Assembly: GCF_000230995.2 (NCBI RefSeq) | Contig: NC_019973.1 | Coordinates: 5,036,001-5,100,000 of the forward strand | Origin: Mesorhizobium australicum WSM2073 | Lineage (GTDB): Bacteria > Pseudomonadota > Alphaproteobacteria > Rhizobiales > Rhizobiaceae | Direction of reading: 5' to 3' | DNA: 64,000 nucleotides | In this document: in pieces, positions 1 to 64,000 of the stretch | Numbering within the stretch: position 1 is the stretch's first letter | Layout of the letters: every line of letters starts with the position of its first letter | The notes under the pieces: generated by a model | Told to the model about the DNA's origin: nothing | Seen by the model: only the letters and a program-made list of their open reading frames with translations | Database searches by the model: none | Position numbers and translations under genes: made by a program

Positions 1-1
1 C

Positions 2-205
2 ACCAACAATGCCGGCGGCTACCCCTTCGTGGACGCCAGCAAACTGACCTACCAGGCCAACGACAGCATCGCCGACGGAAGCCAGTTCGTGGTGTCCATC
101 TCCTACGATGCCCGCAACCTGCCGATCTGGAACCTGTTCCCCGGCATAGCCATGCCAGGGACGACCATCAAGCGTCAGTCAACGATCAGGGTCGGGGGTA
201 TCTGA
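2..205 (+). CDS. TadE-like pilus assembly protein, C-terminal part only
   Basis: The frame is open from the left edge of the window and stops with TGA at 203-205, leaving 67 visible residues. The segment is rich in short beta-type stretches (QFVVSISYDAR, then IKRQSTIRVGGI), as in the C-terminal half of TadE-family minor pseudopilins of Flp/Tad pilus systems. The start codon and the N-terminal membrane helix lie outside the window. The next gene begins with the ATG directly after this stop (TGAATG), so the two are co-transcribed and probably translationally coupled. The TadE assignment relies partly on the TadG-like neighbour; the fragment alone is short, so the family call is moderate. Confidence 0.6.
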   Translation, partial: TNNAGGYPFVDASKLTYQANDSIADGSQFVVSISYDARNLPIWNLFPGIAMPGTTIKRQSTIRVGGI

Positions 206-1960
206 ATGCTGCGGCGGGCGGGCAAGGGTATCGACCGGCTTGCACGGTCGATGATGGGAGACAGGAAGGCGAACTTCGCCGTCATGACCGCATTGAGCGC
301 GCCGGTCGCATTGGCATTGGCGGCTGTGGCCATTGACGAAGCCTCCATCTATACCGAGCGCCGGGAAGCCCAGGCGATGGTCGACCTGGCGGCGATTACC
401 GCCGCCTCGAACATCAACAACGTCAACACCGCGGTCGTCACCACACTGACCGACAACGGCATGCCGGGCGTCGTCGTTCAAGCTTCGGGCCAGACCATTG
501 CCCCGGCCACCGGCAAAACGGTGGTGACGGTCACGCAGGGCCGATATGCCTCATCGACCGCCAATGTCAGCCAGCGCTTCCAGGCGGGTGTGACGCCTTA
601 CAATGCCGTCCGCGTCACTTTGGCAAAGATTCCGAACCGCTATTTCGCAAGTTCGCTGATCCCCACTCCCGTCATCGGCACCCAGGCCACGGCCAGCATG
701 ACGCCGCTGGCGACGTTCTCGGTCGGATCGCGGTTGCTCAGCGTCAATGGCGGCATCCTCAACGCACTTTTGAGCGGACTTCTCGGCGGCAACATCTCGC
801 TCAGCGTCATGGACTACAACGGGCTGATCTCGGCGGATGTGAGCGTGCTTTCCTTCATCAGTGCGCTCGCCACGCAACTGAACATCACGGCCGGTACCTA
901 TTCCGACGTTCTGGCATCGAAGGCGACGGTCGGCCAGATCGCTACCGCCATGGCCAATGTTCCCGGCCTCGGCAATACGGCCAAGGTCGCCCTGCAGACC
1001 ATCGCCTCCAAATCGACCAGCACCGTCAAGATCCCGCTCAGCAGCCTTGTCGACCTTGGTTCGGTCGGCAGCCTGGGCCTCGGGCAACAGCCGTCCGGGC
1101 TTGGGGTAGACGCAAGCGCCATGGGCATGCTGACGGCGGCCGCCGTGCTCGCCAACGGTACCAACCAGGCCGCGATCGATCTCGGCGCCACCATTCCGGG
1201 GCTGCTCTCCACCAAACTCAGCATCGCCATCGGCGAGCCGATGCAGTCCTCGCCCTGGCTGGCGATCGATGGTATCGGCACTGTCGTGCGGACCGCACAG
1301 ACGCGCATCAAAGTAGCCGCGACAGTCGGCGGCGCAGGCGGCAATGTCGGTGGGGGCATTACTCTGGTGTCGGTCAACCTGCCACTGCATGTGGAAGTCG
1401 CCTACGCCGAAGCCAAACTCACCGACATAAGCTGTCCTACGGGTCCCGACAGCATCAAGGTCACCCTTTCTGCCCGCCCCGGTGTTGTGGAAGCGCATTT
1501 GGCCGACAGCAGTAGCTCCGGCTTTGCCGATTTCACCAAACCGGAATCGTTCTCCGACACTGAAGTCGCAAAGGTCAGTCTTCTGATCAATCTACTTTCA
1601 GTGACGGGCTCAGCGGCATTTGAAATGGCCAACAACGCGCCGACCGCATTGACCTTCAACAAGGCCGACATCGACGCCAAAACGATAAAGACAGTCTCCA
1701 CGCAAAACCTGACACAGTCTTTGACGACCTCCCTGATCACTGATCTGTCGCTGACGACCAATTTGCTGGGCTTGCCGCTGCTGAATCTGAATACCTTGCT
1801 TTCCACCGTGCGGCCGGCAGTGGTTGCGCTCTTGAACGGCGTGGCGGCGCCGGTCGACGAGTTGGTTTACAATTTGCTCGGAGCCCTTGGTGTGCGTGTC
1901 GGCCAGGCCGACGTGCGCGTCACCGGCGCGACCTGCGGCCGGGCGGTGCTCGTTCAGTAG
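206..1960 (+). CDS. TadG-like Flp pilus assembly protein
   Basis: The protein has 584 residues. Residues 1-60 match the TadE/TadG-like N-terminal module (Tad domain): a basic start, then the conserved stretch around KANFAVMTALSAPVALALA, forming the single membrane helix, followed by an acidic position and ERREAQAMVDLAAIT. The rest is a long secreted-type segment rich in Ala, Thr, Ser and Val with very few Cys (around 409 and near the C-terminus). I see no clear von Willebrand A motif. Proteins of this kind are anchored in the inner membrane of Tad pilus systems and are thought to act in pilus assembly or anchoring. The ATG directly abuts the stop of the preceding TadE-like gene. The downstream neighbour is convergent after 28 bp. 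Confidence 0.75.
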   Translation: MLRRAGKGIDRLARSMMGDRKANFAVMTALSAPVALALAAVAIDEASIYTERREAQAMVDLAAITAASNINNVNTAVVTTLTDNGMPGVVVQASGQTIAPATGKTVVTVTQGRYASSTANVSQRFQAGVTPYNAVRVTLAKIPNRYFASSLIPTPVIGTQATASMTPLATFSVGSRLLSVNGGILNALLSGLLGGNISLSVMDYNGLISADVSVLSFISALATQLNITAGTYSDVLASKATVGQIATAMANVPGLGNTAKVALQTIASKSTSTVKIPLSSLVDLGSVGSLGLGQQPSGLGVDASAMGMLTAAAVLANGTNQAAIDLGATIPGLLSTKLSIAIGEPMQSSPWLAIDGIGTVVRTAQTRIKVAATVGGAGGNVGGGITLVSVNLPLHVEVAYAEAKLTDISCPTGPDSIKVTLSARPGVVEAHLADSSSSGFADFTKPESFSDTEVAKVSLLINLLSVTGSAAFEMANNAPTALTFNKADIDAKTIKTVSTQNLTQSLTTSLITDLSLTTNLLGLPLLNLNTLLSTVRPAVVALLNGVAAPVDELVYNLLGALGVRVGQADVRVTGATCGRAVLVQ

Positions 1961-1988
1961 GACCGCCTAGCCACAACCGAAGTGCCAA

Positions 1989-3623
1989 TCAGTCGAGCCG
2001 ACCGAGAAAGCAGCCGAGAGTTGGCAGCGAGAGGGTGTTTTCCTCGACAGAAGCGGTCCCGCCGAAGATAGCCGTGACGGGTCCGATATTACCCACCAAC
2101 GGCAAGGTCGCCGGCTCCTCAGCGAAATTGAAGACACAGATCAACCTCTCCCCGCCACCTTCGCGGATGAAGGCGAGCACGTCGCCCTCGGTATCGAGAA
2201 AGCGGATCGAGCCGCCGACCAGCGCCGGATGCTGTTTGCGCAAGGCAAGCGCCGAGCGGTAGGCCGACAGCACCGATTGCTCGTCGCCGATCTGCATATC
2301 GACCGCGCGGGCGCGATGGCTTGCCGGCACAGGCAGCCAGGGTTTTGCAGTGGAGAAGCCCGCATTGTCGGCGTCGGCCTCCCAGACCATCGGCGTGCGG
2401 CAACCATCCCTGCCCTTCACGCCGGGCCAGAAGCGGATGCCGACCGGATCGCGCAGATCCTCGTAGGCAAGCTCCGCCTCTTCAAGGCCGAGTTCCTCGC
2501 CCTGATAGAGGCAGATCGAGCCGCGCAAGCAGGCGAGCAGCATGATTGAGAATTTGGCCACAAGATCGGGATCGCCACCAGGCCGCATCCAGCGGCTGAC
2601 ATGGCGCACCACGTCATGGTTGGAAAACGCCCAGCAAACCCAGCCGTCGGCCACCGCGCTTTCGAAGGCCTCGACGCAGCCACGCACATGCGCCGCCGAA
2701 AACTGCGAACCGAGCAGGTCGAAAGTGTAGCTCATCTGAAGCTTGTCGCCGCCGGAGGTGTAGGCGGCGAGCGTCTGCAGCGAGCGACCCTCGTCGCCGA
2801 TTTCGCCGACGGCTGCGCGGTCGCCATATTCGTCGAGCAACGCACGGAAGCGCCGCAGGAACGCCAGGTTTTCGGGCTGCGTCTTGTCGAACAGATGCTC
2901 CTGATAGAGGTAGGTGTTGGTCTCCGTGTTGGTGCCGGCGACGCTCGAGGCCAAGGGCGGATTGCCGCGTAGCCAGCGGTCGTGGACATAGTAATTGACC
3001 GTGTCGAGCCGGAAGCCGTCGACACCGCGATCAAGCCAGAACCGCACCGTGTCAAGCAACGCATCCTGGACTTCCGGGTTGTGGAAATTGAGGTCTGGCT
3101 GCGAGGCGAGGAAATTATGCATGTAATATTGGCGGCGGGTCGCGTCCCATTCCCAGGACGGCCCCCCGAAGACCGACAGCCAGTTGTTGGGCGCGCCGCC
3201 GTCGGGCTTCGTATCGGCCCAGACGTACCAGTCGGCCTTGGCATTATCGCGGCTGGCCCGGCTTTCGATGAACCATTCATGCTTGTCGGATGAATGCGAC
3301 AGCACCTGGTCGATGATGATCTTCAGGCCGAGCCGGTGGGCTTCGGCGACCAGCGCATCAAAATCGGCCAATGTGCCGAACATCGGGTCGACGTCGCGAT
3401 AATCCGATACATCATAGCCCATGTCGGCCATCGGCGACTTGAAGAAGGGCGACAGCCAGACAGCGTCGACGCCGAGCGAGGCGATATAAGCGAGCCTTGA
3501 CGTAATGCCGCCGAGATCGCCGCTGCCATCACCGGTCGTGTCCTGAAAAGAGCGCGGATAGACCTGGTAGATGACGCAGCCGCGCCACCATTCGGCTCCC
3601 TGCCCCAAACTCTCACCGGTCAT
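1989..3623 (-). CDS. GH13 alpha-glucosidase
   Basis: This is a 544-residue glycoside hydrolase family 13 enzyme of the alpha-glucosidase/oligo-1,6-glucosidase type, acting on maltose-like or isomaltose-like oligosaccharides. All four GH13 motifs are visible: DQVLSHSS (105-112), GFRLD with nucleophile D207, VGEIGD with acid/base E274, and FSNHDVVRH with D337. The WYxW-type start of the TIM barrel (VIYQVYPRSF, 17-26) is also present. No signal peptide is seen, so it is probably cytoplasmic. It is the last gene of the glycogen operon and its ATG overlaps the glgX stop (TGATG). A GTG one codon upstream at 3626 is the alternative start. In context it probably hydrolyses oligosaccharides released by GlgP and GlgX; the exact linkage specificity cannot be read from the sequence. 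Confidence 0.85.
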   Translation of the reverse strand: MTGESLGQGAEWWRGCVIYQVYPRSFQDTTGDGSGDLGGITSRLAYIASLGVDAVWLSPFFKSPMADMGYDVSDYRDVDPMFGTLADFDALVAEAHRLGLKIIIDQVLSHSSDKHEWFIESRASRDNAKADWYVWADTKPDGGAPNNWLSVFGGPSWEWDATRRQYYMHNFLASQPDLNFHNPEVQDALLDTVRFWLDRGVDGFRLDTVNYYVHDRWLRGNPPLASSVAGTNTETNTYLYQEHLFDKTQPENLAFLRRFRALLDEYGDRAAVGEIGDEGRSLQTLAAYTSGGDKLQMSYTFDLLGSQFSAAHVRGCVEAFESAVADGWVCWAFSNHDVVRHVSRWMRPGGDPDLVAKFSIMLLACLRGSICLYQGEELGLEEAELAYEDLRDPVGIRFWPGVKGRDGCRTPMVWEADADNAGFSTAKPWLPVPASHRARAVDMQIGDEQSVLSAYRSALALRKQHPALVGGSIRFLDTEGDVLAFIREGGGERLICVFNFAEEPATLPLVGNIGPVTAIFGGTASVEENTLSLPTLGCFLGRLD

Positions 3624-5620
3624 CACGAACCCTTCCTGACGCCGCCGTTTCCGGTTCGGCTCTCGATCATGAAATTGACGCTGCGCCCCGGCAGCGGGCG
3701 CGCAAGGTCAGTCACGTGCGTTTCGATCGCCGGATGCCATCGAAAACCTTCCCGCGCCGGCAAGGTGAAGACGCATTGGCGGCGGTCGCCATTGATCAGA
3801 ACGGCAAGCCTGCCTTCCTCGCCGCCAAGCAGCATGACGAGGCGATGCCGGCTGGTATCGTTCCAGTCGGTCGCGTCGAGCAGCTCACCGGTCTCGGTCA
3901 GCCAAGCGACGTCGGGAACGCCTGATGCCGCAATCGGTTCTCCGGTCAGGAAACGCGTGTCCGACAATGCGGGCACCGCCTGGCGAAGTGCCGCGAGTAC
4001 GAATGCGTAACGCTCCAGCTTCTGATCGCGGCCTGCCCAGTCAAGCCAGGTGGTGGGGTTGTCTTGGGCGTAGGCGTTGTTGTTGCCCTTCTGGGTACGA
4101 CCGAATTCATCGCCCGCGGTCAGCATGATGGTGCCGTGCGAGGCGAACAGCGTGGCGAGCAGAGCGCGCTGGTCGTCGAAACGTGCCTTGACGATCGCCG
4201 TGTCGTCCGTCTCGCCTTCGACGCCATTGTTCCAGGACAGGTTCTCGTTATGGCCGTCGCGGTCCTGCTCGCCATTGGCCGCGTTGTGCTTGCGCTTATA
4301 GGCGACGATGTCAGCCAGCGTCATGCCGTCATGGGCGGCGATAAAATTCACGCCGTGGCTTGCCGGCTCCCCTGCCCTGTTAAACACGTCGGACGAACCA
4401 GCAAGGCGCGTTGCGAGAGCACCGACCATGCCGGCATCGCCGCGCCAGAAGCGTCTGACATCGTCGCGATAGCGGTCGTTCCACTCAAGGAAAGGCGGCC
4501 GGAAATTGCCGAGTTGATAGCCGTTTGCCCCGATGTCCCAAGGCTCGGCGATCAGCACGCGGTCGTAAAGCACCGGATCATGGGTGATGGCCTGGAGCAG
4601 CGGCGCTTCCGGATCGAAGGCACCATCGACCCGGCCCAGCACCGGGGCCAGATCGAAACGGAAGCCGTCGACACCGGCCTGGCGAACGAAGTGACGAAGT
4701 GTGTCGAGCACCATTTCCCGCATCACCGGATGGTCGCAAGCGATCGTGTTGCCGGTGCCCGTGTCATTAACCAGCCCGCCATCCGGCCGGTGCCGATAGT
4801 AGGCCTTATTGTCGAGGCCGCGCAGCGAGAGCGTCGGCCCCAGCCTGTCGCTTTCGCCGGTGTGGTTGAAGACGAGGTCGAGAATGGTGCCGATGCCGGC
4901 CCGGCGCAACGCGGCGACCGTGTCCTGCAATTCCGTCAGGCCGCCGGGCGCGAGGCGCGGGTCGAGCGCCATGAAGGTGACGGGATTGTAGCCCCAGGCG
5001 TTGCTCAGGCCGAGCGGCGGCAGATGCCGCTCGTCGATGGAGGCCGTGATCGGCATCAGTTCCACGGCGGAGACGCCGAGCCTTTGCAGATGCTCGATGA
5101 TGGCCGGATGGGCAAGAGCGGCGATCGTGCCGCGCTTTTCTTGCGGTACATCCGGATGCAGCTTGGTGAAAGCGCGGACGTTCAGTTCGTAGATCAGGCC
5201 GCCCGGGCGAAACAGGGGCGGCAGGATCGGTGGAGCCGTGGGCGAGGCCTTGGTCACGGCCTTGGGCATCAGCGACGCGGTGTCGGCGCCCTCATTGCGC
5301 CGCGCGGCGAGCCGCCAGTGATAGGCGTAGGCCCGGTCGATTTCGACGGCGTAGGGATCGGTGAGCAACTTGTCGGGGTCGAACCACAGCCCCCGCTCGG
5401 GCGCATAGTCGCCATCGGCGCGCAGGCCATAGCGCGCGCCCGCGGCCAGGCCGGAGACAAAGAGTGAATGGACGCCGTTGCCTTCCGACGCCAGCTCGAG
5501 ACGATCGAGTTCGCGGTTTCCCTGCTCGTCAAAGATCGAAACCCAGAGCCGTCTTGCCGACGAGGACCATGCGGCGAAGCGGATGCCTTCGCTGGTGATG
5601 GTGGGGCCGAGCTGGGTCAA
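3623..5620 (-). CDS. glgX: Glycogen debranching enzyme GlgX
   Basis: GlgX hydrolyses alpha-1,6 branch points of limit dextrin left by glycogen phosphorylase. An N-terminal beta-sandwich (CBM48-like, about 10-100) precedes the GH13 barrel. The motifs are DLVFNHTGE (248-256), GFRFDLAPVLG with nucleophile D323, AEPWDIG with acid/base E359, and AAHDGMTL with D431. I place the start at a TTG (5618-5620), preceded by GGAG at 5 nt; this gives 665 residues and an MTQLG start similar to E. coli GlgX. The frame stays open to an ATG at 5689, inside the 3' end of pgm, which would give 688 residues. The gene follows pgm by 16 bp and its stop overlaps the start of the alpha-glucosidase gene. Confidence 0.92.
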   Translation of the reverse strand: MTQLGPTITSEGIRFAAWSSSARRLWVSIFDEQGNRELDRLELASEGNGVHSLFVSGLAAGARYGLRADGDYAPERGLWFDPDKLLTDPYAVEIDRAYAYHWRLAARRNEGADTASLMPKAVTKASPTAPPILPPLFRPGGLIYELNVRAFTKLHPDVPQEKRGTIAALAHPAIIEHLQRLGVSAVELMPITASIDERHLPPLGLSNAWGYNPVTFMALDPRLAPGGLTELQDTVAALRRAGIGTILDLVFNHTGESDRLGPTLSLRGLDNKAYYRHRPDGGLVNDTGTGNTIACDHPVMREMVLDTLRHFVRQAGVDGFRFDLAPVLGRVDGAFDPEAPLLQAITHDPVLYDRVLIAEPWDIGANGYQLGNFRPPFLEWNDRYRDDVRRFWRGDAGMVGALATRLAGSSDVFNRAGEPASHGVNFIAAHDGMTLADIVAYKRKHNAANGEQDRDGHNENLSWNNGVEGETDDTAIVKARFDDQRALLATLFASHGTIMLTAGDEFGRTQKGNNNAYAQDNPTTWLDWAGRDQKLERYAFVLAALRQAVPALSDTRFLTGEPIAASGVPDVAWLTETGELLDATDWNDTSRHRLVMLLGGEEGRLAVLINGDRRQCVFTLPAREGFRWHPAIETHVTDLARPLPGRSVNFMIESRTGNGGVRKGS

Positions 5621-5636
5621 GAGCGCTCCACCGCCC

Positions 5637-7268
<1,632 letters not shown>

Positions 7269-8714
7269 TCAGGCAACCCTTTTCGAAAGCAGCAGGCGAT
7301 AGAGTTCGACGTATTTTTCGGCGCTTCGATCCCACGACACATCGGTCTTCATGCCCTGGCGCTGGATGGTTTCGAAGATTGCGGGACTGGCGTGGGCGTC
7401 GGCCAGGCGTCGGATCGCGTGCAGCAGCGCGCCGCCATTGTTGGGGGCAAACTGGAAGCCGGTCGCCACGCCGGCGGCAAACGCTGCTTCATTGGCATCG
7501 ATGATGGTGTCCGCCAGGCCGCCGGTGCGGGCGACGACCGGCACGCAGCCATAGCGCAGGCCGTAAAGCTGCGTCAGCCCGCAAGGCTCGAAGCGCGACG
7601 GGATGACGATGGCGTCGCAGCCGCCCTGCATGGTGTGCGACAGCCCCTCGTCATAGCCGACGACCACGCCGATGCGGCCACGATGGCGTGCGGCCGCGGC
7701 CAGCAGCGCGCCTTCGAGGCCGGCGTCGCCCGAGCCGAGGATGGCCAGCCTTGCGCCTGTCGCGACGATGCCGTCGACCACCGTCGCCAATATGTCCATG
7801 CCCTTCTGCCAGGTCAGGCGGCTGACGACGCAGACAATCGGACTGCCGTCGCGGTCGAGGCCGAAACGGTCCTCGACCGCGGCCCTGTTCGGCGCGCGGG
7901 CCTTCAACGTTTCGGCCGTATAGGTAGATACCAGATGCTTGTCGGTTGCCGGATCCCAGATGGCGGTGTCGATGCCGTTGACGATGCCATGGAGATCGCT
8001 GGAACGCATGTTGATAAGGCCGTCGAGGCCCATGCCGAATTCCGGCGAACGTATCTCCTGCGCATAGGTCGGGCTCACCGTGGTGATCGCCCAGGCGGCC
8101 TGCAGGCCAGCCTTAAGGAAGCCGACGCCGCCATAATATTCGACGCCGTCAAGCGCCATCGCCGCGGCAGGCAGGCCGAGCTCGCCGAAGATACCGGCCC
8201 CGAACTGGCCCTGGAAGGCGAGATTGTGGACGGTCATCATGGATGGGGTGCCGACCGCCTTGCCATAGCGCATATAGGCCAGCGTCATCGCCGACTGCCA
8301 GTCATGGGCATGGACGATGTCGGGGAGGTAGCCCGAGATGGCGCCCCCGGCGATATCGGCGCCGGCCTGGCTCAGCGCCGCGAAGCGCCGCCAATTGTCC
8401 GGCCAGTCCGCGCCCGAGGCGTTACCATAGGGGCCGCCGGGGCGGTCGAACAGATGCGGCGCGTCGAGCACGAACAAATCGAGCCCGGCGACCTGGACGG
8501 CATGGACCGACGCCTTGCCGCCTTGCAGTAGGGGATACTGATAGACGGCCTTCTTTTTCTTGAAGGCGCCCATCACCACGGGAAAGCCCGGAACGAGCGT
8601 ACGCATGGCCACGCCCTTCGCCGCGAGCGCAATGGGCAGCGCGCCGGTTACATCGGCAAGCCCGCCTGTCTTGATCAGCGGGAAGATTTCGGGAGTGACC
8701 GACAGAACCTGCAT
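7269..8714 (-). CDS. glgA: Glycogen synthase GlgA
   Basis: GlgA is a GT5 glycogen synthase that transfers glucose from ADP-glucose to the growing alpha-1,4-glucan. The family start [20 protein letters not shown] is present and holds the KTGGLAD substrate-binding motif near residue 15-21. The C-terminal domain carries the GT-B nucleotide-sugar loop ([19 protein letters not shown]), followed by [10 protein letters not shown] chose the ATG at 8714, giving 481 residues, because the first 22 residues of the longer frame (from 8780) do not resemble GlgA and run through a perfect hairpin. It lies 102 bp downstream of glgC in the glg operon. Confidence 0.95.
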
Positions 8715-8746
8715 GCGCTTAACGATCCGCTTCCCATCCATGCCGC

Positions 8747-8766
8747 CCAAACCGTGTGCGGTTTGG
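8747..8766 (-). other. Stem-loop in the glgC-glgA leader
   Basis: A perfect 8-bp inverted repeat lies at 8747-8754 (CCAAACCG) and 8759-8766 (CGGTTTGG), with a 4-nt loop. It is between the glgC stop (8817) and the preferred glgA start (8714). No run of T follows on the minus strand, so it is not a classical terminator. It could be an RNA-processing or stability element tuning glgA relative to glgC. Function is inferred only from position. Confidence 0.55.
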
Positions 8767-8816
8767 ACCACGACATGCACAAAACACCCTAAAGTGACAG
8801 CCTGTTGATCACCTGT

Positions 8817-10082
8817 TCAGGTTGACAACTTGTTGATCATGTCCTGTGTGATCAGGCAGATACCCTTTTCCGAAACCCGGAAGCGCTTGGCGTCGAGGAC
8901 GGGATCCTCGCCGACCACCAGCCCTTCGGGTATCCTTACGCCGTGGTCGATGACGACGCGCTTCAACTTTGCGTTCCGGCCGACATGAACGTCGGGCAGC
9001 ATGACAACCTCTTCCAGCGTCGAATAGGAATTGATGCGCGCGCCGGTGAAGATCAGGCTTTTCTTCAGCGAAGCGCCCGAGACGATGCAATCGCCCGACA
9101 CCAGTGACGAAATGGCGGAACCGCGCCTGCCGTCCTCGTCATGCACGAACTTTGCCGGCGGCTTCAGTTCGGCATAGGTCCAGATCGGCCAATCGCGGTC
9201 GTAGAGGTCGAGTTCGGGCGTCACGTCGGTCAGGTCGATGTTGGCCTCCCAATAAGCATCAACCGTGCCGACATCGCGCCAGTAGGCCTCGTTTTCGGCG
9301 GTCGAACGCACGCAGGACTTGGTGAAGCGGTGCGCGATCGCCTTACCGTGCGTGACGATATAGGGGATGATGTCCTTGCCGAAGTCGCGGCTGGAGCCCG
9401 GCTCGGCGGCATCGCGGCGCAGTTGCTCCATCAGGAACTTGGTCTTGAAGACGTAGATGCCCATCGAGGCCAAGGCGAATTCCGGGTTACCCGGAATGCC
9501 GGGCGGGTCAGCGGGTTTTTCGACGAAGGCGATGATGTTGTCCTTGGCATCGACATGCATGACGCCGAAGCCGGTCGCCTCCATGCGCGGCACTTCGAGG
9601 CAGCCGACCGTGACATCGGCGCCGGCATCGACATGCTGGCGCAGCATCATCTCGTAGTCCATCTTGTAGATGTGATCGCCGGCCAGGATTACCATGTATT
9701 CCGGGCCATAGGCCTCGATGATATCGATGTTCTGGTAGACGGCGTCCGCCGTGCCTTCATACCACTGCGTTTCCGACACACGCTGGCTGGCCGGCAGGAT
9801 GTCAAAACTCTCGTTTCGTTCGGGCCGCAGGAAGTTCCAGCCGCGCTGCAGGTGGCGGATCAGCGAATGCGCCTTGTATTGGGTGGCGACGCCGAGGCGG
9901 CGGATGCCGGAGTTGAGCGCATTGGAGAGCGCGAAATCGATGATGCGCGTCTTGCCGCCGAAATAGACCGCGGGCTTGGCGCGCCGGTCGGTCAGTTCCT
10001 TGAGGCGGCTGCCGCGCCCGCCGGCCAACACGTAGGCCATGGCGTCGCGGGCCAGCGGCTGGGTTCTCTTCAAGTCTGCCAT
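8817..10082 (-). CDS. glgC: Glucose-1-phosphate adenylyltransferase GlgC
   Basis: GlgC makes ADP-glucose from glucose-1-phosphate and ATP, the committed and normally allosteric step of glycogen synthesis. It has 421 residues, as is typical. The pyrophosphorylase loop [15 protein letters not shown] (17-31) is followed by the KPAVYFGGK region, and VEKPADPPG and the C-terminal left-handed beta-helix repeats (about 300-421) are present. The ATG at 10082 has a strong ribosome-binding site (GGGAGG, 6 nt upstream). It lies 51 bp downstream of glgB within the operon. Confidence 0.96.
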
Positions 10083-10133
10083 TTATACCCTCCCAAGTTA
10101 CTCGTATCGATGCGCTAACCAGCCTTAACGAGT

Positions 10134-12347
10134 TCAGTCGGCAGCGAGTTCAAGCATGATCGTCGACAGCGGAGGCAGGAGCATCGTTGCCGAGATGCCC
10201 TTGCCCTCCGCCCTTGCCTCGACCATGCCGCCATTGCCCATGCCGGAACCGCCATATTCGGAAGCGTCGGTGTTGATGATCTCGCGCCACTTGCCGGCCT
10301 TCGGCAGCGGCACACGATAATTGTCGCGCGGCACCGGTGTGAAATTGGAGATGACGGCGACCGGATCGCCGCCGGGAGCGCTGCGCACCCAGGCGAAAAC
10401 CGAATTCTGGCTGTCGTCGACGATCAGCCAGGAAAACCCTTCCGGCTCGCAGTCGCGGCCATGCAGGGCCGGGCGTGAACGATAGAGATAGTTGAGGTCG
10501 CGCACCGTCTGCCAGACCCCGCGATGCGGGCGGAAATCGAGCAGGTCCCAATCAAGCGCGCGCGCTTCGCTCCATTCGCGGCGCTGCGCGAATTCCTGGC
10601 CCATGAACAGCAGCTTCTTGCCGGGATAACCCCACATGAAGCCGTAATAGGCACGCAAGGTCGCGAATTTCTGCCAGTCGTCGCCGGCCATCTTGCCCAG
10701 CAGCGTGCCTTTGCCGTGCACGACCTCGTCATGCGAGAGCGGCAGCACGAAATTCTCCGAGAAGGCGTAGGTCAGGCCGAAGGTCAGCTCGTTGTGGTGA
10801 TGCTTGCGGAAAATCGGCTCCTTGGAAAAATACTCCAGCGTGTCGTGCATGAAGCCCATGTTCCATTTGAAGCCGAAGCCCAGCCCGCCTTCATGGACAG
10901 GCGCCGAGACCTTTGGCCATGAGGTCGATTCCTCGGCGATGGTCATGACGCCTGGATGGTGGCCGTACACCTCCTTGTTCATCTTCTGCAGGAAGCTGAC
11001 CGCCTCGAGGTTTTCGCGCCCACCCTTCTCATTGGGGATCCACTCGCCGGCCTTGCGCGAATAGTCGAGGTAGAGCATCGAGGCGACCGCGTCGACGCGA
11101 AGACCGTCGACATGGTATTTTTCGGCCCAGAACAGCGCGTTGTTGACCAGGAACGACACCACCTCGCGGCGGCCGAAATTGTAGATCGCGGTGTTCCAGT
11201 CCGGATGGAAGCCCTTGCGTGGGTCGGCATGCTCGTAGAGCGCGGTGCCGTCGAAATGGACCAGACCGTGCTCGTCGACAGGAAAATGCGCCGGCACCCA
11301 GTCGAGGATGACGCCGACGCCGGCACGGTGGGCGCCGTCGACAAAGCGGGCAAAGCCGTCCGGATCGCCGAAGCGGGCCGATGGCGCGTAGAGGCCGGTT
11401 GTCTGGTAACCCCAGGAGGGGTCATAGGGATGCTCGGAGATCGGCAGGAATTCAATATGGGTGAAACCGGTCTCGATCACATAGGGGATCAGCCGGTCGG
11501 CCAGTTCATCCCATGACAGGAAGGAGCCGTCATCGCCAAGCTGCCAGGACCCGGCGTGGACCTCGTAGATCGAGATGGCCTCGCGGCGAGGGTCGGCGTT
11601 GCGCCAGAAATTGCGATGCGCCTCGTCACCCCATGCATGCGCCGGCGGCATCGCGGTCACCGAGGCGGTGGCCGGGCGCAGTTCTGATTTGAAGGCGAAC
11701 GGATCGGCTTTCAGCGGCAACCTCACGCCATCGGGACCGATGATTTCATATTTATAGGGCCGGCCGGCACCGATATCGGGAATGAACAGCTCCCAGATGC
11801 CGGTGTCGCGACGGTCGCGCATCGTATGCTGGCGGCCGTCCCAGTCGTTGAAGTCACCGACCACCGAAACGCGCCTGGCATTTGGGGCCCATACGGCGAA
11901 ATGCACGCCGGACGCGCCTTCGTGCTCGATGACATGCGCGCCAAGCTTGTCGAACAGCCTGAGATGCGAACCCTCGGCGATGTAGTAATCGTCCATCGGC
12001 CCGAGTACCGGACCGAACGAATAGGGGTCGGTCAGCCACCAGTCGCCGCCGGCATTGCGGGCGTGGTAGCGCAGCGGCTGGCGCTTCTTGATCGACAGCT
12101 TGCCTTCGAAGAAACCGGCCTCGTCGCGCCTGGTCAATTCGCCGACCTCGACGCCGGTCAGGGTGTAGGCCGTAACCGACTGCGCGTGCGGAACGAAGCA
12201 GCGTGCGAACAGGCTCTTGCCGGCCTCCTGGACACCGAGAACCGCAAAGGGATTGCCGTGCGTACCGGCGACAATCGCCTCGACATCGCTGGCTGGCGCC
12301 AGTCCGTCCGGCCCGCTTGTCGCAGCGGTCGCGCGCGGCTTCCTCAT
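10134..12347 (-). CDS. glgB: 1,4-alpha-glucan branching enzyme GlgB
   Basis: GlgB introduces alpha-1,6 branches into glycogen. The order is an N-terminal extension module, a CBM48 (GVHFAVWAPNARRVSVVGDFN), the GH13 barrel and a C-terminal beta domain. The catalytic motifs are DWVPAHFP, GLRVDAVASM (nucleophile Asp), IAEES (acid/base Glu) and LPLSHDEVVHGKG. The longest frame begins at 12413, but the ATG at 12347 gives 737 residues, the normal rhizobial length, and has GGGGAGGG about 10 nt upstream. The gap to glgP is 71 bp. Confidence 0.95.
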   Translation of the reverse strand: MRKPRATAATSGPDGLAPASDVEAIVAGTHGNPFAVLGVQEAGKSLFARCFVPHAQSVTAYTLTGVEVGELTRRDEAGFFEGKLSIKKRQPLRYHARNAGGDWWLTDPYSFGPVLGPMDDYYIAEGSHLRLFDKLGAHVIEHEGASGVHFAVWAPNARRVSVVGDFNDWDGRQHTMRDRRDTGIWELFIPDIGAGRPYKYEIIGPDGVRLPLKADPFAFKSELRPATASVTAMPPAHAWGDEAHRNFWRNADPRREAISIYEVHAGSWQLGDDGSFLSWDELADRLIPYVIETGFTHIEFLPISEHPYDPSWGYQTTGLYAPSARFGDPDGFARFVDGAHRAGVGVILDWVPAHFPVDEHGLVHFDGTALYEHADPRKGFHPDWNTAIYNFGRREVVSFLVNNALFWAEKYHVDGLRVDAVASMLYLDYSRKAGEWIPNEKGGRENLEAVSFLQKMNKEVYGHHPGVMTIAEESTSWPKVSAPVHEGGLGFGFKWNMGFMHDTLEYFSKEPIFRKHHHNELTFGLTYAFSENFVLPLSHDEVVHGKGTLLGKMAGDDWQKFATLRAYYGFMWGYPGKKLLFMGQEFAQRREWSEARALDWDLLDFRPHRGVWQTVRDLNYLYRSRPALHGRDCEPEGFSWLIVDDSQNSVFAWVRSAPGGDPVAVISNFTPVPRDNYRVPLPKAGKWREIINTDASEYGGSGMGNGGMVEARAEGKGISATMLLPPLSTIMLELAAD

Positions 12348-12418
12348 CAGGCGGTCGCCCTCCCCGGGCACCAAGTGTTTGTTTTTGCGGCCATCGTTCG
12401 TGGCCTTATGCAATCATA

Positions 12419-14881
12419 TCAGACGGGTACGTTCCAGATTTCTTTCGCATATTGACGGATCGTGCGATCGGAGGAGAACCAGCCGACGCGCGCGACGTTG
12501 CGGATGGCGCGCGCGTACCAGTCCGGGCTGTTGCGCCAGACAGCGTCCACCTCGCGCTGGCAGGCGGCATAGGCGTCGAAATCCGCCGCGACCATGAACC
12601 AGTCGCTGTCATAGAGGCCATTGATGAGGTCGCGGTAGCGATTGGGATCATCGGGCGAGAAGACGCCCGATGAAACGGCCGCAACCGCCTGCGCCAGTTC
12701 AGGGGATGCCTCGATCACGCCGCGCGGATTGTAGCCATTGTTGCGCCGCTCGGCGACTTCTTCGGTGGTGAGGCCGAAGATGAAGATGTTGTCGTCGCCG
12801 ACATGCTCCTTGATCTCGACATTGGCGCCGTCGAGCGTGCCGATGGTCAGCGCGCCGTTCAGCGCGAACTTCATGTTGCCCGTGCCGGAGGCTTCCATGC
12901 CGGCGGTCGAGATCTGCTCGGAAAGATCGGCGGCTGGCATCAGCACCTCGGCCAGGCTGACATTGTAGTTCGGCACGAACACGACCTTCAGCAGGCCGCG
13001 CACCGAAGGGTCGCTGTTGATCACCCTGGCGACGTCGTTGGCCAGTTTGATGATCAGCTTGGCGTTATGGTAGCTGGGCGCGGCCTTGCCGCCGAAGAAT
13101 TTCACGCGTGGCATCCAGTCGCGTTCGGGATGCGAACGGATCTGGTCATAGAGCGCGATCGCTTCGAGGATGTTGAGCAGCTGGCGCTTGTATTCGTGGA
13201 TACGCTTGACCTGAATGTCGAAGAGCGCCGAAGGGTCGAGCTTGATGCCAAGGCGATCGGCGACCAGATTGGCAAGCCTCACCTTGTTCTGGCGTTTCAC
13301 CGCGGCGAATTTTTCGCGAAAGGCGGTGTCGTCGGCTAAGGGATCGAGCCCCTTGATCGCTTCGATGTCATCCATGAAGCGGTCGCCGATCGCCTCGCGG
13401 GCAAGCGCGGTGAGGCCTGGATTGCACTGGATGAGCCAGCGCCGCGGCGTGATGCCGTTGGTCTTGTTGTTGATGCGATCGGGATAAAGTTTGTGGAGGT
13501 CGGCGAAGACTGTCTCCTTCATCAACTCGGTGTGCAGCGCCGACACGCCGTTGATCGAATGCGAGCCGACAAAGGCCAAATTGCCCATGCGCACCCTGCG
13601 GTCGCCATTCTCCTGGATAAGCGAGATACGGCTGATCTGCTCGTCCGAGAACTGATCGGTGGCGCGGGCTTCGAGCAGCACCTGCGCGTTGATGGCGTAG
13701 ACGATCTGCATGTGGCGGGGCAAAAGCCTCTCGAACAGCGGCACGGGCCAGCTTTCCAGTGCCTCTGGCAACAGCGTGTGGTTGGTGTAGCCGAAGGTGC
13801 GCTTGGTGACATCCCAGGCGAGATCGAAATCCATGCCATGGACATCCATCAAGAGCCGCATCAGCTCGGGCACGGCGATCGCCGGATGGGTGTCGTTGAG
13901 GTGGATCGCCGCCTTGTCGGGCAGAGACTTGAGATCGCCATATTGGCTGAGATGGCGCTGCAGGATGTCCTGCAGCGAAGCGGTGGAGAAGAAGTATTCC
14001 TGGCGAAGCCTGAGTTCCTGGCCGGCCATGTGGGAATCGGCTGGATAGAGCACCCGCGACAGTGCATCGGCCTTGTTGCTTTCGGCCAGCGCCCCGATGT
14101 GGTCGCCGGCGTTGAACTTGTCGAGCCGGATCGGGTCGATCGGCATGCCGGACCAAAGGCGCAGCGTGTTGACGCGCTTGGCCCGCCAGCCAGCCACGGG
14201 CGTGTCATAGGCGACCGCAAGCACATGCTCCCTCGGCTTCCAGACATGGCGTTCGAGGCGGCCGTCCTTCGAGGTGATCGATTCGACCGAACCACCGAAA
14301 CCGACTTCGAAGGAGCGCTCGCGCCGCTCGAATTCCCAGGGGTTGCCGTGGTCAAGCCAGGTCTCGGGCAACTCGACCTGCCAGCCATCGTGGATTTCCT
14401 GACGGAACATGCCGTTGGCATAGCGGATGCCGTAGCCATGCGCGGGGATGTCGACGGTGGCCATGCTTTCCATGAAGCAGGCGGCGAGCCGGCCAAGGCC
14501 GCCATTGCCGAGGGCCGCGTCCGGTTCCAGCGCCGCGATCAGGTCGAGATCGACGCCGAGCGACGACAGCGCCTCACGCATGTTCTCCATCAGGCCGAGG
14601 TTGGAAAAGGCGTCGCGCATCAGACGCCCAATCAGGAATTCGAGCGACAGGTAATAAACGCGCTTTTCCTGTTGGTCGTAGGCTTCCTTGGTCGCCTGCA
14701 TCCAATGGTCGACGACGCGGTCGCGCACGACCTTGATCGTGGCGGTCAGCCAGTCGTACTGGGTCGCGACGGTGGTGTCCTTGCCGACCCGGTACTTGAG
14801 CGACATCAAGACTTCTTCAGCAAGCGTCTTGGGATCGGGATTGTCGAGAGCGGGGGCTTCGATCGTCATGGCGGATGTCAT
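12419..14881 (-). CDS. glgP: Glycogen phosphorylase GlgP
   Basis: GlgP is a pyridoxal-phosphate-dependent GT35 enzyme releasing glucose-1-phosphate from non-reducing ends of glycogen. The PLP-lysine signature EASGTGNMKFALNGALTIGT is complete near residues 650-670, and EPDAALGNGGLGRLAACF, the conserved N-terminal region, is seen. The ATG at 14881 gives 820 residues, the usual length, and has AGAGG 5 nt upstream; upstream in-frame codons to 14923 look non-coding. It is the first gene of the glycogen operon, so a degradative enzyme leads a set of synthetic ones. Confidence 0.96.
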   Translation of the reverse strand: MTSAMTIEAPALDNPDPKTLAEEVLMSLKYRVGKDTTVATQYDWLTATIKVVRDRVVDHWMQATKEAYDQQEKRVYYLSLEFLIGRLMRDAFSNLGLMENMREALSSLGVDLDLIAALEPDAALGNGGLGRLAACFMESMATVDIPAHGYGIRYANGMFRQEIHDGWQVELPETWLDHGNPWEFERRERSFEVGFGGSVESITSKDGRLERHVWKPREHVLAVAYDTPVAGWRAKRVNTLRLWSGMPIDPIRLDKFNAGDHIGALAESNKADALSRVLYPADSHMAGQELRLRQEYFFSTASLQDILQRHLSQYGDLKSLPDKAAIHLNDTHPAIAVPELMRLLMDVHGMDFDLAWDVTKRTFGYTNHTLLPEALESWPVPLFERLLPRHMQIVYAINAQVLLEARATDQFSDEQISRISLIQENGDRRVRMGNLAFVGSHSINGVSALHTELMKETVFADLHKLYPDRINNKTNGITPRRWLIQCNPGLTALAREAIGDRFMDDIEAIKGLDPLADDTAFREKFAAVKRQNKVRLANLVADRLGIKLDPSALFDIQVKRIHEYKRQLLNILEAIALYDQIRSHPERDWMPRVKFFGGKAAPSYHNAKLIIKLANDVARVINSDPSVRGLLKVVFVPNYNVSLAEVLMPAADLSEQISTAGMEASGTGNMKFALNGALTIGTLDGANVEIKEHVGDDNIFIFGLTTEEVAERRNNGYNPRGVIEASPELAQAVAAVSSGVFSPDDPNRYRDLINGLYDSDWFMVAADFDAYAACQREVDAVWRNSPDWYARAIRNVARVGWFSSDRTIRQYAKEIWNVPV

Positions 14882-15014
14882 ATCGCCTCTCGTTCGGTTT
14901 GGCCTGATCATACCGGCTTTCACCGTTTCTCCCAGCCCACCCTAGTGGATTGCAACATCTTTTCAATCGATTTAGAGAACGCCGTCATCTACTTACCCTG
15001 CGGCAAGTTGGCAG
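14882..15014 (-). promoter_or_regulatory. Probable promoter region of the glg operon
   Basis: This 133-bp gap follows the frcA stop and precedes glgP on the same strand. It holds the glgP ribosome-binding site and an AT-richer patch (around 14955-14975) unlike the surrounding coding DNA. A TTGAAA element reads on the minus strand there, but no convincing -10 box follows, and I see no hairpin with a T-run that would end the frc transcript. It is assigned by position only. Confidence 0.35.
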
Positions 15015-15797
15015 TCAGGCCGCCAATGCCGCCTCCGGGGGTGTTTTTGCCCCGGTCATGAAGGCAACGGCGTCGGACATCGTATATTGCTTGGGGTCGA
15101 TGACGCACAGTCGACGGCCCAGACGGTGGATGTGGATACGGTCCGCCACCTCGAAGACGTGTGGCATGTTGTGCGAGATGAGCACGATCGGCAGGCCGCG
15201 CTTCTTCACGTCGAGGATCAGTTCAAGCACGCGGCGGCTCTCCTTGACGCCGAGCGCCGCCGTCGGCTCGTCCATGATGACCATTTTCGACCCGAAGGCG
15301 GCGGCGCGGGCCACAGCCACGCCCTGGCGTTGGCCGCCCGACAGGGTCTCCACCGCCTGGCTGATGTTCTGGATGGTCATCAAGCCTAGTTCGGTGAGCT
15401 TGTCGCGGGCACGCTTTTCCATTGCCGGACGGTCCAGCATGCGAAGCCACTGGCCGACGAAGCCGGGTTTGCGGATCTCGCGGCCAAGGAACATATTGTC
15501 GGCAATCGAAAGCGCCGGCGACAAGGCCAGGTTCTGGTAGACAGTTTCGATGCCGGCTTCACGGGCTTCCATGGGCGACTTGAAGGAGACGGGTTTGCCT
15601 TCAAGCCGGATTTCGCCTTCGTCCGGCACGGCCGCGCCGGAAATCGCCTTGATGAGCGACGACTTGCCGGCGCCGTTGTCGCCGATGACGGCAAGGATTT
15701 CGCCGGGGTAAAGGTCGAAATCGGCATTGTCGAGAGCGGTGACGCGGCCATAGCGCTTGACCAGGCCGCGTGCGGTGAGGATGGGTTCCTGGGTCAT
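15015..15797 (-). CDS. frcA: Fructose ABC transporter ATP-binding protein FrcA
   Basis: This is the ATPase of a CUT2-class sugar importer. It has one nucleotide-binding domain of 260 residues, the size of FrcA, rather than the double domain of RbsA or XylG. Walker A GDNGAGKSS is at 39-47, the ABC signature LSGGQRQ at 152-158, Walker B ending MDEP at 175-178, and the H-loop in LISHNMP. The ATG overlaps the frcC stop (ATGA); the longer open frame upstream is antisense noise over frcC. The substrate is inferred from similarity to rhizobial FrcA and from the fructokinase across the divergent promoter; ribose or another ketose remains possible. Confidence 0.85.
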   Translation of the reverse strand: MTQEPILTARGLVKRYGRVTALDNADFDLYPGEILAVIGDNGAGKSSLIKAISGAAVPDEGEIRLEGKPVSFKSPMEAREAGIETVYQNLALSPALSIADNMFLGREIRKPGFVGQWLRMLDRPAMEKRARDKLTELGLMTIQNISQAVETLSGGQRQGVAVARAAAFGSKMVIMDEPTAALGVKESRRVLELILDVKKRGLPIVLISHNMPHVFEVADRIHIHRLGRRLCVIDPKQYTMSDAVAFMTGAKTPPEAALAA

Positions 15798-16855
15798 GCC
15801 GAAACCTTTCTGATCCATTGGTCGATGGCGACGGCGCCGATGATCAGCACGCCGGTAAGCAGCACTTTCCATTGCGGATCGGCGCCGAGCATGTTGAGGC
15901 CCATCGAGACGACGCCGACGATCATCGCGCCGAACAGCGTGCCGAGGATGGAGCCGCGGCCGCCGAAGAGAGAAATACCGCCGATCACGGTCGCGGTGAT
16001 CGCCTGCAGATTGTAGTCGGTAACAGCGGCGGACGGCGAGATCGAGCCGTTGCGGCCGATGGAGACCCAGGCCGCGAAAGCGGCGATCAGCCCGGCAAGG
16101 GTGTAAACCGTCATCAGCACCTTCTTGGTCTGGATACCCGACAGCTTCGCCGCCTCCTGGTCGTCGCCGACGGCGTAGACGTGACGGCCCCATGCGGTGT
16201 GGTTGAGCACGTACCAAAGAACCAGCACGAGCACGACCGTGGCGATGACGCCGAGCGTCAGCACGGCCGTGCCGACCTTGAAGCTCAGGGCAAACAGGTG
16301 CAGCAGCGGTGCCTGGTTGTCGACGTCGGTGTCGCGGATCGTCTCATTGGCCGAATAGATGAAGTTCGTGGCCATGACGATGTTCCAGGTGCCAAGCGTC
16401 ACGATGAAGGGCGGCAGCTTCATATAGGCGACCAGCAGCCCGTTCAGCAGCCCGCAAGCCGCACCGGCGGCAAGCCCGATCGCCACGGCGAGCACGCTCG
16501 GCATGCCGTAGCTGACCGCGCAATTGCCCATGATCACGGCCGAAATCACCATGATCACCCCGATCGACAGGTCGATGCCGGCGGTCAGGATGACCAGTGT
16601 CTGCGCGGCGCCGAGAATGCCGACGATGGCGATCTGCTGCAGGATCAGTGTCAGCGTGTAGGACGAGAAGAACCGCCCGCCGATCGTGATGCCGAAGATG
16701 ACGATCGACAGAAGCAGCACGATCAGCGGCACCGCCGCCGGCGTCGAATGCAGAAAATGCTGGATGCGCTTGACGGCTGATTTGTGCTCGTCAAAAGCGG
16801 CTACACTTGTATCGCTGGCCGAGAGAACCTTCTCGAATTCCTGAGCTTGAGCCAT
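15794..16855 (-). CDS. frcC: Fructose ABC transporter permease FrcC
   Basis: This is a CUT2-family permease of 353 residues with about ten hydrophobic segments, starting near residue 40 (VPLIVLLLSIVIFGITIG). It contains family stretches such as LVILTAGIDLSIGVIM and the cytoplasmic-loop region ALRGRDVYAVGDDQEAAKLSGI-like sequence (here RHVYAVGDDQEAAKLSGI). I chose the ATG at 16855, which sits 6 nt behind GGGGAGGAA, over the first in-frame codon at 16882. It follows frcB after a 159-bp gap holding a strong stem-loop, and its stop overlaps the frcA start. Confidence 0.85.
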   Translation of the reverse strand: MAQAQEFEKVLSASDTSVAAFDEHKSAVKRIQHFLHSTPAAVPLIVLLLSIVIFGITIGGRFFSSYTLTLILQQIAIVGILGAAQTLVILTAGIDLSIGVIMVISAVIMGNCAVSYGMPSVLAVAIGLAAGAACGLLNGLLVAYMKLPPFIVTLGTWNIVMATNFIYSANETIRDTDVDNQAPLLHLFALSFKVGTAVLTLGVIATVVLVLVLWYVLNHTAWGRHVYAVGDDQEAAKLSGIQTKKVLMTVYTLAGLIAAFAAWVSIGRNGSISPSAAVTDYNLQAITATVIGGISLFGGRGSILGTLFGAMIVGVVSMGLNMLGADPQWKVLLTGVLIIGAVAIDQWIRKVSA

Positions 16856-16952
16856 GTTTCCTCCCCGTAGGGCTTCAGCCACACGCTGACGCCGTCCACG
16901 CCTTCCGGTCTGTCGCCGGGATTATTCGCGTTTACAGTGATGCATCGTCCAC

Positions 16953-16991
16953 CCGATGCGACCGGGGATCAAGTCCCCCCGGTCGCATCGG
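16953..16991 (-). other. Strong intercistronic stem-loop between frcB and frcC
   Basis: A perfect 15-bp inverted repeat has arms at 16953-16967 and 16977-16991 (core GATGCGACCGGGG) with a 9-nt loop. It lies 23 bp beyond the frcB stop codon on the minus strand. There is no T-run after it, so it is more likely a 3' stabiliser or partial terminator that raises binding-protein expression over the membrane components, as known for several periplasmic-binding-protein operons. The structure is seen; the role is inferred. Confidence 0.75.
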
Positions 16992-17014
16992 TTCCGTTGC
17001 CGGTCAGGGCAGTA

Positions 17015-18049
17015 TCAGCCCCAGCACTTGGCGAGGCCTTCCTTGGTGTCGATGGACTTGACGCCCGTCGCCGGCTTGTCGGTGACGAGGTTGACGCCGG
17101 TGTCGAAGAAGTTCTTGCCCTCGGTCGGCTTCGGCTTGGTGCCGTCCTTGGCGAAAGCGGCGATCGCCTCGATGCCAAGTGCGGCCATCTGCAGCGGATA
17201 TTGCTGCGAGGTGGCGCCGATGACGCCTTCGGCGACCGACTTCACGCCGGGGCAACCGCCGTCGACCGAGACGATCAGCACCTGGCTTTCGAGGCCGACA
17301 GCCTTGAGCGCCTGGTAGGCACCGACCGCGGCCGGCTCATTGATGGTGTGGATGACGGTGATGGTGTTGTCCTTCTGCAGAAGGTTTTCCATCGCCTTGC
17401 GGCCGCCTTCCTCGTTACCGTTCGTCACATCATGGCCAACGATGCGCGGATCGGTCTCATCGCCGATCTTGTTGGGGTCCTTCACGTCGATGCCGTAGCC
17501 CATCATGAAGCCCTGGTCGCGCAGAACGTCCACGGTCGGCTGCGAGGGTGTCAGGTCGAGGAAGCCGATCTTGGCGTCCTTGGCCTTGTCACCGAGCGTG
17601 GCGGCGGCCCAGGCGCCGATCAGCTTGCCGGCCTCCAGATTGTCGGTGGCGAAGGTCGCGTCGGCGGCGTCGATCGGATCGAGCGGCGTGTCCAGCGCAA
17701 TCACCAGCAGGCCCGCATCGCGCGCCTTCTTCACCGTCGGTACGATGCCCTTGGTGTCGGACGCGGTGATCAAAATGCCCTTGGCGCCGTCGGCGATGCA
17801 GCTTTCGATCGCCGCCACCTGGCTCTCGCTGTCACCGTCGATCTTGCCCGCATAGGTCTTGAGATCGACACCAAGTTCCTTGGCCTTGGCGGTCGCGCCC
17901 TCCTTCATCTTGACGAAGAACGGATTGGTGTCGGTCTTGGTGATCAGGCAGGCGCCGACGCCGGCCGCGGACGCAGACGAAGCGAACGCCATCAGACCCA
18001 GCGCGGCCGCCGCGAAAACGGTGGACTTCAACAATTTTGTATTGGTCAC
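17015..18049 (-). CDS. frcB: Fructose-binding periplasmic protein FrcB
   Basis: This is the substrate-binding protein of the Frc importer, of the ribose/fructose (type I fold) family. The start is a GTG at 18049 behind GGGAGGAA, giving 344 residues. A signal peptide follows: a short basic region, a hydrophobic core ([14 protein letters not shown]) and a cleavage-type ASAAG. The mature protein begins [20 protein letters not shown], the usual first strand of the family. It is the first gene of the minus-strand operon frcB-frcC-frcA. A perfect palindrome lies about 110 bp upstream, between it and the ROK regulator gene. The ligand is inferred from the family and the locus. Confidence 0.86.
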
Positions 18050-18160
18050 GATTTCCTCCCAGTGGAACATTTTCGAATGCCGGCCAACCGGCACCCGCAC
18101 GGCATCCAGGCGACTTCTCCCAGCGCGGATGCTCCCTCAAGGAACACCACGCCAGCGCAT

Positions 18161-18198
18161 CTGTCAATAATTAAATCACTCTTATTTATTATTGACAG
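18161..18198. promoter_or_regulatory. Perfect palindrome in the frcB-frcR divergent promoter, candidate FrcR operator
   Basis: Arms CTGTCAATAAT (18161-18171) and ATTATTGACAG (18188-18198) are perfect 11-bp inverted repeats around a 16-bp AT-rich spacer. The half-site centres are 27 bp apart, on nearly the same DNA face. Each arm holds a consensus -35 hexamer TTGACA read outward: plus strand 18192-18197 toward frcR, minus strand 18167-18162 toward frcB. The -10 boxes expected 16-18 bp further out are weak on both sides. A dimeric ROK regulator bound here would cover both promoters. Palindrome seen; binding protein inferred. Confidence 0.7.
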
Positions 18199-18259
18199 CC
18201 TTGCGTCGTTCACTCATTCTGACCCAAAAGCATTGTGGGGAAAGGACGGGAGGAACAGG

Positions 18260-19486
18260 GTGGAGACGGCCACTGCGAGGCATGGTTCGCCCGAAGCGAA
18301 CGAGAGCCTTATTCACCGCGGCACCAACCAGAGTGGCATGCGCGACCACAACGAGCGCCTGGTGCTTTCGCTGGTGCGCCAGCACGGCAGTCTGGCGAAG
18401 TCCGACATTGCCCGCATGACCGGACTTTCGGCGCAGACGGTCTCGGTCATCATGCGCGAACTGGAGGAAGAAAGCTTGCTCGTGCGCCAGGCGCCGTTGC
18501 GCGGCAAGATCGGCCAGCCCTCGATCCCCATGGCACTCAACCCCGAAGGCGCCTTCTTCATCGGCCTCAAGATCGGCCGCCGCAGCGCCGAACTCGTGCT
18601 GATCGATTTCCTCGGACAGGTGCGCGCGATGCTGCAGCATTCCTACCGCTACCCTGCCCCACGCGAGACGGTCGAGTTCGTCACGTCAGGCATGAAGGCG
18701 ATGCGCGGCGAGCTGACGCCGGCACAGGACAAGCGCATCGCCGGACTTGGCATCGCCATGCCTTTCGAGCTCTGGAACTGGGCCGACACCGCCGGCGCGC
18801 CGCGCGACGTGATGGACGAATGGCGCCATCGTGACATCAGGACCGACATCCAGGCGCAATGCGATTTTCCGGTCTATCTGCAGAACGATGCCACCTCCGC
18901 CTGCGGCGCCGAACTGGTCTTTGGCCAGACGGGCGCGGCGCGGGATTTCGTCTATTTCTACATCGGCGCCTTTGCTGGCGGCGGCATCGTGCTCAACGGC
19001 CGGCTGTTTGGCGGGCCGACCGGCAATGCCGGCGCGCTCGGCTCAATGCCTGTGCCGGGGCCGGATGGAAAACCGACCCAGCTGATCGACGTGGCCTCGA
19101 TCGCCATGCTCGAAAAAACACTCAACGCGCGTGGCGTCGAGGCCTCGTATCTGTGGACCTCACCCGAGGATTGGGGGGAGATCGGCGCCGCGCTGGACGA
19201 GTGGATCGCCAGCGCCTCGCAGGCGCTCGCCTACGCCATCGTGGCAGCGTCCTCGGTCATCGATTTCGAAGCCGCGGTGATCGACGGCTGGATGCCGAAG
19301 GCCGTGCGCCAGAGGCTGGTCGAGGCGGTCGTGACGGCAATCGGCGCGATCGACGGCGAAGGGCTGAAACTTCCGGCCGTCCGCGAGGGAAGCGTGGGTA
19401 TCCATGCCCGGGCGCTCGGCGGCGCCAGCCTGCCGCTTTCCGAACGCTTCCTGATCGGTTCGACGACGATCTCCAGGGGCGCGTGA
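18260..19486 (+). CDS. frcR: ROK-family transcriptional regulator of the fructose locus (FrcR-like)
   Basis: A winged helix-turn-helix (about 33-76: NERLVLSLVRQHGSLAKSDI, then TGLSAQTVSVIM) is followed by a ROK sugar-kinase-fold domain, 408 residues in all. The start is a GTG at 18260 behind GGGAGGA; the long open frame upstream is antisense to frcB. The kinase-type phosphate loop is altered (IGLKIG instead of the usual IGVDIG type), and the Cys-rich zinc motif of typical ROK proteins is absent, so it should bind a sugar but not phosphorylate it. It faces frcB across the palindrome at 18161-18198 and heads an operon with the mutarotase and kinase. Activator versus repressor cannot be told. 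Confidence 0.8.
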   Translation: METATARHGSPEANESLIHRGTNQSGMRDHNERLVLSLVRQHGSLAKSDIARMTGLSAQTVSVIMRELEEESLLVRQAPLRGKIGQPSIPMALNPEGAFFIGLKIGRRSAELVLIDFLGQVRAMLQHSYRYPAPRETVEFVTSGMKAMRGELTPAQDKRIAGLGIAMPFELWNWADTAGAPRDVMDEWRHRDIRTDIQAQCDFPVYLQNDATSACGAELVFGQTGAARDFVYFYIGAFAGGGIVLNGRLFGGPTGNAGALGSMPVPGPDGKPTQLIDVASIAMLEKTLNARGVEASYLWTSPEDWGEIGAALDEWIASASQALAYAIVAASSVIDFEAAVIDGWMPKAVRQRLVEAVVTAIGAIDGEGLKLPAVREGSVGIHARALGGASLPLSERFLIGSTTISRGA

Positions 19487-19487
19487 A

Positions 19488-19934
19488 ATGCTGATCGGGA
19501 TTCCGGCGCTGCTTGGTCCAGAGCTTCTGGCGACGTTGCGCGCCATGGGCCATGGTGACGAGATTGCCGTGGTCGACGGGAACTATCCGGCACAGGAGCA
19601 GGCAAGGCGCCTCATCAGGACCGATGGCCACGCCCTCATGCCCGTACTCGACGCGATACTGACGCTGCTTCCGGTCGACGATGTCGTGCCGGAGGCGCTG
19701 TTTCGCGCCTCGGTGAAAGGCGATCCGTCGCTTGCCGACCCCGTCCATCGTGAAATGGAGGCGATCTGCGCCAAACGCGCGCCGGGCCGCAAGGTGGTTG
19801 CACTGGCCGGCGCCGACTTCTATGCACGGGTCAAATCGGCGCATGCCATCGTCGCGACAAGCGAGCCGCGGCTTTACGCCAATATCATCATCCGCAAGGG
19901 CGTGATCTATCCGCCGGAGACCGAGAAGCCATGA
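19488..19934 (+). CDS. RbsD/FucU-family sugar mutarotase
   Basis: The protein has 148 residues and the RbsD/FucU fold. These proteins interconvert sugar anomers or ring forms, such as ribose pyranase and fucose mutarotase. The family start is clear: LIGIPALLGPELLATLRAMGHGDEI, with the conserved His22 in GHGD and Asp30 in VVDGNYP, and the C-terminal YANIIIRKGV. It lies 1 bp after frcR and overlaps the kinase start (ATGA). In this locus it probably supplies the fructose anomer used by the transporter or kinase; that substrate is inferred. Confidence 0.85.
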   Translation: MLIGIPALLGPELLATLRAMGHGDEIAVVDGNYPAQEQARRLIRTDGHALMPVLDAILTLLPVDDVVPEALFRASVKGDPSLADPVHREMEAICAKRAPGRKVVALAGADFYARVKSAHAIVATSEPRLYANIIIRKGVIYPPETEKP

Positions 19935-20854
19935 TCCTCTGCTGCGGCGAAGCCCTGATCGACATGCTGCCGCGCACCACTACGGAGAATGAGCCGGCTT
20001 TTGCCCCCTATGTCGGCGGCGCTGTCTTCAACACAGCGATCGCGCTCGGCCGCTTGGGCGCGCCGGCCGGCTTCTTCTCGGGCCTGTCGTCGGACCTGTT
20101 CGGCGGTCAGTTCAGGGACGCGTTGGGGGCGAGCAAGGTCAGTTCCACCTACGCGCACACCTCGCCCCGACCGACGACCCTGGCCTTCGTGCGGCTGAAC
20201 AATGGCCAGGCGACCTACACCTTCTATGACGAGAACACGGCCGGGCGCATGCTGACCATCGAAGACCTGCCGCAACTCGGCAGCGAGATCGAGGCGATGC
20301 TGTTCGGCGCCATCAGCCTGATCTCGGAGCCGGCTGGGTCGGCCTATGAGGAATTCATGCAGCGCGAGCATGAGGCTCGCGTAATGATGCTCGATCCCAA
20401 CATCCGGCCGAACTTCATTCCCGACAAGGCCAAGCACCTCAGGCGCATCCGGGAGATGATGGCGATGGCCGACATCGTCAAACTGTCGGACGAAGATCTC
20501 CACTGGTTCGGCGAAGCCGGCTCGCACGAGGATGTCGTGCGCAATTGGCTCGACCGCGGCCCGAAGCTGATCGTCGTCACGCATGGCAGCGAGGGTGCCG
20601 TTGGCTATAGCAAACAGCATCGTGTCACCGTCATGCCGGAGACAGTGAAGGTGGTGGACACCGTCGGCGCCGGAGACACGTTCAACGCCGGCATCCTTGC
20701 CTCCCTGCATGAGCAAGGCCTGTTGACGAAGGCGGCGATTTCCAGCCTGTCCGAAGACGCCATCCGCAAAGCATTGGCGCTCGGCGCCAAGGCGGCGGCA
20801 GTGACGGTATCACGAGCCGGCGCCAATCCCCCGTGGCGGCACGAGATCGGCTGA
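19931..20854 (+). CDS. PfkB-family carbohydrate kinase, probable fructokinase
   Basis: A 307-residue ribokinase-fold kinase. PfkB signature 1 is seen around YVGGAVFNTAIALGRLG (27-43), and signature 2, DTVGAGDTFNAG, at 243-254 includes the catalytic base D249. The N-terminus ILCCGEALIDM is typical of bacterial fructokinases. The gene is the last of the regulator-mutarotase-kinase operon and overlaps the mutarotase stop. It would phosphorylate fructose imported by FrcBCA to fructose-6-phosphate, so it is the functional counterpart of the kinase gene of other rhizobial frc operons, here placed on the opposite strand. Confidence 0.85.
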   Translation: MILCCGEALIDMLPRTTTENEPAFAPYVGGAVFNTAIALGRLGAPAGFFSGLSSDLFGGQFRDALGASKVSSTYAHTSPRPTTLAFVRLNNGQATYTFYDENTAGRMLTIEDLPQLGSEIEAMLFGAISLISEPAGSAYEEFMQREHEARVMMLDPNIRPNFIPDKAKHLRRIREMMAMADIVKLSDEDLHWFGEAGSHEDVVRNWLDRGPKLIVVTHGSEGAVGYSKQHRVTVMPETVKVVDTVGAGDTFNAGILASLHEQGLLTKAAISSLSEDAIRKALALGAKAAAVTVSRAGANPPWRHEIG

Positions 20855-20982
20855 TCGGCTCTCCAGCGCGATCACTTTATGTTTCCAGGCGCCGGAAAAC
20901 CTCGATAAGAACGGGCTGAATTGCACCGCCAAGCCCGGATTCCCGGCTTTGTGGGACAATATGCCGGCAAAACGTGGTAACG

Positions 20983-21027
20983 GGCTGCGACACTTGCACC
21001 AAGTCCCCGATCCGCAGCCGGCTTTTT
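20983..21027 (+). terminator. Possible terminator after the fructokinase operon
   Basis: GGCTGCG (20983-20989) pairs with CGCAGCC (21013-21019), a 7-bp stem with a long 23-nt loop, followed by GGC and a T5 run (21023-21027). The loop is long for an intrinsic terminator. It lies 128 bp beyond the kinase stop and 57 bp before the next start. The rest of the 229-bp gap shows nothing clear. Confidence 0.3.
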
Positions 21028-21083
21028 CAGCCGCGCCAAGTCTGGTACCAGCGGGCCGGTTATTGGCAGGTATTGAGGCCGAC

Positions 21084-22226
21084 ATGCAATTCATCGATCT
21101 TGGCGCGCAGCGCGAACGAATCCGCGACCGGCTGAAAGCCGCGATCGACCACGTGGTCGAGGATGGCCGCTACATCCTTGGCCCGCAGGTCGCCGAATTC
21201 GAGAAGAAGCTCGCCGCCTATGTCGGCGTCAAGCATGTGATTGCCTGCGCCAACGGCACCGACGCACTGCTTTTGCCGCTGTTCGCCGCCGGCATCGGCC
21301 CGGGTGACGCGGTGTTCGTGCCGAGCTTCACCTTCGCCGCCACGGCGGAAGTGGTGGCGCTGGCCAAGGCCGAGCCGGTTTTCGTCGATGTCGATCCGAC
21401 AACCTACAACATCGACATCGCCAGCCTCGAGGCGGCGATCGCGGCCATCAAGAAGGAAGGTCGACTGAAGCCTAAGGCGATCATCCCCGTCGACCTGTTC
21501 GGTCTTGCCGCCGACTATGAGGCGCTCATGACTATTGCCAATCGCGAAGGCTTATTGGTGATCGAGGACGCAGCCCAGTCCATGGGGGGCTCGCTCGAAG
21601 GCAGGATGTGCGGCGCGTTGGGCCATGTCGGCTCGACCAGCTTCTATCCGGCCAAGCCGCTTGGCTGCTATGGCGACGGCGGCGCGATGTTCACCAATGA
21701 TGACGCGCTGGCCGACGCGCTCAGATCCTTCGCCTTCCACGGCAAGGGCGAGACGCAGTACGACAACATCCGCGTCGGCATCAATTCACGGCTCGACACG
21801 CTGCAGGCGGCGATCCTGCTCGAGAAGCTCGCCATCCTCGAGGAAGAGATGGTGGCGCGGCAGGTGGTGGCCCAACGCTACGCTGAAGGCCTTGGTGACA
21901 TCGTCACCGCAGCCCGCAACCTGGGTGGCAGCCGCTCGGCCTGGGCGCAATATGCGATCGAAACGCCGAAACGCGACGGGCTTAAAGCGCATTTGAGCGA
22001 AAAGGGCATTCCGTCCGTCATCTACTACGTCAAGCCGCTGCATGAGCAGATCGCCTATCGCGACTACCCGCGCACGCCGACCGGCCTTGCCGTTTCGGAG
22101 GACCTGCCGAAACGCATCCTGTGCCTGCCGATGCACCCCTATCTCAGCGAGGCCGACCAGGACCGGATCATCGAAACGATCCGCAATTATATCGGCTCGA
22201 ACTCGGCGCAGGCCGCGGCCGAATAG
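21084..22226 (+). CDS. DegT/DnrJ/EryC1-family nucleotide-sugar aminotransferase (WbpE-like)
   Basis: This is a PLP-dependent aminotransferase of 380 residues acting on keto nucleotide sugars. The start MQFIDL at 21084 follows GAGG at 5 nt. Hallmarks are CANGTDAL (55-62), EDAAQSMG (161-168), and FYPAKPLGCYGDGG with the PLP lysine K191. The sequence strongly recalls WbpE of P. aeruginosa, which forms the 3-amino group of a UDP-diaminouronic acid, but WbpA, WbpB and WbpD partners are not in the window, so the substrate is open. It stands alone on the plus strand, convergent with the following ligase-like gene. Confidence 0.85.
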   Translation: MQFIDLGAQRERIRDRLKAAIDHVVEDGRYILGPQVAEFEKKLAAYVGVKHVIACANGTDALLLPLFAAGIGPGDAVFVPSFTFAATAEVVALAKAEPVFVDVDPTTYNIDIASLEAAIAAIKKEGRLKPKAIIPVDLFGLAADYEALMTIANREGLLVIEDAAQSMGGSLEGRMCGALGHVGSTSFYPAKPLGCYGDGGAMFTNDDALADALRSFAFHGKGETQYDNIRVGINSRLDTLQAAILLEKLAILEEEMVARQVVAQRYAEGLGDIVTAARNLGGSRSAWAQYAIETPKRDGLKAHLSEKGIPSVIYYVKPLHEQIAYRDYPRTPTGLAVSEDLPKRILCLPMHPYLSEADQDRIIETIRNYIGSNSAQAAAE

Positions 22227-22300
22227 GCGTTGGGCACGGACACCCGACCGACACTTCCTTGGCATAGAGCGACGACGGCGCAGGCCGTGCGCTTCGCCCG

Positions 22301-23563
22301 TTATTTTGAGAAGGCCGCCGCGTGTCTTGTGGTCCCGTCTTCCATTCCCGATCGGGTCATGGAACGGCACTGCACTATGCAGATCCCCGCGGCGAAGACC
22401 AAAATGCCCAGCACCCATGACAACCAGATCCGATGGTCGACCGAGAGTTCGACGACAGCTATGATCAGGTAGGAGCTGGCTATGAAATGGCAGGGGCCGC
22501 TCAAACCACCGATCATTCTTATGATCGCCGCCAGGAGCACCCCATACACGATGATGCCCAGCGCTCCCAGTTCGTACCACAAATCGAATACGATATTATG
22601 TGCGCTTGGGAGATCCGCCTGCGCATAATATGTCGGACTCACGACAACCCCGGCCGCGTTTCTGATCGTATTGGCGCCATGGCCGAGGATCGGCTGGTCC
22701 GCGATGCGGGGCGAAATCATCTGCCATAGATCAAGCCGCGCTGCGAAGGTTCCTGGATAGAAAGCCAGCCATCCCGTTGTTTTGAGGTAGGCGAACAGCG
22801 GCGCGACGACGAAGGGGGCAATCAGGGCAAGAGACAAATAGACGGCGAAAAATCCAACCAAAACGTGCTGGCGGTATTTCGCGGGCATGACAAACATCAC
22901 CGCCACGAGGACAATCGCCAGATTGACGCCGGTCGATCGGCCGTAGAGCAATGTCAGAACGGCAAAGAGAGCCGCAAGCCCTTTCCAGACCAGCCTCGGC
23001 TGGGCAAGAAATATGACGGCAAAAAAAGCTCCGTACACCGTGATCTTATGGAGGGTGAAAACGTTCTCCACAAAGCGTGGATCTTCGGTCAGAAACGCAA
23101 AATACAGTTCCCAGCCCATCACCGATACGACGCCGATCAACATGCCGGCCAATGACACCCGCGCGAGCCGCTCGCGCTGAGCGCTCGCAAGCGCGAGGAT
23201 GCCCTGAAACAGCAGGATAGCGGCGATCGAGTAGCCAAACACGTCCCTCGCCGCCATGAGAGAGCGGCTCGCATCGACCGACCACAGGGCGCTCGCAAGG
23301 ACAAAGCCTGACAAGAGAGCGAGAGCAATTGCAAGGCCTATCGTGCCTCTGGCAAAACGCGCACGCTTCGTCAAAAGGGCGAGAGCGCCCATGAGTGCCC
23401 CGACAAGCGTTAAGACCGTTGGGGACATTTCGACGAAGGCGAAAAGGGCGGGAGAGAGGGCGTAGAGGCCCAGCAACATCCTGAAGACTATTTCATCACG
23501 ATTGCTGGTCCATGCGGGAAAGCCGCCCAAAATGACGGCATGGCATTTCTGAAACAAGGACAT
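22301..23563 (-). CDS. O-antigen ligase/polymerase-like membrane protein
   Basis: The protein has 420 residues and about twelve hydrophobic helices. A large loop near residues 280-335 contains the Wzy_C/WaaL-type motif region, ending DLPSAHNIVFDLWYELGALG, with the conserved His-Asn and downstream Gly. Proteins of this superfamily either join O-antigen to lipid A-core (WaaL) or polymerise repeat units (Wzy), acting at the periplasmic face; sequence alone does not separate them. It is one of three such proteins here. It lies downstream of cysQ with a 54-bp gap and may share that transcript. Confidence 0.8.
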   Translation of the reverse strand: MSLFQKCHAVILGGFPAWTSNRDEIVFRMLLGLYALSPALFAFVEMSPTVLTLVGALMGALALLTKRARFARGTIGLAIALALLSGFVLASALWSVDASRSLMAARDVFGYSIAAILLFQGILALASAQRERLARVSLAGMLIGVVSVMGWELYFAFLTEDPRFVENVFTLHKITVYGAFFAVIFLAQPRLVWKGLAALFAVLTLLYGRSTGVNLAIVLVAVMFVMPAKYRQHVLVGFFAVYLSLALIAPFVVAPLFAYLKTTGWLAFYPGTFAARLDLWQMISPRIADQPILGHGANTIRNAAGVVVSPTYYAQADLPSAHNIVFDLWYELGALGIIVYGVLLAAIIRMIGGLSGPCHFIASSYLIIAVVELSVDHRIWLSWVLGILVFAAGICIVQCRSMTRSGMEDGTTRHAAAFSK

Positions 23564-23617
23564 TCACTTACCGACTCAGGGGACGTCGACAAAGGATAGG
23601 CCATCGACGAGGGCTTT

Positions 23618-24454
23618 TCACCTACGTCCGATACGTCCCTGGATTGCAGCCTCGCCGCTGGCGATGAAATGCGGATTGGCGAAGTCCGCGTCATCGGCCT
23701 GGTTGCGCTTGCCATAGGTTAAGGGCTTGCCGTCCAGCGTCCGCGTCGTGCCGCCGGCGGCACGCAGCACCGCGTCACCCGCAGCGGTGTCCCATTCCAT
23801 GGTGCGACCGAAGCGCGGATAAACATCCGCCTCGGCATTGGCGAGGAGGCAGAATTTCAGTGACGAACCGACCGAGACGATCTCGGCGGCACCAAGGTCG
23901 CGAATATAGGCTTCGGTTTCCGGCGTGTTGTGCGAGCGGCTGGCAACCACGGCCAGCGGCGTCGCGGCCGTTCTCACCGAAATCGGCCGGCGGGAAACGA
24001 TGTGGTAGTCGCCATCGACTTCGAGGGCTTCCGCCCTGCCCGGTCGCCCGGAAAAAAACCGGCCGCTGCAGGGTGCGAAGACAACGCCGACTTCCGGCAC
24101 ACCATGGCGGACAAGCGCGATATTGACGGTGAAGTCGGTGCGCCGGTTGACGAATTCCTTGGTGCCATCAAGCGGATCAATGAGGAAGAAGGTCTCGCCA
24201 AGTTCGCCCGGCATGATGCCGGCCGCCGCTTCCTCCTCGGCCACGCACGGAATATCGGGGAATGCGGCGCGCAGGCCTGCAAGAATGATCTTCTCGCTCT
24301 CGCGGTCCGCCTCGGTGACCGGCGAGGCGTCCGACTTGCGGTCGACCGCGCAGCCGGCGTGGAATACGCGCATCACCTCGCGCCCGGCGGCTAGCGCCAG
24401 CCGCTCGAAGATTTCAAGCATCGACGTGTCGTCAGATGCCGCCGCCATTGTCAT
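23618..24454 (-). CDS. cysQ: 3'(2'),5'-bisphosphate nucleotidase CysQ
   Basis: CysQ dephosphorylates PAP (or PAPS) to AMP (or APS), clearing the by-product of PAPS-dependent sulfation or reduction. It belongs to the inositol-monophosphatase superfamily: VAEEE (71-75), the metal site [11 protein letters not shown] (91-101) and the second metal site WDTAAGDA near 220 are all present. I use the ATG at 24454, giving 278 residues; a TTG at 24469 and an ATG at 24448 are alternatives. All overlap the end of cysNC, so translation is coupled. Confidence 0.92.
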
Positions 24455-26369
24455 ATTGGTCTTCGGCAATGTCCCGCTCGTTCAGCCAGTGTTCCAGGGC
24501 ATCTACCATCTCTTCAGCCGATCTGCCGAGCGTCTTCAGATGGATCTCCGGTTTCTCCGGTGCTTCGTAAGGCGAATCGACGCCGGTGAAATTCTTGATC
24601 TCGCCATTCAGCGCGCGGGCATAGAGGCCCTTCGGATCACGCCTGGCGCATTCCTCGAAAGGCGTATCGACAAACACCTCGATGAACTCGCCATCGGCCA
24701 TCAATTCCCTGGCCATCCGCCGCTCGGCGCTGAACGGGGAAATGAAGGAGACAATGACGATCAGCCCGGCGTCGGCCATCAGCTTGGCCACTTCGGCGAC
24801 GCGGCGAATGTTCTCGACGCGATCGACATCGGTGAATCCAAGGTCGCGGTTGAGACCGTGGCGGACATTGTCGCCATCGAGAATGTAGGTATGACGCCCA
24901 GTAGCGAAAAGCTTCTTCTCGAACAGGTTGGCGATGGTCGACTTGCCGGAGCCCGAAAGCCCCGTGAACCAGAACACGGCGGGCCGCTGGTTTTTCATGT
25001 CGGAACGCACTCGCTTGCCGACATCGAGCGATTGCCAATGGATGTTTTCGGCGCGGCGCAGCGAGTGCACGATCATGCCTGCGCCAACCGTGGCGTTGCT
25101 GATGCGATCGATCAGGATAAAGGCGCCAGTGGTCCGGTTCTCGCCAAACGGATCGAAGGCAATCGGCGCCCGGGTCGAAATGTTGCAGATACCGACTTCA
25201 TTCATTTCAAGCGACTTGGCCGCCTCATGCGCAAAGTCGTTGACATTGATGCGGTACTTCAAGTCGGTGACGGTGGCGCTGGTCTGATCGGTCTCGGTGC
25301 GCAGGATATAGGAACGGCCCGGCAACAGCGCATGCTCGTCGAACCAGACTATGTTGGCGGCGAACTGGTCGGCGACCTGCGGCCGTGCGGACGGCGAAAC
25401 CAGCATGTTGCCCCTGGAAACCTCGACCTCGTCGTCGAGAACGAGCGTGATGGCCTGGCCGGCCACCGCCTGTTTGAGATCGCCGCCATAGGCGACGATG
25501 CGTTTGACATGCGAGGACTTGCCCGACTTGGCGACCACGACCTCGTCGTCTTGCGCAATCATACCCGACGCGATGGTGCCGGCAAAACCGCGAAAATCGA
25601 GATTGGGGCGATTGACGTACTGAACCGGAAAGCGGAACGGCAGCTCGGCCGTGGCTTCGTCGACGGAGACGGTTTCGAGATGCTCGATCAATGTCGGGCC
25701 GGAATACCAATGCGTGTTTTCGGAGCGGCCGCTGACATTGTCGCCGTAGCGGGCCGACATCGGGATCGGCGCGATGGTCTGGAAGCCGAGATCGCGTGAG
25801 AACTGCCGGTAGTCCTCGACGATCCTGTTGAAGACCGCCTGGTCAAAACCGACGAGATCGATCTTGTTGACCGCCAGGACGATGTGGCGGATGCCGAGCA
25901 ACGAGGCGATGATCGAATGGCGCCGCGTCTGGCGCAGCACCCCCTGCCGGGCATCGATCAGCACGATCGCCAGGTCGGCGGTCGAAGCGCCTGTCGCCAT
26001 GTTGCGGGTATATTGCTCGTGGCCGGGCGTGTCGGCGACGATGAACTTGCGCTTCGGCGTGGCAAAGAAGCGGTAGGCGACGTCGATGGTAATGCCTTGC
26101 TCGCGCTCCGCCTCGAGGCCGTCGACCAACAGCGCGAAGTCGACGTCGTCGCCCGTCGTGCCATGCTTGCGCGAATCGCGTTCAAGCGCGGCGAGCTGGT
26201 CCTCGAAAATCTGCTTGGTGTCGGAGAGCAGGCGTCCGATCAACGTCGACTTGCCATCATCCACCGAACCGCAGGTCAGGAAGCGCAGCAGCGACTTCTT
26301 CTCCTGCGCGGCCAGATAATCGCGGACGCCGTCCGTTGGAGCGAGGCTCTTTGCCATGATGTGGCGCAT
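24432..26369 (-). CDS. cysN/C: Bifunctional sulfate adenylyltransferase GTPase subunit / APS kinase (CysNC, NodQ type)
   Basis: This 645-residue fusion has an N-terminal EF-Tu-like GTPase, CysN (P-loop [10 protein letters not shown] at 33-42, [14 protein letters not shown]), elongation-factor-type beta barrels, and a C-terminal APS kinase, CysC (P-loop GLSGSGKST at 470-478, then [10 protein letters not shown] with the family's active-site Ser near 544). With CysD it turns sulfate, ATP and GTP into APS and then PAPS. The ATG at 26369 is 2 bp after the cysD stop; an ATG four codons in is possible. The fused form is the one known from rhizobial NodQ, but no nod genes are nearby. Confidence 0.95.
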
Positions 26370-26371
26370 GG

Positions 26372-27277
26372 TCAGAAATACCCCTCGCGCTTCTTCTTTT
26401 CCATCGAACCGGCTTCATCGCGGTCGATCAACCGACCCTGCCGTTCGGAGGTGCGTGCCGTCAGCATCTCGCCAACGATGGCTTCAAGTGTGTCGGCGTC
26501 GGATTCGATGGCGCCGGTCAGCGGATAACAGCCAAGCGTACGGAATCGCACCAACCTGTCCTCCACGACCTCGCCGGGCAGTAGCTTCATGCGATCATCA
26601 TCCTTGAGGATCAGCATGCCATCGCGTTCGACAACCGGCCGCCGCTTGGCGAAATAGAGCGGCACGATCGGGATGTTTTCCTGCAGAATGTACTGCCAGA
26701 TGTCGAGCTCGGTCCAGTTCGACAGCGGGAAGACGCGGATCGATTCACCCTGCGCGATACGTGTGTTGAAGATCTTCCACATTTCGGGCCGCTGGTTCTT
26801 CGGATCCCACACATGCTGGGCGTTGCGGAAAGAGAAGATGCGCTCCTTGGCGCGCGACTTTTCCTCGTCGCGACGGGCGCCGCCAAAGGCAGCGTCGAAG
26901 CCGTATTTGTCGAGCGCCTGGCGCAGCGCCACGGTTTTCATCACATGAGTGTGGGTGTTCGAGCCGTGATCGAACGGATTGATGTTGTCGCGCACGCCAT
27001 CTTCGTTGACATGAACCAGAAGATCGAAACCCAGCTTCTTCGCCATCTGATCGCGAAATGCGATCATCTCGCGAAATTTCCAGGTGGTGTCGACGTGAAG
27101 AAACGGGAATGGCGGCTTGGCCGGATAGAACGCCTTCATCGCCAGATGCATCAGCACCGACGAATCCTTGCCGACGGAATAGAGCATGACCGGCTTGGTG
27201 AAGGCTGCCGCGACCTCGCGGAATATGTGAATGGACTCGGCTTCAAGCCGCTGCAGATGCGTAAGCGCTGGTATCAT
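26372..27277 (-). CDS. cysD: Sulfate adenylyltransferase subunit CysD
   Basis: This is the catalytic, PP-loop-containing subunit of ATP sulfurylase. It begins [20 protein letters not shown] and carries the pyrophosphate loop [11 protein letters not shown] near residue 30, followed by [10 protein letters not shown]. The ATG at 27277 gives 301 residues, the family length. Upstream in-frame ATG (27298) and 27325 starts add residues not seen in relatives. It heads the cysD-cysNC-cysQ operon; the 464-bp region upstream is divergent with a polymerase gene. Confidence 0.94.
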
Positions 27278-27741
27278 GGACCGTGAGCGTTCTCTCATGC
27301 CTTGCAACAGAAGATCCTGCGTCAAATCATCGAGCCTTTTGCGCCCGGTTCAAAGCTTCGCTTCTGGACAAGTGTTTCGTGCGGGCGTTCTAGCAGATCG
27401 TCGCGGCCCAGAACAATGCAGGACGAGCCCGACAGCCATTCGTTCGGGAATGAATTTTCCACGGTTGCGACAAAACCCGGAAATTTCTGCTTGGAGAGCT
27501 TCCAGCCGTGAAAAGGCTGGAAAAATATTGCCTGCGAGATCGCTGGGGATGCTTCAGGGTCAACCGGTGCCGACCGCAGGTTTCGATCAGGGCGCACTAT
27601 CGAAACAGCGGCACAGCCGCTATACGCTTTTTGAGAGAGGGCAAGATGCATTATGAATGGGCAATTTCGAGGTAAGCATGTTGGGGTTTCACCGAACACG
27701 ATGTGCCGCATAAATTTTCTCGAGAATAGCGGGTCCGGAAA
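27278..27741. promoter_or_regulatory. 464-bp divergent intergenic region upstream of cysD and the 27742 gene
   Basis: No convincing gene is seen in any frame; the short frames here lack ribosome-binding sites and family features. The composition is more AT-rich than in the flanking genes, especially at 27465-27540. It must hold the cysD promoter (minus strand) and probably that of the 27742 gene (plus strand), but no clear -35/-10 pair stands out. One perfect hairpin is listed separately. Confidence 0.5.
27500..27522. repeat. Hairpin in the cysD/27742 intergenic region
   Basis: TTCCAGCC (27500-27507) and GGCTGGAA (27515-27522) form a perfect 8-bp stem with a 7-nt loop. It is followed on the plus strand by an A-run and on the minus strand by no T-run, so it is not an intrinsic terminator. 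It could be an operator for a dimeric regulator or a leader structure of either transcript. Confidence 0.45.
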
Positions 27742-29109
27742 TTGAACCGGCTTTCATTCATAAGGCAGCAAATCACGCCTTCGCGGATCAATGTCTACTT
27801 CTCCATTCTCTGCTTCTTTTCTCCCCCGATCCTGGGATCGGCGGTCAGCTTCGTGTTCAACGGCGGCGGACTATGGTCCGTCCTGTTGATCGCCTTGAAG
27901 AGAAGGCACTTCAATGTCGACCGGGCGATGATGGCGCTAACGATCGCGATCTACGCCTATTGCGCAAGCAATGTCCTGGCGTCCATCGTCAACCACGCGA
28001 TCGTCAAGGACGCACGGCATCTTGTCCCGCTGATCACCTTTCTGTTTTTTCCCATTTCCTATTCGACCTGGAGCACTACGCAAAAAACAACGCTCGTCCG
28101 CATCATTGTGTTGGCCAGCATGGCGGCTTGTTTCGGAGCGCTGCTGCTGGCGGTTTATCAGCAATATCGACTTGGTATGCGCGCCGAGGGTGGGGCGGGG
28201 AATGCGATCGTTTTTGCTGAGGTCCTCTGCCTTGCGGTGGTGATCTGCGTGGCCGCTGCCCTATCCGGTATAGAGAAATACAGGATCGCCCTCGCCTGCG
28301 CCGCACTCGGCGGAACGATCGCCATCATCTACTCCGGTACGCGCATCGTCTGGCTGGCACTGCTGATTGTCGGTGTCGCCGTTCTGTTGATCAACCAGCA
28401 GAAGCTAAGAGGGAGAGATGCCGTTCGCGTGCTTTTGCTGCTGGCCGCGATTGCGGTCGCTATCGCGTTTTTCGGGTTCCAGACGATAGCGGGGCGCGTC
28501 GCATTTCTGCACTCCGACTGGGATGCGCTGGCGGCCCATGGTGACCACACGACTGCTTTGGGACTACGCGTCGCGCTTTGGGATATCGGCCTGAAGGCAT
28601 TTCATGAGATGCCATTGTTTGGACATGGGGTGGGTGCCACCCGGCTCTTGATCAAGCAGGGCTTTCAGGATCAGTTCGGGATGGATGCAGGTTTCAGTCA
28701 TTTCCACAACGGCTTCCTGACCGCCTTGGTACAAGCGGGAATCTTGGGTGCGGTGACGCTGGCGGCGATCTTTGTGGCTGCCGTCAGAAATGCAGCCCTG
28801 GTCCTCCGTGACAGCACCGATCCGATCGAACGGTTCGGCGCCACCATGATCGTCGCCGTCGTGATCACCTACCTGACTGCCGGCATGACGGGCATCCTGA
28901 TCGGCCATGACATTCTTGACTCGGTCTTTATGGTCTTCCTGGTGTCGGGAACATATCTTGCCTGTGGCCGCCAGGCCGCGTTGGTGGAAAGGCAAGCCCT
29001 TCCACCAGTGGTGGGAGCCCAGGCGACGTCACCACCGAAAAGCCAAACCGTTCCACTGGTGACGGAAGCCATTCCATCAGACCTGGCACCTCCGCCAGCC
29101 GCCCGATAG
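27742..29109 (+). CDS. Wzy/WaaL-type O-antigen polymerase or ligase
   Basis: A membrane protein of 455 residues with about eleven hydrophobic segments. The Wzy_C-like periplasmic loop ends FSHFHNGFLTALVQAGILG, near residue 320-335. The last 45 residues are a Pro-rich, non-membrane tail. The frame begins with a TTG at 27742 preceded by GGAAA, and no better ATG is seen near the first helix, so the start is moderately certain. It is followed after 17 bp by an SDR gene for sugar-nucleotide reduction, suggesting one transcript. Polymerase or ligase cannot be decided. Confidence 0.78.
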   Translation: MNRLSFIRQQITPSRINVYFSILCFFSPPILGSAVSFVFNGGGLWSVLLIALKRRHFNVDRAMMALTIAIYAYCASNVLASIVNHAIVKDARHLVPLITFLFFPISYSTWSTTQKTTLVRIIVLASMAACFGALLLAVYQQYRLGMRAEGGAGNAIVFAEVLCLAVVICVAAALSGIEKYRIALACAALGGTIAIIYSGTRIVWLALLIVGVAVLLINQQKLRGRDAVRVLLLLAAIAVAIAFFGFQTIAGRVAFLHSDWDALAAHGDHTTALGLRVALWDIGLKAFHEMPLFGHGVGATRLLIKQGFQDQFGMDAGFSHFHNGFLTALVQAGILGAVTLAAIFVAAVRNAALVLRDSTDPIERFGATMIVAVVITYLTAGMTGILIGHDILDSVFMVFLVSGTYLACGRQAALVERQALPPVVGAQATSPPKSQTVPLVTEAIPSDLAPPPAAR

Positions 29110-29126
29110 CCGGTCCTGGCAAGACA

Positions 29127-30074
29127 ATGAAAGTCCTGGTTACGGGCGCGACGGGTTTCATCGGCCGCCAGGTGGTCCATCGGCTTCGTGAGGCCGGTGT
29201 CGAACTTCGCCTTGCCTCCCGTCAGCCGGAGAGACTTGATGCCGGGCCCGACACGATGCAGATGCCGGGGTACGATGCACCTGCCGAGGCTTTCCTGGCG
29301 CTGACCAGGGATGTTACGGATGTCGTCCATTGCGCGGGTCTGAACAATGATCAGGGCAATGCCGCCGAAGCTGATTTTCGGGCAGCCAATGCGCAATTGA
29401 GCGCACGTCTGGCGCATGCCGCCGCCACGCAGGCAAGCGGACGGTTCATTCATCTTTCCTCGATCCGGGCCGTGATCGGCGCGCGTGCCAGCGCAACCAT
29501 CGACGAAAACACGATCCCCGACCCACAAGACGCCTACGGGCGCTCGAAACGTGAAGCAGAAATCGCCGTGTTGGGCGCCTATGCCTCGCATGGCCGTGCC
29601 GACGCGGCCATATTGCGGCTGCCTCCAGTCTACGGGATCGGGATGAAAGGAAACCTGGCGACGCTGATGCGGCTCGCCGATACGGCTCTGCCGATGCCAA
29701 CGGGCGCATTGACGGCGAACCGCTCGCTGCTATCATCGCAATCCGCGGCACGGGCGGTGTGGCATCTGCTTTGCCATTCCGAGCCACTTCGTCCGATCTA
29801 TCTCGCCAGCGACGAGCCGCCGGTGTCCGTCGCTGCCGTCATCGGTGCCTTTCGCCGCGGCTTGCGGAGGCCGACGCGCCTGATGACCGTGCCGGCTGGA
29901 CCGATGCGGACAGCCGCCACACTGCTTGGCAAGCGGATGTTCTGGGACAGCCTGACGGCGACGCAAATATGCGACCCGTCGCTGCTTGTCTCGGAAGGCT
30001 GGGCGCCGGAACCCAGCACGCTGGAGCGGCTGACCGAGATAGCGCGGCTCCGAAACCCCCGACGTCCTGTTTGA
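29127..30074 (+). CDS. NAD-dependent sugar epimerase/reductase, WbpV/WreQ-like
   Basis: An extended short-chain dehydrogenase of 315 residues: Rossmann loop GATGFIG (7-13), LSSIRAVIG (110-118) carrying the catalytic Ser, and YGRSK with Y137 and K141. Its form recalls the 4-reductases that convert UDP-4-keto-6-deoxy-GlcNAc to UDP-QuiNAc (WbpV of P. aeruginosa, WreQ of R. etli). The 4,6-dehydratase and the sugar-phosphate transferase expected to work with such a reductase lie just downstream on the other strand (31084 and 30116), which supports the reading. A 4-epimerase role (UDP-FucNAc or UDP-Gal type) is the alternative. Confidence 0.72.
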   Translation: MKVLVTGATGFIGRQVVHRLREAGVELRLASRQPERLDAGPDTMQMPGYDAPAEAFLALTRDVTDVVHCAGLNNDQGNAAEADFRAANAQLSARLAHAAATQASGRFIHLSSIRAVIGARASATIDENTIPDPQDAYGRSKREAEIAVLGAYASHGRADAAILRLPPVYGIGMKGNLATLMRLADTALPMPTGALTANRSLLSSQSAARAVWHLLCHSEPLRPIYLASDEPPVSVAAVIGAFRRGLRRPTRLMTVPAGPMRTAATLLGKRMFWDSLTATQICDPSLLVSEGWAPEPSTLERLTEIARLRNPRRPV

Positions 30075-30115
30075 TCCCGGCCCAAAGACCGGTTCCGCTT
30101 CTGGAGCGGGGCTGC

Positions 30116-30655
30116 TCAGCCGCGATAAAGTGTTCCAAACAGGATCCGAAGGTCGAGCCAGAACGACGCGCTCCTGAGATAGGTGGCATCGGTTTCGGCC
30201 AGAAGTTGCGGGTTCGACATGTCGATGCCCCTGATCTGGGCCAAGCCTGTCATCCCGGGCAAAGCCTGCAAAACGCCCAGCCGCCTGCGGCATTCGATCA
30301 GTTCCGTCTGGGTCGGCAGGCAAGGACGCGGCCCGACCAGGCTCATTTCGCCGCGCAGGACATTCCACAGCTGCGGCAACTCGTCGAGCTTGAATTTCCG
30401 CAAGCCCCTTCCAACCGATGTCACGGCGCTCACCGGGGTTTCATGCGAGGGCAAGGATGGCGTTCCCTGGTACATCGTCCGCAACTTGTGGCAGCGAAAA
30501 AGCACACCTTCGCGGCCAATCCGCGTTTGTGAAAAAATCACCGGACCGGGCGAGGATACCCGGACGGCGACAATGGCCAGCAATAGAATGGGAGAGGTTG
30601 CCACCAGCAGCACAGCCGCACCGGCGAGATCGAAGATTTTCTTGGCTGTCTTCAT
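30116..30655 (-). CDS. Small undecaprenyl-phosphate sugar-phosphate transferase
   Basis: A monotopic phosphoglycosyl transferase (bacterial sugar transferase family, PglC/WreU size), 179 residues. One N-terminal hydrophobic segment (FDLAGAAVLLVATSPILLLA) is followed by the catalytic core: SSPGPVIFSQTRIGREG, KLRTM, then LDELPQLWNVLRGEMSLVGPRP. It moves a sugar-1-phosphate to the lipid carrier, the first step of a repeat or chain. The ATG at 30655 fits the family start; upstream in-frame sequence to 31057 is non-coding in this frame. With the neighbouring dehydratase and reductase, the first sugar may be QuiNAc, by analogy with WreU of R. etli. Confidence 0.88.
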   Translation of the reverse strand: MKTAKKIFDLAGAAVLLVATSPILLLAIVAVRVSSPGPVIFSQTRIGREGVLFRCHKLRTMYQGTPSLPSHETPVSAVTSVGRGLRKFKLDELPQLWNVLRGEMSLVGPRPCLPTQTELIECRRRLGVLQALPGMTGLAQIRGIDMSNPQLLAETDATYLRSASFWLDLRILFGTLYRG

Positions 30656-30773
30656 GTGGCCGATAGGGCTCCCTGCCAGGGCTCTACGCGATAACCGCCA
30701 GCGATGCCCGTCAATCCGGCCGGCGTAGCACGAGGTCGCCTTCCCAACCAAGCGCGCCGCGCGGTCCTCGATT

Positions 30774-31061
30774 TCAGATACGACCCAGGACAAAGGCGAG
30801 ATAGAGTCCAAGGGTGCCGGCAAAAGTCTGTCGATAGACGCCGCTTTTGCGCAGGGCGCCCAGGCGTTGGAAAAGGGAACCTCGCCGACCGTTCGCGAAC
30901 AGGTCGAGGCACGCCACCGCATCCTTCGTAAGGAGATCGCGATTGACGGCAAGGCCGGCAAGATTGAGATCGGTCCAGTCCGCGAACTGGCCCTTGAACA
31001 GGCGACCCAGCCGGGAGATCCGCGCCTGCCACGATGCATTGGCGCCGACCAGATCAAGCAC
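30774..31061 (-). CDS. Small ORF or gene remnant of unknown function
   Basis: A 95-residue frame starts at a GTG directly after an in-frame TGA (31062-31064) and ends before the sugar transferase. It reads like a real protein sequence (balanced composition, Leu-rich helices, ending TFAGTLGLYLAFVLGRI) rather than antisense noise. It has no good ribosome-binding site, and its end looks like a C-terminal amphipathic tail. It is 22 bp downstream of the dehydratase gene. I think it is more probably the 3' remnant of a truncated gene, perhaps a glycosyltransferase, than an intact small gene. The family was not recognised. The rest of the 428-bp gap (30656-31083) holds nothing clear. Confidence 0.4.
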   Translation of the reverse strand: MLDLVGANASWQARISRLGRLFKGQFADWTDLNLAGLAVNRDLLTKDAVACLDLFANGRRGSLFQRLGALRKSGVYRQTFAGTLGLYLAFVLGRI

Positions 31062-31083
31062 TCAAGATTATTTTCTGCACAGC

Positions 31084-33072
31084 CTAAGTCGCCTGCCCAG
31101 CCGTTTTCGGGATCACCTCTTGAGGCGTGGCCCCCCTCGCCTTCTTGGCGCGGTCAAGACCGGCAAGCGCGGCAAGCGAAGCTGCCTTGTTCTGGCTCTT
31201 CATCTCCTGCTGAAGCGCCGCAAGTGCTGTCTGGACATCCGACCACTGCGCGACATCGGTGCTCAGGCCGAAGATCTTGGCAATGCTGAGTTCCACCAGT
31301 TCCTCGTCCTCGCCGTGCAGGGTCTCGTGGAGCTTTTCGCCCGGGCGGATGCCTGTGAAGCGGATTGGAATGTCCGTATAGGGGCTTTTTCCCGCCATGC
31401 GGATCATCGTTTCGGCCACTTCGACGATCGGCACGGGCTTGCCCATGTCGAGCATGTAGACGGCGTAATCCTGGCCGGCCGGCCGCGAGGCGGCATCGGC
31501 CGCCGACATGATGACGAGATCGACGGCTTCGGCGACAGTCATGAAATAGCGCGTCATGCGCCGGTCGGTTATGGTGACCGGCCCGCCGGCCTCGATCTGC
31601 GCCTGGAATATGGTCGCCACCGAGCCATTGCTGCCGAAGACGTTGCCGAAGCGCACGGCGATGAACTTGGTGGAGGCGCGACGCCCGCCCGGTTCGCCGG
31701 CCGGCGTGCCGTGCAGGGCGCTGACGATCTGTTCGGCGGCCCGCTTGGTCATGCCGAGCACGGAGGTCGGATCGACGGCCTTGTCGCTCGAGACCATTAC
31801 GAATTGCGCCACTCCGCATTTAGCCGCGACCTCGGCGCAGACAAGCGTGCCGAAGACGTTGGTCTGGATGGCCGATTCCCAATTCTCCTCCAGCAGCGGA
31901 ACATGCTTCAACGCCGCTGCATGGAAGATGATGTCAGGTTTGAATTCCGTGACGACGCGCGTCATCTGGCGCCGGTCCGCGACATCGACGATGCGGACCT
32001 TGAGGCGATCATGATGCTTCTCGTCGATATACTGGCTCAACTGGAAGATGCCGAATTCGGAATTGTCGGCGACCAGCACGGCCTCGGCTCCAAGCTCCAG
32101 CGACCGCTTGACCAGCATTCGCCCGATGGAGCCGGCGCCTCCCGTGACCAGGACGCGCTTGCCGCCGACGAAGGCGCCGATGCGCTCGATGTCGGATGGC
32201 ACAGTCGGGCGGCGCAGGATCGTTTCCATCTCGACGGCATCGAGAACGAGCTTTCCCTCCTGGCCCAGCTGCGAAAGGCCTGCGAACTGCACGACCGCTA
32301 TGTCGGCGTGACGCGCGACACGGACCAGCTCCGAGTATTCCTCGATCTCATGCTCGGCGCCGCTGCCGAAGATCAGCAGATCGAGGCTTTTGGTGCCGCT
32401 CGCATAGTCCTCCAGGACATCGATTAGGCGCGGCCGGGTCGCCACCACCGGGACCCCTTGAATGCGCGTGCCGAGCGGCGCGCCATGCTCGGTGGCCATG
32501 ATGCCGGCTATGGTATGATCGGGGGGTTGCGCCGTGCGCGTGAAACGAATGATCAGGTCGGCCTCGCCGAGCCGCCCGACGAACAGGGCCTGCTTGGTGC
32601 GCGCCGTGTCGGCTTTGCCGCTGAGGACACCCCAGCTCGCGCCGTCACGCAGGAAGCGGTAGAACAGCCGGGGCGCCGAGATGACGGTGAAGGAGACGAG
32701 CAGGAAGACGATGAACTGGCGCTCGTTGAGCCCCGCGACAGGCTGAAAGGAACGCACGAACAGTGAAACGGCGTAGAGGACGAATGTCAGTATCGCGCAG
32801 CTCTTCAGGATGTTGAAGAAATCAGGCGTCGAAGCGAAGCGCCAGACCGTGGTGTAGAGGCCGCAATATCTGAACAGCAGATGGCTGATGACCACGATGC
32901 CGGCCCAGGTGACAAGGCCCTCCGTGGAGAGCGCCCCAAAGGAAAGATCCGACCGCGACAGGACGAGGCTGAGCGCCACGGCGACCAGGACCATGACCAC
33001 GTCCTGGACCATGATGAAGGCGCGCCGCATCTGAGGCCTGAGCCCGAACACAGCTTCTATATAGGATACCAT
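31084..33072 (-). CDS. Membrane-bound UDP-GlcNAc 4,6-dehydratase, WbpM/CapD/WreV-like
   Basis: This protein has four N-terminal membrane helices (about 20-135), a nucleotide-binding middle domain (about 160-290) and a C-terminal SDR domain with TGGAGSIG (310-317), SSDKA (428-432) and GMTKR (440-444). Met stands where classical SDRs have the catalytic Tyr, as is known for the WbpM/FlaA1 family. The ATG at 33072 gives 662 residues, matching WbpM; a GTG at 33150 is the longer option. It forms the 4-keto-6-deoxy nucleotide sugar needed for QuiNAc, FucNAc or diamino sugars. The minus-strand neighbour is the sugar-phosphate transferase. Confidence 0.9.
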   Translation of the reverse strand: MVSYIEAVFGLRPQMRRAFIMVQDVVMVLVAVALSLVLSRSDLSFGALSTEGLVTWAGIVVISHLLFRYCGLYTTVWRFASTPDFFNILKSCAILTFVLYAVSLFVRSFQPVAGLNERQFIVFLLVSFTVISAPRLFYRFLRDGASWGVLSGKADTARTKQALFVGRLGEADLIIRFTRTAQPPDHTIAGIMATEHGAPLGTRIQGVPVVATRPRLIDVLEDYASGTKSLDLLIFGSGAEHEIEEYSELVRVARHADIAVVQFAGLSQLGQEGKLVLDAVEMETILRRPTVPSDIERIGAFVGGKRVLVTGGAGSIGRMLVKRSLELGAEAVLVADNSEFGIFQLSQYIDEKHHDRLKVRIVDVADRRQMTRVVTEFKPDIIFHAAALKHVPLLEENWESAIQTNVFGTLVCAEVAAKCGVAQFVMVSSDKAVDPTSVLGMTKRAAEQIVSALHGTPAGEPGGRRASTKFIAVRFGNVFGSNGSVATIFQAQIEAGGPVTITDRRMTRYFMTVAEAVDLVIMSAADAASRPAGQDYAVYMLDMGKPVPIVEVAETMIRMAGKSPYTDIPIRFTGIRPGEKLHETLHGEDEELVELSIAKIFGLSTDVAQWSDVQTALAALQQEMKSQNKAASLAALAGLDRAKKARGATPQEVIPKTAGQAT

Positions 33073-33534
33073 TGGGCAGTACTGAACTCCGGACGTGAGA
33101 ACTTCAACACCAATGCCGCGCCAGGTCGAATACCATTCGCCACCGGCCACCTATGTTAGCGCAAATTTCTCGGCCCCCGCCGCCTTTATCGCATAGCGTG
33201 GACTTGAAGCCATCGCCAGGGATTTTTTCACCGGCGTCTCATGAACGAGCGCGTTGATGAAGATATCATGTAACAGCGACTGGAAAAGTAGCTTCCGCTT
33301 ATAAACACTGTCGCGCGACTCAGGTGGATTACAAGACCGGCCGAAAGATTGGAAATTTCGGCGGATTTGACGCCGCCTTTCTGGTCAACTACTCACGAAG
33401 TCTCGCCCAAGCCATTACCGACGCACTATTTGGAGAGCCCGAGGAACACTGGACGGCTGGCCAAACGATTTCCGGTTGACAGATGGGCGCACTGCAATAT
33501 GACGGCCTTCCCCCACACTAGCCAAAGTGAAGTA
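33073..33534. promoter_or_regulatory. 462-bp divergent intergenic region between the dehydratase and manB
   Basis: No gene is supported here. The frame of manB stays open leftward to 33349, but its residues there do not resemble the family. The region is AT-rich in patches; TATAAA at 33300-33305 could be a -10 box for the plus-strand O-antigen operon, but no matching -35 is seen. It is the most likely promoter site for the operon running manB to the triple glycosyltransferase. Confidence 0.45.
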
Positions 33535-34965
33535 ATGAAATTTGGATCGAGTGGCCTTCGAGGCTTGGCTTCGGAACTGGTCGGCAAACCGAGTGGACTT
33601 TATACTGAAGCCTTCGCTTGGCGCCTAGCAGCAGGCGGGCTCCAGCCGAAGGCCAAGGTGTTCATAGGTCGCGACTTGCGCGATAGTAGCCCGACCATTG
33701 CAGCCAACTGCATGGCTGCCTTGGTGGTTGGTGGATTTCAACCGATCGATTGCGGTGCCATTCCAACACCAGCTTTGGCGTTGTATGCTCGGCAGCATGG
33801 CGCAGCGGCGCTTATGGTGACCGGTTCGCATATACCCGCTGACCGCAATGGCATCAAATTCTATAACCCGCAGGGTGAGATCAGCAAGGCCGATGAAGCC
33901 GCTATAGCACGCTATGCCGCGGAAAGGTCAGACGCTTATAACGCCCCGCCGGCAATAGGAACGGCTTTGCCAGGACATCATGACCAGGCGATTACCGCCT
34001 ATCGCGCGCGCGCTGACGACATCCTGGAGCCTGGATCCCTTTCAGGCATGAGGCTCGGCGTCTATCAGCACAGTTCGGTCGCGGCGGACCTTCTCGTGAA
34101 GGTTCTCCAATCTTTTGGCGCCCATGTGATACCTGTCGGGAAATCCGATACCTTCGTACCTGTCGACACCGAAGCCGTTGACCCGACCACAATTGCAAAG
34201 TTCAAGGGTTGGGCTCGAGAATTCAAGCTCGACGCCATCGTGTCGGCCGACGCCGATGCCGATCGACCACTTATCGCCGACGAGAATGGCGATCTGTTTC
34301 GTGGCGACCTGATCGGCCTCGCCACGGCCTTGTTCTTGCGGGCTGATAGCGTAGTGACGCCCGTGACCTCCAACTCAGGCATTTCGGAAGCTTTCGGTTT
34401 TACGGTTCTGAGGACAAAGGTGGGATCTCCATTTGTCGTTGAAGCCATGGAAGCTTCCTACCATCCCGAAAAAACCGTCATTGGCTTCGAGGCTAATGGT
34501 GGCGTTCTCCTGGGGGCGGACTGTTCACTTCACGGAAAAACGTTGACGGCATTGCCGACACGAGATTCCCTGCTCCCCATCCTCGCCGTTCTCGGTATGG
34601 TCGCGTCGACAGGAAAATCCCTGTCGCGTTTGCGCGAACTGTGGAATCTTCCCGCCTGCGCAAGCGAACGTCTCGAAAATTTTCCGGTGGAGAGTTCCCG
34701 CAGCTTGATGCGCCGGCTTGCGGACCGGGATGCACTGCAGCGATTTCTGGCGCCGTTCGGGACCGTTGCCGACGTCGACGAGACTGACGGGCTAAGGACA
34801 AAAATGGAAACCGGCGAGATCATCCATCTGCGGCCGTCCGGCAACGCGCCGGAGCTTCGCTGTTATTCAGAGGCTATGGACCCAAGCAGAGCGACAGCGA
34901 TCGTGGCGCTGACGCTCGAAAGAGCGCGGGCAATCACATCCACAAACGAAGCAGAGGTCGCGTAA
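33535..34965 (+). CDS. manB: Phosphomannomutase (ManB-like)
   Basis: A phosphohexomutase-family enzyme of 476 residues that would convert mannose-6-phosphate to mannose-1-phosphate for GDP-mannose. It starts KFGSSGLRGL, carries the phosphoserine loop VTGSHIP instead of TASHNP, and a metal loop DADADRP in place of the common DGDGDR. FEANGGVLLG and RPSGNAPELR follow as the sugar- and phosphate-binding loops. Starts at 33499 and 33349 are possible. Its stop overlaps the manC start (TAATG). The operon of manC, gmd and rmd makes phosphomannomutase the natural call; phosphoglucomutase activity is the alternative. Confidence 0.86.
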   Translation: MKFGSSGLRGLASELVGKPSGLYTEAFAWRLAAGGLQPKAKVFIGRDLRDSSPTIAANCMAALVVGGFQPIDCGAIPTPALALYARQHGAAALMVTGSHIPADRNGIKFYNPQGEISKADEAAIARYAAERSDAYNAPPAIGTALPGHHDQAITAYRARADDILEPGSLSGMRLGVYQHSSVAADLLVKVLQSFGAHVIPVGKSDTFVPVDTEAVDPTTIAKFKGWAREFKLDAIVSADADADRPLIADENGDLFRGDLIGLATALFLRADSVVTPVTSNSGISEAFGFTVLRTKVGSPFVVEAMEASYHPEKTVIGFEANGGVLLGADCSLHGKTLTALPTRDSLLPILAVLGMVASTGKSLSRLRELWNLPACASERLENFPVESSRSLMRRLADRDALQRFLAPFGTVADVDETDGLRTKMETGEIIHLRPSGNAPELRCYSEAMDPSRATAIVALTLERARAITSTNEAEVA

Positions 34966-36380
34966 TGAAAGTGGTTCCCGTCATCATCAGCGGTGGAGCC
35001 GGATCGCGACTATGGCCCGCCTCGAGGCAATCGCACCCCAAACCTTTCCTCAAAGTGGCTGACGGACATTCTCTTATTCAGCACACAGTGTTGCGCGCAG
35101 CTTCGATAGAGCATGTCGTGGAACTCGTCGTGGTAACGTCCGGAGAACACCTGTTCCTGACGAAAGACGATTTCGACGAACTGGATTCCGTGATGTTGCC
35201 GCGCACATTTCTGCTCGAACCGGAAGGCCGCGATACGGCCGCCGCGGTGGCGGCGGCCGCTATCCATGCCAAGGCAACGCAGGGTCCTGAGGTGATTCTG
35301 TGTGTCTTCCCGGCGGATCACATGATTGGCAACCTGCCTGCTTTTCTGGCCGTGATGGGCCGGGCCATCGAACACGCGCAGCTGGGGCGGATCGCCACAT
35401 TGGGTATCAGCCCGACCAGACCGGACACTGCATTCGGTTATATCGAAGCGGATGGTGAGAAAGTCGTCCGTTTCGTTGAAAAACCTGATCTCGAGACGGC
35501 CAAGGCCTATGTCGCATCCAAGCGCTTCTTCTGGAACGGCGGCATCTTCTGCTTCAGCGCACAAACCATGCTCGACGAAATGGCTTTGCATTGTCCCGCG
35601 GTGATCCAGGCTGTCTCCGACAGCTATGAGAACGGCCACTTCAGTCAAGGCGAAGGCTTTGCCAAGATCGAACTCGCGCCCGAGCACTTTGGCTCCGCCC
35701 CGCGAGTCTCGCTTGACCACGCGGTCATGGAGAAGACAAACAATCTTGCCGTGGTTCCCTGTGACATGGATTGGAACGACATCGGGTCGTGGAACGCAAT
35801 GGCCGACCTGATCGCTCCCGATGCAAGCGGGAACAGGATACGCGGCGATGTTCACATGATCGACACAACCGGTAGCTATGTGAGCTCCGATAAGCGCGTC
35901 ATCGGCACGGTCGGCGTCAGCGACCTGGTGATCGTGGATTCCCCGGATGCGTTGCTTGTCGCATCCCGCGACCGTGTTCAGGACGTCAAGAAGCTGTTTG
36001 ACGACCTCAAGGCTTCTGGACATGAAGCGCACCTGCTTCACAGCACGGTGCACCGCCCGTGGGGTACCTATACGGTTCTGGAGGAAGGCGAGCGCTTCAA
36101 GATCAAACGCATCGAGGTGAAGCCCGGTAGACGTTTGAGCCTGCAAATGCACTACCATCGTTCCGAGCACTGGGTCGTGGTCAGCGGCTCCGCGAAAATA
36201 GTCAATGGCGACCAGGAGCTGTTTCTGGCGACCAACGAATCGACCTACATCCCCTGCGGCCACAAACATCGGCTGGAAAACCCGGGAAGAATCGACCTGG
36301 TGATCATTGAAGTACAAAGCGGCGATTATCTCGGCGAGGATGACATCGTGCGCTTCGACGACGTATACGGCCGCAGCTGA
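34965..36380 (+). CDS. manC: Mannose-1-phosphate guanylyltransferase / mannose-6-phosphate isomerase
   Basis: A type II bifunctional enzyme of 471 residues. The N-terminal nucleotidyltransferase begins VVPVIISGGAGSRLWPASR, and FVEKPD and the WNGGIF motif follow. The C-terminal cupin isomerase domain contains RPWGTY, KRIEVKPGRRLSLQMHYHR and HWVVVSG. It makes GDP-mannose from mannose-1-phosphate and may supply mannose-6-phosphate from fructose-6-phosphate. It is coupled to manB by overlap and followed by gmd after 57 bp. Confidence 0.95.
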   Translation: MKVVPVIISGGAGSRLWPASRQSHPKPFLKVADGHSLIQHTVLRAASIEHVVELVVVTSGEHLFLTKDDFDELDSVMLPRTFLLEPEGRDTAAAVAAAAIHAKATQGPEVILCVFPADHMIGNLPAFLAVMGRAIEHAQLGRIATLGISPTRPDTAFGYIEADGEKVVRFVEKPDLETAKAYVASKRFFWNGGIFCFSAQTMLDEMALHCPAVIQAVSDSYENGHFSQGEGFAKIELAPEHFGSAPRVSLDHAVMEKTNNLAVVPCDMDWNDIGSWNAMADLIAPDASGNRIRGDVHMIDTTGSYVSSDKRVIGTVGVSDLVIVDSPDALLVASRDRVQDVKKLFDDLKASGHEAHLLHSTVHRPWGTYTVLEEGERFKIKRIEVKPGRRLSLQMHYHRSEHWVVVSGSAKIVNGDQELFLATNESTYIPCGHKHRLENPGRIDLVIIEVQSGDYLGEDDIVRFDDVYGRS

Positions 36381-36419
36381 CAACCCATCAGCTCGCGGTG
36401 CTTGGCGAGCAACCACTAG

Positions 36420-37424
<1,005 letters not shown>

Positions 37425-37449
37425 GCTGGATGGGAACCGTTTTTGCCTC

Positions 37450-38406
37450 ATGGTCGGTAATTTGAAGCATCGTATCCTGATTACCGGGGCAAGCGGATTT
37501 GTCGGCTCTGCGCTGTTGCGCCTCCTGGAACGGGAACACAGTTCCTGCGAGGTGTTCGCGTTTGGCCATGGCGAAGGCCAGCGAAATGCCATCGACCTGC
37601 TGGACCGGGATGCGGTCGACACTGCGGTGCGGGAGGTCCAGCCCACCTCGCTCATTCATTTGGCCGCGGTTGCAGCACCTTCCGATGCCCGCCACGCGCC
37701 ACGCCATGCCTGGAACGTCAACTTCACGGGAACGATGAACCTTGCCGAATCGGTGATGCGCCACGCGCCGAAGGCCCGGTTCGTCTACATTGGCAGTTCG
37801 GAAGCCTATGGGGCTTCGTTTGCGAGCGTGGCCGGCCCGGTGACGGAAACCGTGCCGCTTCAACCGATGACGGTCTACGGCGCCACCAAGGCGGCTGCGG
37901 ACTTGATGATCGGGCAAATGGCCTATGACGGCCTGCGCGCGGTGCGCTTTCGCCCGTTCAACCATACCGGCCCTGGTCAGTCGGACGCCTATGTGGTTTC
38001 CGCCTTCGCGCGGCAGATTGCCGAGATCGTGTCGGGAAAAAGCGAGCCCGTCATTCACGTCGGAAATCTCGAAGCCGAGCGCGACTTCCTCGATGTTCGC
38101 GACGTGGTGCGCGCTTATGCGAGTGCGGCGCTTCTGGAGCTGGATGCCGGGCCCGACCATGTCTATAACATCGCATCAGGACGACCGCGGAGGATCCAGC
38201 ATATACTGGACATGCTCATAGCGCAGTCGGGCATCAACATCGAGGTGCGTACCGACCCGGCCAAATTCCGCCCCAATGACATTCCCGTCATGTGCGGTGA
38301 TGCGGCAAAAGCACACAATAGGCTGAATTGGACGCCTTTGGTGCCGTTCGAACAGACAATTGCCGACGTTTTCGGATATTGGCACCGGCTATGTAACGCC
38401 CGCTGA
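37450..38406 (+). CDS. rmd: GDP-4-keto-6-deoxy-mannose reductase (GDP-D-rhamnose synthase)
   Basis: An extended SDR of 318 residues. Rossmann loop ITGASGFVG (11-19), IGSSEAYG (114-121), YGATK with Y143 and K147, and RPFNHTGPGQ (168-177) followed by RDFLDVRDV match Rmd of P. aeruginosa, not the GDP-fucose synthase Fcl, which would also epimerise. It reduces the Gmd product to GDP-D-rhamnose. The ATG at 37450 lies 25 bp after gmd; upstream frame extension to 37384 overlaps gmd and is unlikely. Confidence 0.88.
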   Translation: MVGNLKHRILITGASGFVGSALLRLLEREHSSCEVFAFGHGEGQRNAIDLLDRDAVDTAVREVQPTSLIHLAAVAAPSDARHAPRHAWNVNFTGTMNLAESVMRHAPKARFVYIGSSEAYGASFASVAGPVTETVPLQPMTVYGATKAAADLMIGQMAYDGLRAVRFRPFNHTGPGQSDAYVVSAFARQIAEIVSGKSEPVIHVGNLEAERDFLDVRDVVRAYASAALLELDAGPDHVYNIASGRPRRIQHILDMLIAQSGINIEVRTDPAKFRPNDIPVMCGDAAKAHNRLNWTPLVPFEQTIADVFGYWHRLCNAR

Positions 38407-38438
38407 CGGCAAGACGCAGCGCGCAAAGGGTCGATCAC

Positions 38439-39224
38439 ATGCTGCGAAGCTTATGGCACTACCGCCATTTCATCATTTCCTCCATCAGAGGCGACTTGAA
38501 GGGGCGTTTCGTGCGGTCGCGCCTGGGCGGCCTGTGGTTCATCCTTCACCCGCTTGCGCAGGCGATCATCTTCTCCATCGTGCTTTCGGAAGTGCTCAAG
38601 GCACGGCTTCCGGACACGGACAGCCCCGCGGCCTACCCGATCTACCTTCTGTCCGGCATGGCCGCGTGGACGCTGTTCAGCGAGATCCTTACGCGCAGCA
38701 TGACCGTCTTCATCGAGCAAGCACCGGTCATGAAGAAGATCGCGTTTCCGCGCCTGTGCCTGCCTGTGATCGTCGGCGGCACGGCGCTGATCAACCACCT
38801 GTTGCTGCTTGTCGCCATCTTCGTGATCTTCATCTTCCTCGGCCACATGCCAGGCCGCGCATTGATCCTGCTGCCGGTCGGGATCATCCTGATTTCCGCA
38901 ATCGGATTCGGTCTCGGTGTCATCCTCGGGGTGATGAACGTTTTCATTCGCGATATCGCGCAGGTCATGACGATCGTGCTGCAGCTCTGGTACTGGCTGA
39001 CGCCGATTGTCTATCCAGCCAACGTCCTGCCGGAACAATACAGCTTCGTGCTCAGCCTCAACCCGATGGCTCCCTTGGTTGCATTGTACCAGGATGCGTT
39101 GCTGTTCAACCGCTGGCCCAGCCCCGAAAGCCTCATCATGCCGGCCATTCTGGGGCTGCTCAGCATGGTCTTCGCGATGATTTTCTTTCGCCGTGCAAGC
39201 CCTGAACTCATCGACGTGCTGTAA
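38439..39224 (+). CDS. wzm: Polysaccharide ABC exporter permease Wzm
   Basis: An ABC-2-type permease of 261 residues with six predicted helices and the family features RHFIISSIRGDLKGRF-like cytoplasmic start, RSRLGGLW, and the end of the last loop WYWLTPIVYP. It forms the membrane channel of an ABC transporter exporting undecaprenyl-linked polysaccharide. It is followed by wzt after 2 bp and lies 32 bp after rmd, linking precursor synthesis and export. Confidence 0.93.
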   Translation: MLRSLWHYRHFIISSIRGDLKGRFVRSRLGGLWFILHPLAQAIIFSIVLSEVLKARLPDTDSPAAYPIYLLSGMAAWTLFSEILTRSMTVFIEQAPVMKKIAFPRLCLPVIVGGTALINHLLLLVAIFVIFIFLGHMPGRALILLPVGIILISAIGFGLGVILGVMNVFIRDIAQVMTIVLQLWYWLTPIVYPANVLPEQYSFVLSLNPMAPLVALYQDALLFNRWPSPESLIMPAILGLLSMVFAMIFFRRASPELIDVL

Positions 39225-39226
39225 CC

Positions 39227-40453
39227 ATGACCGTGCTCTCCGTAAGTCATTTGTCGAAACGCTATGCGAACTATGCCAGCAACCTCGAGAGGTTTGCCGG
39301 CTGGTTCGGAGCGCCGGTTACCCCGACGGAGGAATTCTGGCCGGTCAGGGACATCTCCTTTTCCCTGTCCCCGGGAGAAGCCCTTGGGCTGATCGGGCAG
39401 AACGGCGCCGGCAAGAGCACGCTTTTGAAGCTAATCACCGGCACCGTGCGGCCAACCGAGGGTGCGGCGAGTGTCTCAGGCCGCATAAGCGCCATCCTGG
39501 AACTCGGGCTCGGCTTCAATCCCGAATTCACCGGGCGCCAGAATGCCTTCCATGCCGGCGGGCTGATGGGTCTCTCGCACGGGCGTCTGGCCGAACTCAT
39601 GCCGCATATCGAGGACTTCGCCGAGATAGGCGAGTTCTTCGACCAGCCGGTCCGAACCTATTCGAGCGGGATGCAGGCACGGCTGGCGTTCGCGCTTGCC
39701 ACCGCCGAGCGGCCGGAGGTGCTGATCGTCGACGAGGTGCTCTCGGTTGGCGACAGTTATTTCCAACACAAGAGCTTTGATCGGATACGCAGCTTCAAGG
39801 CGGCGGGCACATCGATCATTCTCGTCACTCACGCCCTGGCCGACGTGAGGGCATTGTGTGACAGGGTGATCCTGCTGGACAAGGGACATGTGCTGAAGGA
39901 CGGGGCGCCCGACGAGGTGATTGATTACTATAATGCCCTGATAGCAACCAAGGAGAATGCGAAGCTGACGGTGGAGCAGCGGCGGGAAAAGGATGATTGG
40001 CTCTACAGCAGAAGCGGGACCAAGGCAGCCGCGGTAGAATCCGTGGCGTTGTTGGACGGCGAAACCGGTGCCCAGGTAAAGATCGCCGTTTCAGGACAGA
40101 GCATGACGGTTCGAACGCGGATTGTTGCGAAAGAGGATATTCCGGAGCTTGTCATCGGCTTCATGCTGAGGGATCGCGCCGGTCATATAGTGTGGGGAAC
40201 CAACACCTGGCACACTGGTCAGGTGCTTTCGAACATTGCGGCTGGAGACAAGCTCGAATGCCGACTGCGCCTTGCCTGCTCCCTTGGCCAGGGCTCATAT
40301 GGTCTATCGGTCGCGCTGCATACGGGAGACGTCCACATCGACAACAATTTCGACTGGATAGAGAACGTCGAGGTTTTTGACGTCATCAGTTCAGACAGCC
40401 CCTTCTTTGTCGGGACGAGCCGCCTTGAGCACGCTTTCGAAATCGTCCGATGA
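39227..40453 (+). CDS. wzt: Polysaccharide ABC exporter ATPase Wzt with C-terminal recognition domain
   Basis: The ATPase domain (about 1-235) has Walker A GQNGAGKST, the signature YSSGMQARLAF and Walker B VLIVDEVLSVGD. Residues of about 260-405 form a separate beta-sandwich (Wzt_C type). In E. coli O8/O9a, that domain reads the chemically capped non-reducing end of the glycan before export. At 408 residues the protein is of the long, chain-reading kind. Its stop overlaps the start of the methyltransferase/coiled-coil gene (ATGA), which fits a cap-then-export logic. Confidence 0.93.
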   Translation: MTVLSVSHLSKRYANYASNLERFAGWFGAPVTPTEEFWPVRDISFSLSPGEALGLIGQNGAGKSTLLKLITGTVRPTEGAASVSGRISAILELGLGFNPEFTGRQNAFHAGGLMGLSHGRLAELMPHIEDFAEIGEFFDQPVRTYSSGMQARLAFALATAERPEVLIVDEVLSVGDSYFQHKSFDRIRSFKAAGTSIILVTHALADVRALCDRVILLDKGHVLKDGAPDEVIDYYNALIATKENAKLTVEQRREKDDWLYSRSGTKAAAVESVALLDGETGAQVKIAVSGQSMTVRTRIVAKEDIPELVIGFMLRDRAGHIVWGTNTWHTGQVLSNIAAGDKLECRLRLACSLGQGSYGLSVALHTGDVHIDNNFDWIENVEVFDVISSDSPFFVGTSRLEHAFEIVR

Positions 40454-41871
40454 AAAAAAATTTTGACGATCTGTACAAGGCCTTCGAGGACCGCTTTCGT
40501 GGGTCAAGGGAACTCGTCAAGGGCCGACTTGAGATCTATCAACCCCTGTTGGCGCAGGTGCCGAGGCAACCTGAAGGGCCGACTCTTGCGATCGATCTTG
40601 GCTGTGGACGTGGCGAATGGCTTGAGATACTCACCGAGGCCGGGCTGGAAGCCGTCGGCGTGGATCTGAACGGAGGCATGGCGCAGGAAGCCATCGAACG
40701 TGGACTGAGAATCGAGCTTCGGGATGCGATCGAATATCTGCGAGAGCAACCGGATGAGACTGCGGCCGTCATTTCAGCCTTCCACATGGTCGAGCACGTG
40801 CCTACCGATTATCTGATCGAACTCTTGAACGAGTGCCGCAGAGTGCTGGCCGAAGATGGCCTGCTTATCCTGGAAACCCCGAATCCGGAGAATATTTCCG
40901 TCGGCACGCACACCTTCTATCTTGATCCGACCCATAAAAGTCCCCTGCCCCCGAGCCTGCTCGAGTTCCTGGTGGAGCAGGTCGGCTTCCCCGAAATCGC
41001 GATCCTGAGGCTGAACGGCAGTCCCATGATCGAAGCGGGGCCGACGGAGCGCAGCGTTCACCTCATGTTCGAAGTGGCGCGCGATTATTCCTGCCTTGCA
41101 AGAAAGCGTGACGATCCGGCAAGAGAACTCAAGTCACTTGCGGCGTTTGTGCAAACCGCGTCACAGCAAATGCCCGCCGACGTAGAACAAATAAAAGGTT
41201 GGCTTCATTTCGCTGACGACGAGATTGCCAAGAACTCGGAGACAGTCAAGGGAGTGATATCCTCCACCACGGATCAGCTTCGGGAATTGACCGAAAGCCT
41301 CGCCACCCAGTTGGAGTTAATAAGAGCGGGGCACATTGCACTCACCGACACGGTAGCGTCCCTCGGCAGGGCCGTGGCCGAGCGGGATGCTGAAGTCGCC
41401 CGCCTCCGCCGGAACCTAGCAGATGCCGGCGCGACAACCACGAAGCAATTGGCCGAGCGGGACGCAGAAATCGCCAGACTGAATGCGAGCGTTACGAGGC
41501 GCGCTCCGATGTGGGTTCTCGGCTGGCTTCGTTCCAAAGCAGCAGGCGTGAAGCGAGCTGCGGACAACGCGAAGCACCTGTTTCGGCCATTTGCCACGCA
41601 GGCGATGCTGTTTGTCGTGAAGCATCCGCGTTTGCGCACCCACGCTATCCGTTGGCTGAAGGCTAACCCGGCGCTGCTCGCCCATGCGCGCCTATTCGCG
41701 GCATCTCGCGGACTCGGCGTCGCGTCCATGAAGATTTCCGCTCCACCGCCGGGATCACTCTCCGCTGGACTGGCTGGGATCGATCCGTCGCTGCGTGGAC
41801 TGTCGGCGCATGGGCGCCGAATTCATGCCCAATTGAAGCGCGCGGTTGATATGAAACGACAGAGTTTGTGA
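40450..41871 (+). CDS. Methyltransferase with coiled coil, candidate O-antigen chain terminator (WbdD-like layout)
   Basis: The protein has 473 residues. An N-terminal SAM methyltransferase has motif I DLGCGRGEW (49-57), VDLN (71-74) and FHMVEHV (111-117). Residues of about 243-346 are predicted coiled coil and contain a near-repeat of AERDAEVARL and AERDAEIARL 26 residues apart. The C-terminal 120 residues are basic, helical and amphipathic, without a full membrane span. This order (methyltransferase, coiled coil, membrane-associating tail) is that of E. coli WbdD, except that WbdD has a kinase domain between and none is seen here. It overlaps wzt and the triple glycosyltransferase gene. I infer that it methylates the growing end and sets chain length. 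Confidence 0.72.
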   Translation: MKKNFDDLYKAFEDRFRGSRELVKGRLEIYQPLLAQVPRQPEGPTLAIDLGCGRGEWLEILTEAGLEAVGVDLNGGMAQEAIERGLRIELRDAIEYLREQPDETAAVISAFHMVEHVPTDYLIELLNECRRVLAEDGLLILETPNPENISVGTHTFYLDPTHKSPLPPSLLEFLVEQVGFPEIAILRLNGSPMIEAGPTERSVHLMFEVARDYSCLARKRDDPARELKSLAAFVQTASQQMPADVEQIKGWLHFADDEIAKNSETVKGVISSTTDQLRELTESLATQLELIRAGHIALTDTVASLGRAVAERDAEVARLRRNLADAGATTTKQLAERDAEIARLNASVTRRAPMWVLGWLRSKAAGVKRAADNAKHLFRPFATQAMLFVVKHPRLRTHAIRWLKANPALLAHARLFAASRGLGVASMKISAPPPGSLSAGLAGIDPSLRGLSAHGRRIHAQLKRAVDMKRQSL

Positions 41872-44800
41872 TGCGCATCGTCATCGATATGCAGGGCGCG
41901 CAGGCGACCAATGCGAAGCGCGGTATCGGTCGTTATGTCATGGCCTTCGTTGAGGGACTAGTTCGCAATCGGCGCAAGCACGAGATCATTCTTGCCCTGA
42001 ACGGCGCCTTCTCTGACTCCGCCGCGGATATTCGTACGTATTTTTCCGGTCTATTGCCAGCGGGCAACATCCGCACTTGGATAGCACCCGGACCAGTCGC
42101 AGGCCTACATCCGGAATACACCGGACGCCGCAAAGCGGCCGAGCTTTTGCGCGAGGCCTTTCTCGCCTCGCTCGAACCAGATGTCATCGTCGTGTCCAGC
42201 CTATTTGAAGGCTGTGTGGACGATGCTGCCACCAGTGTTGGATTGCTTCCCCACTCGGCCCTTGTTGCGACTATCCTTTTCGATCTGATCCCGCTCCTCA
42301 ACCGCGATCCTTATCTCGCCAATCCGGCCGTCGCTTCGTGGTACGAATCAAAGCTCGACCATTTGCGCCGTTCGAATCTGCTTCTTGCCATCTCAGAATC
42401 CTCGCGCCGCGAAGCTATTCAGTGGCTCAATTTTTCCCACGAAGAAGTCGTCACTATTTCGGCCGCAGTGGACAACAACTTCCGGCCGCTGCAAATCGAA
42501 GCGGCGCAGGAGACTGCCTTGCGCCGCAAATACAGACTCACGCGCCCGTTCCTAATGTACACTGGCGGTATAGATCATCGCAAGAATATACCTGCTCTGA
42601 TCCAAGCCTTCGGCAAACTCCCACGAAAGCTAAGGAAGGACCACCAGCTCGCGATCGTCTGCTCTGTCGAAGAGAGCGCCCGCGCTGAACTGCTAGAAAC
42701 GGCAAGACTAGCAGGGATTCCTGCGGACGGCCTCGTGCTCACAGGTTTCATCCCCCAGAAGGATCTCGTCGCGCTTTATAATCTGTGCGCACTCTTCGTT
42801 TTCCCCTCGTGGCATGAAGGTTTTGGCCTCCCCCTTCTCGAGGCCATGAAATGCGGCGCGCCTGTGATCGGAGCGAATCGATCGAGCCTGCCGGAGGTTA
42901 TTGGTTTCGAACGGGCGCTGTTCGATCCGTTCTCCGTGCCCGACATGGCAGCTCGCATGGAGCAAGCGCTGAGCGATGCCGATTTCCGCTCGGCGCTAGT
43001 TAGCAACGCCGCCGAACGCGCAAAGCTTTTTTCATGGGATGCCACTTCGTGTGCCGCCCTGGATTCCCTAGAAAAGCTCCATGTCACGCGCAGCCTCCCA
43101 GCCCAATCACCAGCGGTGCCGCTGCGTCGACCAAAGCTGGCTTACCTGTCGCCGCTGCCGCCTAGCCGCAGCGGCATCGCGGATTACAGCGCGGAATTGT
43201 TGCCGGAGTTGGCGCGCCACTACGAAATCGATGTCATCGTTGACCAACCTCACGTGGATAGTCCTTGGGTGAACGCGAACAGCCGCGTTTACAGCAGCAC
43301 ATGGTTTGCCGAAAACGCTCACCGTTATGACCGCGTACTATATCATTTTGGCAACTCCCCATTTCATGGGCAAATGTTCGCTTTGCTGAAACAAATCCCC
43401 GGTGTCGTAGTTCTACACGATTTTTTTCTGAGCGGGATTCAATCTCATCTTGAGTTTTTTGGCGGTATACCAGGCGCATGGAGCCGCAGCCTTTATGAAA
43501 GTCACGGTTTCGAGGCGGTGAGACACCGCTTTTGCATGCAAGACACGGCTGAAACTGCCTGGAAGTATCCCTGCAATTTTGAGCTGATTCGAGACTCTCT
43601 GGGGATCATTGGTCATTCCCATCACTCCAAGCAGTTGGCGCTCGAACACTGCGGCGAAGAGGCAGCGCGCAGATGGTCGTATGTTCCCCTCCTCCGCGCG
43701 CCTGTGGATCTGCCGAGTCGCGACGCCGCACGGAAACGGCTATCGATCCCAGCCGATGAGTTCGTCACCTGCAGTTTCGGCATGTTGACGACGACCAAGC
43801 TGGGTGATCGGTTGCTTGCAGCTTGGACTGCTTCTCGGCTCGGCCGCATGAAAGATAGCAGGCTTGTCTTTGTCGGAGAGTCGCCGCCGAGTGAGTTCGA
43901 CACATCCCTGCGAGCGGCAATTCGTGGCAGCGGGGCCGGACGGCGTGTCTCGATCACAGGATGGACGAATCGGGAAACCTATAGGGACTATCTTGCGGCC
44001 GCGGACATGGCCGTCCAGTTGCGCGGCAATTCGCGGGGGGAAACCTCGGCCGCTATTCTCGACTGCTTGGCTGCAGGCCTGCCGACGATCGTGAACGCTA
44101 ACGGCTCAGCGGCTGAGCTCGACGATCGCGCGGTTCGCAAGCTAAAGGACGGGTTCGGCCCAATCGAGTTGAGCGAGGCCCTAGATAGTCTCTGGGAGAG
44201 TGCCGACGAGAGGAAGCGCCTCGGACAACAAGGTCAAGCCTACCTGCGTGCAAACCACACCCCGCGTCTCTGTGCTGACCGATATGCCGACACTATTGAA
44301 AAATACTATCAGCAAGATCATGCTGGGCTTGGCGGGCTGGTCGGCGCGTTGGCGCAGGACGACTGCTACGGTCTGGAACTGACCGAGCTGGCTGCGGATA
44401 TTTCCGTGAGCATAGCCGTCACACGCGAACGGCCTTCTCTTTTCATCGATATCACTTACCTACGGACTTTCCAGTTACGCACCGGTATCCAGCGTGTAGT
44501 TCGGTCTGTCTTGAACGAATGGCTTGCACATCCGAATCGCGAATATCGCATCGAGCCAATCTTTTTGAGCGACGGCCAGTTTTTCCATGCGAAGCGCTAT
44601 ACTGCGCAGTTCGTCGGCGGGGACGAGAACGCTTTCGAGGACGACCCCGTCAATTTCCGCGCCGGTGACATTTTCCTGGGGCTGGATCTTAATCCTGATA
44701 CCCGTTCGATAGAAGCCGCACCGGCATTCCACCAAATGCGATTGTTCGGCGTTAAAATCGTATTTGTGATCTATGATATTCTTCCAGTTTTGCACCCTGA

Positions 44801-45620
44801 GTGGTGGCCGGCCGGCGGAAGCGATACTCACCGAGCGTGGCTCGTGAATTCATTGGTCGTCGCTGATCAGTTGGTCACGATATCTAAGGCTGTGACCGAC
44901 GATGTTGAAGAATTTTTCGCGGCGGAGTTCCCGACCGGCAGCAAAAAACCTGAAATCGGCCATTTCCATTTAGGCGCCAATATCGGCTGGTCCGATCGGA
45001 CCAGCGGCTTGCCGGACAGTGCCGCCGGCATCCTTGATGCTATTACGGGCACCCCAACCTTTCTGATGGTCGGTACCATCGAGCCGCGCAAAGGGTATGG
45101 TCAGGTTCTCGATGCGTTTGATATCCTGTGGAGCGAGGGGGCATCTGTGAACCTGGTGATTGTCGGGACCCAAGGATGGATGACCGAGGTGTTAGTCGAC
45201 CGAATGCAACTCCATCCCGAAAATGGTAAACGCCTATTCTGGCTTAATAGTGTAAGTGACGAATATCTGGAACGCCTTTATGCTACCTCGGCCTGTCTCC
45301 TCGCCGCCTCCGAGGGCGAAGGTTTCGGTTTGCCGCTGATCGAGGCGGCGCAGCACAGGCTGCCGATCATCGCCCGCAACATTTCGGTGTTCCGAGAGGT
45401 CGCTGGCGACCACGCTTACTATTTCGTGGGATTGGCCGGTGCGGATCTGGCTGACTCTGTTCGCGAGTGGCTAACGCTTTTCAGATCGCGGCGACATCCC
45501 CGATCTGAAAATATGCCTTGGCTAACCTGGGCTCAGAGCGCGAGACAGTTGCTCGACCTTGTTCTGGCGGACGGGGTGTTTCCGGCCGAGGCGGAGCCTA
45601 TCGCTCGCAAAGCGAATTGA
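41871..45620 (+). CDS. Triple-domain GT4 glycosyltransferase, candidate D-rhamnan polymerase
   Basis: A 1249-residue fusion of three GT-B units. Unit 1 (about 1-405) has the GT4 E-x7-E loop EGFGLPLLE (316-324). Unit 2 (about 422-815) has RGETSAAILD (722-731), where the first Glu is shifted by one and the second is Asp, so its donor site may differ. Unit 3 (about 855-1249) has EGFGLPLIE (1150-1158). The start ATG overlaps the previous stop (TGATG). No membrane segments are seen. Multi-domain polymerases such as WbdA of E. coli O8/O9a build mannan; given the GDP-D-rhamnose genes upstream, this one probably builds a D-rhamnose-containing chain with up to three linkages. Confidence 0.85.
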   Translation: MRIVIDMQGAQATNAKRGIGRYVMAFVEGLVRNRRKHEIILALNGAFSDSAADIRTYFSGLLPAGNIRTWIAPGPVAGLHPEYTGRRKAAELLREAFLASLEPDVIVVSSLFEGCVDDAATSVGLLPHSALVATILFDLIPLLNRDPYLANPAVASWYESKLDHLRRSNLLLAISESSRREAIQWLNFSHEEVVTISAAVDNNFRPLQIEAAQETALRRKYRLTRPFLMYTGGIDHRKNIPALIQAFGKLPRKLRKDHQLAIVCSVEESARAELLETARLAGIPADGLVLTGFIPQKDLVALYNLCALFVFPSWHEGFGLPLLEAMKCGAPVIGANRSSLPEVIGFERALFDPFSVPDMAARMEQALSDADFRSALVSNAAERAKLFSWDATSCAALDSLEKLHVTRSLPAQSPAVPLRRPKLAYLSPLPPSRSGIADYSAELLPELARHYEIDVIVDQPHVDSPWVNANSRVYSSTWFAENAHRYDRVLYHFGNSPFHGQMFALLKQIPGVVVLHDFFLSGIQSHLEFFGGIPGAWSRSLYESHGFEAVRHRFCMQDTAETAWKYPCNFELIRDSLGIIGHSHHSKQLALEHCGEEAARRWSYVPLLRAPVDLPSRDAARKRLSIPADEFVTCSFGMLTTTKLGDRLLAAWTASRLGRMKDSRLVFVGESPPSEFDTSLRAAIRGSGAGRRVSITGWTNRETYRDYLAAADMAVQLRGNSRGETSAAILDCLAAGLPTIVNANGSAAELDDRAVRKLKDGFGPIELSEALDSLWESADERKRLGQQGQAYLRANHTPRLCADRYADTIEKYYQQDHAGLGGLVGALAQDDCYGLELTELAADISVSIAVTRERPSLFIDITYLRTFQLRTGIQRVVRSVLNEWLAHPNREYRIEPIFLSDGQFFHAKRYTAQFVGGDENAFEDDPVNFRAGDIFLGLDLNPDTRSIEAAPAFHQMRLFGVKIVFVIYDILPVLHPEWWPAGGSDTHRAWLVNSLVVADQLVTISKAVTDDVEEFFAAEFPTGSKKPEIGHFHLGANIGWSDRTSGLPDSAAGILDAITGTPTFLMVGTIEPRKGYGQVLDAFDILWSEGASVNLVIVGTQGWMTEVLVDRMQLHPENGKRLFWLNSVSDEYLERLYATSACLLAASEGEGFGLPLIEAAQHRLPIIARNISVFREVAGDHAYYFVGLAGADLADSVREWLTLFRSRRHPRSENMPWLTWAQSARQLLDLVLADGVFPAEAEPIARKAN

Positions 45621-45792
45621 ACCGGTCTGATCATTCCGCAATCAACAGATTCTTCGAAAAGGAAGAGTTCGGCACGAGTACCCCTAGACTAGCAGCATTG
45701 GGGATTGGTGGCCTACTGGCATGTCATTACTCTGGCTGGCCTTTAATGCCATCTGGAAGCATGACAATCCGAAAAGCAAAGTTAAAGAGCGC

Positions 45793-47976
45793 ATGTCGAA
45801 CAGCCTGAGAACCTTTCTGGCGGGAGTTGTCCTTTTTCCGCTGGTCCTCGTCGCGAACGGAGCGATTCCGGGCTATATGAGCCCTACGACATTGCAGGTG
45901 TTCTGGCTTATCGGCTTCTCGAAGTCTTTCGCAAATTACGGATCTCTGTACGCGCATAATTTCGGGCTTCCTGAGCCGGCAGCAATATCCTTCGGCCTAT
46001 CTGCGGCGCTTCCTGCGGCAATACTGTTGAAAGTCGGGGTATCCCCGGCCAACGCTTATGCAGCGGTGTTCGCCATGTGGCTTGCCACTGCCTTTGTAGG
46101 GGCATTCTGGTTTGCGAGATCAGTGGGGGTTGGACGACCAGCATCATTACTCAGCGCCTTGTTATGGTGCACGTTTCCGGTTGTCTGGCAGCATAATGGC
46201 TACTCGACGCTGGCGCTTGGGATCGCACTGCTGCCGTTCTATTATCTTACGGCCATGAAGGTTTCGATCGACCGGCTCTCTGCGTGGTCGTGTCTTGCCT
46301 TTGTTGCTGCTGCCTTTGTGGCGGTGTTTATGGACGGCTATACGTTCATGATGTTTGCCTCCGGCACCGCTTTGACGTTCGGCTGCGAGCTTGCCAGCCG
46401 CCGTCGCGATCTAAAGATAGATCTGCTCTACCGCGCCTTCATCATTACTCTAACGTTTGCTGCATCCTATGCCGCTTACGCCTTCTATGAGGGAACTTCA
46501 GACTTCGGCGCGCAAGCCATCGATTTTTTCCGAGGATGGGGCGCGAGCCTCGAATTCTTCTTCGTACCGACATCGAACGTGTTGGCGATCCCCGACCTGC
46601 TGGGTTTTAGCATAGCGCGGGCGCCGGATGACTTTTTCGGGGATGCGTCGACGTTCATTTCGACCTTCTGCGCTGGGATCGTGATCGTAGCACTTTACGG
46701 CGCACTCACACTCAGAGAGAGAAGGTTCCACCTATTGGTCTTCGGTTTATTTGCGATCGTCGGGTTCTATATGGCGCTCGGGCCAACAGCAAAATTTCTA
46801 ACCTACCGGCCTGCTGGCGCCAGCCAACTGATGCCTGCTTCATACGGACGGTTCGAAACCGGGAATCGGTGGATTTCTCAATATCTGCCCGGCTTCAGAA
46901 CCATGCGAGCCAGTTACCGCTGGACGGCATTCGGAATGTTCGGGTGTTGGGCTATCTTCGTGTTGACGCTGGCAAGCGGCAAGCTGTCGATGAATACCAG
47001 GGCAGCTCTGATTGTGATCTTGCTGGTCCTCAACATACCCAGCCGCGCACCACTGCACGAATACCGACGCTTTCGAGACATAGTTAACGCGATGACCACT
47101 GAGGTGGCATCGTGGAAACCGCACTTTCATAGGGGGGAGACGGTCGCGTTTCTGCCTTACGGCAATGACTTTCTCATCAATTATGTCGCAAGCGAACTAG
47201 ACATCCGAACCTACAATGTGGGGGGAGACAAGAACCTCATGTCCGCCATGAGCAACTGGCCCGATGAGATGACCGGCTTTGAACAGGGAAAAGTGACGCC
47301 TGAGTTCGCGATGAGAGTGAAGGCGTTTCTTGAGAGCGGCAAAGCCGATGCCGTCGTTCTCCCATATATCAGTCTGCTGTGGTCTGCTTACGACTGGCCG
47401 GCACCGAATGAGCGGGAACAAGAACTCTCATCGATCGCCAAAGCTCTCGACGCCGAGGATCGGTATGATGCGGACTTTATGGAGCACTACGCCGTTATCC
47501 GGCTTGCTCACGGTCTCGATCCGGCGGGCACCTTATCTGTCTGGAACGCGATGCCGCCGATAGATCTGGACAAACCAGTGAACTTCGCGAGCGGGGAAGT
47601 CGGCGACAACTATCTCGTTGAACGCGGTTGGTACCCGCCCGACCCGACAGGGACATGGTCTCGCGTAAAGCAGGCATCAATCCTGGTCGACGTGACCGAC
47701 ATTCCGGACGGAGGGAGGTTGAGCGTTACATTTTCAGCCTTCGCCCCTGGAGATACCTGCACCGAAGTCGAAATCAGTAGTGGAACGACAGTGATGTTAC
47801 GCCACAATTACTGCAACGTATCTGGTTGGATTTCCGCCGAACTTCCGCGAACCGGTTTGGCGAAGAATGGGCAGTTGGATTTCCGCGTTGATCAGTTACG
47901 TTCTCCCGCATCTTACGGGAGTCTCGATACTCGAATGCTCGGCATCCTCCTTCAATCTCTGTCGGTGGTCAAATAA
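45793..47976 (+). CDS. Large membrane protein, possible GT-C-type glycosyltransferase
   Basis: A protein of 727 residues from the ATG at 45793; an upstream start at 45721 is possible. About ten to eleven hydrophobic helices occupy residues 5-430. A soluble part follows, and the last 130 residues are beta-rich, with GWYPPDPTGTW near 635-645 and a Cys pair, suggesting a beta-sandwich in the periplasm. The layout resembles GT-C enzymes that use lipid-linked donors, but I do not recognise a named family or a sure catalytic Asp/Glu. The gene is 172 bp after the triple GT and convergent with the next. Base composition is lower in GC than the glg genes. Function is unproven. Confidence 0.6.
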   Translation: MSNSLRTFLAGVVLFPLVLVANGAIPGYMSPTTLQVFWLIGFSKSFANYGSLYAHNFGLPEPAAISFGLSAALPAAILLKVGVSPANAYAAVFAMWLATAFVGAFWFARSVGVGRPASLLSALLWCTFPVVWQHNGYSTLALGIALLPFYYLTAMKVSIDRLSAWSCLAFVAAAFVAVFMDGYTFMMFASGTALTFGCELASRRRDLKIDLLYRAFIITLTFAASYAAYAFYEGTSDFGAQAIDFFRGWGASLEFFFVPTSNVLAIPDLLGFSIARAPDDFFGDASTFISTFCAGIVIVALYGALTLRERRFHLLVFGLFAIVGFYMALGPTAKFLTYRPAGASQLMPASYGRFETGNRWISQYLPGFRTMRASYRWTAFGMFGCWAIFVLTLASGKLSMNTRAALIVILLVLNIPSRAPLHEYRRFRDIVNAMTTEVASWKPHFHRGETVAFLPYGNDFLINYVASELDIRTYNVGGDKNLMSAMSNWPDEMTGFEQGKVTPEFAMRVKAFLESGKADAVVLPYISLLWSAYDWPAPNEREQELSSIAKALDAEDRYDADFMEHYAVIRLAHGLDPAGTLSVWNAMPPIDLDKPVNFASGEVGDNYLVERGWYPPDPTGTWSRVKQASILVDVTDIPDGGRLSVTFSAFAPGDTCTEVEISSGTTVMLRHNYCNVSGWISAELPRTGLAKNGQLDFRVDQLRSPASYGSLDTRMLGILLQSLSVVK

Positions 47977-48018
47977 GGCACGCAATCGTCGTGCAAATTC
48001 TTATGTTAAATCCGTGGG

Positions 48019-49026
48019 TCAAATAGAGAAAGCATTCCGCCAACCTTGGACCCCATCAACGGAAATCCGGGGGCGTCCATCAACTAATTCAATGATCGCC
48101 GGGCGCTCCATTTCGAGCTTCCAGCCCTCATTCAGGAGGGCGGTCATGATGCGTCCCTCGATCTGGCGGGAATGCGTGCCGATGACGATGTAGCGAACGA
48201 ATTTATTGAGGTCACTGATTGCTGCTTCGACAAAGTCTGCCTCGCCGCCCTGGATATCGATGTGCAGGAGGTCAACTGGCTCGCCTTTGACGATCTCGAC
48301 CAGCGGGACGGCGTCAAGTTGCTGATACTGACCTGACGTCGAGGCTTCCTTAATCTGTGCCGCCGACGCTTCCAGGATAGGCTCCGAGCCCCAGGAGGCG
48401 CCCGGATTTTCGACTATCGGAAAGAGTGCCACTCCCTTCCTGGGCGCGGCGACACCATGGATGATGCTGAACTCCTTTTCCGAAAAGCCGTTGGTCGCCA
48501 TCGCCTCGTGAGCATAGGCGACATGCTCACTGTCCCCCTCGATGCCGATCAACTCTACCTCCAGTCCCCGGTTGCGTGCGGCGACGCCTGTGTTGTTCAG
48601 CCAGCATCCCCAGCCACATCCCAGTTCCACCACACGAAAGCGACCCGAGGCGAGATCGACGGCCCTCAGTGCAGCCGCCCATTCCGCTATGTCGGCGTGC
48701 CAATTGGCTGGGATCGGTATCGGCTCGACGGTTCCCGCCTTGCCGCCGAGAATGCCCGGGAAGAACCGGGGCGAAACTTTGACGCCGAGAAAGTTCGTGA
48801 CATAGGATGGGTGCGCCTGCAGGTCGCTCCGCGCATGGCTATTCATGGCGCCTATTGCATCGAAGCTGCAGTTATAGTGGAAGAATACGCTACCCGATCC
48901 CGGTTCTCCGGACGCTCGCAACTGCTGGTTTTCCCGAAGCAGGGCATCGCGTTGTGCCAAAAGACTGGCACGATCCTGCCACAGCCTCCTAATCTGCGGT
49001 ATTCTGAGCGCAGCGGTCTTGAGCAT
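48019..49026 (-). CDS. FkbM-type SAM methyltransferase
   Basis: The protein has 335 residues from the ATG at 49026, which has GGAGG 8 nt upstream; the longer frame to 49101 overlaps the preceding gene. A short N-terminal coiled coil (LLAQRDALLRENQQLRAS) is followed by a methyltransferase fold with motif I VELGCGWGCW, IGIEGD and HIDIQGGEADFV. The last motif is characteristic of FkbM-type O-methyltransferases, often acting on sugars of O-antigens or glycolipids. It is the last gene of the minus-strand cassette with the flippase-like protein, a second methyltransferase and a GT2. Confidence 0.78.
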   Translation of the reverse strand: MLKTAALRIPQIRRLWQDRASLLAQRDALLRENQQLRASGEPGSGSVFFHYNCSFDAIGAMNSHARSDLQAHPSYVTNFLGVKVSPRFFPGILGGKAGTVEPIPIPANWHADIAEWAAALRAVDLASGRFRVVELGCGWGCWLNNTGVAARNRGLEVELIGIEGDSEHVAYAHEAMATNGFSEKEFSIIHGVAAPRKGVALFPIVENPGASWGSEPILEASAAQIKEASTSGQYQQLDAVPLVEIVKGEPVDLLHIDIQGGEADFVEAAISDLNKFVRYIVIGTHSRQIEGRIMTALLNEGWKLEMERPAIIELVDGRPRISVDGVQGWRNAFSI

Positions 49027-49087
49027 TGTTAACGCCTCCGGGATTAAACTCGATGTCCAGCAGGACCTAACGATCTGCTGCGTTCCG

Positions 49088-50011
49088 TCAGTCTCGTTCA
49101 TTGGTTATCCAATAAGAGCGACGGGCGACCTGCCCGCCGGCGAAAAAGAGAAGGTCGCCCAGGATAGTGACCGCTCGCCCGATCACCACCGCCAGCAAAA
49201 TGACTGGGCTCGAGCTGAGCCCTCCAAGCAGAAAGAGCAGTACCGCCTCCCTGACGCCGAGCCCGGCCGGCGCACCCGGAGTTAGAAGCCCCAAAAGCCA
49301 GGCCAAGATATATGCTCCAGCGATTGCCGGGTAGAGCGCGAATTCGCGAGCTCCACCTGCAAGGTCGAAGACTGCGACGAAGACCAGGCCCGAAAGCCCG
49401 AGAAACCCGAAATAGCAGATCGCGGCGTGGCAAAAAGCGGCACCGCCGAGATGGCCAATCAGCCAAAACGCGATAGCTACTGCCGCGACGAACGAAACCC
49501 AGCCGAACCAATCCGGCAAACCGGTCACGACCAGCGGCAACACAAGCGGCGAAAAGAGAAGTCCGCCGACAATGAGGGCCGCCACTTCATAGGCGGTCGA
49601 CTTGACGAGCGGTCCGTTGCCGATGCCGGCCGCCACGCCGATCGCCTGCCGTCCTGCAAATTGAAAGATATTGCCGGGAACATATTTGGCGAGTTGCGAA
49701 ATGGCATAGGTGCGAATCGCCCAAGGCCGCGAGACGGGAGCACCAAGGTGGTGCAGAAGATGTCGCCAGCCGAGAGCAAGCAGCAGGTTCGACACTCCAT
49801 AGACGCCGGCCAAGGCTATAATGGCGGTGTAGCTGGCTGCTCCCATGCGGCGAAAATCGATCTCGCCGGTGTACCCCTGGAGTCTGATCCCTACGAAAAC
49901 AACACCGGCCAACCCCAGGAAGGCTCCAATGCGATTGAGCCAGGTCTTGGCACGAGGGCCAAGCGCCACGATCAATGCCTTTTCTTCGGCTTGCAGTGCA
50001 TCATGGTCCAT
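49088..50011 (-). CDS. Flippase-like integral membrane protein (lysylphosphatidylglycerol synthase TM family)
   Basis: The protein has 307 residues and about eight hydrophobic helices. Features of the UPF0104/LPG_synthase_TM group are seen: SQLAKYVPGNIFQFAGRQA in the middle and a late loop PGAPAGLGVREAVLLFLL. Members of this group are widely found beside dolichol- or polyprenyl-phosphate sugar synthases and are candidates for moving lipid-linked sugars across the membrane, without proof for most. The ATG at 50011 overlaps the preceding methyltransferase by 40 bp; a GTG at 49969, just after that stop, is an alternative. The GT2 two genes upstream could make its substrate. Confidence 0.72.
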   Translation of the reverse strand: MDHDALQAEEKALIVALGPRAKTWLNRIGAFLGLAGVVFVGIRLQGYTGEIDFRRMGAASYTAIIALAGVYGVSNLLLALGWRHLLHHLGAPVSRPWAIRTYAISQLAKYVPGNIFQFAGRQAIGVAAGIGNGPLVKSTAYEVAALIVGGLLFSPLVLPLVVTGLPDWFGWVSFVAAVAIAFWLIGHLGGAAFCHAAICYFGFLGLSGLVFVAVFDLAGGAREFALYPAIAGAYILAWLLGLLTPGAPAGLGVREAVLLFLLGGLSSSPVILLAVVIGRAVTILGDLLFFAGGQVARRSYWITNERD

Positions 50012-50613
50012 GGCAGCGGAGACAGAACCTCGACCACATCGAAAAACTCTGAAGCCAGCGCGACGATGCCGCGCTGCGACCAGTGCTGCAGATGGCCGGG
50101 CGTGTTGCCCAAGGCCGAGATGTATTTCCCGCGCGCCAAGTTCAGGACACGCCAGATCGGCTCCCGGGGTACGCTGAGGATCAGGTCCGACCTGACGATA
50201 CGCTCCAGCGCTTGCAATGCCTTCCGCGGCTCCTCGAGATGCTCCATTACTTCGCAACATACGATGAGATCGGCGCTGTCTGGTTCAGGGGCCACCTCAT
50301 AAATACTGCGGACAGCGAAACGCCGGTGGTCAATATCCTTTCCGCGCGCGTTCTCCTTTGCCATTCCGATGACTTGGGCAGAGAAATCGGTGCCTCGCGC
50401 GTCGATACCCTGCTCCAGCCAGCGCATGACCCAATAGCCTTCTCCGCATCCGACTTCGTGAATAGTAGCGGGCCTCACCTTAGTCACCAAGCTGGACAAT
50501 GCCGCTTCGAAACCTTGCACCATCCGGCGGGCGATCGGGTTGCGCGTGCCATATTTGTCATAGGTGTTGCCTATGACGATACCGTCTTCCGCCTGCCCGC
50601 CAGCTACCTTCAT
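49972..50613 (-). CDS. Class I SAM-dependent methyltransferase
   Basis: The protein has 213 residues from an ATG at 50613 with AGGA in front; an ATG at 50661 inside the GT2 gene gives 229. Motif I is HEVGCGEGYW, followed by GTDFS, and CCEVMEHLEEP marks motif II, all in the order of small-molecule or sugar methyltransferases. The C-terminal half (ALGNTPGHLQHWS) is like ubiE-type lipid-linked glycan methyltransferases. It sits between the GT2 and the flippase-like gene, overlapping the latter, so it may modify a lipid-linked sugar. The acceptor is unknown. Confidence 0.75.
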   Translation of the reverse strand: MKVAGGQAEDGIVIGNTYDKYGTRNPIARRMVQGFEAALSSLVTKVRPATIHEVGCGEGYWVMRWLEQGIDARGTDFSAQVIGMAKENARGKDIDHRRFAVRSIYEVAPEPDSADLIVCCEVMEHLEEPRKALQALERIVRSDLILSVPREPIWRVLNLARGKYISALGNTPGHLQHWSQRGIVALASEFFDVVEVLSPLPWTMMHCKPKKRH

Positions 50614-50617
50614 CTTC

Positions 50618-51697
50618 CTATCCTGCTTTCCTGCTGAAGCGGGCTTCTGCGTAGTTGCCATTCTCTCCCTGCGTGGAACGCTGCGTATAACGAATGTCTT
50701 CGAGAAGCTTGCGGTTGGCGGCGATCACGTCGGCCAGAAAGGCGACGAGAAGGGACTGGAAACCCATCGTCATCAGCACGCCCGCCAGGACCACCGACTG
50801 AATATGGCCGCTAACCCCTTCGGTCAAATAGAAATAAAGGAAGCGCAGGCCGAGCAAAAAACCAAGGCTGAAGAGGATAGCCGCGATCCAGCCGAAAAAC
50901 CGAGCCGGCTGGTAAATGACGAAGATACGTATGATCGTGAAGATGGAGCGCTTCAGATAGGAAGGAATGCTCTTCACCAACCTTGACGGCCGCAAATCAC
51001 CATTGACTCGGATCGGAACCGAGACCACGCGCATGTTCTTGCGCCCGGCCTGGATGATGGTTTCCAGCGTATAGGTATAGTTGTTGAACACGATCAGGCG
51101 CTGGGCCGCGTTTTTCGAGATCGCGCGAAAGCCGCTCGGGGCATCCCGCACATCAGTGCCGCTGGTCACCCGCACGACCCAGCTGCCCAACTTCTGCAGA
51201 AGCTTCTTCACCGGGGAGAAGTGCTCTATCTCCGATATCGGCCGCGCGCCCACGACCATATCCGCACGCCCCTCCAGCACCGGCCTGGTGATCGCCGGAA
51301 TGTCGGCGGCGCGATACTGGTTGTCCGCATCGGTGTTGACAATCACGTCGGCGCCGCGCGCGAGGCAAGCTTCGATGCCGGTCATGAAGGCATAGGCGAG
51401 ACCGCGGTTGCTGGTATGACGCACAATGTGGTTTACGCCGTTTTCCTCGGCGACCCTCACCGTCTCGTCGCTGCTGCCGTCATCGATGACCAGCCATTCG
51501 ACGCTGTCAAACCCGGTGACGGTCCGCGGCAGATCACTCAGCGCTGTCGCAAGCGTCTCGGCTTCGTTATAGCAAGGAATCTGGATAATCAGCTTTGGCA
51601 GCGGCGTACTCTCGAATTGGATCCTGACACTCCGTGCGTCTACCACCATCGGGCGGAGGCGCAAATGATTTTTCCTCGGGAAAACCGTATTTCCCAT
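50618..51697 (-). CDS. GT2 polyprenyl-phosphate glycosyltransferase (DPM1/GtrB-like)
   Basis: A protein of 359 residues. The GT2 A-fold domain begins KLIIQIPCYNEAETL; it has DDGSSDETV (72-80) and the DxD-type NTDADNQY (121-128), and APSGFRAIS. Two hydrophobic helices near the C-terminus (about 262-325) fit GtrB-like enzymes, which charge undecaprenyl phosphate with a single sugar at the cytoplasmic face. It is the first gene of the minus-strand cassette and divergent from the GT4 pair. Start codon choices at 51697 and 51649 both lack a strong ribosome-binding site. Confidence 0.85.
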   Translation of the reverse strand: MGNTVFPRKNHLRLRPMVVDARSVRIQFESTPLPKLIIQIPCYNEAETLATALSDLPRTVTGFDSVEWLVIDDGSSDETVRVAEENGVNHIVRHTSNRGLAYAFMTGIEACLARGADVIVNTDADNQYRAADIPAITRPVLEGRADMVVGARPISEIEHFSPVKKLLQKLGSWVVRVTSGTDVRDAPSGFRAISKNAAQRLIVFNNYTYTLETIIQAGRKNMRVVSVPIRVNGDLRPSRLVKSIPSYLKRSIFTIIRIFVIYQPARFFGWIAAILFSLGFLLGLRFLYFYLTEGVSGHIQSVVLAGVLMTMGFQSLLVAFLADVIAANRKLLEDIRYTQRSTQGENGNYAEARFSRKAG

Positions 51698-51742
51698 TTC
51701 GAACCACGGAACCTGCGAAATGTATATTAGCGTTGCTTCATA

Positions 51743-51762
51743 ATGATCTGCCGCATGATCAT
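51743..51762. repeat. Short inverted repeat in the divergent GT2/GT4 promoter
   Basis: ATGATC (51743-51748) and GATCAT (51757-51762) form a perfect 6-bp inverted repeat with an 8-bp spacer, in the 139-bp AT-rich gap between divergent genes. It could be an operator; at this length chance is a fair explanation. No promoter boxes are clear. Confidence 0.25.
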
Positions 51763-51836
51763 CCCTCGCAGCGTTGTCCTGCTATCGCCGCAAAAATGTC
51801 CGGCATTCTTTGCCTAATTCGCTTCCGGAGAGACGA

Positions 51837-52961
51837 TTGAAAATCGGGATCGACGGCAGGAATCTCGGATCAGCCACCGATGGGATTGGCAGGTTCGTGC
51901 ACAATTCGGTCAAAGCGCTGGTGGCGCTCGGCGCCGATGTGTTTGTCTATGCGCCGAGCAAGATCAATGCGAGTTACGATATTCCGCCTGGCGTTTCCGT
52001 CCAGGTCGCCAACTTCAATGGTCCCTACGCGAGGGCGTTCTGGGGACAGGCAATCCTGCCCTCCTGGGCCTTGCGCGATCGGGTGGATGTCGTGTGGGGG
52101 CCGTCCCATCGTCTGCCCTTCATCCTGGACGGCCGCATCGGGCGGGTGGTCACGATTCACGACCTCGTCTGGCTGTATGCCGCGCAGACCATGCGGACCC
52201 GGACCTGGCTGGGCGACCGCTTGATGATGAAGCCTGCGCTGAAAACCGCTGATGTCGTGGTCGCGGATTCGACAGCAACGGCCACCGCCCTGGCCGCCGA
52301 GTTCCCCTGGCTGAAATCGCCGATCAAGACGGTCGCACCCGGCACAACCGCGCTGCCGGCTCCGAGCGATTTTTCGAGTTTGGCGCCTCTCGGCATCACC
52401 AAGCCCTACGCCCTTTTTGTCGGCACGCTCGAGCCGCGAAAGAACCTCGGCAACCTGATTAAGGCCTATGGCCTCCTGCCGCAGAGCGCCCGGTCGCGCT
52501 GCGACCTGGTTATCGTCGGCGGCAAGGGCTGGAAGCAAACGGGCCTGGCCGACGACGTGCGCGACGGCGCACTTGGGACGAATATCAAGTTTACCGGCTT
52601 CGTCGATGACGCGACGCTCGCCACGCTCTATTCGAATTGCCTCTTTCTGGCGATGCCATCGCTTTACGAGGGGTTCGGCTTTCCAATCGTCGAGGCACAA
52701 TCTTTCGGCAAACCGGTGCTGACGTCGAACACCTCGTCAATGCCTGAAGTGGCGGGAAACAATGCCGTGCTCGTCGATCCGGAAGATCCTGCGGCAATTG
52801 CCGCTGCATTCAGTCGCCTCTGTACCGATGCGGAATTCCGGAACGGGATCGCCGCGGATGCGAAGAAAAATGCCGGGCGCTTCACCTGGGAGAACCACGC
52901 CAAGGGCATGCTGCAAATTTTTGAGCAGGCCATCGAGCAAAGACGGAAGACCCGCGTTTGA
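51837..52961 (+). CDS. GT4 glycosyltransferase (WbpY-like)
   Basis: A protein of 374 residues with the two Rossmann domains of a GT4 enzyme. It starts KIGIDGRNLGSATDGIGRFV, has FVGTLEPRKNL at the domain junction, and the E-x7-E loop EGFGFPIVE near 285-293. The start is a TTG at 51837 behind GGAGAG. It resembles the rhamnosyl- and mannosyltransferases of A-band/O9-type chains, with GDP-sugar donors probable. Its stop overlaps the next GT4 (TTGA), making a two-gene unit. Acceptor and linkage are not readable. Confidence 0.83.
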   Translation: MKIGIDGRNLGSATDGIGRFVHNSVKALVALGADVFVYAPSKINASYDIPPGVSVQVANFNGPYARAFWGQAILPSWALRDRVDVVWGPSHRLPFILDGRIGRVVTIHDLVWLYAAQTMRTRTWLGDRLMMKPALKTADVVVADSTATATALAAEFPWLKSPIKTVAPGTTALPAPSDFSSLAPLGITKPYALFVGTLEPRKNLGNLIKAYGLLPQSARSRCDLVIVGGKGWKQTGLADDVRDGALGTNIKFTGFVDDATLATLYSNCLFLAMPSLYEGFGFPIVEAQSFGKPVLTSNTSSMPEVAGNNAVLVDPEDPAAIAAAFSRLCTDAEFRNGIAADAKKNAGRFTWENHAKGMLQIFEQAIEQRRKTRV

Positions 52962-54076
52962 AAGTCCTGCACTTCTTCAAGACCTACTGGCCGGATACGT
53001 TTGGCGGCGTGGAGCGGACGATCCATGCCATCGCGCAAAGCACGGCGCGCCACGGCATCGAAACCGAAGTGCTTTCGTTGAGCCGAATCCCTGGCGAGAA
53101 CACACGGGCTTTCGATGGGCATATGGCCCGCAAGGCGAAACTGGATTTCGAGCTGGCATCGACCGGTTTTTCACGCGAGGTCTTTCGGGAATTCAGAGCG
53201 CTCGCCAAAAATGCCGACCTGATACATTACCATTTTCCATGGCCGTTCATGGACATCGTGCATTTTCACGCCCGTCACGGCAAACCGACGGTCGTCACTT
53301 ACCATTCCGATATCGTCAAACAGAAACTCATCCTGCCTCTTTATCGACCGCTGATGCTGCGCTTCCTGAAGGACGTCGACGCTATCGTCGCGACGTCTCC
53401 GGACTATTTGAAATCGAGCCCCGTTCTCAGAGCCTTGGGGGGCAAATCGACGATCATTCCCATCGGCATAGATGAAACGGCTTATCCCACGCCGACCGAA
53501 GCCGACAACAGCTGGTGCCAAGCGGCTGTGGCGGAGCCTTTCGTGCTATTCGTCGGCGTCTTGCGCTATTACAAGGGGCTGGACGTGCTGATTGAGGCAG
53601 CCGACAGGATCAGGTGCAAGATCGTTATTGCCGGGTCGGGGCCTATCGAGGAGAGCCTCAAGCTTCAGGCCAAGACGTTGCGCCGCAACAATGTGATGTT
53701 TCTCGGCGAGGTCACGGAGCAGCATAAGATGGCTCTGCTGCGCAACTGCCTCGGCTTCGTTTTTCCGTCTAACCAGAGGTCGGAAGCCTACGGGCTTTCA
53801 CTGGTGGAGGCTGCCATGTGCGGCAAACCGATGATTTCGTGCGAAATTGGAACGGGAACAAGTTATGTGAACAAAGCCGGCGAGACGGGGCTAGTCGTTC
53901 CGTCTTCAAATCCAGCACACCTGGCCGAAGCCATCAACCAGATCGTCGATTCGCCCGTCGAAGCAGCGAATTGGGGGCAAGCTGCCCGTGATCGCTACAT
54001 CAGGCTCTTTACAGCCGACAGGATGGGAAGGGCCTATGCCGATCTCTACCGCCAGCTCGATAGTGGCCGCCGCTGA
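52958..54076 (+). CDS. GT4 glycosyltransferase, WbdB/WbpZ-like D-rhamnosyl or mannosyltransferase
   Basis: A protein of 372 residues. It matches the WbdB/WbpZ group in several family-specific stretches: KVLHFFKTYWPDTFGGVE at the start, TYHSDIVKQK (about 110), VGVLRYYKGLDVL, RSEAYGLSLVEAA and SCEIGTGTSYVN, and a late FTADRM. In E. coli O9a, WbdB adds the first mannoses (adaptor) for the polymerase; in P. aeruginosa A-band the equivalents use GDP-D-rhamnose. This ties the pair to the gmd/rmd and Wzm/Wzt system although it is about 7 kb from it. It starts with a TTG overlapping the preceding stop. The gene ends 61 bp from the convergent rfbD. Confidence 0.85.
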   Translation: MKVLHFFKTYWPDTFGGVERTIHAIAQSTARHGIETEVLSLSRIPGENTRAFDGHMARKAKLDFELASTGFSREVFREFRALAKNADLIHYHFPWPFMDIVHFHARHGKPTVVTYHSDIVKQKLILPLYRPLMLRFLKDVDAIVATSPDYLKSSPVLRALGGKSTIIPIGIDETAYPTPTEADNSWCQAAVAEPFVLFVGVLRYYKGLDVLIEAADRIRCKIVIAGSGPIEESLKLQAKTLRRNNVMFLGEVTEQHKMALLRNCLGFVFPSNQRSEAYGLSLVEAAMCGKPMISCEIGTGTSYVNKAGETGLVVPSSNPAHLAEAINQIVDSPVEAANWGQAARDRYIRLFTADRMGRAYADLYRQLDSGRR

Positions 54077-54137
54077 AGGCGGCTTTGCGCCGCGGCAGCC
54101 AGTGAATCCCTCCACCGGCCGCTGCTTGGTCATGCAG

Positions 54138-55037
54138 TTAGGGGCCGTTGGAGCCCCCGCTTACGAGACGATGGACCACTTCTCGGGCCGACTTCTGCCA
54201 GTCCGGCGCCGTCCATCCGAATGCCGCGCCAAATTTCGCGCTCGATAGCCGAGAGTTGGCGGGGCGGCGCGCCTTGGTTGGGTAGTCCATCGTCGTGATA
54301 TCCCCTACCCGCGCCCAGGGACCACCAAACTTCAGGCTTGTGTCGAGGATATGACCGGCGAAGCCGCTCCAGTTGGTCTCGCCACTGCCGGCCAGATGAC
54401 AGATGCCGAACCCGGCGAAGTCCTTGTTGCGGTGCAGCATGGTGGCCGCATGCAGGATCGCGTCGGCGACATCAAGCGCGGATGTGGGATTTCCCCATTG
54501 ATCTGATACCACCGAAATCTCATCGCGGTCGGCGGCGAGCCGCAGCATGGTTTTCACGAAATTCTTGCCAAACGGACTGTAGACCCAGGCGGTGCGCAGG
54601 ATCAGGTGGCGCGGATTGGCTGATGCCACCGCCTGCTCGCCGGCTAGCTTGGAGGCGCCGTAGACACCGAGCGGCGCCGTCGGGTCGGTTTCGATATAGG
54701 CATCGGCCTTGGTTCCATCGAAGACATAGTCGGTCGAAAGATGGATGACCGGCACGCCCAGCCTCGCCGCGGCCTCCGCCACCTTGCCGGCACCGGTCGC
54801 GTTCACCGCAAAGGCCAGATCGGGCTCGTCCTCGGCCTGGTCGACGGCGGTGTAGGCGGCAGCGGATACGACGATATCAGGCTTGGCGCCCGCGATGGCG
54901 TCGATGATGGTGTCGGGCCATGCCAGGTCAAGCTCCGGGCGACCGATGGCGACGACCTCCACGCCCGCGCGCGCCTGGCCGGCCGCGAGCAGGCTTGCCG
55001 CGACCTGGCCGTCGCGTCCGGTGACAAGCAGCCTCAC
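54138..55037 (-). CDS. rfbD: dTDP-4-dehydrorhamnose reductase
   Basis: The last enzyme of dTDP-L-rhamnose synthesis, 299 residues. It begins [15 protein letters not shown], has [21 protein letters not shown] with the SDR Tyr and Lys, and [18 protein letters not shown]. The GTG at 55037 overlaps the rfbB stop (GTGA); upstream frame extension to 55109 is inside rfbB. It ends the rfbA-rfbC-rfbB-rfbD group. Confidence 0.95.
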
Positions 55038-56104
55038 GCGCCCACCTTGCGGGCTTCGCCCAGTCTTTCGCCGGCATAGCGCTGTTCGCGGATCGGCCCC
55101 CACCACCATTCGTTGTCGAGGAACCAGTCCACGGTCCTGGCAAGGCCGCTGTCGAAATTCTCCCTGGGTGTCCAGCCGAGCTCGCGGCTTATCTTGGTGG
55201 CGTCGATGGCGTAGCGGCGGTCGTGGCCGGGACGGTCGGTGACGAAGGAGATCAGCTCGCGATAGCGCCTGCCGCCGGCGCGCGGACGCCTGGTGTCGAG
55301 CAGGTCGCAGATCGTCTCGACGACGGCAAGGTTGGTGCGTTCCGAATTGCCGCCGACATTGTAGCTCTCGCCCGGTTGCCCTTTCGTGGCGACGAGTTCC
55401 AGGGCGCGCGCGTGATCCTCGACGAACAGCCAGTCGCGCACATTGGCGCCGGCGCCATAGACCGGCAGCGGCTTTTCGTCGAGCGCGTTGAGGATGACGA
55501 GGGGGATCAGCTTCTCGGGAAAATGATAGGGGCCGTAATTGTTCGAACAGTTGGAAAGCACGACCGGCAGGCCGTAGGTCTCGTGCCAGGCGCGCACCAG
55601 ATGGTCCGAGGCCGCCTTCGAGGCGGAATAGGGCGAGGACGGCGCGTAGGGCGTCTCCTCGACGAACATGCCGCCGTCGAAAGACAGGTCGCCGAACACC
55701 TCGTCGGTGGAGACGTGATGGAAGCGGAAGCGGCTTTTCCTGTCCTCGGACAGGCCACGCCAGTATTCCAGCGCGGCGTTGAGGATCTTGTAGGTGCCGA
55801 CGATGTTGGTCTCGATGAAGGCGCCCGGTCCGTCGATCGAGCGGTCGACATGGCTTTCGGCGGCCAGGTTCATGACGATGTCGATGTCGTGCCGGCGCAG
55901 AAGGTCGAGCACCGCCCTCTCGTCACAAATATCGGCCTGGGCGAAGCTGTAATTATCGGCGTTCTCGATCGGCCGCAGCGACGCCAGATTACCCGCATAG
56001 GTCAGCTTGTCGAGATTGGTCACCCGGTAGGCCGGGTTGGCGCACAAATGCCGGCACACCGCCGAGCCGATGAAGCCGGCACCGCCCGTCACCAGAAAAT
56101 TCAT
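55034..56104 (-). CDS. rfbB: dTDP-glucose 4,6-dehydratase
   Basis: An SDR enzyme of 356 residues forming dTDP-4-keto-6-deoxyglucose. The nucleotide loop TGGAGFIGS is at 6-14, HVSTDEVFG at 130-138, and YSASK has Y159 and K163. The substrate-binding stretches [14 protein letters not shown] and [16 protein letters not shown] are intact. The ATG at 56104 is chosen over 56122. It lies 25 bp after rfbC and overlaps rfbD. Confidence 0.96.
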
Positions 56105-56129
56105 ACCGCAGTCCTCACGCAAACACCCA

Positions 56130-56684
56130 TCAGGCGAATACCTCGGCGACGGCGAGCAGCGGCGCCTTGAGGTCCTTGTCCGAAAGCTGGAAGCCGCCGG
56201 CCAGCGACGGCCACTCGATATCGATGGCAGGATCGTCGAAACGGATCGACCGGTCGTGCTCGGGCGAATAGGTGTCGGTCACCTTGTACAGCACCTCGGT
56301 GTCGGGCACGAGCGTGACGAAGCCGTGCGCGAAGCCCCTGGGCACCAGGATCTGGTTGCCTTTTTGCGCCGACACTTCGAGGGGGACCCATTTTCCGAAG
56401 GTCTTCGAGGCGCGGCGGATGTCGACGGCGACATCGAGAATGCTGCCGCGGATCACCCGCAGCAGCTTGTCCTGGGCACGCGGCGCTAGCTGGTAATGGA
56501 GCCCGCGCAGCACGCCCGCGGCGGCGGAATAGGAGTGGTTGTCCTGCACGAAAACCAGGTCGATGCCGGCCTGCGAAAAACGCTCGGCATTGTAGGTTTC
56601 CATGAAGAAACCGCGCGCGTCCCCATGGCGTTTGGGAATGATTTCCAGCAGACCTTCGATGCCAAGGGATCTCACCTCGAGCAT
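56130..56684 (-). CDS. rfbC: dTDP-4-dehydrorhamnose 3,5-epimerase
   Basis: A cupin-fold epimerase of 184 residues. GVLRGLHYQ holds the catalytic His63, and [14 protein letters not shown] holds Tyr133; QDNHSYS is the substrate-contact segment. The ATG abuts the rfbA stop (TAA then ATG), so translation is coupled. All four enzymes for dTDP-L-rhamnose are therefore present in the order rfbA, rfbC, rfbB, rfbD. Confidence 0.96.
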
Positions 56685-57566
56685 TTAGCCCTCCGACAGC
56701 TCGACGACACGTCGGCGTAGATAGGCGGCGTATTCGTTCCTTCCCAGGCGAGCTGCACGCTGCAACACCTCGTCAGCGCTCAGCCACCCTTGTTCGAAGG
56801 CGATTTCCTCCGGACAGGCAACCTTGATGCCTTGGCGGCGTTCGATTGTGCGCACGAACGAAGAAGCGTCATCCAGGCTGTCATGGGTGCCTGTGTCGAG
56901 CCAGGCATAACCGCGTCCCAGCCGATGCACCTGCAACTGGCCACGCTCGAGATAGGCATTGTTGACCGCCGTGATTTCGAGCTCGCCTCTCGCCGAGGGC
57001 CGGATCGTCGAGGCGATTTCAACAACATCGTTGTCGTAGAAATAGAGACCCGTGACGGCCCAGTTGGACTTCGGCTTTTGTGGCTTTTCCTCGATCGTCA
57101 GCGCGGTTCCGGTCGCCTTGTCGAAAGACACCACGCCATAGCGCTCGGGATCCTCGACATGATAGGCGAACACCGAAGCGCCGCTTTCACGCGATGCCGC
57201 CGTGCGGCAAAGCTTCGACAACCCATCGCCAAAATAAATGTTGTCGCCCAGGATCATCGATACGCTATCCGCACCAATGAAATCACGGCCGATGATGAAG
57301 GCTTCCGCCAGACCATTGGGATGCGGCTGCTCGGCATAGGTCAGCTCAAGCCCAAATTCCGATCCGTTGCCTAGCAGATCGCGGAAAACCGGCAGATCCC
57401 GTGGCGTGGAAATGACCAAAATCTCGCGGATTCCGGCGAGCATCAAAACGCTCAGCGGATAATAGATCATGGGCTTGTCGTATATTGGGAGTATTTGCTT
57501 AGAGACTGCCAAGGTCAACGGATAAAGACGCGTTCCGCTGCCTCCAGCAAGGATGATTCCTTTCAA
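56685..57566 (-). CDS. rfbA: Glucose-1-phosphate thymidylyltransferase
   Basis: A protein of 293 residues forming dTDP-glucose from glucose-1-phosphate. It begins [17 protein letters not shown], then [28 protein letters not shown] and the [15 protein letters not shown] motif. The start is a TTG at 57566, with AAGGAG 6 nt upstream. It is the first of the rfb genes; the 152-bp gap to the polymerase gene upstream has no clear terminator or promoter. Confidence 0.96.
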
Positions 57567-57718
57567 GAAGCTCTCCTTGCCATGCCTAAGTCCCTCCCCT
57601 CAGGGCCTGTGCTTAGGTTTCATGCATTGGCTTGTCAATCGCGGCAAGCAACAAACGCATCGGCTGGGTTCGATACCGGTCTACCGGCGCCTCCCGCTTC
57701 GGCCGAACCCACCTGGTT

Positions 57719-59059
57719 CTACCTTGGCAAGGCCGATGCCTTGGCCGGGACAAGCAGATTGTCCTCGTCACGGCGGCTGGCCTTGCCCGGTTCATCCCTC
57801 TGGTCGAGCCGATCGGCAAAACCGCGGTGAAAGACAATACCGTTCAAACAGGCAAACGTCATCGCAAGGGCGGCGGTTCGCAAGGGATAATCGACGAGGG
57901 AATGAACGAGCAGAAAAGCCAGCGACAGAAAGGCCGCCTTCTGCAACGGTTCTCCGCGAATTCTAGCTGACGATGCGGACAGCAGCACCGCATAGGCAAC
58001 CATCAGCAGGATAGCCGGCAAACCGCCCTCCAACGCCAATTCCAGATAATCGTTGTGCGCGTGATTGACATAAGACTTGAAGATCATGCTGCCTTTTTCA
58101 TGGATCTGGTAAACCTTCTGAAAAGCACCAAATCCGACACCGGTGGTCCAATTCTGTTCAATTCCCTCAATCGTGGTCCGTGCGAATTCGGCTCGTCCAA
58201 AGGCCGGGTCGACCACTTTGGCATCGATCTTTGCCCACGCGCCGATCGTGTAGATCGAAAGACCGATGAAAACCGCGAGGATGCCATAACCACCAACCCT
58301 CGAGCGCGCGGACAGGAAGACAACGGAGATGGCGGTGATCGCCAGCCCGATCAAAATGCCGGCCCGCGAACCGGCGGCCAGAAGCAGCAGCAGGAGGGTT
58401 ACTAGACCGAGCGCTCCTGAAAGAAGGTGGCCGCGGAACAAGCCATAATAAACCACGAAGGGGATCGAGACGAAGAGCAAGGCCGAGAAGTGGTTCTGGT
58501 TGGCAAAGAGACCCGCATTGATGGTAAACGGCAGCAGTCCCTCGATGGCAACGGTATCGGAGAGCGAATACTGGATCGCCGCCGCCAGGCCATTGCAGAT
58601 CACCCCCATGAAAAAGAACGGCAGAAGACCGTGGACCTGCTCAGCGCGCAGGCGCAGGACGGCGAGGAAGAACGCCGCGGCCGCGACAAAATAGAGCATG
58701 CACTCGATGGTGCGCCCCACTCCGACGCTGACGAAGCGCAACCGGCTTTCGCCATCCAGCCATGGATCCGCAAGCAGCACCGCGGGCCGCACCCCCTCGA
58801 GCAGGGCGCCGGGCAGCGGCACGACCTGAAAACAGAACACCGCAACCACGAGAGCAAGCAACCACAACACGGCGCGGGGAATTGCCTGTTGCGACGGCCT
58901 CGAGAGGATCGCCGCGGCGGAGATGACCGCCGCAATCTCGATCAGCGTCTCGGTGTACAGACCGCTCGCGGTGCCGCCACCAATCAGCATCGATAGAAAG
59001 AGCACCGAGCCAAGAAGATATTTATCCCACTGCGTGGGCTGTCGCGACCGTTCTCTCAC
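57719..59059 (-). CDS. Wzy-like exopolysaccharide polymerase or O-antigen ligase
   Basis: A membrane protein of 446 residues with about twelve helices. The Wzy_C/WaaL-type periplasmic loop lies between residues 285 and 365 and contains NHAHNDYLELALEGGLPA, the form typical of Wzy_C proteins in exopolysaccharide loci. The start is a GTG at 59059 that overlaps the preceding stop (GTGA); the frame open to 59269 is inside that gene. Its position after the Wza and Wzc genes suggests it polymerises their glycan. Confidence 0.82.
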   Translation of the reverse strand: MRERSRQPTQWDKYLLGSVLFLSMLIGGGTASGLYTETLIEIAAVISAAAILSRPSQQAIPRAVLWLLALVVAVFCFQVVPLPGALLEGVRPAVLLADPWLDGESRLRFVSVGVGRTIECMLYFVAAAAFFLAVLRLRAEQVHGLLPFFFMGVICNGLAAAIQYSLSDTVAIEGLLPFTINAGLFANQNHFSALLFVSIPFVVYYGLFRGHLLSGALGLVTLLLLLLAAGSRAGILIGLAITAISVVFLSARSRVGGYGILAVFIGLSIYTIGAWAKIDAKVVDPAFGRAEFARTTIEGIEQNWTTGVGFGAFQKVYQIHEKGSMIFKSYVNHAHNDYLELALEGGLPAILLMVAYAVLLSASSARIRGEPLQKAAFLSLAFLLVHSLVDYPLRTAALAMTFACLNGIVFHRGFADRLDQRDEPGKASRRDEDNLLVPAKASALPR

Positions 59060-60315
59060 GACGATACACTTTCGATGCTCAATTTGTGCATGACCAACGT
59101 CCCGACATACCGAAACCGCCAACTCTGTGCGATCGCGGCCGTTTCCAGTCTCAGCAACTGCATCGGGCACGCCGCCGGCCCAACCGTGAAGTCCAGGCTC
59201 AGGCTTCGCCTGTTGAAGGTGCCTTCCGGTATGTTGAAGCGCGCGATCTCGTGTGAGGGAGCGACGCATCTGAGAGACCAGAACAATTCCTTCGGCAGTT
59301 TGAGATTCGTGGCCGAAGCGTTCAGGGAAATCCTGTAGGAGCCAGGAGGAAGTTCGATAAATTGCTGAAGCGCCGCGTTCTTGACGGGCGTGTTCAGAAA
59401 TCGAATCGTCGCTCCGCTGTCGCTTTCACCTGCATCCCGCGATCCGGCGAAGGTGATCTCCATACCCGACCGGTCGTGTATCACCCAGTCGAATGGTTTG
59501 CCGCTGTGGACCGGTTCGAAGCCGCCGTTGAAAATGTAGCCGCCCAGTTTCCGTTCCTCGTCGGACAGGCTGAAGAGAAACAGCCGATAGGCCGGGTCAT
59601 ATTGCCTTTGCTTGATGTAGCCATCGATCACGGCCGACAATTCGTTGGACGTTGGAGACGTCGGGGACCCCGCGAGATCGAGCAACAGTTGGTTTGCGGC
59701 TGCCAAACCCTGGGGGTTCTGGCCAAGGGTCGAAAAAAGCTTGCCCCGCCATGGCGCCTCCGCCCGGATGGCGGCGAGCACGGCCCCGTACCCTTCGGGA
59801 TTGGCGAGAATGGCCGGCCAACCGGCGGCCACGGTTGAAAATTGATCAGGCCACCGACGCAGCAAGATATCGATCTCGGCTACAGCCCTTACCAGGTTGC
59901 CCGTCTCGACGGAGCGATCGATGGATCTCTGCAATGCGTGTATTTCGGTCTTGGACAGCATTCGAGCCCGATCAAAGAGTTCGAACGCCTGGTCCTTCTC
60001 GCCCTGGCGATACTTGATCTCACCGATCAGGCTATAGAGGCGTGCATCCGCGACGTTGAAGCGAAGCGCATTCCGGGCCTTTGCGGCCAACCCGTCGAGA
60101 TCGGCACCGTCGTTCGTCTGGTTCAGTTCGCCGGCGATCTCGCCTATCAAAGCATCTACGTTCAACGGATCCAGCGCGAGAGAGACGCTTGGCGTTCCCG
60201 TCTCAAGAAGACGACTTAGCCCGGTCGACGAAGCCATCAACACCAGAACGGAGGCGACGAACCAAACGCCTGAACGCAGGAGACTTTGCATGCGCGGGCT
60301 GGCCTGCTCCACCAT
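59056..60315 (-). CDS. Membrane-anchored TPR protein with C-terminal beta-sandwich, unknown function
   Basis: A protein of 419 residues. An N-terminal hydrophobic helix (about 14-30) anchors it, residues of about 50-250 are helical and TPR-like (ARLYSLIGEIKYRQGEKDQAFELFDRA region), and residues 260-415 form a domain beginning NGGFE (263-267) with FDW (275-277), as in jelly-roll carbohydrate-binding modules. It would place a glycan-binding domain in the periplasm, held near Wzc and Wzy. The ATG at 60315 has GAGGG upstream and overlaps the wzc-like gene by 113 bp; an ATG at 60291 also overlaps. I know of no established function. Confidence 0.7.
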   Translation of the reverse strand: MVEQASPRMQSLLRSGVWFVASVLVLMASSTGLSRLLETGTPSVSLALDPLNVDALIGEIAGELNQTNDGADLDGLAAKARNALRFNVADARLYSLIGEIKYRQGEKDQAFELFDRARMLSKTEIHALQRSIDRSVETGNLVRAVAEIDILLRRWPDQFSTVAAGWPAILANPEGYGAVLAAIRAEAPWRGKLFSTLGQNPQGLAAANQLLLDLAGSPTSPTSNELSAVIDGYIKQRQYDPAYRLFLFSLSDEERKLGGYIFNGGFEPVHSGKPFDWVIHDRSGMEITFAGSRDAGESDSGATIRFLNTPVKNAALQQFIELPPGSYRISLNASATNLKLPKELFWSLRCVAPSHEIARFNIPEGTFNRRSLSLDFTVGPAACPMQLLRLETAAIAQSWRFRYVGTLVMHKLSIESVSS

Positions 60316-62581
60316 CGACTTTGCCCTCGATTTTCGGGATATTCGTGCCGTATTCGTAATACTGGGAATTCATGTATTTGTAGGCGTAGTTGTAGTCGAA
60401 CTTGTTCACCTGGAATTTCGACATCGCTGCCCCGATGACATTCGCTCCGGCTGCTCGTAGACGCTTCAGAGCCGTTTTGGCGGATTTGCGGGTTACCTGG
60501 TTGGTGGAAATCACCATCAGCGTGCCTTCGGCAAGCCGGCCGAGGATCGGCGCATCCGAAAGGCCAACGACGGGCGGCGCATCGATGATGACCAGATCGA
60601 AGCGCTTGCCGAGATTGGTGATGATCAGCGCCATTTTGGGCGAAGAGAGCAGGTCCGCCGGGTTCGGCGGTATCGTCCCCGATGTCAGAACAGTCACATT
60701 GGGATATTTCGTCGCTCTGAAGATACCGGCCAGATCTTCCTTGCGAACGGTGTTTGTCAGGAGATTGCTCAAGCCGATCGCGTTGTCGAGGCCGAACAGC
60801 CGATGCAGATTGGGTTTGCGCAAATCACCGTCGACAAGCAGAACCTTTGCGCCGAGAGCGGCAAAATCCTGGCCAAGCTTGAACGATGTGGTCGATTTAC
60901 CCTCCGACGGTTCGGAGCTGGTCACCAGCAGCGAACGCGGCGCCCCTTCCGCTCCTGAGAATTGCAGCGACGTCCGCAACGAACGATAGGCCTCCGAAAG
61001 CCCCGACTTCTGATCGGCTATGCTGGCTATGAGTTCCCGGTCGTCGACGAGCGGCAAGATGCCGAGCATGGCCAATCCGAGCTCTTTTTCGATCTGCTCC
61101 GGATTTGTGAAGGTGTTGTTGAGCAATTCGACGATGTAGATGATCGACGCACTCAAGGCCATGAACAGCGCCAGGGCTATTGCAAGATTGATGCTGAGGC
61201 GAGGAGAATAAGGGCTCAAGGGCCGGGTCGCGAAATCGACAACGGCAGCGCTTTGCGTCTTCAGCTCAGAACTCACGCCGACTTCGTTCAGCTTGGCGAT
61301 CAGGCCGTCATACTGCGACCGGTTGGAATCGACCTCGCGCTTGAGGATGGTGTATTTGATGTTCTTGTCGTTGAAGACGATCTGCTGCTTTTCCAGCTCC
61401 GTGAGCTTGGCCTTGAGGTCGGCTTCCTTGTTCTGCGCTTCCTGAAATTTCAACCGTAGCGAGTCGGTTATCGCCAGCACGCCATTGTTGTAGAGCCGCT
61501 GCAGTTCCTTGATCTGCGACTGCAACTGCTGCATTTCTGGAAAGCCAGGTTTCAGGATGCCTAATTTCTGCTGGTATTGGCTTGTGAGGTCCGCGAGCTT
61601 TTCACTGAGCTTCTGCAGGCCTTCGCTCTCCAGAACCGGACCGAGACTGGCGCCACGCCCCTTGTCCACCTGATCCACCATCCGCCCGGCATCGAGACGC
61701 TCCTGGATTGCGGTCGCGAGTGCCGTGTTGAGGGCCTCGATGTTTGACCCGATCAGCGATTTGTCGCCGCCGGTGACGGTAATGCCGGCATCCTTGGCAT
61801 AGGCGACCAGTTCCTCCTCGGACTTCTGCAGCTTCTGTTTGACCTGCAGGACCTGCTCCTGAATGAACTGCCTTGCCAGATCCGACGTCTCGCTGGTCTG
61901 GTCGAGACGTTGATCGATGAAGCTCTGGGCGACCTGATTGGCGACATCGCTCGCATATTTCGGCTTCTGGTCGACGAAGGTGATCGACAGCAGGCTGGTG
62001 TTCGTCACCAGATTGACCGTGAGGTCATCGAGGACGCGCTTGATCGCCATGCCTTCCCGCTCTTCGGGCGTCTTTTCCTGGATCGAGAGCGATTTGGAAA
62101 TTCCCAAGGCGCGGTAGAAGATGTTGCCTATTGAAAAACTCGGAGTCGGAAACAGGAAGTCCGGCTTTTCGGCTAGGCCCAGTTGAAAGACCACGCGCTG
62201 CGCCAAGGCCCTGCTCTTCAATTTCTCCCGGGCGGTCAGAAACGCCCGGACGTCACTGTTTTCGGAAACCACCTCAATGTCCTGGAAGACCTTTGCCGAA
62301 GGGACCAGAACCTCCAGCTGCGTCGTCGCTTGATATTTGGGTGTCTGCATCATCGTCACAATGACACCGGCGACGAGGCCCGCCACGGCCATCATGACGA
62401 TCAGCCAGCGATACTGGATGACATAGAACAGCAAACGGAGCGGATTGAAGCCCTCGTCCTGGGCGGCATAGTCACGGCCATACGGGCTATAATTCTGCGC
62501 CCCATCGTAATAAAGATCCGCGGACAGGGCTTGGCCATGTCCGGGACCGGCAATTTGGGGCTGCCTGTTGCGATCGAGCAT
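60203..62581 (-). CDS. Wzc/ExoP-like polysaccharide co-polymerase with tyrosine autokinase domain
   Basis: A protein of 792 residues. A first helix (about 57-76) and a second (about 472-490) flank a periplasmic Wzz-type coiled-coil region. The cytoplasmic BY-kinase has Walker A SEGKST (559-564), Walker A' LLVDGDLRKP (581-590) and Walker B LVIIDAPP (663-670). A Tyr cluster at 728-745 has seven Tyr in 15 residues, followed by a basic 47-residue tail. It controls chain length and export with Wza, and is regulated by autophosphorylation, presumably reversed by the phosphatase at 63397. The ATG at 62581 is 45 bp after wza. Confidence 0.93.
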   Translation of the reverse strand: MLDRNRQPQIAGPGHGQALSADLYYDGAQNYSPYGRDYAAQDEGFNPLRLLFYVIQYRWLIVMMAVAGLVAGVIVTMMQTPKYQATTQLEVLVPSAKVFQDIEVVSENSDVRAFLTAREKLKSRALAQRVVFQLGLAEKPDFLFPTPSFSIGNIFYRALGISKSLSIQEKTPEEREGMAIKRVLDDLTVNLVTNTSLLSITFVDQKPKYASDVANQVAQSFIDQRLDQTSETSDLARQFIQEQVLQVKQKLQKSEEELVAYAKDAGITVTGGDKSLIGSNIEALNTALATAIQERLDAGRMVDQVDKGRGASLGPVLESEGLQKLSEKLADLTSQYQQKLGILKPGFPEMQQLQSQIKELQRLYNNGVLAITDSLRLKFQEAQNKEADLKAKLTELEKQQIVFNDKNIKYTILKREVDSNRSQYDGLIAKLNEVGVSSELKTQSAAVVDFATRPLSPYSPRLSINLAIALALFMALSASIIYIVELLNNTFTNPEQIEKELGLAMLGILPLVDDRELIASIADQKSGLSEAYRSLRTSLQFSGAEGAPRSLLVTSSEPSEGKSTTSFKLGQDFAALGAKVLLVDGDLRKPNLHRLFGLDNAIGLSNLLTNTVRKEDLAGIFRATKYPNVTVLTSGTIPPNPADLLSSPKMALIITNLGKRFDLVIIDAPPVVGLSDAPILGRLAEGTLMVISTNQVTRKSAKTALKRLRAAGANVIGAAMSKFQVNKFDYNYAYKYMNSQYYEYGTNIPKIEGKVDGGAGQPAHAKSPAFRRLVRRLRSGVDGFVDRAKSSS

Positions 62582-62626
62582 GGCGCAAAGTCATCCTGGT
62601 TTGTCCGTGGGCCGGCCGTGCCTGTC

Positions 62627-63400
62627 TTATGGAATGACCGCAATGCGGGCCGCGCTCGAGGCGAGACCCAACGCGTCCTTGAGATTGTTCATCGCGATTT
62701 TCGACTTCGAAGCGAAAACGACGATCACGTCGCCGCCGTAGATGCGCGGGTTGCGATTCTTGCCTGCGCGAATTTCCTCGACATTGTAGTTGGCGACCAG
62801 CCTGCTCTGGCCAAAATTGCGATAGACGAAGACCTTGCCGGCGTCGCCGACAGCATTGAATCCTCCGGCGAGCGCGATCGCATCCAGCAGGGAAGCGCTG
62901 CTGGACACCGGATAGATGCCTGCCCTGTCGACTTCGCCGTCGACCGTAATGCGCTGGCCTACCGATTCCTTCACGAAAATCGTCACGTCAGGCGATTGCA
63001 GATATTTTGCGCCGTACGCGGTCTCGATTTCCTTCTCGAGCTGACGAACGGTCTTGCCGGCCGCGGTCATCGCGCCAATGAGCGGAAGGGAAATCTGGCC
63101 GCTGGCATCGACCTGAACGGTCCTGTTCAAATTATCGACCTGGAAGACGCTGACTTCGAGCACGTCGTTGGCGGACAGCGGCTGCTCGCTGCCATTTTGC
63201 GTGTTTTGCGGCGCTGGCAGGTCTTTCACCACCTGCAGCGCACCACCGCCGGCAAGGGCCGTCGAAGACGATGTCGGTTGCAACGCTTCGACGGAGGCCG
63301 TCGATGATGTCGAAGAAGAGCTCGCGCAAGCAGAGAGTGCAAGCAACGCGGCCAGCGTCGGCATACCTGCATTGTTTCTGGCACGATCAAAAATGTTCAT
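62627..63400 (-). CDS. Wza-type outer-membrane polysaccharide export lipoprotein
   Basis: A protein of 257 residues. A signal peptide ends in the lipobox LSAC, with Cys25 as the lipidated residue. A Ser/Ala/Thr-rich linker precedes a poly-export domain (VLEVSVFQVDNLNRTVQVDASGQ region, about 82-160) and one SLBB domain (about 165-230). It is shorter than E. coli Wza (379 residues) and lacks an obvious C-terminal membrane helix. It overlaps the phosphatase stop (ATGA) and is followed by the wzc-like gene. Confidence 0.9.
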   Translation of the reverse strand: MNIFDRARNNAGMPTLAALLALSACASSSSTSSTASVEALQPTSSSTALAGGGALQVVKDLPAPQNTQNGSEQPLSANDVLEVSVFQVDNLNRTVQVDASGQISLPLIGAMTAAGKTVRQLEKEIETAYGAKYLQSPDVTIFVKESVGQRITVDGEVDRAGIYPVSSSASLLDAIALAGGFNAVGDAGKVFVYRNFGQSRLVANYNVEEIRAGKNRNPRIYGGDVIVVFASKSKIAMNNLKDALGLASSAARIAVIP

Positions 63401-64000
63401 CCCAGAGACCCGCTCTTGAACAGCCGACCCAATCCGCCGAAACGGCTCGCGCTGCCGGCATACAATTTCTTGGTGCTCACTTTTCCAATGGGCGCGAGCA
63501 GCTGATTCTGCAATATCGCGCCCGGGCGTTTCACCGCCATATTGTAGGCTTCATCTTCGCCGCACCGATTTGCGATGGCGACCACCGCCTGGGAAAGCCC
63601 CGGCCGACGCCTCGACGGGCCGTGCGCATCGGATGCGATGATGTCCACCCTGCCTTCGTCGAGCAGCTTTTCCGAGTAGTAGAGAGCGGTCCGGCCAAAG
63701 GCTCCTACGACCGAATCCGCCGTGAGCTGGATAAGGCAGCCCAATGCGTTCAATCGCTCGACTACGTCATAGTTCGATTTGATCCAGGTCAACCGTTCAG
63801 GATGGGTCAGGATCGGAATATAGCCCGCGCCAACGAGGCGGGAAGCGAGATCCTCGAGCCGCGGCGGCAAGACGTGATGCGGTGGCTCAAAGAGGAAATA
63901 GCGCGATCCGTTCAACGTCGGCACTTTGCCGAGCTTCAGCCGGTCGGGAAGATCAGGCGAAACATGAACGTCGGCGCCGACGTAGAGGACAAGCGGGATG
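63397..64000 (-). CDS. CpsB/CapC-type (PHP) tyrosine-protein phosphatase, 5' end beyond the window
   Basis: About 200 residues are visible and the frame stays open to the right edge. Family stretches are clear: YVGADVHVSPDL, FLFEPPHHVLPPRL, ILTHPERL, then TADSVVGAFG and the metal-binding ASDAHGPSRRRP. This manganese-dependent PHP-fold phosphatase is best known from Gram-positive capsule loci, where it dephosphorylates the tyrosine kinase. Here its stop overlaps the wza start, and the kinase follows, so kinase and phosphatase are co-expressed. The ORF beginning at 63924 is internal, not the true start. Confidence 0.88.
   Translation of the reverse strand, partial: IPLVLYVGADVHVSPDLPDRLKLGKVPTLNGSRYFLFEPPHHVLPPRLEDLASRLVGAGYIPILTHPERLTWIKSNYDVVERLNALGCLIQLTADSVVGAFGRTALYYSEKLLDEGRVDIIASDAHGPSRRRPGLSQAVVAIANRCGEDEAYNMAVKRPGAILQNQLLAPIGKVSTKKLYAGSASRFGGLGRLFKSGSLG

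Follow-up and report, generated by a model that had tools for sequence, protein, structure and literature searches.

A set of linked genes in Mesorhizobium australicum WSM2073, encoding a GT2-type glycosyltransferase (GT2), a SAM methyltransferase (MT), a UPF0104-like membrane protein and a 727-aa membrane protein (called GTC), probably adds side-chain sugars, outside the cytoplasm, to an O-antigen that an ABC transporter exports; the donor would be methylated and the flippase of an uncommon type. On our best reading the glycosylation logic is of a known kind, and the MT and the flippase type are its variant features. The genes lie in a window of 64,000 nucleotides (the whole stretch of DNA analysed; Table 1); their linkage and order are conserved, and family ties were observed for the GT2, the MT, the flippase candidate and the C-terminal domain of GTC.

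Table 1 Features of the cassette and its surroundings, in window positions.
Position	Strand	Feature	Assignment
33349-34965	+	Phosphomannomutase-type (presumed)	GDP-6-deoxyhexose supply
34965-36380	+	ManC-type (presumed)	GDP-6-deoxyhexose supply
36435-37424	+	Gmd	GDP-6-deoxyhexose supply; profile match
37384-38406	+	GDP-mannose-dehydratase-like SDR	GDP-6-deoxyhexose supply; profile match
38439-39224	+	Wzm-like ABC permease	
39227-40453	+	Wzt with Wzt_C domain	
40450-41871	+	Methyltransferase with long C-terminal tail	Possibly chain-terminator-like, from its position
41868-45620	+	1250-aa protein with three GT4-type stretches	
45793..47976	+	GTC, polytopic membrane protein of 727 aa	Candidate lipid-linked-sugar:O-antigen glycosyltransferase
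47548..47973	+	GTC C-terminal domain, ~residues 586-727	DUF7024-like, common to OpgB; candidate glycan-acceptor-binding domain
48019..49101	-	FkbM-type methyltransferase	PF05050 match; accessory, local to Mesorhizobium
49088..50011	-	UPF0104/LPG_synthase_TM-like membrane protein	Candidate polyprenyl-phosphate-sugar flippase, from profiles of relatives
49972..50661	-	SAM methyltransferase (MT), cassette-type family	Candidate methylase of lipid-linked or nucleotide-linked sugar
50618..51697	-	GT2, two hydrophobic stretches near the C terminus	Candidate polyprenyl-phosphate-sugar synthase
51774..54076	+	Two GT4 glycosyltransferases	
54138..57566	-	rmlD, rmlB, rmlC, rmlA (presumed)	dTDP-L-rhamnose synthesis

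The five reading frames that an earlier note on this DNA had proposed as a cassette are all open, and the genes do face each other as it described, the convergent ends of the GTC and FkbM genes lying 42 bp apart. Neighbouring genes on the minus strand overlap (FkbM/flippase by 14 bp, flippase/MT by 40 bp, MT/GT2 by 44 bp). An alternative upstream start at 45721 would extend GTC to 751 aa; a relative of 86% identity (P0002) likewise has 727 aa. The flippase-like ORF was listed from 50260, and its likely start is the ATG at 50011, which lies within the 3' end of the MT gene and gives a protein of 307 aa. GC content is 0.55–0.60 at the cassette compared with ~0.61–0.65 in the first 22 kb of the window, as the note had remarked; since ~33–53 kb and 57–64 kb are just as low, this is a mark of the whole glycan region and not of the cassette.

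Recurrence of the four-gene set

Linkage of the GT2, the MT, the flippase candidate and GTC exceeds chance. Recurrence was counted in 62 loci that two peptide patterns had retrieved, each species being represented by a single genome and the loci being related by descent, at thresholds of 300 (GT2), 120 (MT) and 25 bits (flippase) that were chosen after first scores had been seen; the ORF filter of the first scan had masked some MTs encoded in overlapping frames, and the 62-locus counts used all ORFs. The counts out of 48, and these alone, omit 14 loci whose flank on one side is no longer than 5 kb. Within 5 kb of GTC, the remaining 48 named-genome loci carry a GT2 in 44 cases, the flippase candidate in 46 and the MT in 33, with GT2 and flippase candidate both present in 43. 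The zone at 5–10 kb holds a GT2 in 1/48, a flippase in 0/48 and an MT in 1/48, and the sole GT2 and MT there belong to L029's own cassette, whose MT lies at 5056 bp. Across all 62 loci, the MT is present in 40 and lacking within 5 kb in 22 (including L029), while 11 have no GT2 and 6 no flippase within that distance; four (L031, L033, L058 and L063) have none of the three, all with less than 5 kb of flank on one side. The order GT2-MT-flippase-GTC, found in 27/62 loci, can be read as charge, methylate, flip and transfer, and was counted in favour of glycosylation.

The earlier note had proposed five families as one cassette and had named the lack of a recurring neighbourhood in other genomes as grounds against it. 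That refuting result did not occur: GT2, flippase-like protein and GTC recur together across Proteobacteria and Firmicutes, and with the MT they make a set of four; the five families do not recur as a set. A cassette of five families was therefore rejected, FkbM scoring low outside Mesorhizobium-type loci. The window FkbM protein matches PF05050 at 25.3 bits (cut-off 22.7) and TIGR01444 at 27.5 bits, below the cut-off of 37.7; best scores elsewhere were 17–25 bits in L006, L007 and L022, 622 in L004 and 122 in L029, and the gene looks intact in L081 and L082 and is a mere short piece in L085 and L087. Judged from these scores, FkbM is a local extra of Mesorhizobium and not part of the cassette core. 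That the five genes have nothing to do with one another and merely share a glycan locus, forming no system, would suit their convergent orientation in the window and the irregular company of FkbM outside Mesorhizobium-type loci; the linkage refutes it for the GT2, the MT, the flippase candidate and GTC, so that it stands for FkbM and as an account of the whole is very improbable.

Among 146 Mesorhizobium genomes, all 8 with GTC also have the GT2 and the flippase, 44 to 5720 bp away. The identity lines used here (84% and 56%) were set after the matches had been seen (at the searches' own limits, GT2 is found in 22/146 and flippase in 18/146), and the Fisher tests on this linkage assume independent genomes, an assumption that does not hold. 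In the seven Mesorhizobium loci L081-L087, identity to the window is 84–89% for GT2, 83–86% for MT and 69–75% for the flippase, compared with 38–48% for GTC in six of the seven and 79% in one; L082, L083, L084 and L085 are apparently the same contigs as L004, L007, L006 and L029, so these identities and the 62-locus counts are not independent. The values may be read as common donor genes with a variable transferase. Against this counts the 1250-aa backbone glycosyltransferase, which is as divergent as GTC by identities taken from the single best BLAST piece of this triple-GT4 protein.

GT2, methyltransferase and flippase candidate

The GT2 (PF00535, 9.5e-22) has two hydrophobic C-terminal stretches visible in its sequence, in line with the two C-terminal helices noted earlier. 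Its best solved relatives are a dolichyl-P-mannose synthase (PfDPMS, 4e-15) and ArnC-type undecaprenyl-P-sugar transferases, and it scores 114.7 bits against the AglJ model, below the cut-off of 325. By family it is a candidate polyprenyl-phosphate-sugar loading enzyme.

The MT matches Methyltransf_11 (3.1e-14). In an alignment (A4) of the window MT with 24 of the 55 loci with an MT match, the cassette members, from several phyla, are 40–86% identical to the window copy. The MT might instead act in the cytoplasm on the backbone or end of the polysaccharide, leaving the transferred sugar plain, a rather unlikely alternative that overlaps with our preferred reading and changes one step of it. 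It is favoured by the MT profile, which among 53 solved MT sequences matches the O-antigen end methylase WbdD, by the two other MTs in the window (48019-49101 and 40450-41871) and by the 22/62 loci without an MT within 5 kb, which imply that transfer does not need the MT. Methylation of the side sugar is favoured by the place of the window MT between GT2 and flippase, overlapping both genes, by the conservation of the MT in cassettes of several phyla, and by a second cassette in L071, in which a different 228-aa MT occupies the same slot.

For the membrane protein, the earlier note had proposed a flippase of the LPG-synthase-TM type rather than GtrA. No GtrA match of this protein appeared at E up to 1. 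The LPG-synthase-TM assignment rests on relatives, because the window protein's own match to LPG_synthase_TM (PF03706) is 18.3 bits, below the cut-off of 33.4: PF03706 is carried by 20 of 120 listed relatives, and its cut-off is passed by the members in L013 and L072 and not by those in L024 and L012. A profile of the family (A3, the window protein with 43 of the 76 loci with a flippase match) reaches MprF chains (E 0.006–0.011) over a PAG-GV-E stretch. The protein is thus a candidate flippase for a lipid-linked sugar. The L071 second cassette comprises a GT2, the 228-aa MT, an ArnF-like protein of 122 aa (46.5 bits, the cut-off being 99) and a membrane protein of 702 aa with DUF7024. Apparently, then, an ArnE/F-like undecaprenyl-P-sugar flippase can occupy the flippase slot; from gene sizes and order, L086 and L087 appear to carry such a second cassette too.

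The 727-aa membrane protein and its C-terminal domain

GTC has at least 603 relatives at E ≤ 0.001 (8000 candidates scored). The earlier note had assigned it to no recognised family, which holds for the membrane part and not for the C-terminal domain, which is DUF7024-like. Pfam and NCBIfam searches gave no match, nor did a comparison with PDB sequences. Averaged over the alignment, the first 407 residues of GTC show 13 hydrophobic peaks (somewhat fewer at a stricter threshold), followed by a long soluble rest. GT-C enzymes have 7–13 membrane helices and an extracytoplasmic domain; for GTC, no clear topology emerged from the positive-charge pattern.

Assignment to the GT-C enzymes by sequence had to be abandoned, the GTC profile giving a probability of 0.7% against PMT_2 proteins from relatives (24 of 25, one short one dropped). 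GT-C enzymes usually have a DxD-like motif, according to the available part of a 2021 review (PMC8035078), and replacement of D31 in the GT136 enzyme abolished activity, as the available text of PMC11127046 has it. The first outer loop of GTC (residues 23–60, bounded by a hydropathy estimate) holds no conserved acid in alignment A1 (window GTC with 70 of 120 listed relatives), the summed D/E column frequency being 0.7; residue 61 is Glu in the majority, yet not conserved. Residues at least 90% conserved in A1 are R247, D268, R276, D284, K334, R372, R376, E449, D459 and D479. Two of 35 family members match DUF6044 weakly (best 3e-4), a family that we take to be GT-C-like. Of five weak DUF6044 matches across ten genomes, L120 alone is a known GTC gene, and the sole YfhO match in the same ten genomes (L125) lies outside the GTC family.

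GTC could be some other periplasm-facing polymerase, ligase or acyl/phospho-transfer enzyme linked to the GT2/MT/flippase donor set, which we consider improbable. The missing GT-C profile match and first-loop acid speak for such an enzyme, as do copies on phage-like records that have no donor genes beside them and the precedent of a phage GtrC working alone that is reported as an O-antigen acetyltransferase (PMC4413052, available part). For a glycosyltransferase speak the company of GT2 and flippase candidate in 43/48 loci, the fact that neither GTC of the window nor 35 relatives matched Acyl_transf_3, Wzy_C or a sulfatase, and the automatic UniRef names of two relatives (P0044 and P0094), which are glycosyltransferase-like. 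In addition, in L117, a 17-kb locus without a GT2 match, it is a PMT_2 protein (27.4 bits, just over the cut-off of 26.1) that stands next to a related MT and a related flippase.

The window GTC does not match DUF7024 (PF22895) at E up to 1; 8 of 35 relatives do (best 9e-8). In hhalign, its C-terminal domain reached 98.3% against OpgB with three second-cassette proteins and 89.8% against OpgB alone; scored directly on OpgB, the domain HMM gave 12.3 bits. The C-terminal domain of OpgB is DUF7024 at 220 bits, and on these profile scores that of GTC appears to be remotely related to it. The likeness to OpgB (MdoB, phosphoglycerol transferase I of E. coli) is confined to this domain, as OpgB has its own Sulfatase domain (PF00884), which GTC does not share. 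No full-length match to GTC was found among the other large proteins of Mesorhizobium cassettes: those of L072/L073 and the 702/707-aa proteins have the C-terminal domain alone in common with it, a 716-aa protein of L071 shares that domain weakly, and the large proteins of L074, L075, L076, L078, L079 and L080 gave no significant match. DUF7024 is named in no paper of the literature library searched; if the present reading is true, it becomes a testable glycan-recognition domain common to GTC and OpgB.

Proposed acceptor, phage-like copies and known systems

We infer every enzymatic step, as well as the sugar, the acceptor and the order of methylation. On the cytoplasmic side, the GT2 would charge undecaprenyl phosphate with a sugar taken from a nucleotide donor, and the MT would methylate this sugar before or after lipid loading. 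The UPF0104-type protein would then bring the lipid-linked sugar to the periplasmic side, where GTC would attach it to the exported polysaccharide and would use its OpgB-like domain as an aid in holding the acceptor. A further, strain-specific methyl group may come from FkbM.

An O-antigen acceptor is suggested by the Wzt_C domain on Wzt, the OpgB-related domain of GTC and the counts of Wzm/Wzt-type genes (21/62 loci) and Gmd (32/62). In the window and all seven Mesorhizobium loci, the cassette lies within an O-antigen frame, with the triple-GT4 gene on one side of it and the GT4 genes on the other; we take the phosphomannomutase-type, ManC-type and rml genes of the window (Table 1) to be such from their sequences. 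It is unlikely, in our judgement, that the same lipid-linked-sugar logic serves another envelope glycan or a protein and that the cassette merely sits in an O-antigen locus. Such an acceptor would fit the sister loci L116/L117 and L074-L080, which have other surroundings, and the 41/62 loci with no Wzm/Wzt-type gene in the flanks examined (26/62 lack Gmd there as well), in which the acceptor may therefore differ. The constant O-antigen frame in Mesorhizobium argues against it, as do the relation to OpgB, an enzyme whose target is a periplasmic glycan, and the position of the phage copies beside tail fibre genes. The O-antigen of M. loti NZP2213 contains 6-deoxytalose with O-acetyl and some 2-O-methyl groups (PMC6274867, available part), and nothing found there ties it to the cassette; the part available of a paper on plant-associated Pseudomonas O-antigens (PMC6804347) gave no help towards the identity of the sugar.

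Three phage-like records carry the GTC-family transferase, one copy being 79% identical to a chromosomal copy, and show no GT2 or flippase match; a tblastn search with the 727-aa protein of INPHARED phages and PLSDB plasmids gave no match. The phage copies adjoin tail fibre genes, a neighbourhood that would suit a receptor-modifying gene. More speculatively, the GT2, a dedicated lipid-sugar MT, a UPF0104 flippase and the founders of a new transferase family may form a widespread undescribed four-component system that puts a pre-methylated sugar on exported polysaccharides, in which the shared donor genes are conserved and the transferase is swapped, changing serotype, and from which temperate phages carry the transferase alone, drawing on the methylated lipid-sugar of the host to hide the receptor that they themselves use. 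This wider proposal is tentative. Should the glycosylation reading hold, a large membrane-protein family now unannotated would gain a function, bacterial genome context would add to the evidence for UPF0104 proteins flipping polyprenyl-linked sugars, and a route would be at hand for adding O-methylated side sugars outside the cytoplasm; through the phage copies, one could test directly whether a receptor is modified with a donor borrowed from the host.

The closest known arrangements share parts of this logic. As described in the available part of PMC4413052, Gtr systems of Salmonella, Shigella and their phages (GtrA, GtrB, GtrC) divide the work, as proposed here, among a polyprenyl-P-sugar synthase of the GT2 type, a flippase and a large transferase in the membrane, and they occur on chromosomes and in prophages, as the GTC family does on chromosomes and phage-like records. 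The cassette differs in having a UPF0104-type protein and no GtrA match, in including the MT, in its transferase without a named family, and in phage-like records without GT2 or flippase match; GtrC proteins are diverse, and GTC is set against them by description and by the absence of a Pfam or NCBIfam match. The GT136 three-component pentofuranose systems, as far as the available text of Kelly et al. 2024 (PMC11127046) describes them, also decorate the O-antigen after polymerization, as proposed here, with a multi-spanning transferase (11 helices and a C-terminal carbohydrate-binding domain) that resembles GTC by description; they use a PRPP-derived polyprenyl-phosphoribose synthase and a MATE flippase in place of GT2 and UPF0104-like protein, and the additional enzyme altering the lipid-linked sugar is an epimerase where we propose a methyltransferase. 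Gram-positive CsbB/GtcA/YfhO-like systems resemble the proposed scheme in their GT-A synthase, flippase and GT-C logic, including GT-C enzymes without a recognised domain (YkoS, CsdB), with GtrA- or Wzx-type flippases in contrast to the UPF0104 type here (PMC8035078, available part); the word 'methyl' is absent from the main text of that review, whereas the cassette has an MT. Archaeal neighbourhoods of an AglD-like glycosyltransferase, an arCOG00899 flippase and a PMT/STT3-like protein, in the text examined of a 2015 study (PMC5898192), concern protein glycosylation with another transferase family and no methyltransferase; they too pair a GT2-type synthase with a UPF0104/COG0392 (arCOG00899) protein, for which a flippase function was proposed there, and a PMT-like transferase.

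Gene layout and recurrence of the cassette

The window covers bases 5036001–5100000 of a single-contig 6.2-Mb genome, and, among the matches listed, the named proteins most closely related to those of the window are from Mesorhizobium. Overlaps of 14, 40 and 44 bp join the four minus-strand genes of the five-ORF set, which, as the earlier note described, face the 727-aa gene across a 42-bp gap. The lower GC also claimed there holds against the first 22 kb (0.55–0.60 at the set vs 0.61–0.65) but does not single out the set, as most of the glycan region has the same GC. To the left lies a plus-strand O-antigen block encoding Gmd, an SDR protein, Wzm, Wzt with Wzt_C, a long-tailed methyltransferase and a 1250-aa triple GT4, with two more GT4 genes on the other flank; such a layout is that of an ABC-transporter-dependent O-antigen. 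A separate exopolysaccharide-type block with a Wzy_C protein adjoins this locus (57719–63400) and holds ORFs that, from their sequence only, we take to be Wzc-like and Wza-like.

Features of the window cassette, second sets and phage-like records
Feature	Location	Strand	Remark
727-aa membrane protein	window, start of 45793-51697 set	+	ORF
FkbM methyltransferase	window, within 45793-51697, after 727-aa gene	-	ORF
307-aa membrane protein (flippase candidate)	window, within 45793-51697, after FkbM	-	ORF
SAM methyltransferase (MT)	window, within 45793-51697, after 307-aa protein	-	ORF
GT2	window, end of 45793-51697 set, after MT	-	ORF
Second set	L071 11808-16105		same O-antigen locus
Second set	L086 13133-17446		same O-antigen locus
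Second set	L087 2521-6807		same O-antigen locus
727-aa-type gene	L113 7938-10202
727-aa-type gene	L114 7941-9698
727-aa-type gene	L115 7938-10202

An alignment of the 727-aa protein with 70 of its relatives, used as the query, retrieved 62 loci from named genomes. Their hosts include Microvirga, Rhizobium, Mesorhizobium, Pseudomonas, Halomonas, Luteibacter, Cupriavidus, Desulfosarcina and, within the Firmicutes, Desulfosporosinus and Desulfofundulus. When the loci were scored against the window's proteins, a GT2 match stood no more than 5 kb from the 727-aa relative at 51 loci, a flippase-like protein at 56, MT at 40 and all three at 34; for the 48 loci with >5 kb on both sides the counts were 44, 46, 33 and 29. 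Between 5 and ~10 kb they fell to 1/48 (GT2), 0/48 (flippase) and 1/48 (MT), both matches belonging to the cassette of locus L029 itself. The order GT2, MT, flippase, 727-aa protein, in one direction, occurs in 27 of the 62 loci. The remaining 35 are split among 15 different arrangements, four of these loci showing none of the partners; compared with the common order, the window has its 727-aa gene facing the other three.

Within Mesorhizobium, 8 of 146 genomes encode the 727-aa family, 22 the GT2 (E 1e-60; at least 84% identity in 11) and 18 the flippase (E 1e-10; at least 56% identity in 9). In all 8 genomes with the 727-aa family, both close partners are present, at distances of 44–5720 bp. 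A sample of 398 genomes of the phylum yielded the 727-aa family in 2 (E 1e-30), both also having the MT family, itself found in 4 (E 1e-40). The cassette is thus rare and patchy, and its genes are linked.

A proposed four-step scheme for sugar transfer

The most likely scheme has the GT2 loading a sugar on undecaprenyl phosphate, the MT methylating it, the UPF0104 protein flipping the methylated lipid-linked sugar and the 727-aa protein moving the sugar onto the exported polysaccharide; the commonest gene order is that of these proposed reactions. Since no sugar-synthesis gene belonging to the cassette was seen, the donor is likely to be a common nucleotide sugar. Among solved proteins, the GT2 is closest to dolichyl-phosphate mannose synthase and to ArnC-type undecaprenyl-phosphate sugar transferases; its best NCBIfam model, AglJ, scores well under the cut-off. 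The MT belongs to a compact family ranging from Firmicutes to one cyanobacterium (24 members aligned, 40–86% identity to the window MT; GCGEG, SVPREP and PLPW invariant in nearly all rows), whose profile matches 53 solved MT sequences, including D-glucose O-methyltransferase and WbdD.

The flippase candidate falls below the Pfam cut-off in the window; the corresponding proteins of cassettes L013 and L072 exceed it. PF03706 is found in 20 of its 120 listed relatives, seven relatives are called YbhN (UPF0104 family) at source, and the family profile extends to MprF chains (E 0.006–0.011). For archaea, PMC5898192 proposes a flippase role in glycosylation for this family, with AglD-like glycosyltransferases and PMT/STT3-like proteins as neighbours. 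FkbM, which the earlier note counted within the cassette, is strong only in Mesorhizobium-type loci and is therefore accessory. Its slot is variable, holding an acyltransferase-3/SGNH protein and an FkbM piece in L085 (10958–13374) and a short FkbM piece in L087 (9626–9871).

The cassette shares its overall logic with the Gtr, CsbB/GtcA/YfhO and GT136 systems (PMC8035078; PMC11127046), and by this analogy it is not a new kind of system. In the portions of open-licence PMC literature searched, neither a system of this kind that combines a methyltransferase with a UPF0104 flippase nor the 727-aa transferase family was found.

The 727-aa protein and its C-terminal domain

Searches of Pfam, NCBIfam and PDB returned no match to the 727-aa protein, whose 13 hydrophobic peaks all lie up to residue 407 and whose last 140 residues form a separate domain. 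Because comparison of the family profile with 24 PMT_2 proteins failed to link them and the alignment has no conserved acid in the first loop, GT-C is kept as a working name only. The C-terminal domain profile matches 38 of 62 named relatives, with no match in 20 under 690 aa or in 4 longer ones. By this domain alone, the family profile finds other large membrane proteins of sister cassettes, one of which matches DUF7024 (1e-34) and the C-terminus of the OpgB model (3e-25); E. coli OpgB itself contains DUF7024 at 220 bits. The window-family domain profile reached 89.8% against OpgB alone and 98.3% against OpgB plus three second-set proteins, and the domain HMM scored 12.3 bits on OpgB. At the level of sequence profiles, the two C-terminal domains are remotely related. 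OpgB modifies periplasmic glucans, so a periplasmic, glycan-recognising role for the 727-aa C-terminal domain is a reasonable inference by analogy, and DUF7024 may serve to bind glycans in the periplasm. This proposed role has a parallel in the carbohydrate-binding domain of GT136 (PMC11127046). Large membrane proteins of the putative O-antigen-decoration cassettes remotely share DUF7024 with OpgB (window 47548–47973; locus L119, 17151–19442).

Across seven Mesorhizobium loci (L081–L087), identity to the window is 84–89% for GT2, 83–86% for MT and 69–75% for the flippase, and 38–48% in six loci and 79% in one for the 727-aa relative. The 1250-aa backbone glycosyltransferase is divergent too in all seven (best single piece, 30–43% identity over 32–41% of the protein), and co-adaptation of the transferase with the backbone may therefore be under way.

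Second sets, slot substitution and phage copies

Three Mesorhizobium loci (L071, L086 and L087) carry a second set beside the first, comprising GT2, 228-aa, 122-aa and 702/707-aa proteins. In L071 these match GT2, Methyltransf_11 (228-aa) and DUF7024 (702-aa), and the 122-aa protein matches ArnF at 46.5 bits, under the model cut-off of 99. This set would work in the same way, except that an ArnE/F-like protein replaces the UPF0104 protein, a substitution that supports the latter as candidate flippase. Loci L074–L077 encode a GT2 at 61–62% identity together with an MT, a protein weakly matching UPF0104 and a large protein, which in L074–L076 does not match the 727-aa family. In L116 a GT2, an MT and a flippase accompany a 550-aa protein that has no Pfam match, and L117 carries a PMT_2 protein barely over cut-off beside an MT and a UPF0104-like protein, with no GT2 match. 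Related GT2 genes of further Mesorhizobium genomes have different large proteins as neighbours (L074–L076 and L078, 837–901 aa as cut; L079 and L080, 881 aa); among those scanned, L074 had weak matches at most (YfhO 0.028) and L079 had none.

Relatives of the 727-aa protein also occur in three IMG/VR records. The L113 and L114 copies are flanked by virion/tail-fibre genes and an endolysin; in L115 the ORFs follow the same order and the protein is identical to that of L113. The 51-kb L114 record also contains a terminase, a head-tail adaptor and an integrase ORF reaching its end. A GT2 or flippase match is absent from all three records, which are possibly fragments and include no positive control. 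Both the position of the phage copies and the absence of donor genes from their records suggest a lysogenic conversion using host donors, although a phage GtrC working without GtrA/B is reported to be an acetyltransferase (PMC4413052). The L114 copy and the chromosomal protein of the Mesorhizobium M1C cassette (L004/L082) are 79% identical over 574 residues, pointing to gene exchange between phage and O-antigen locus.
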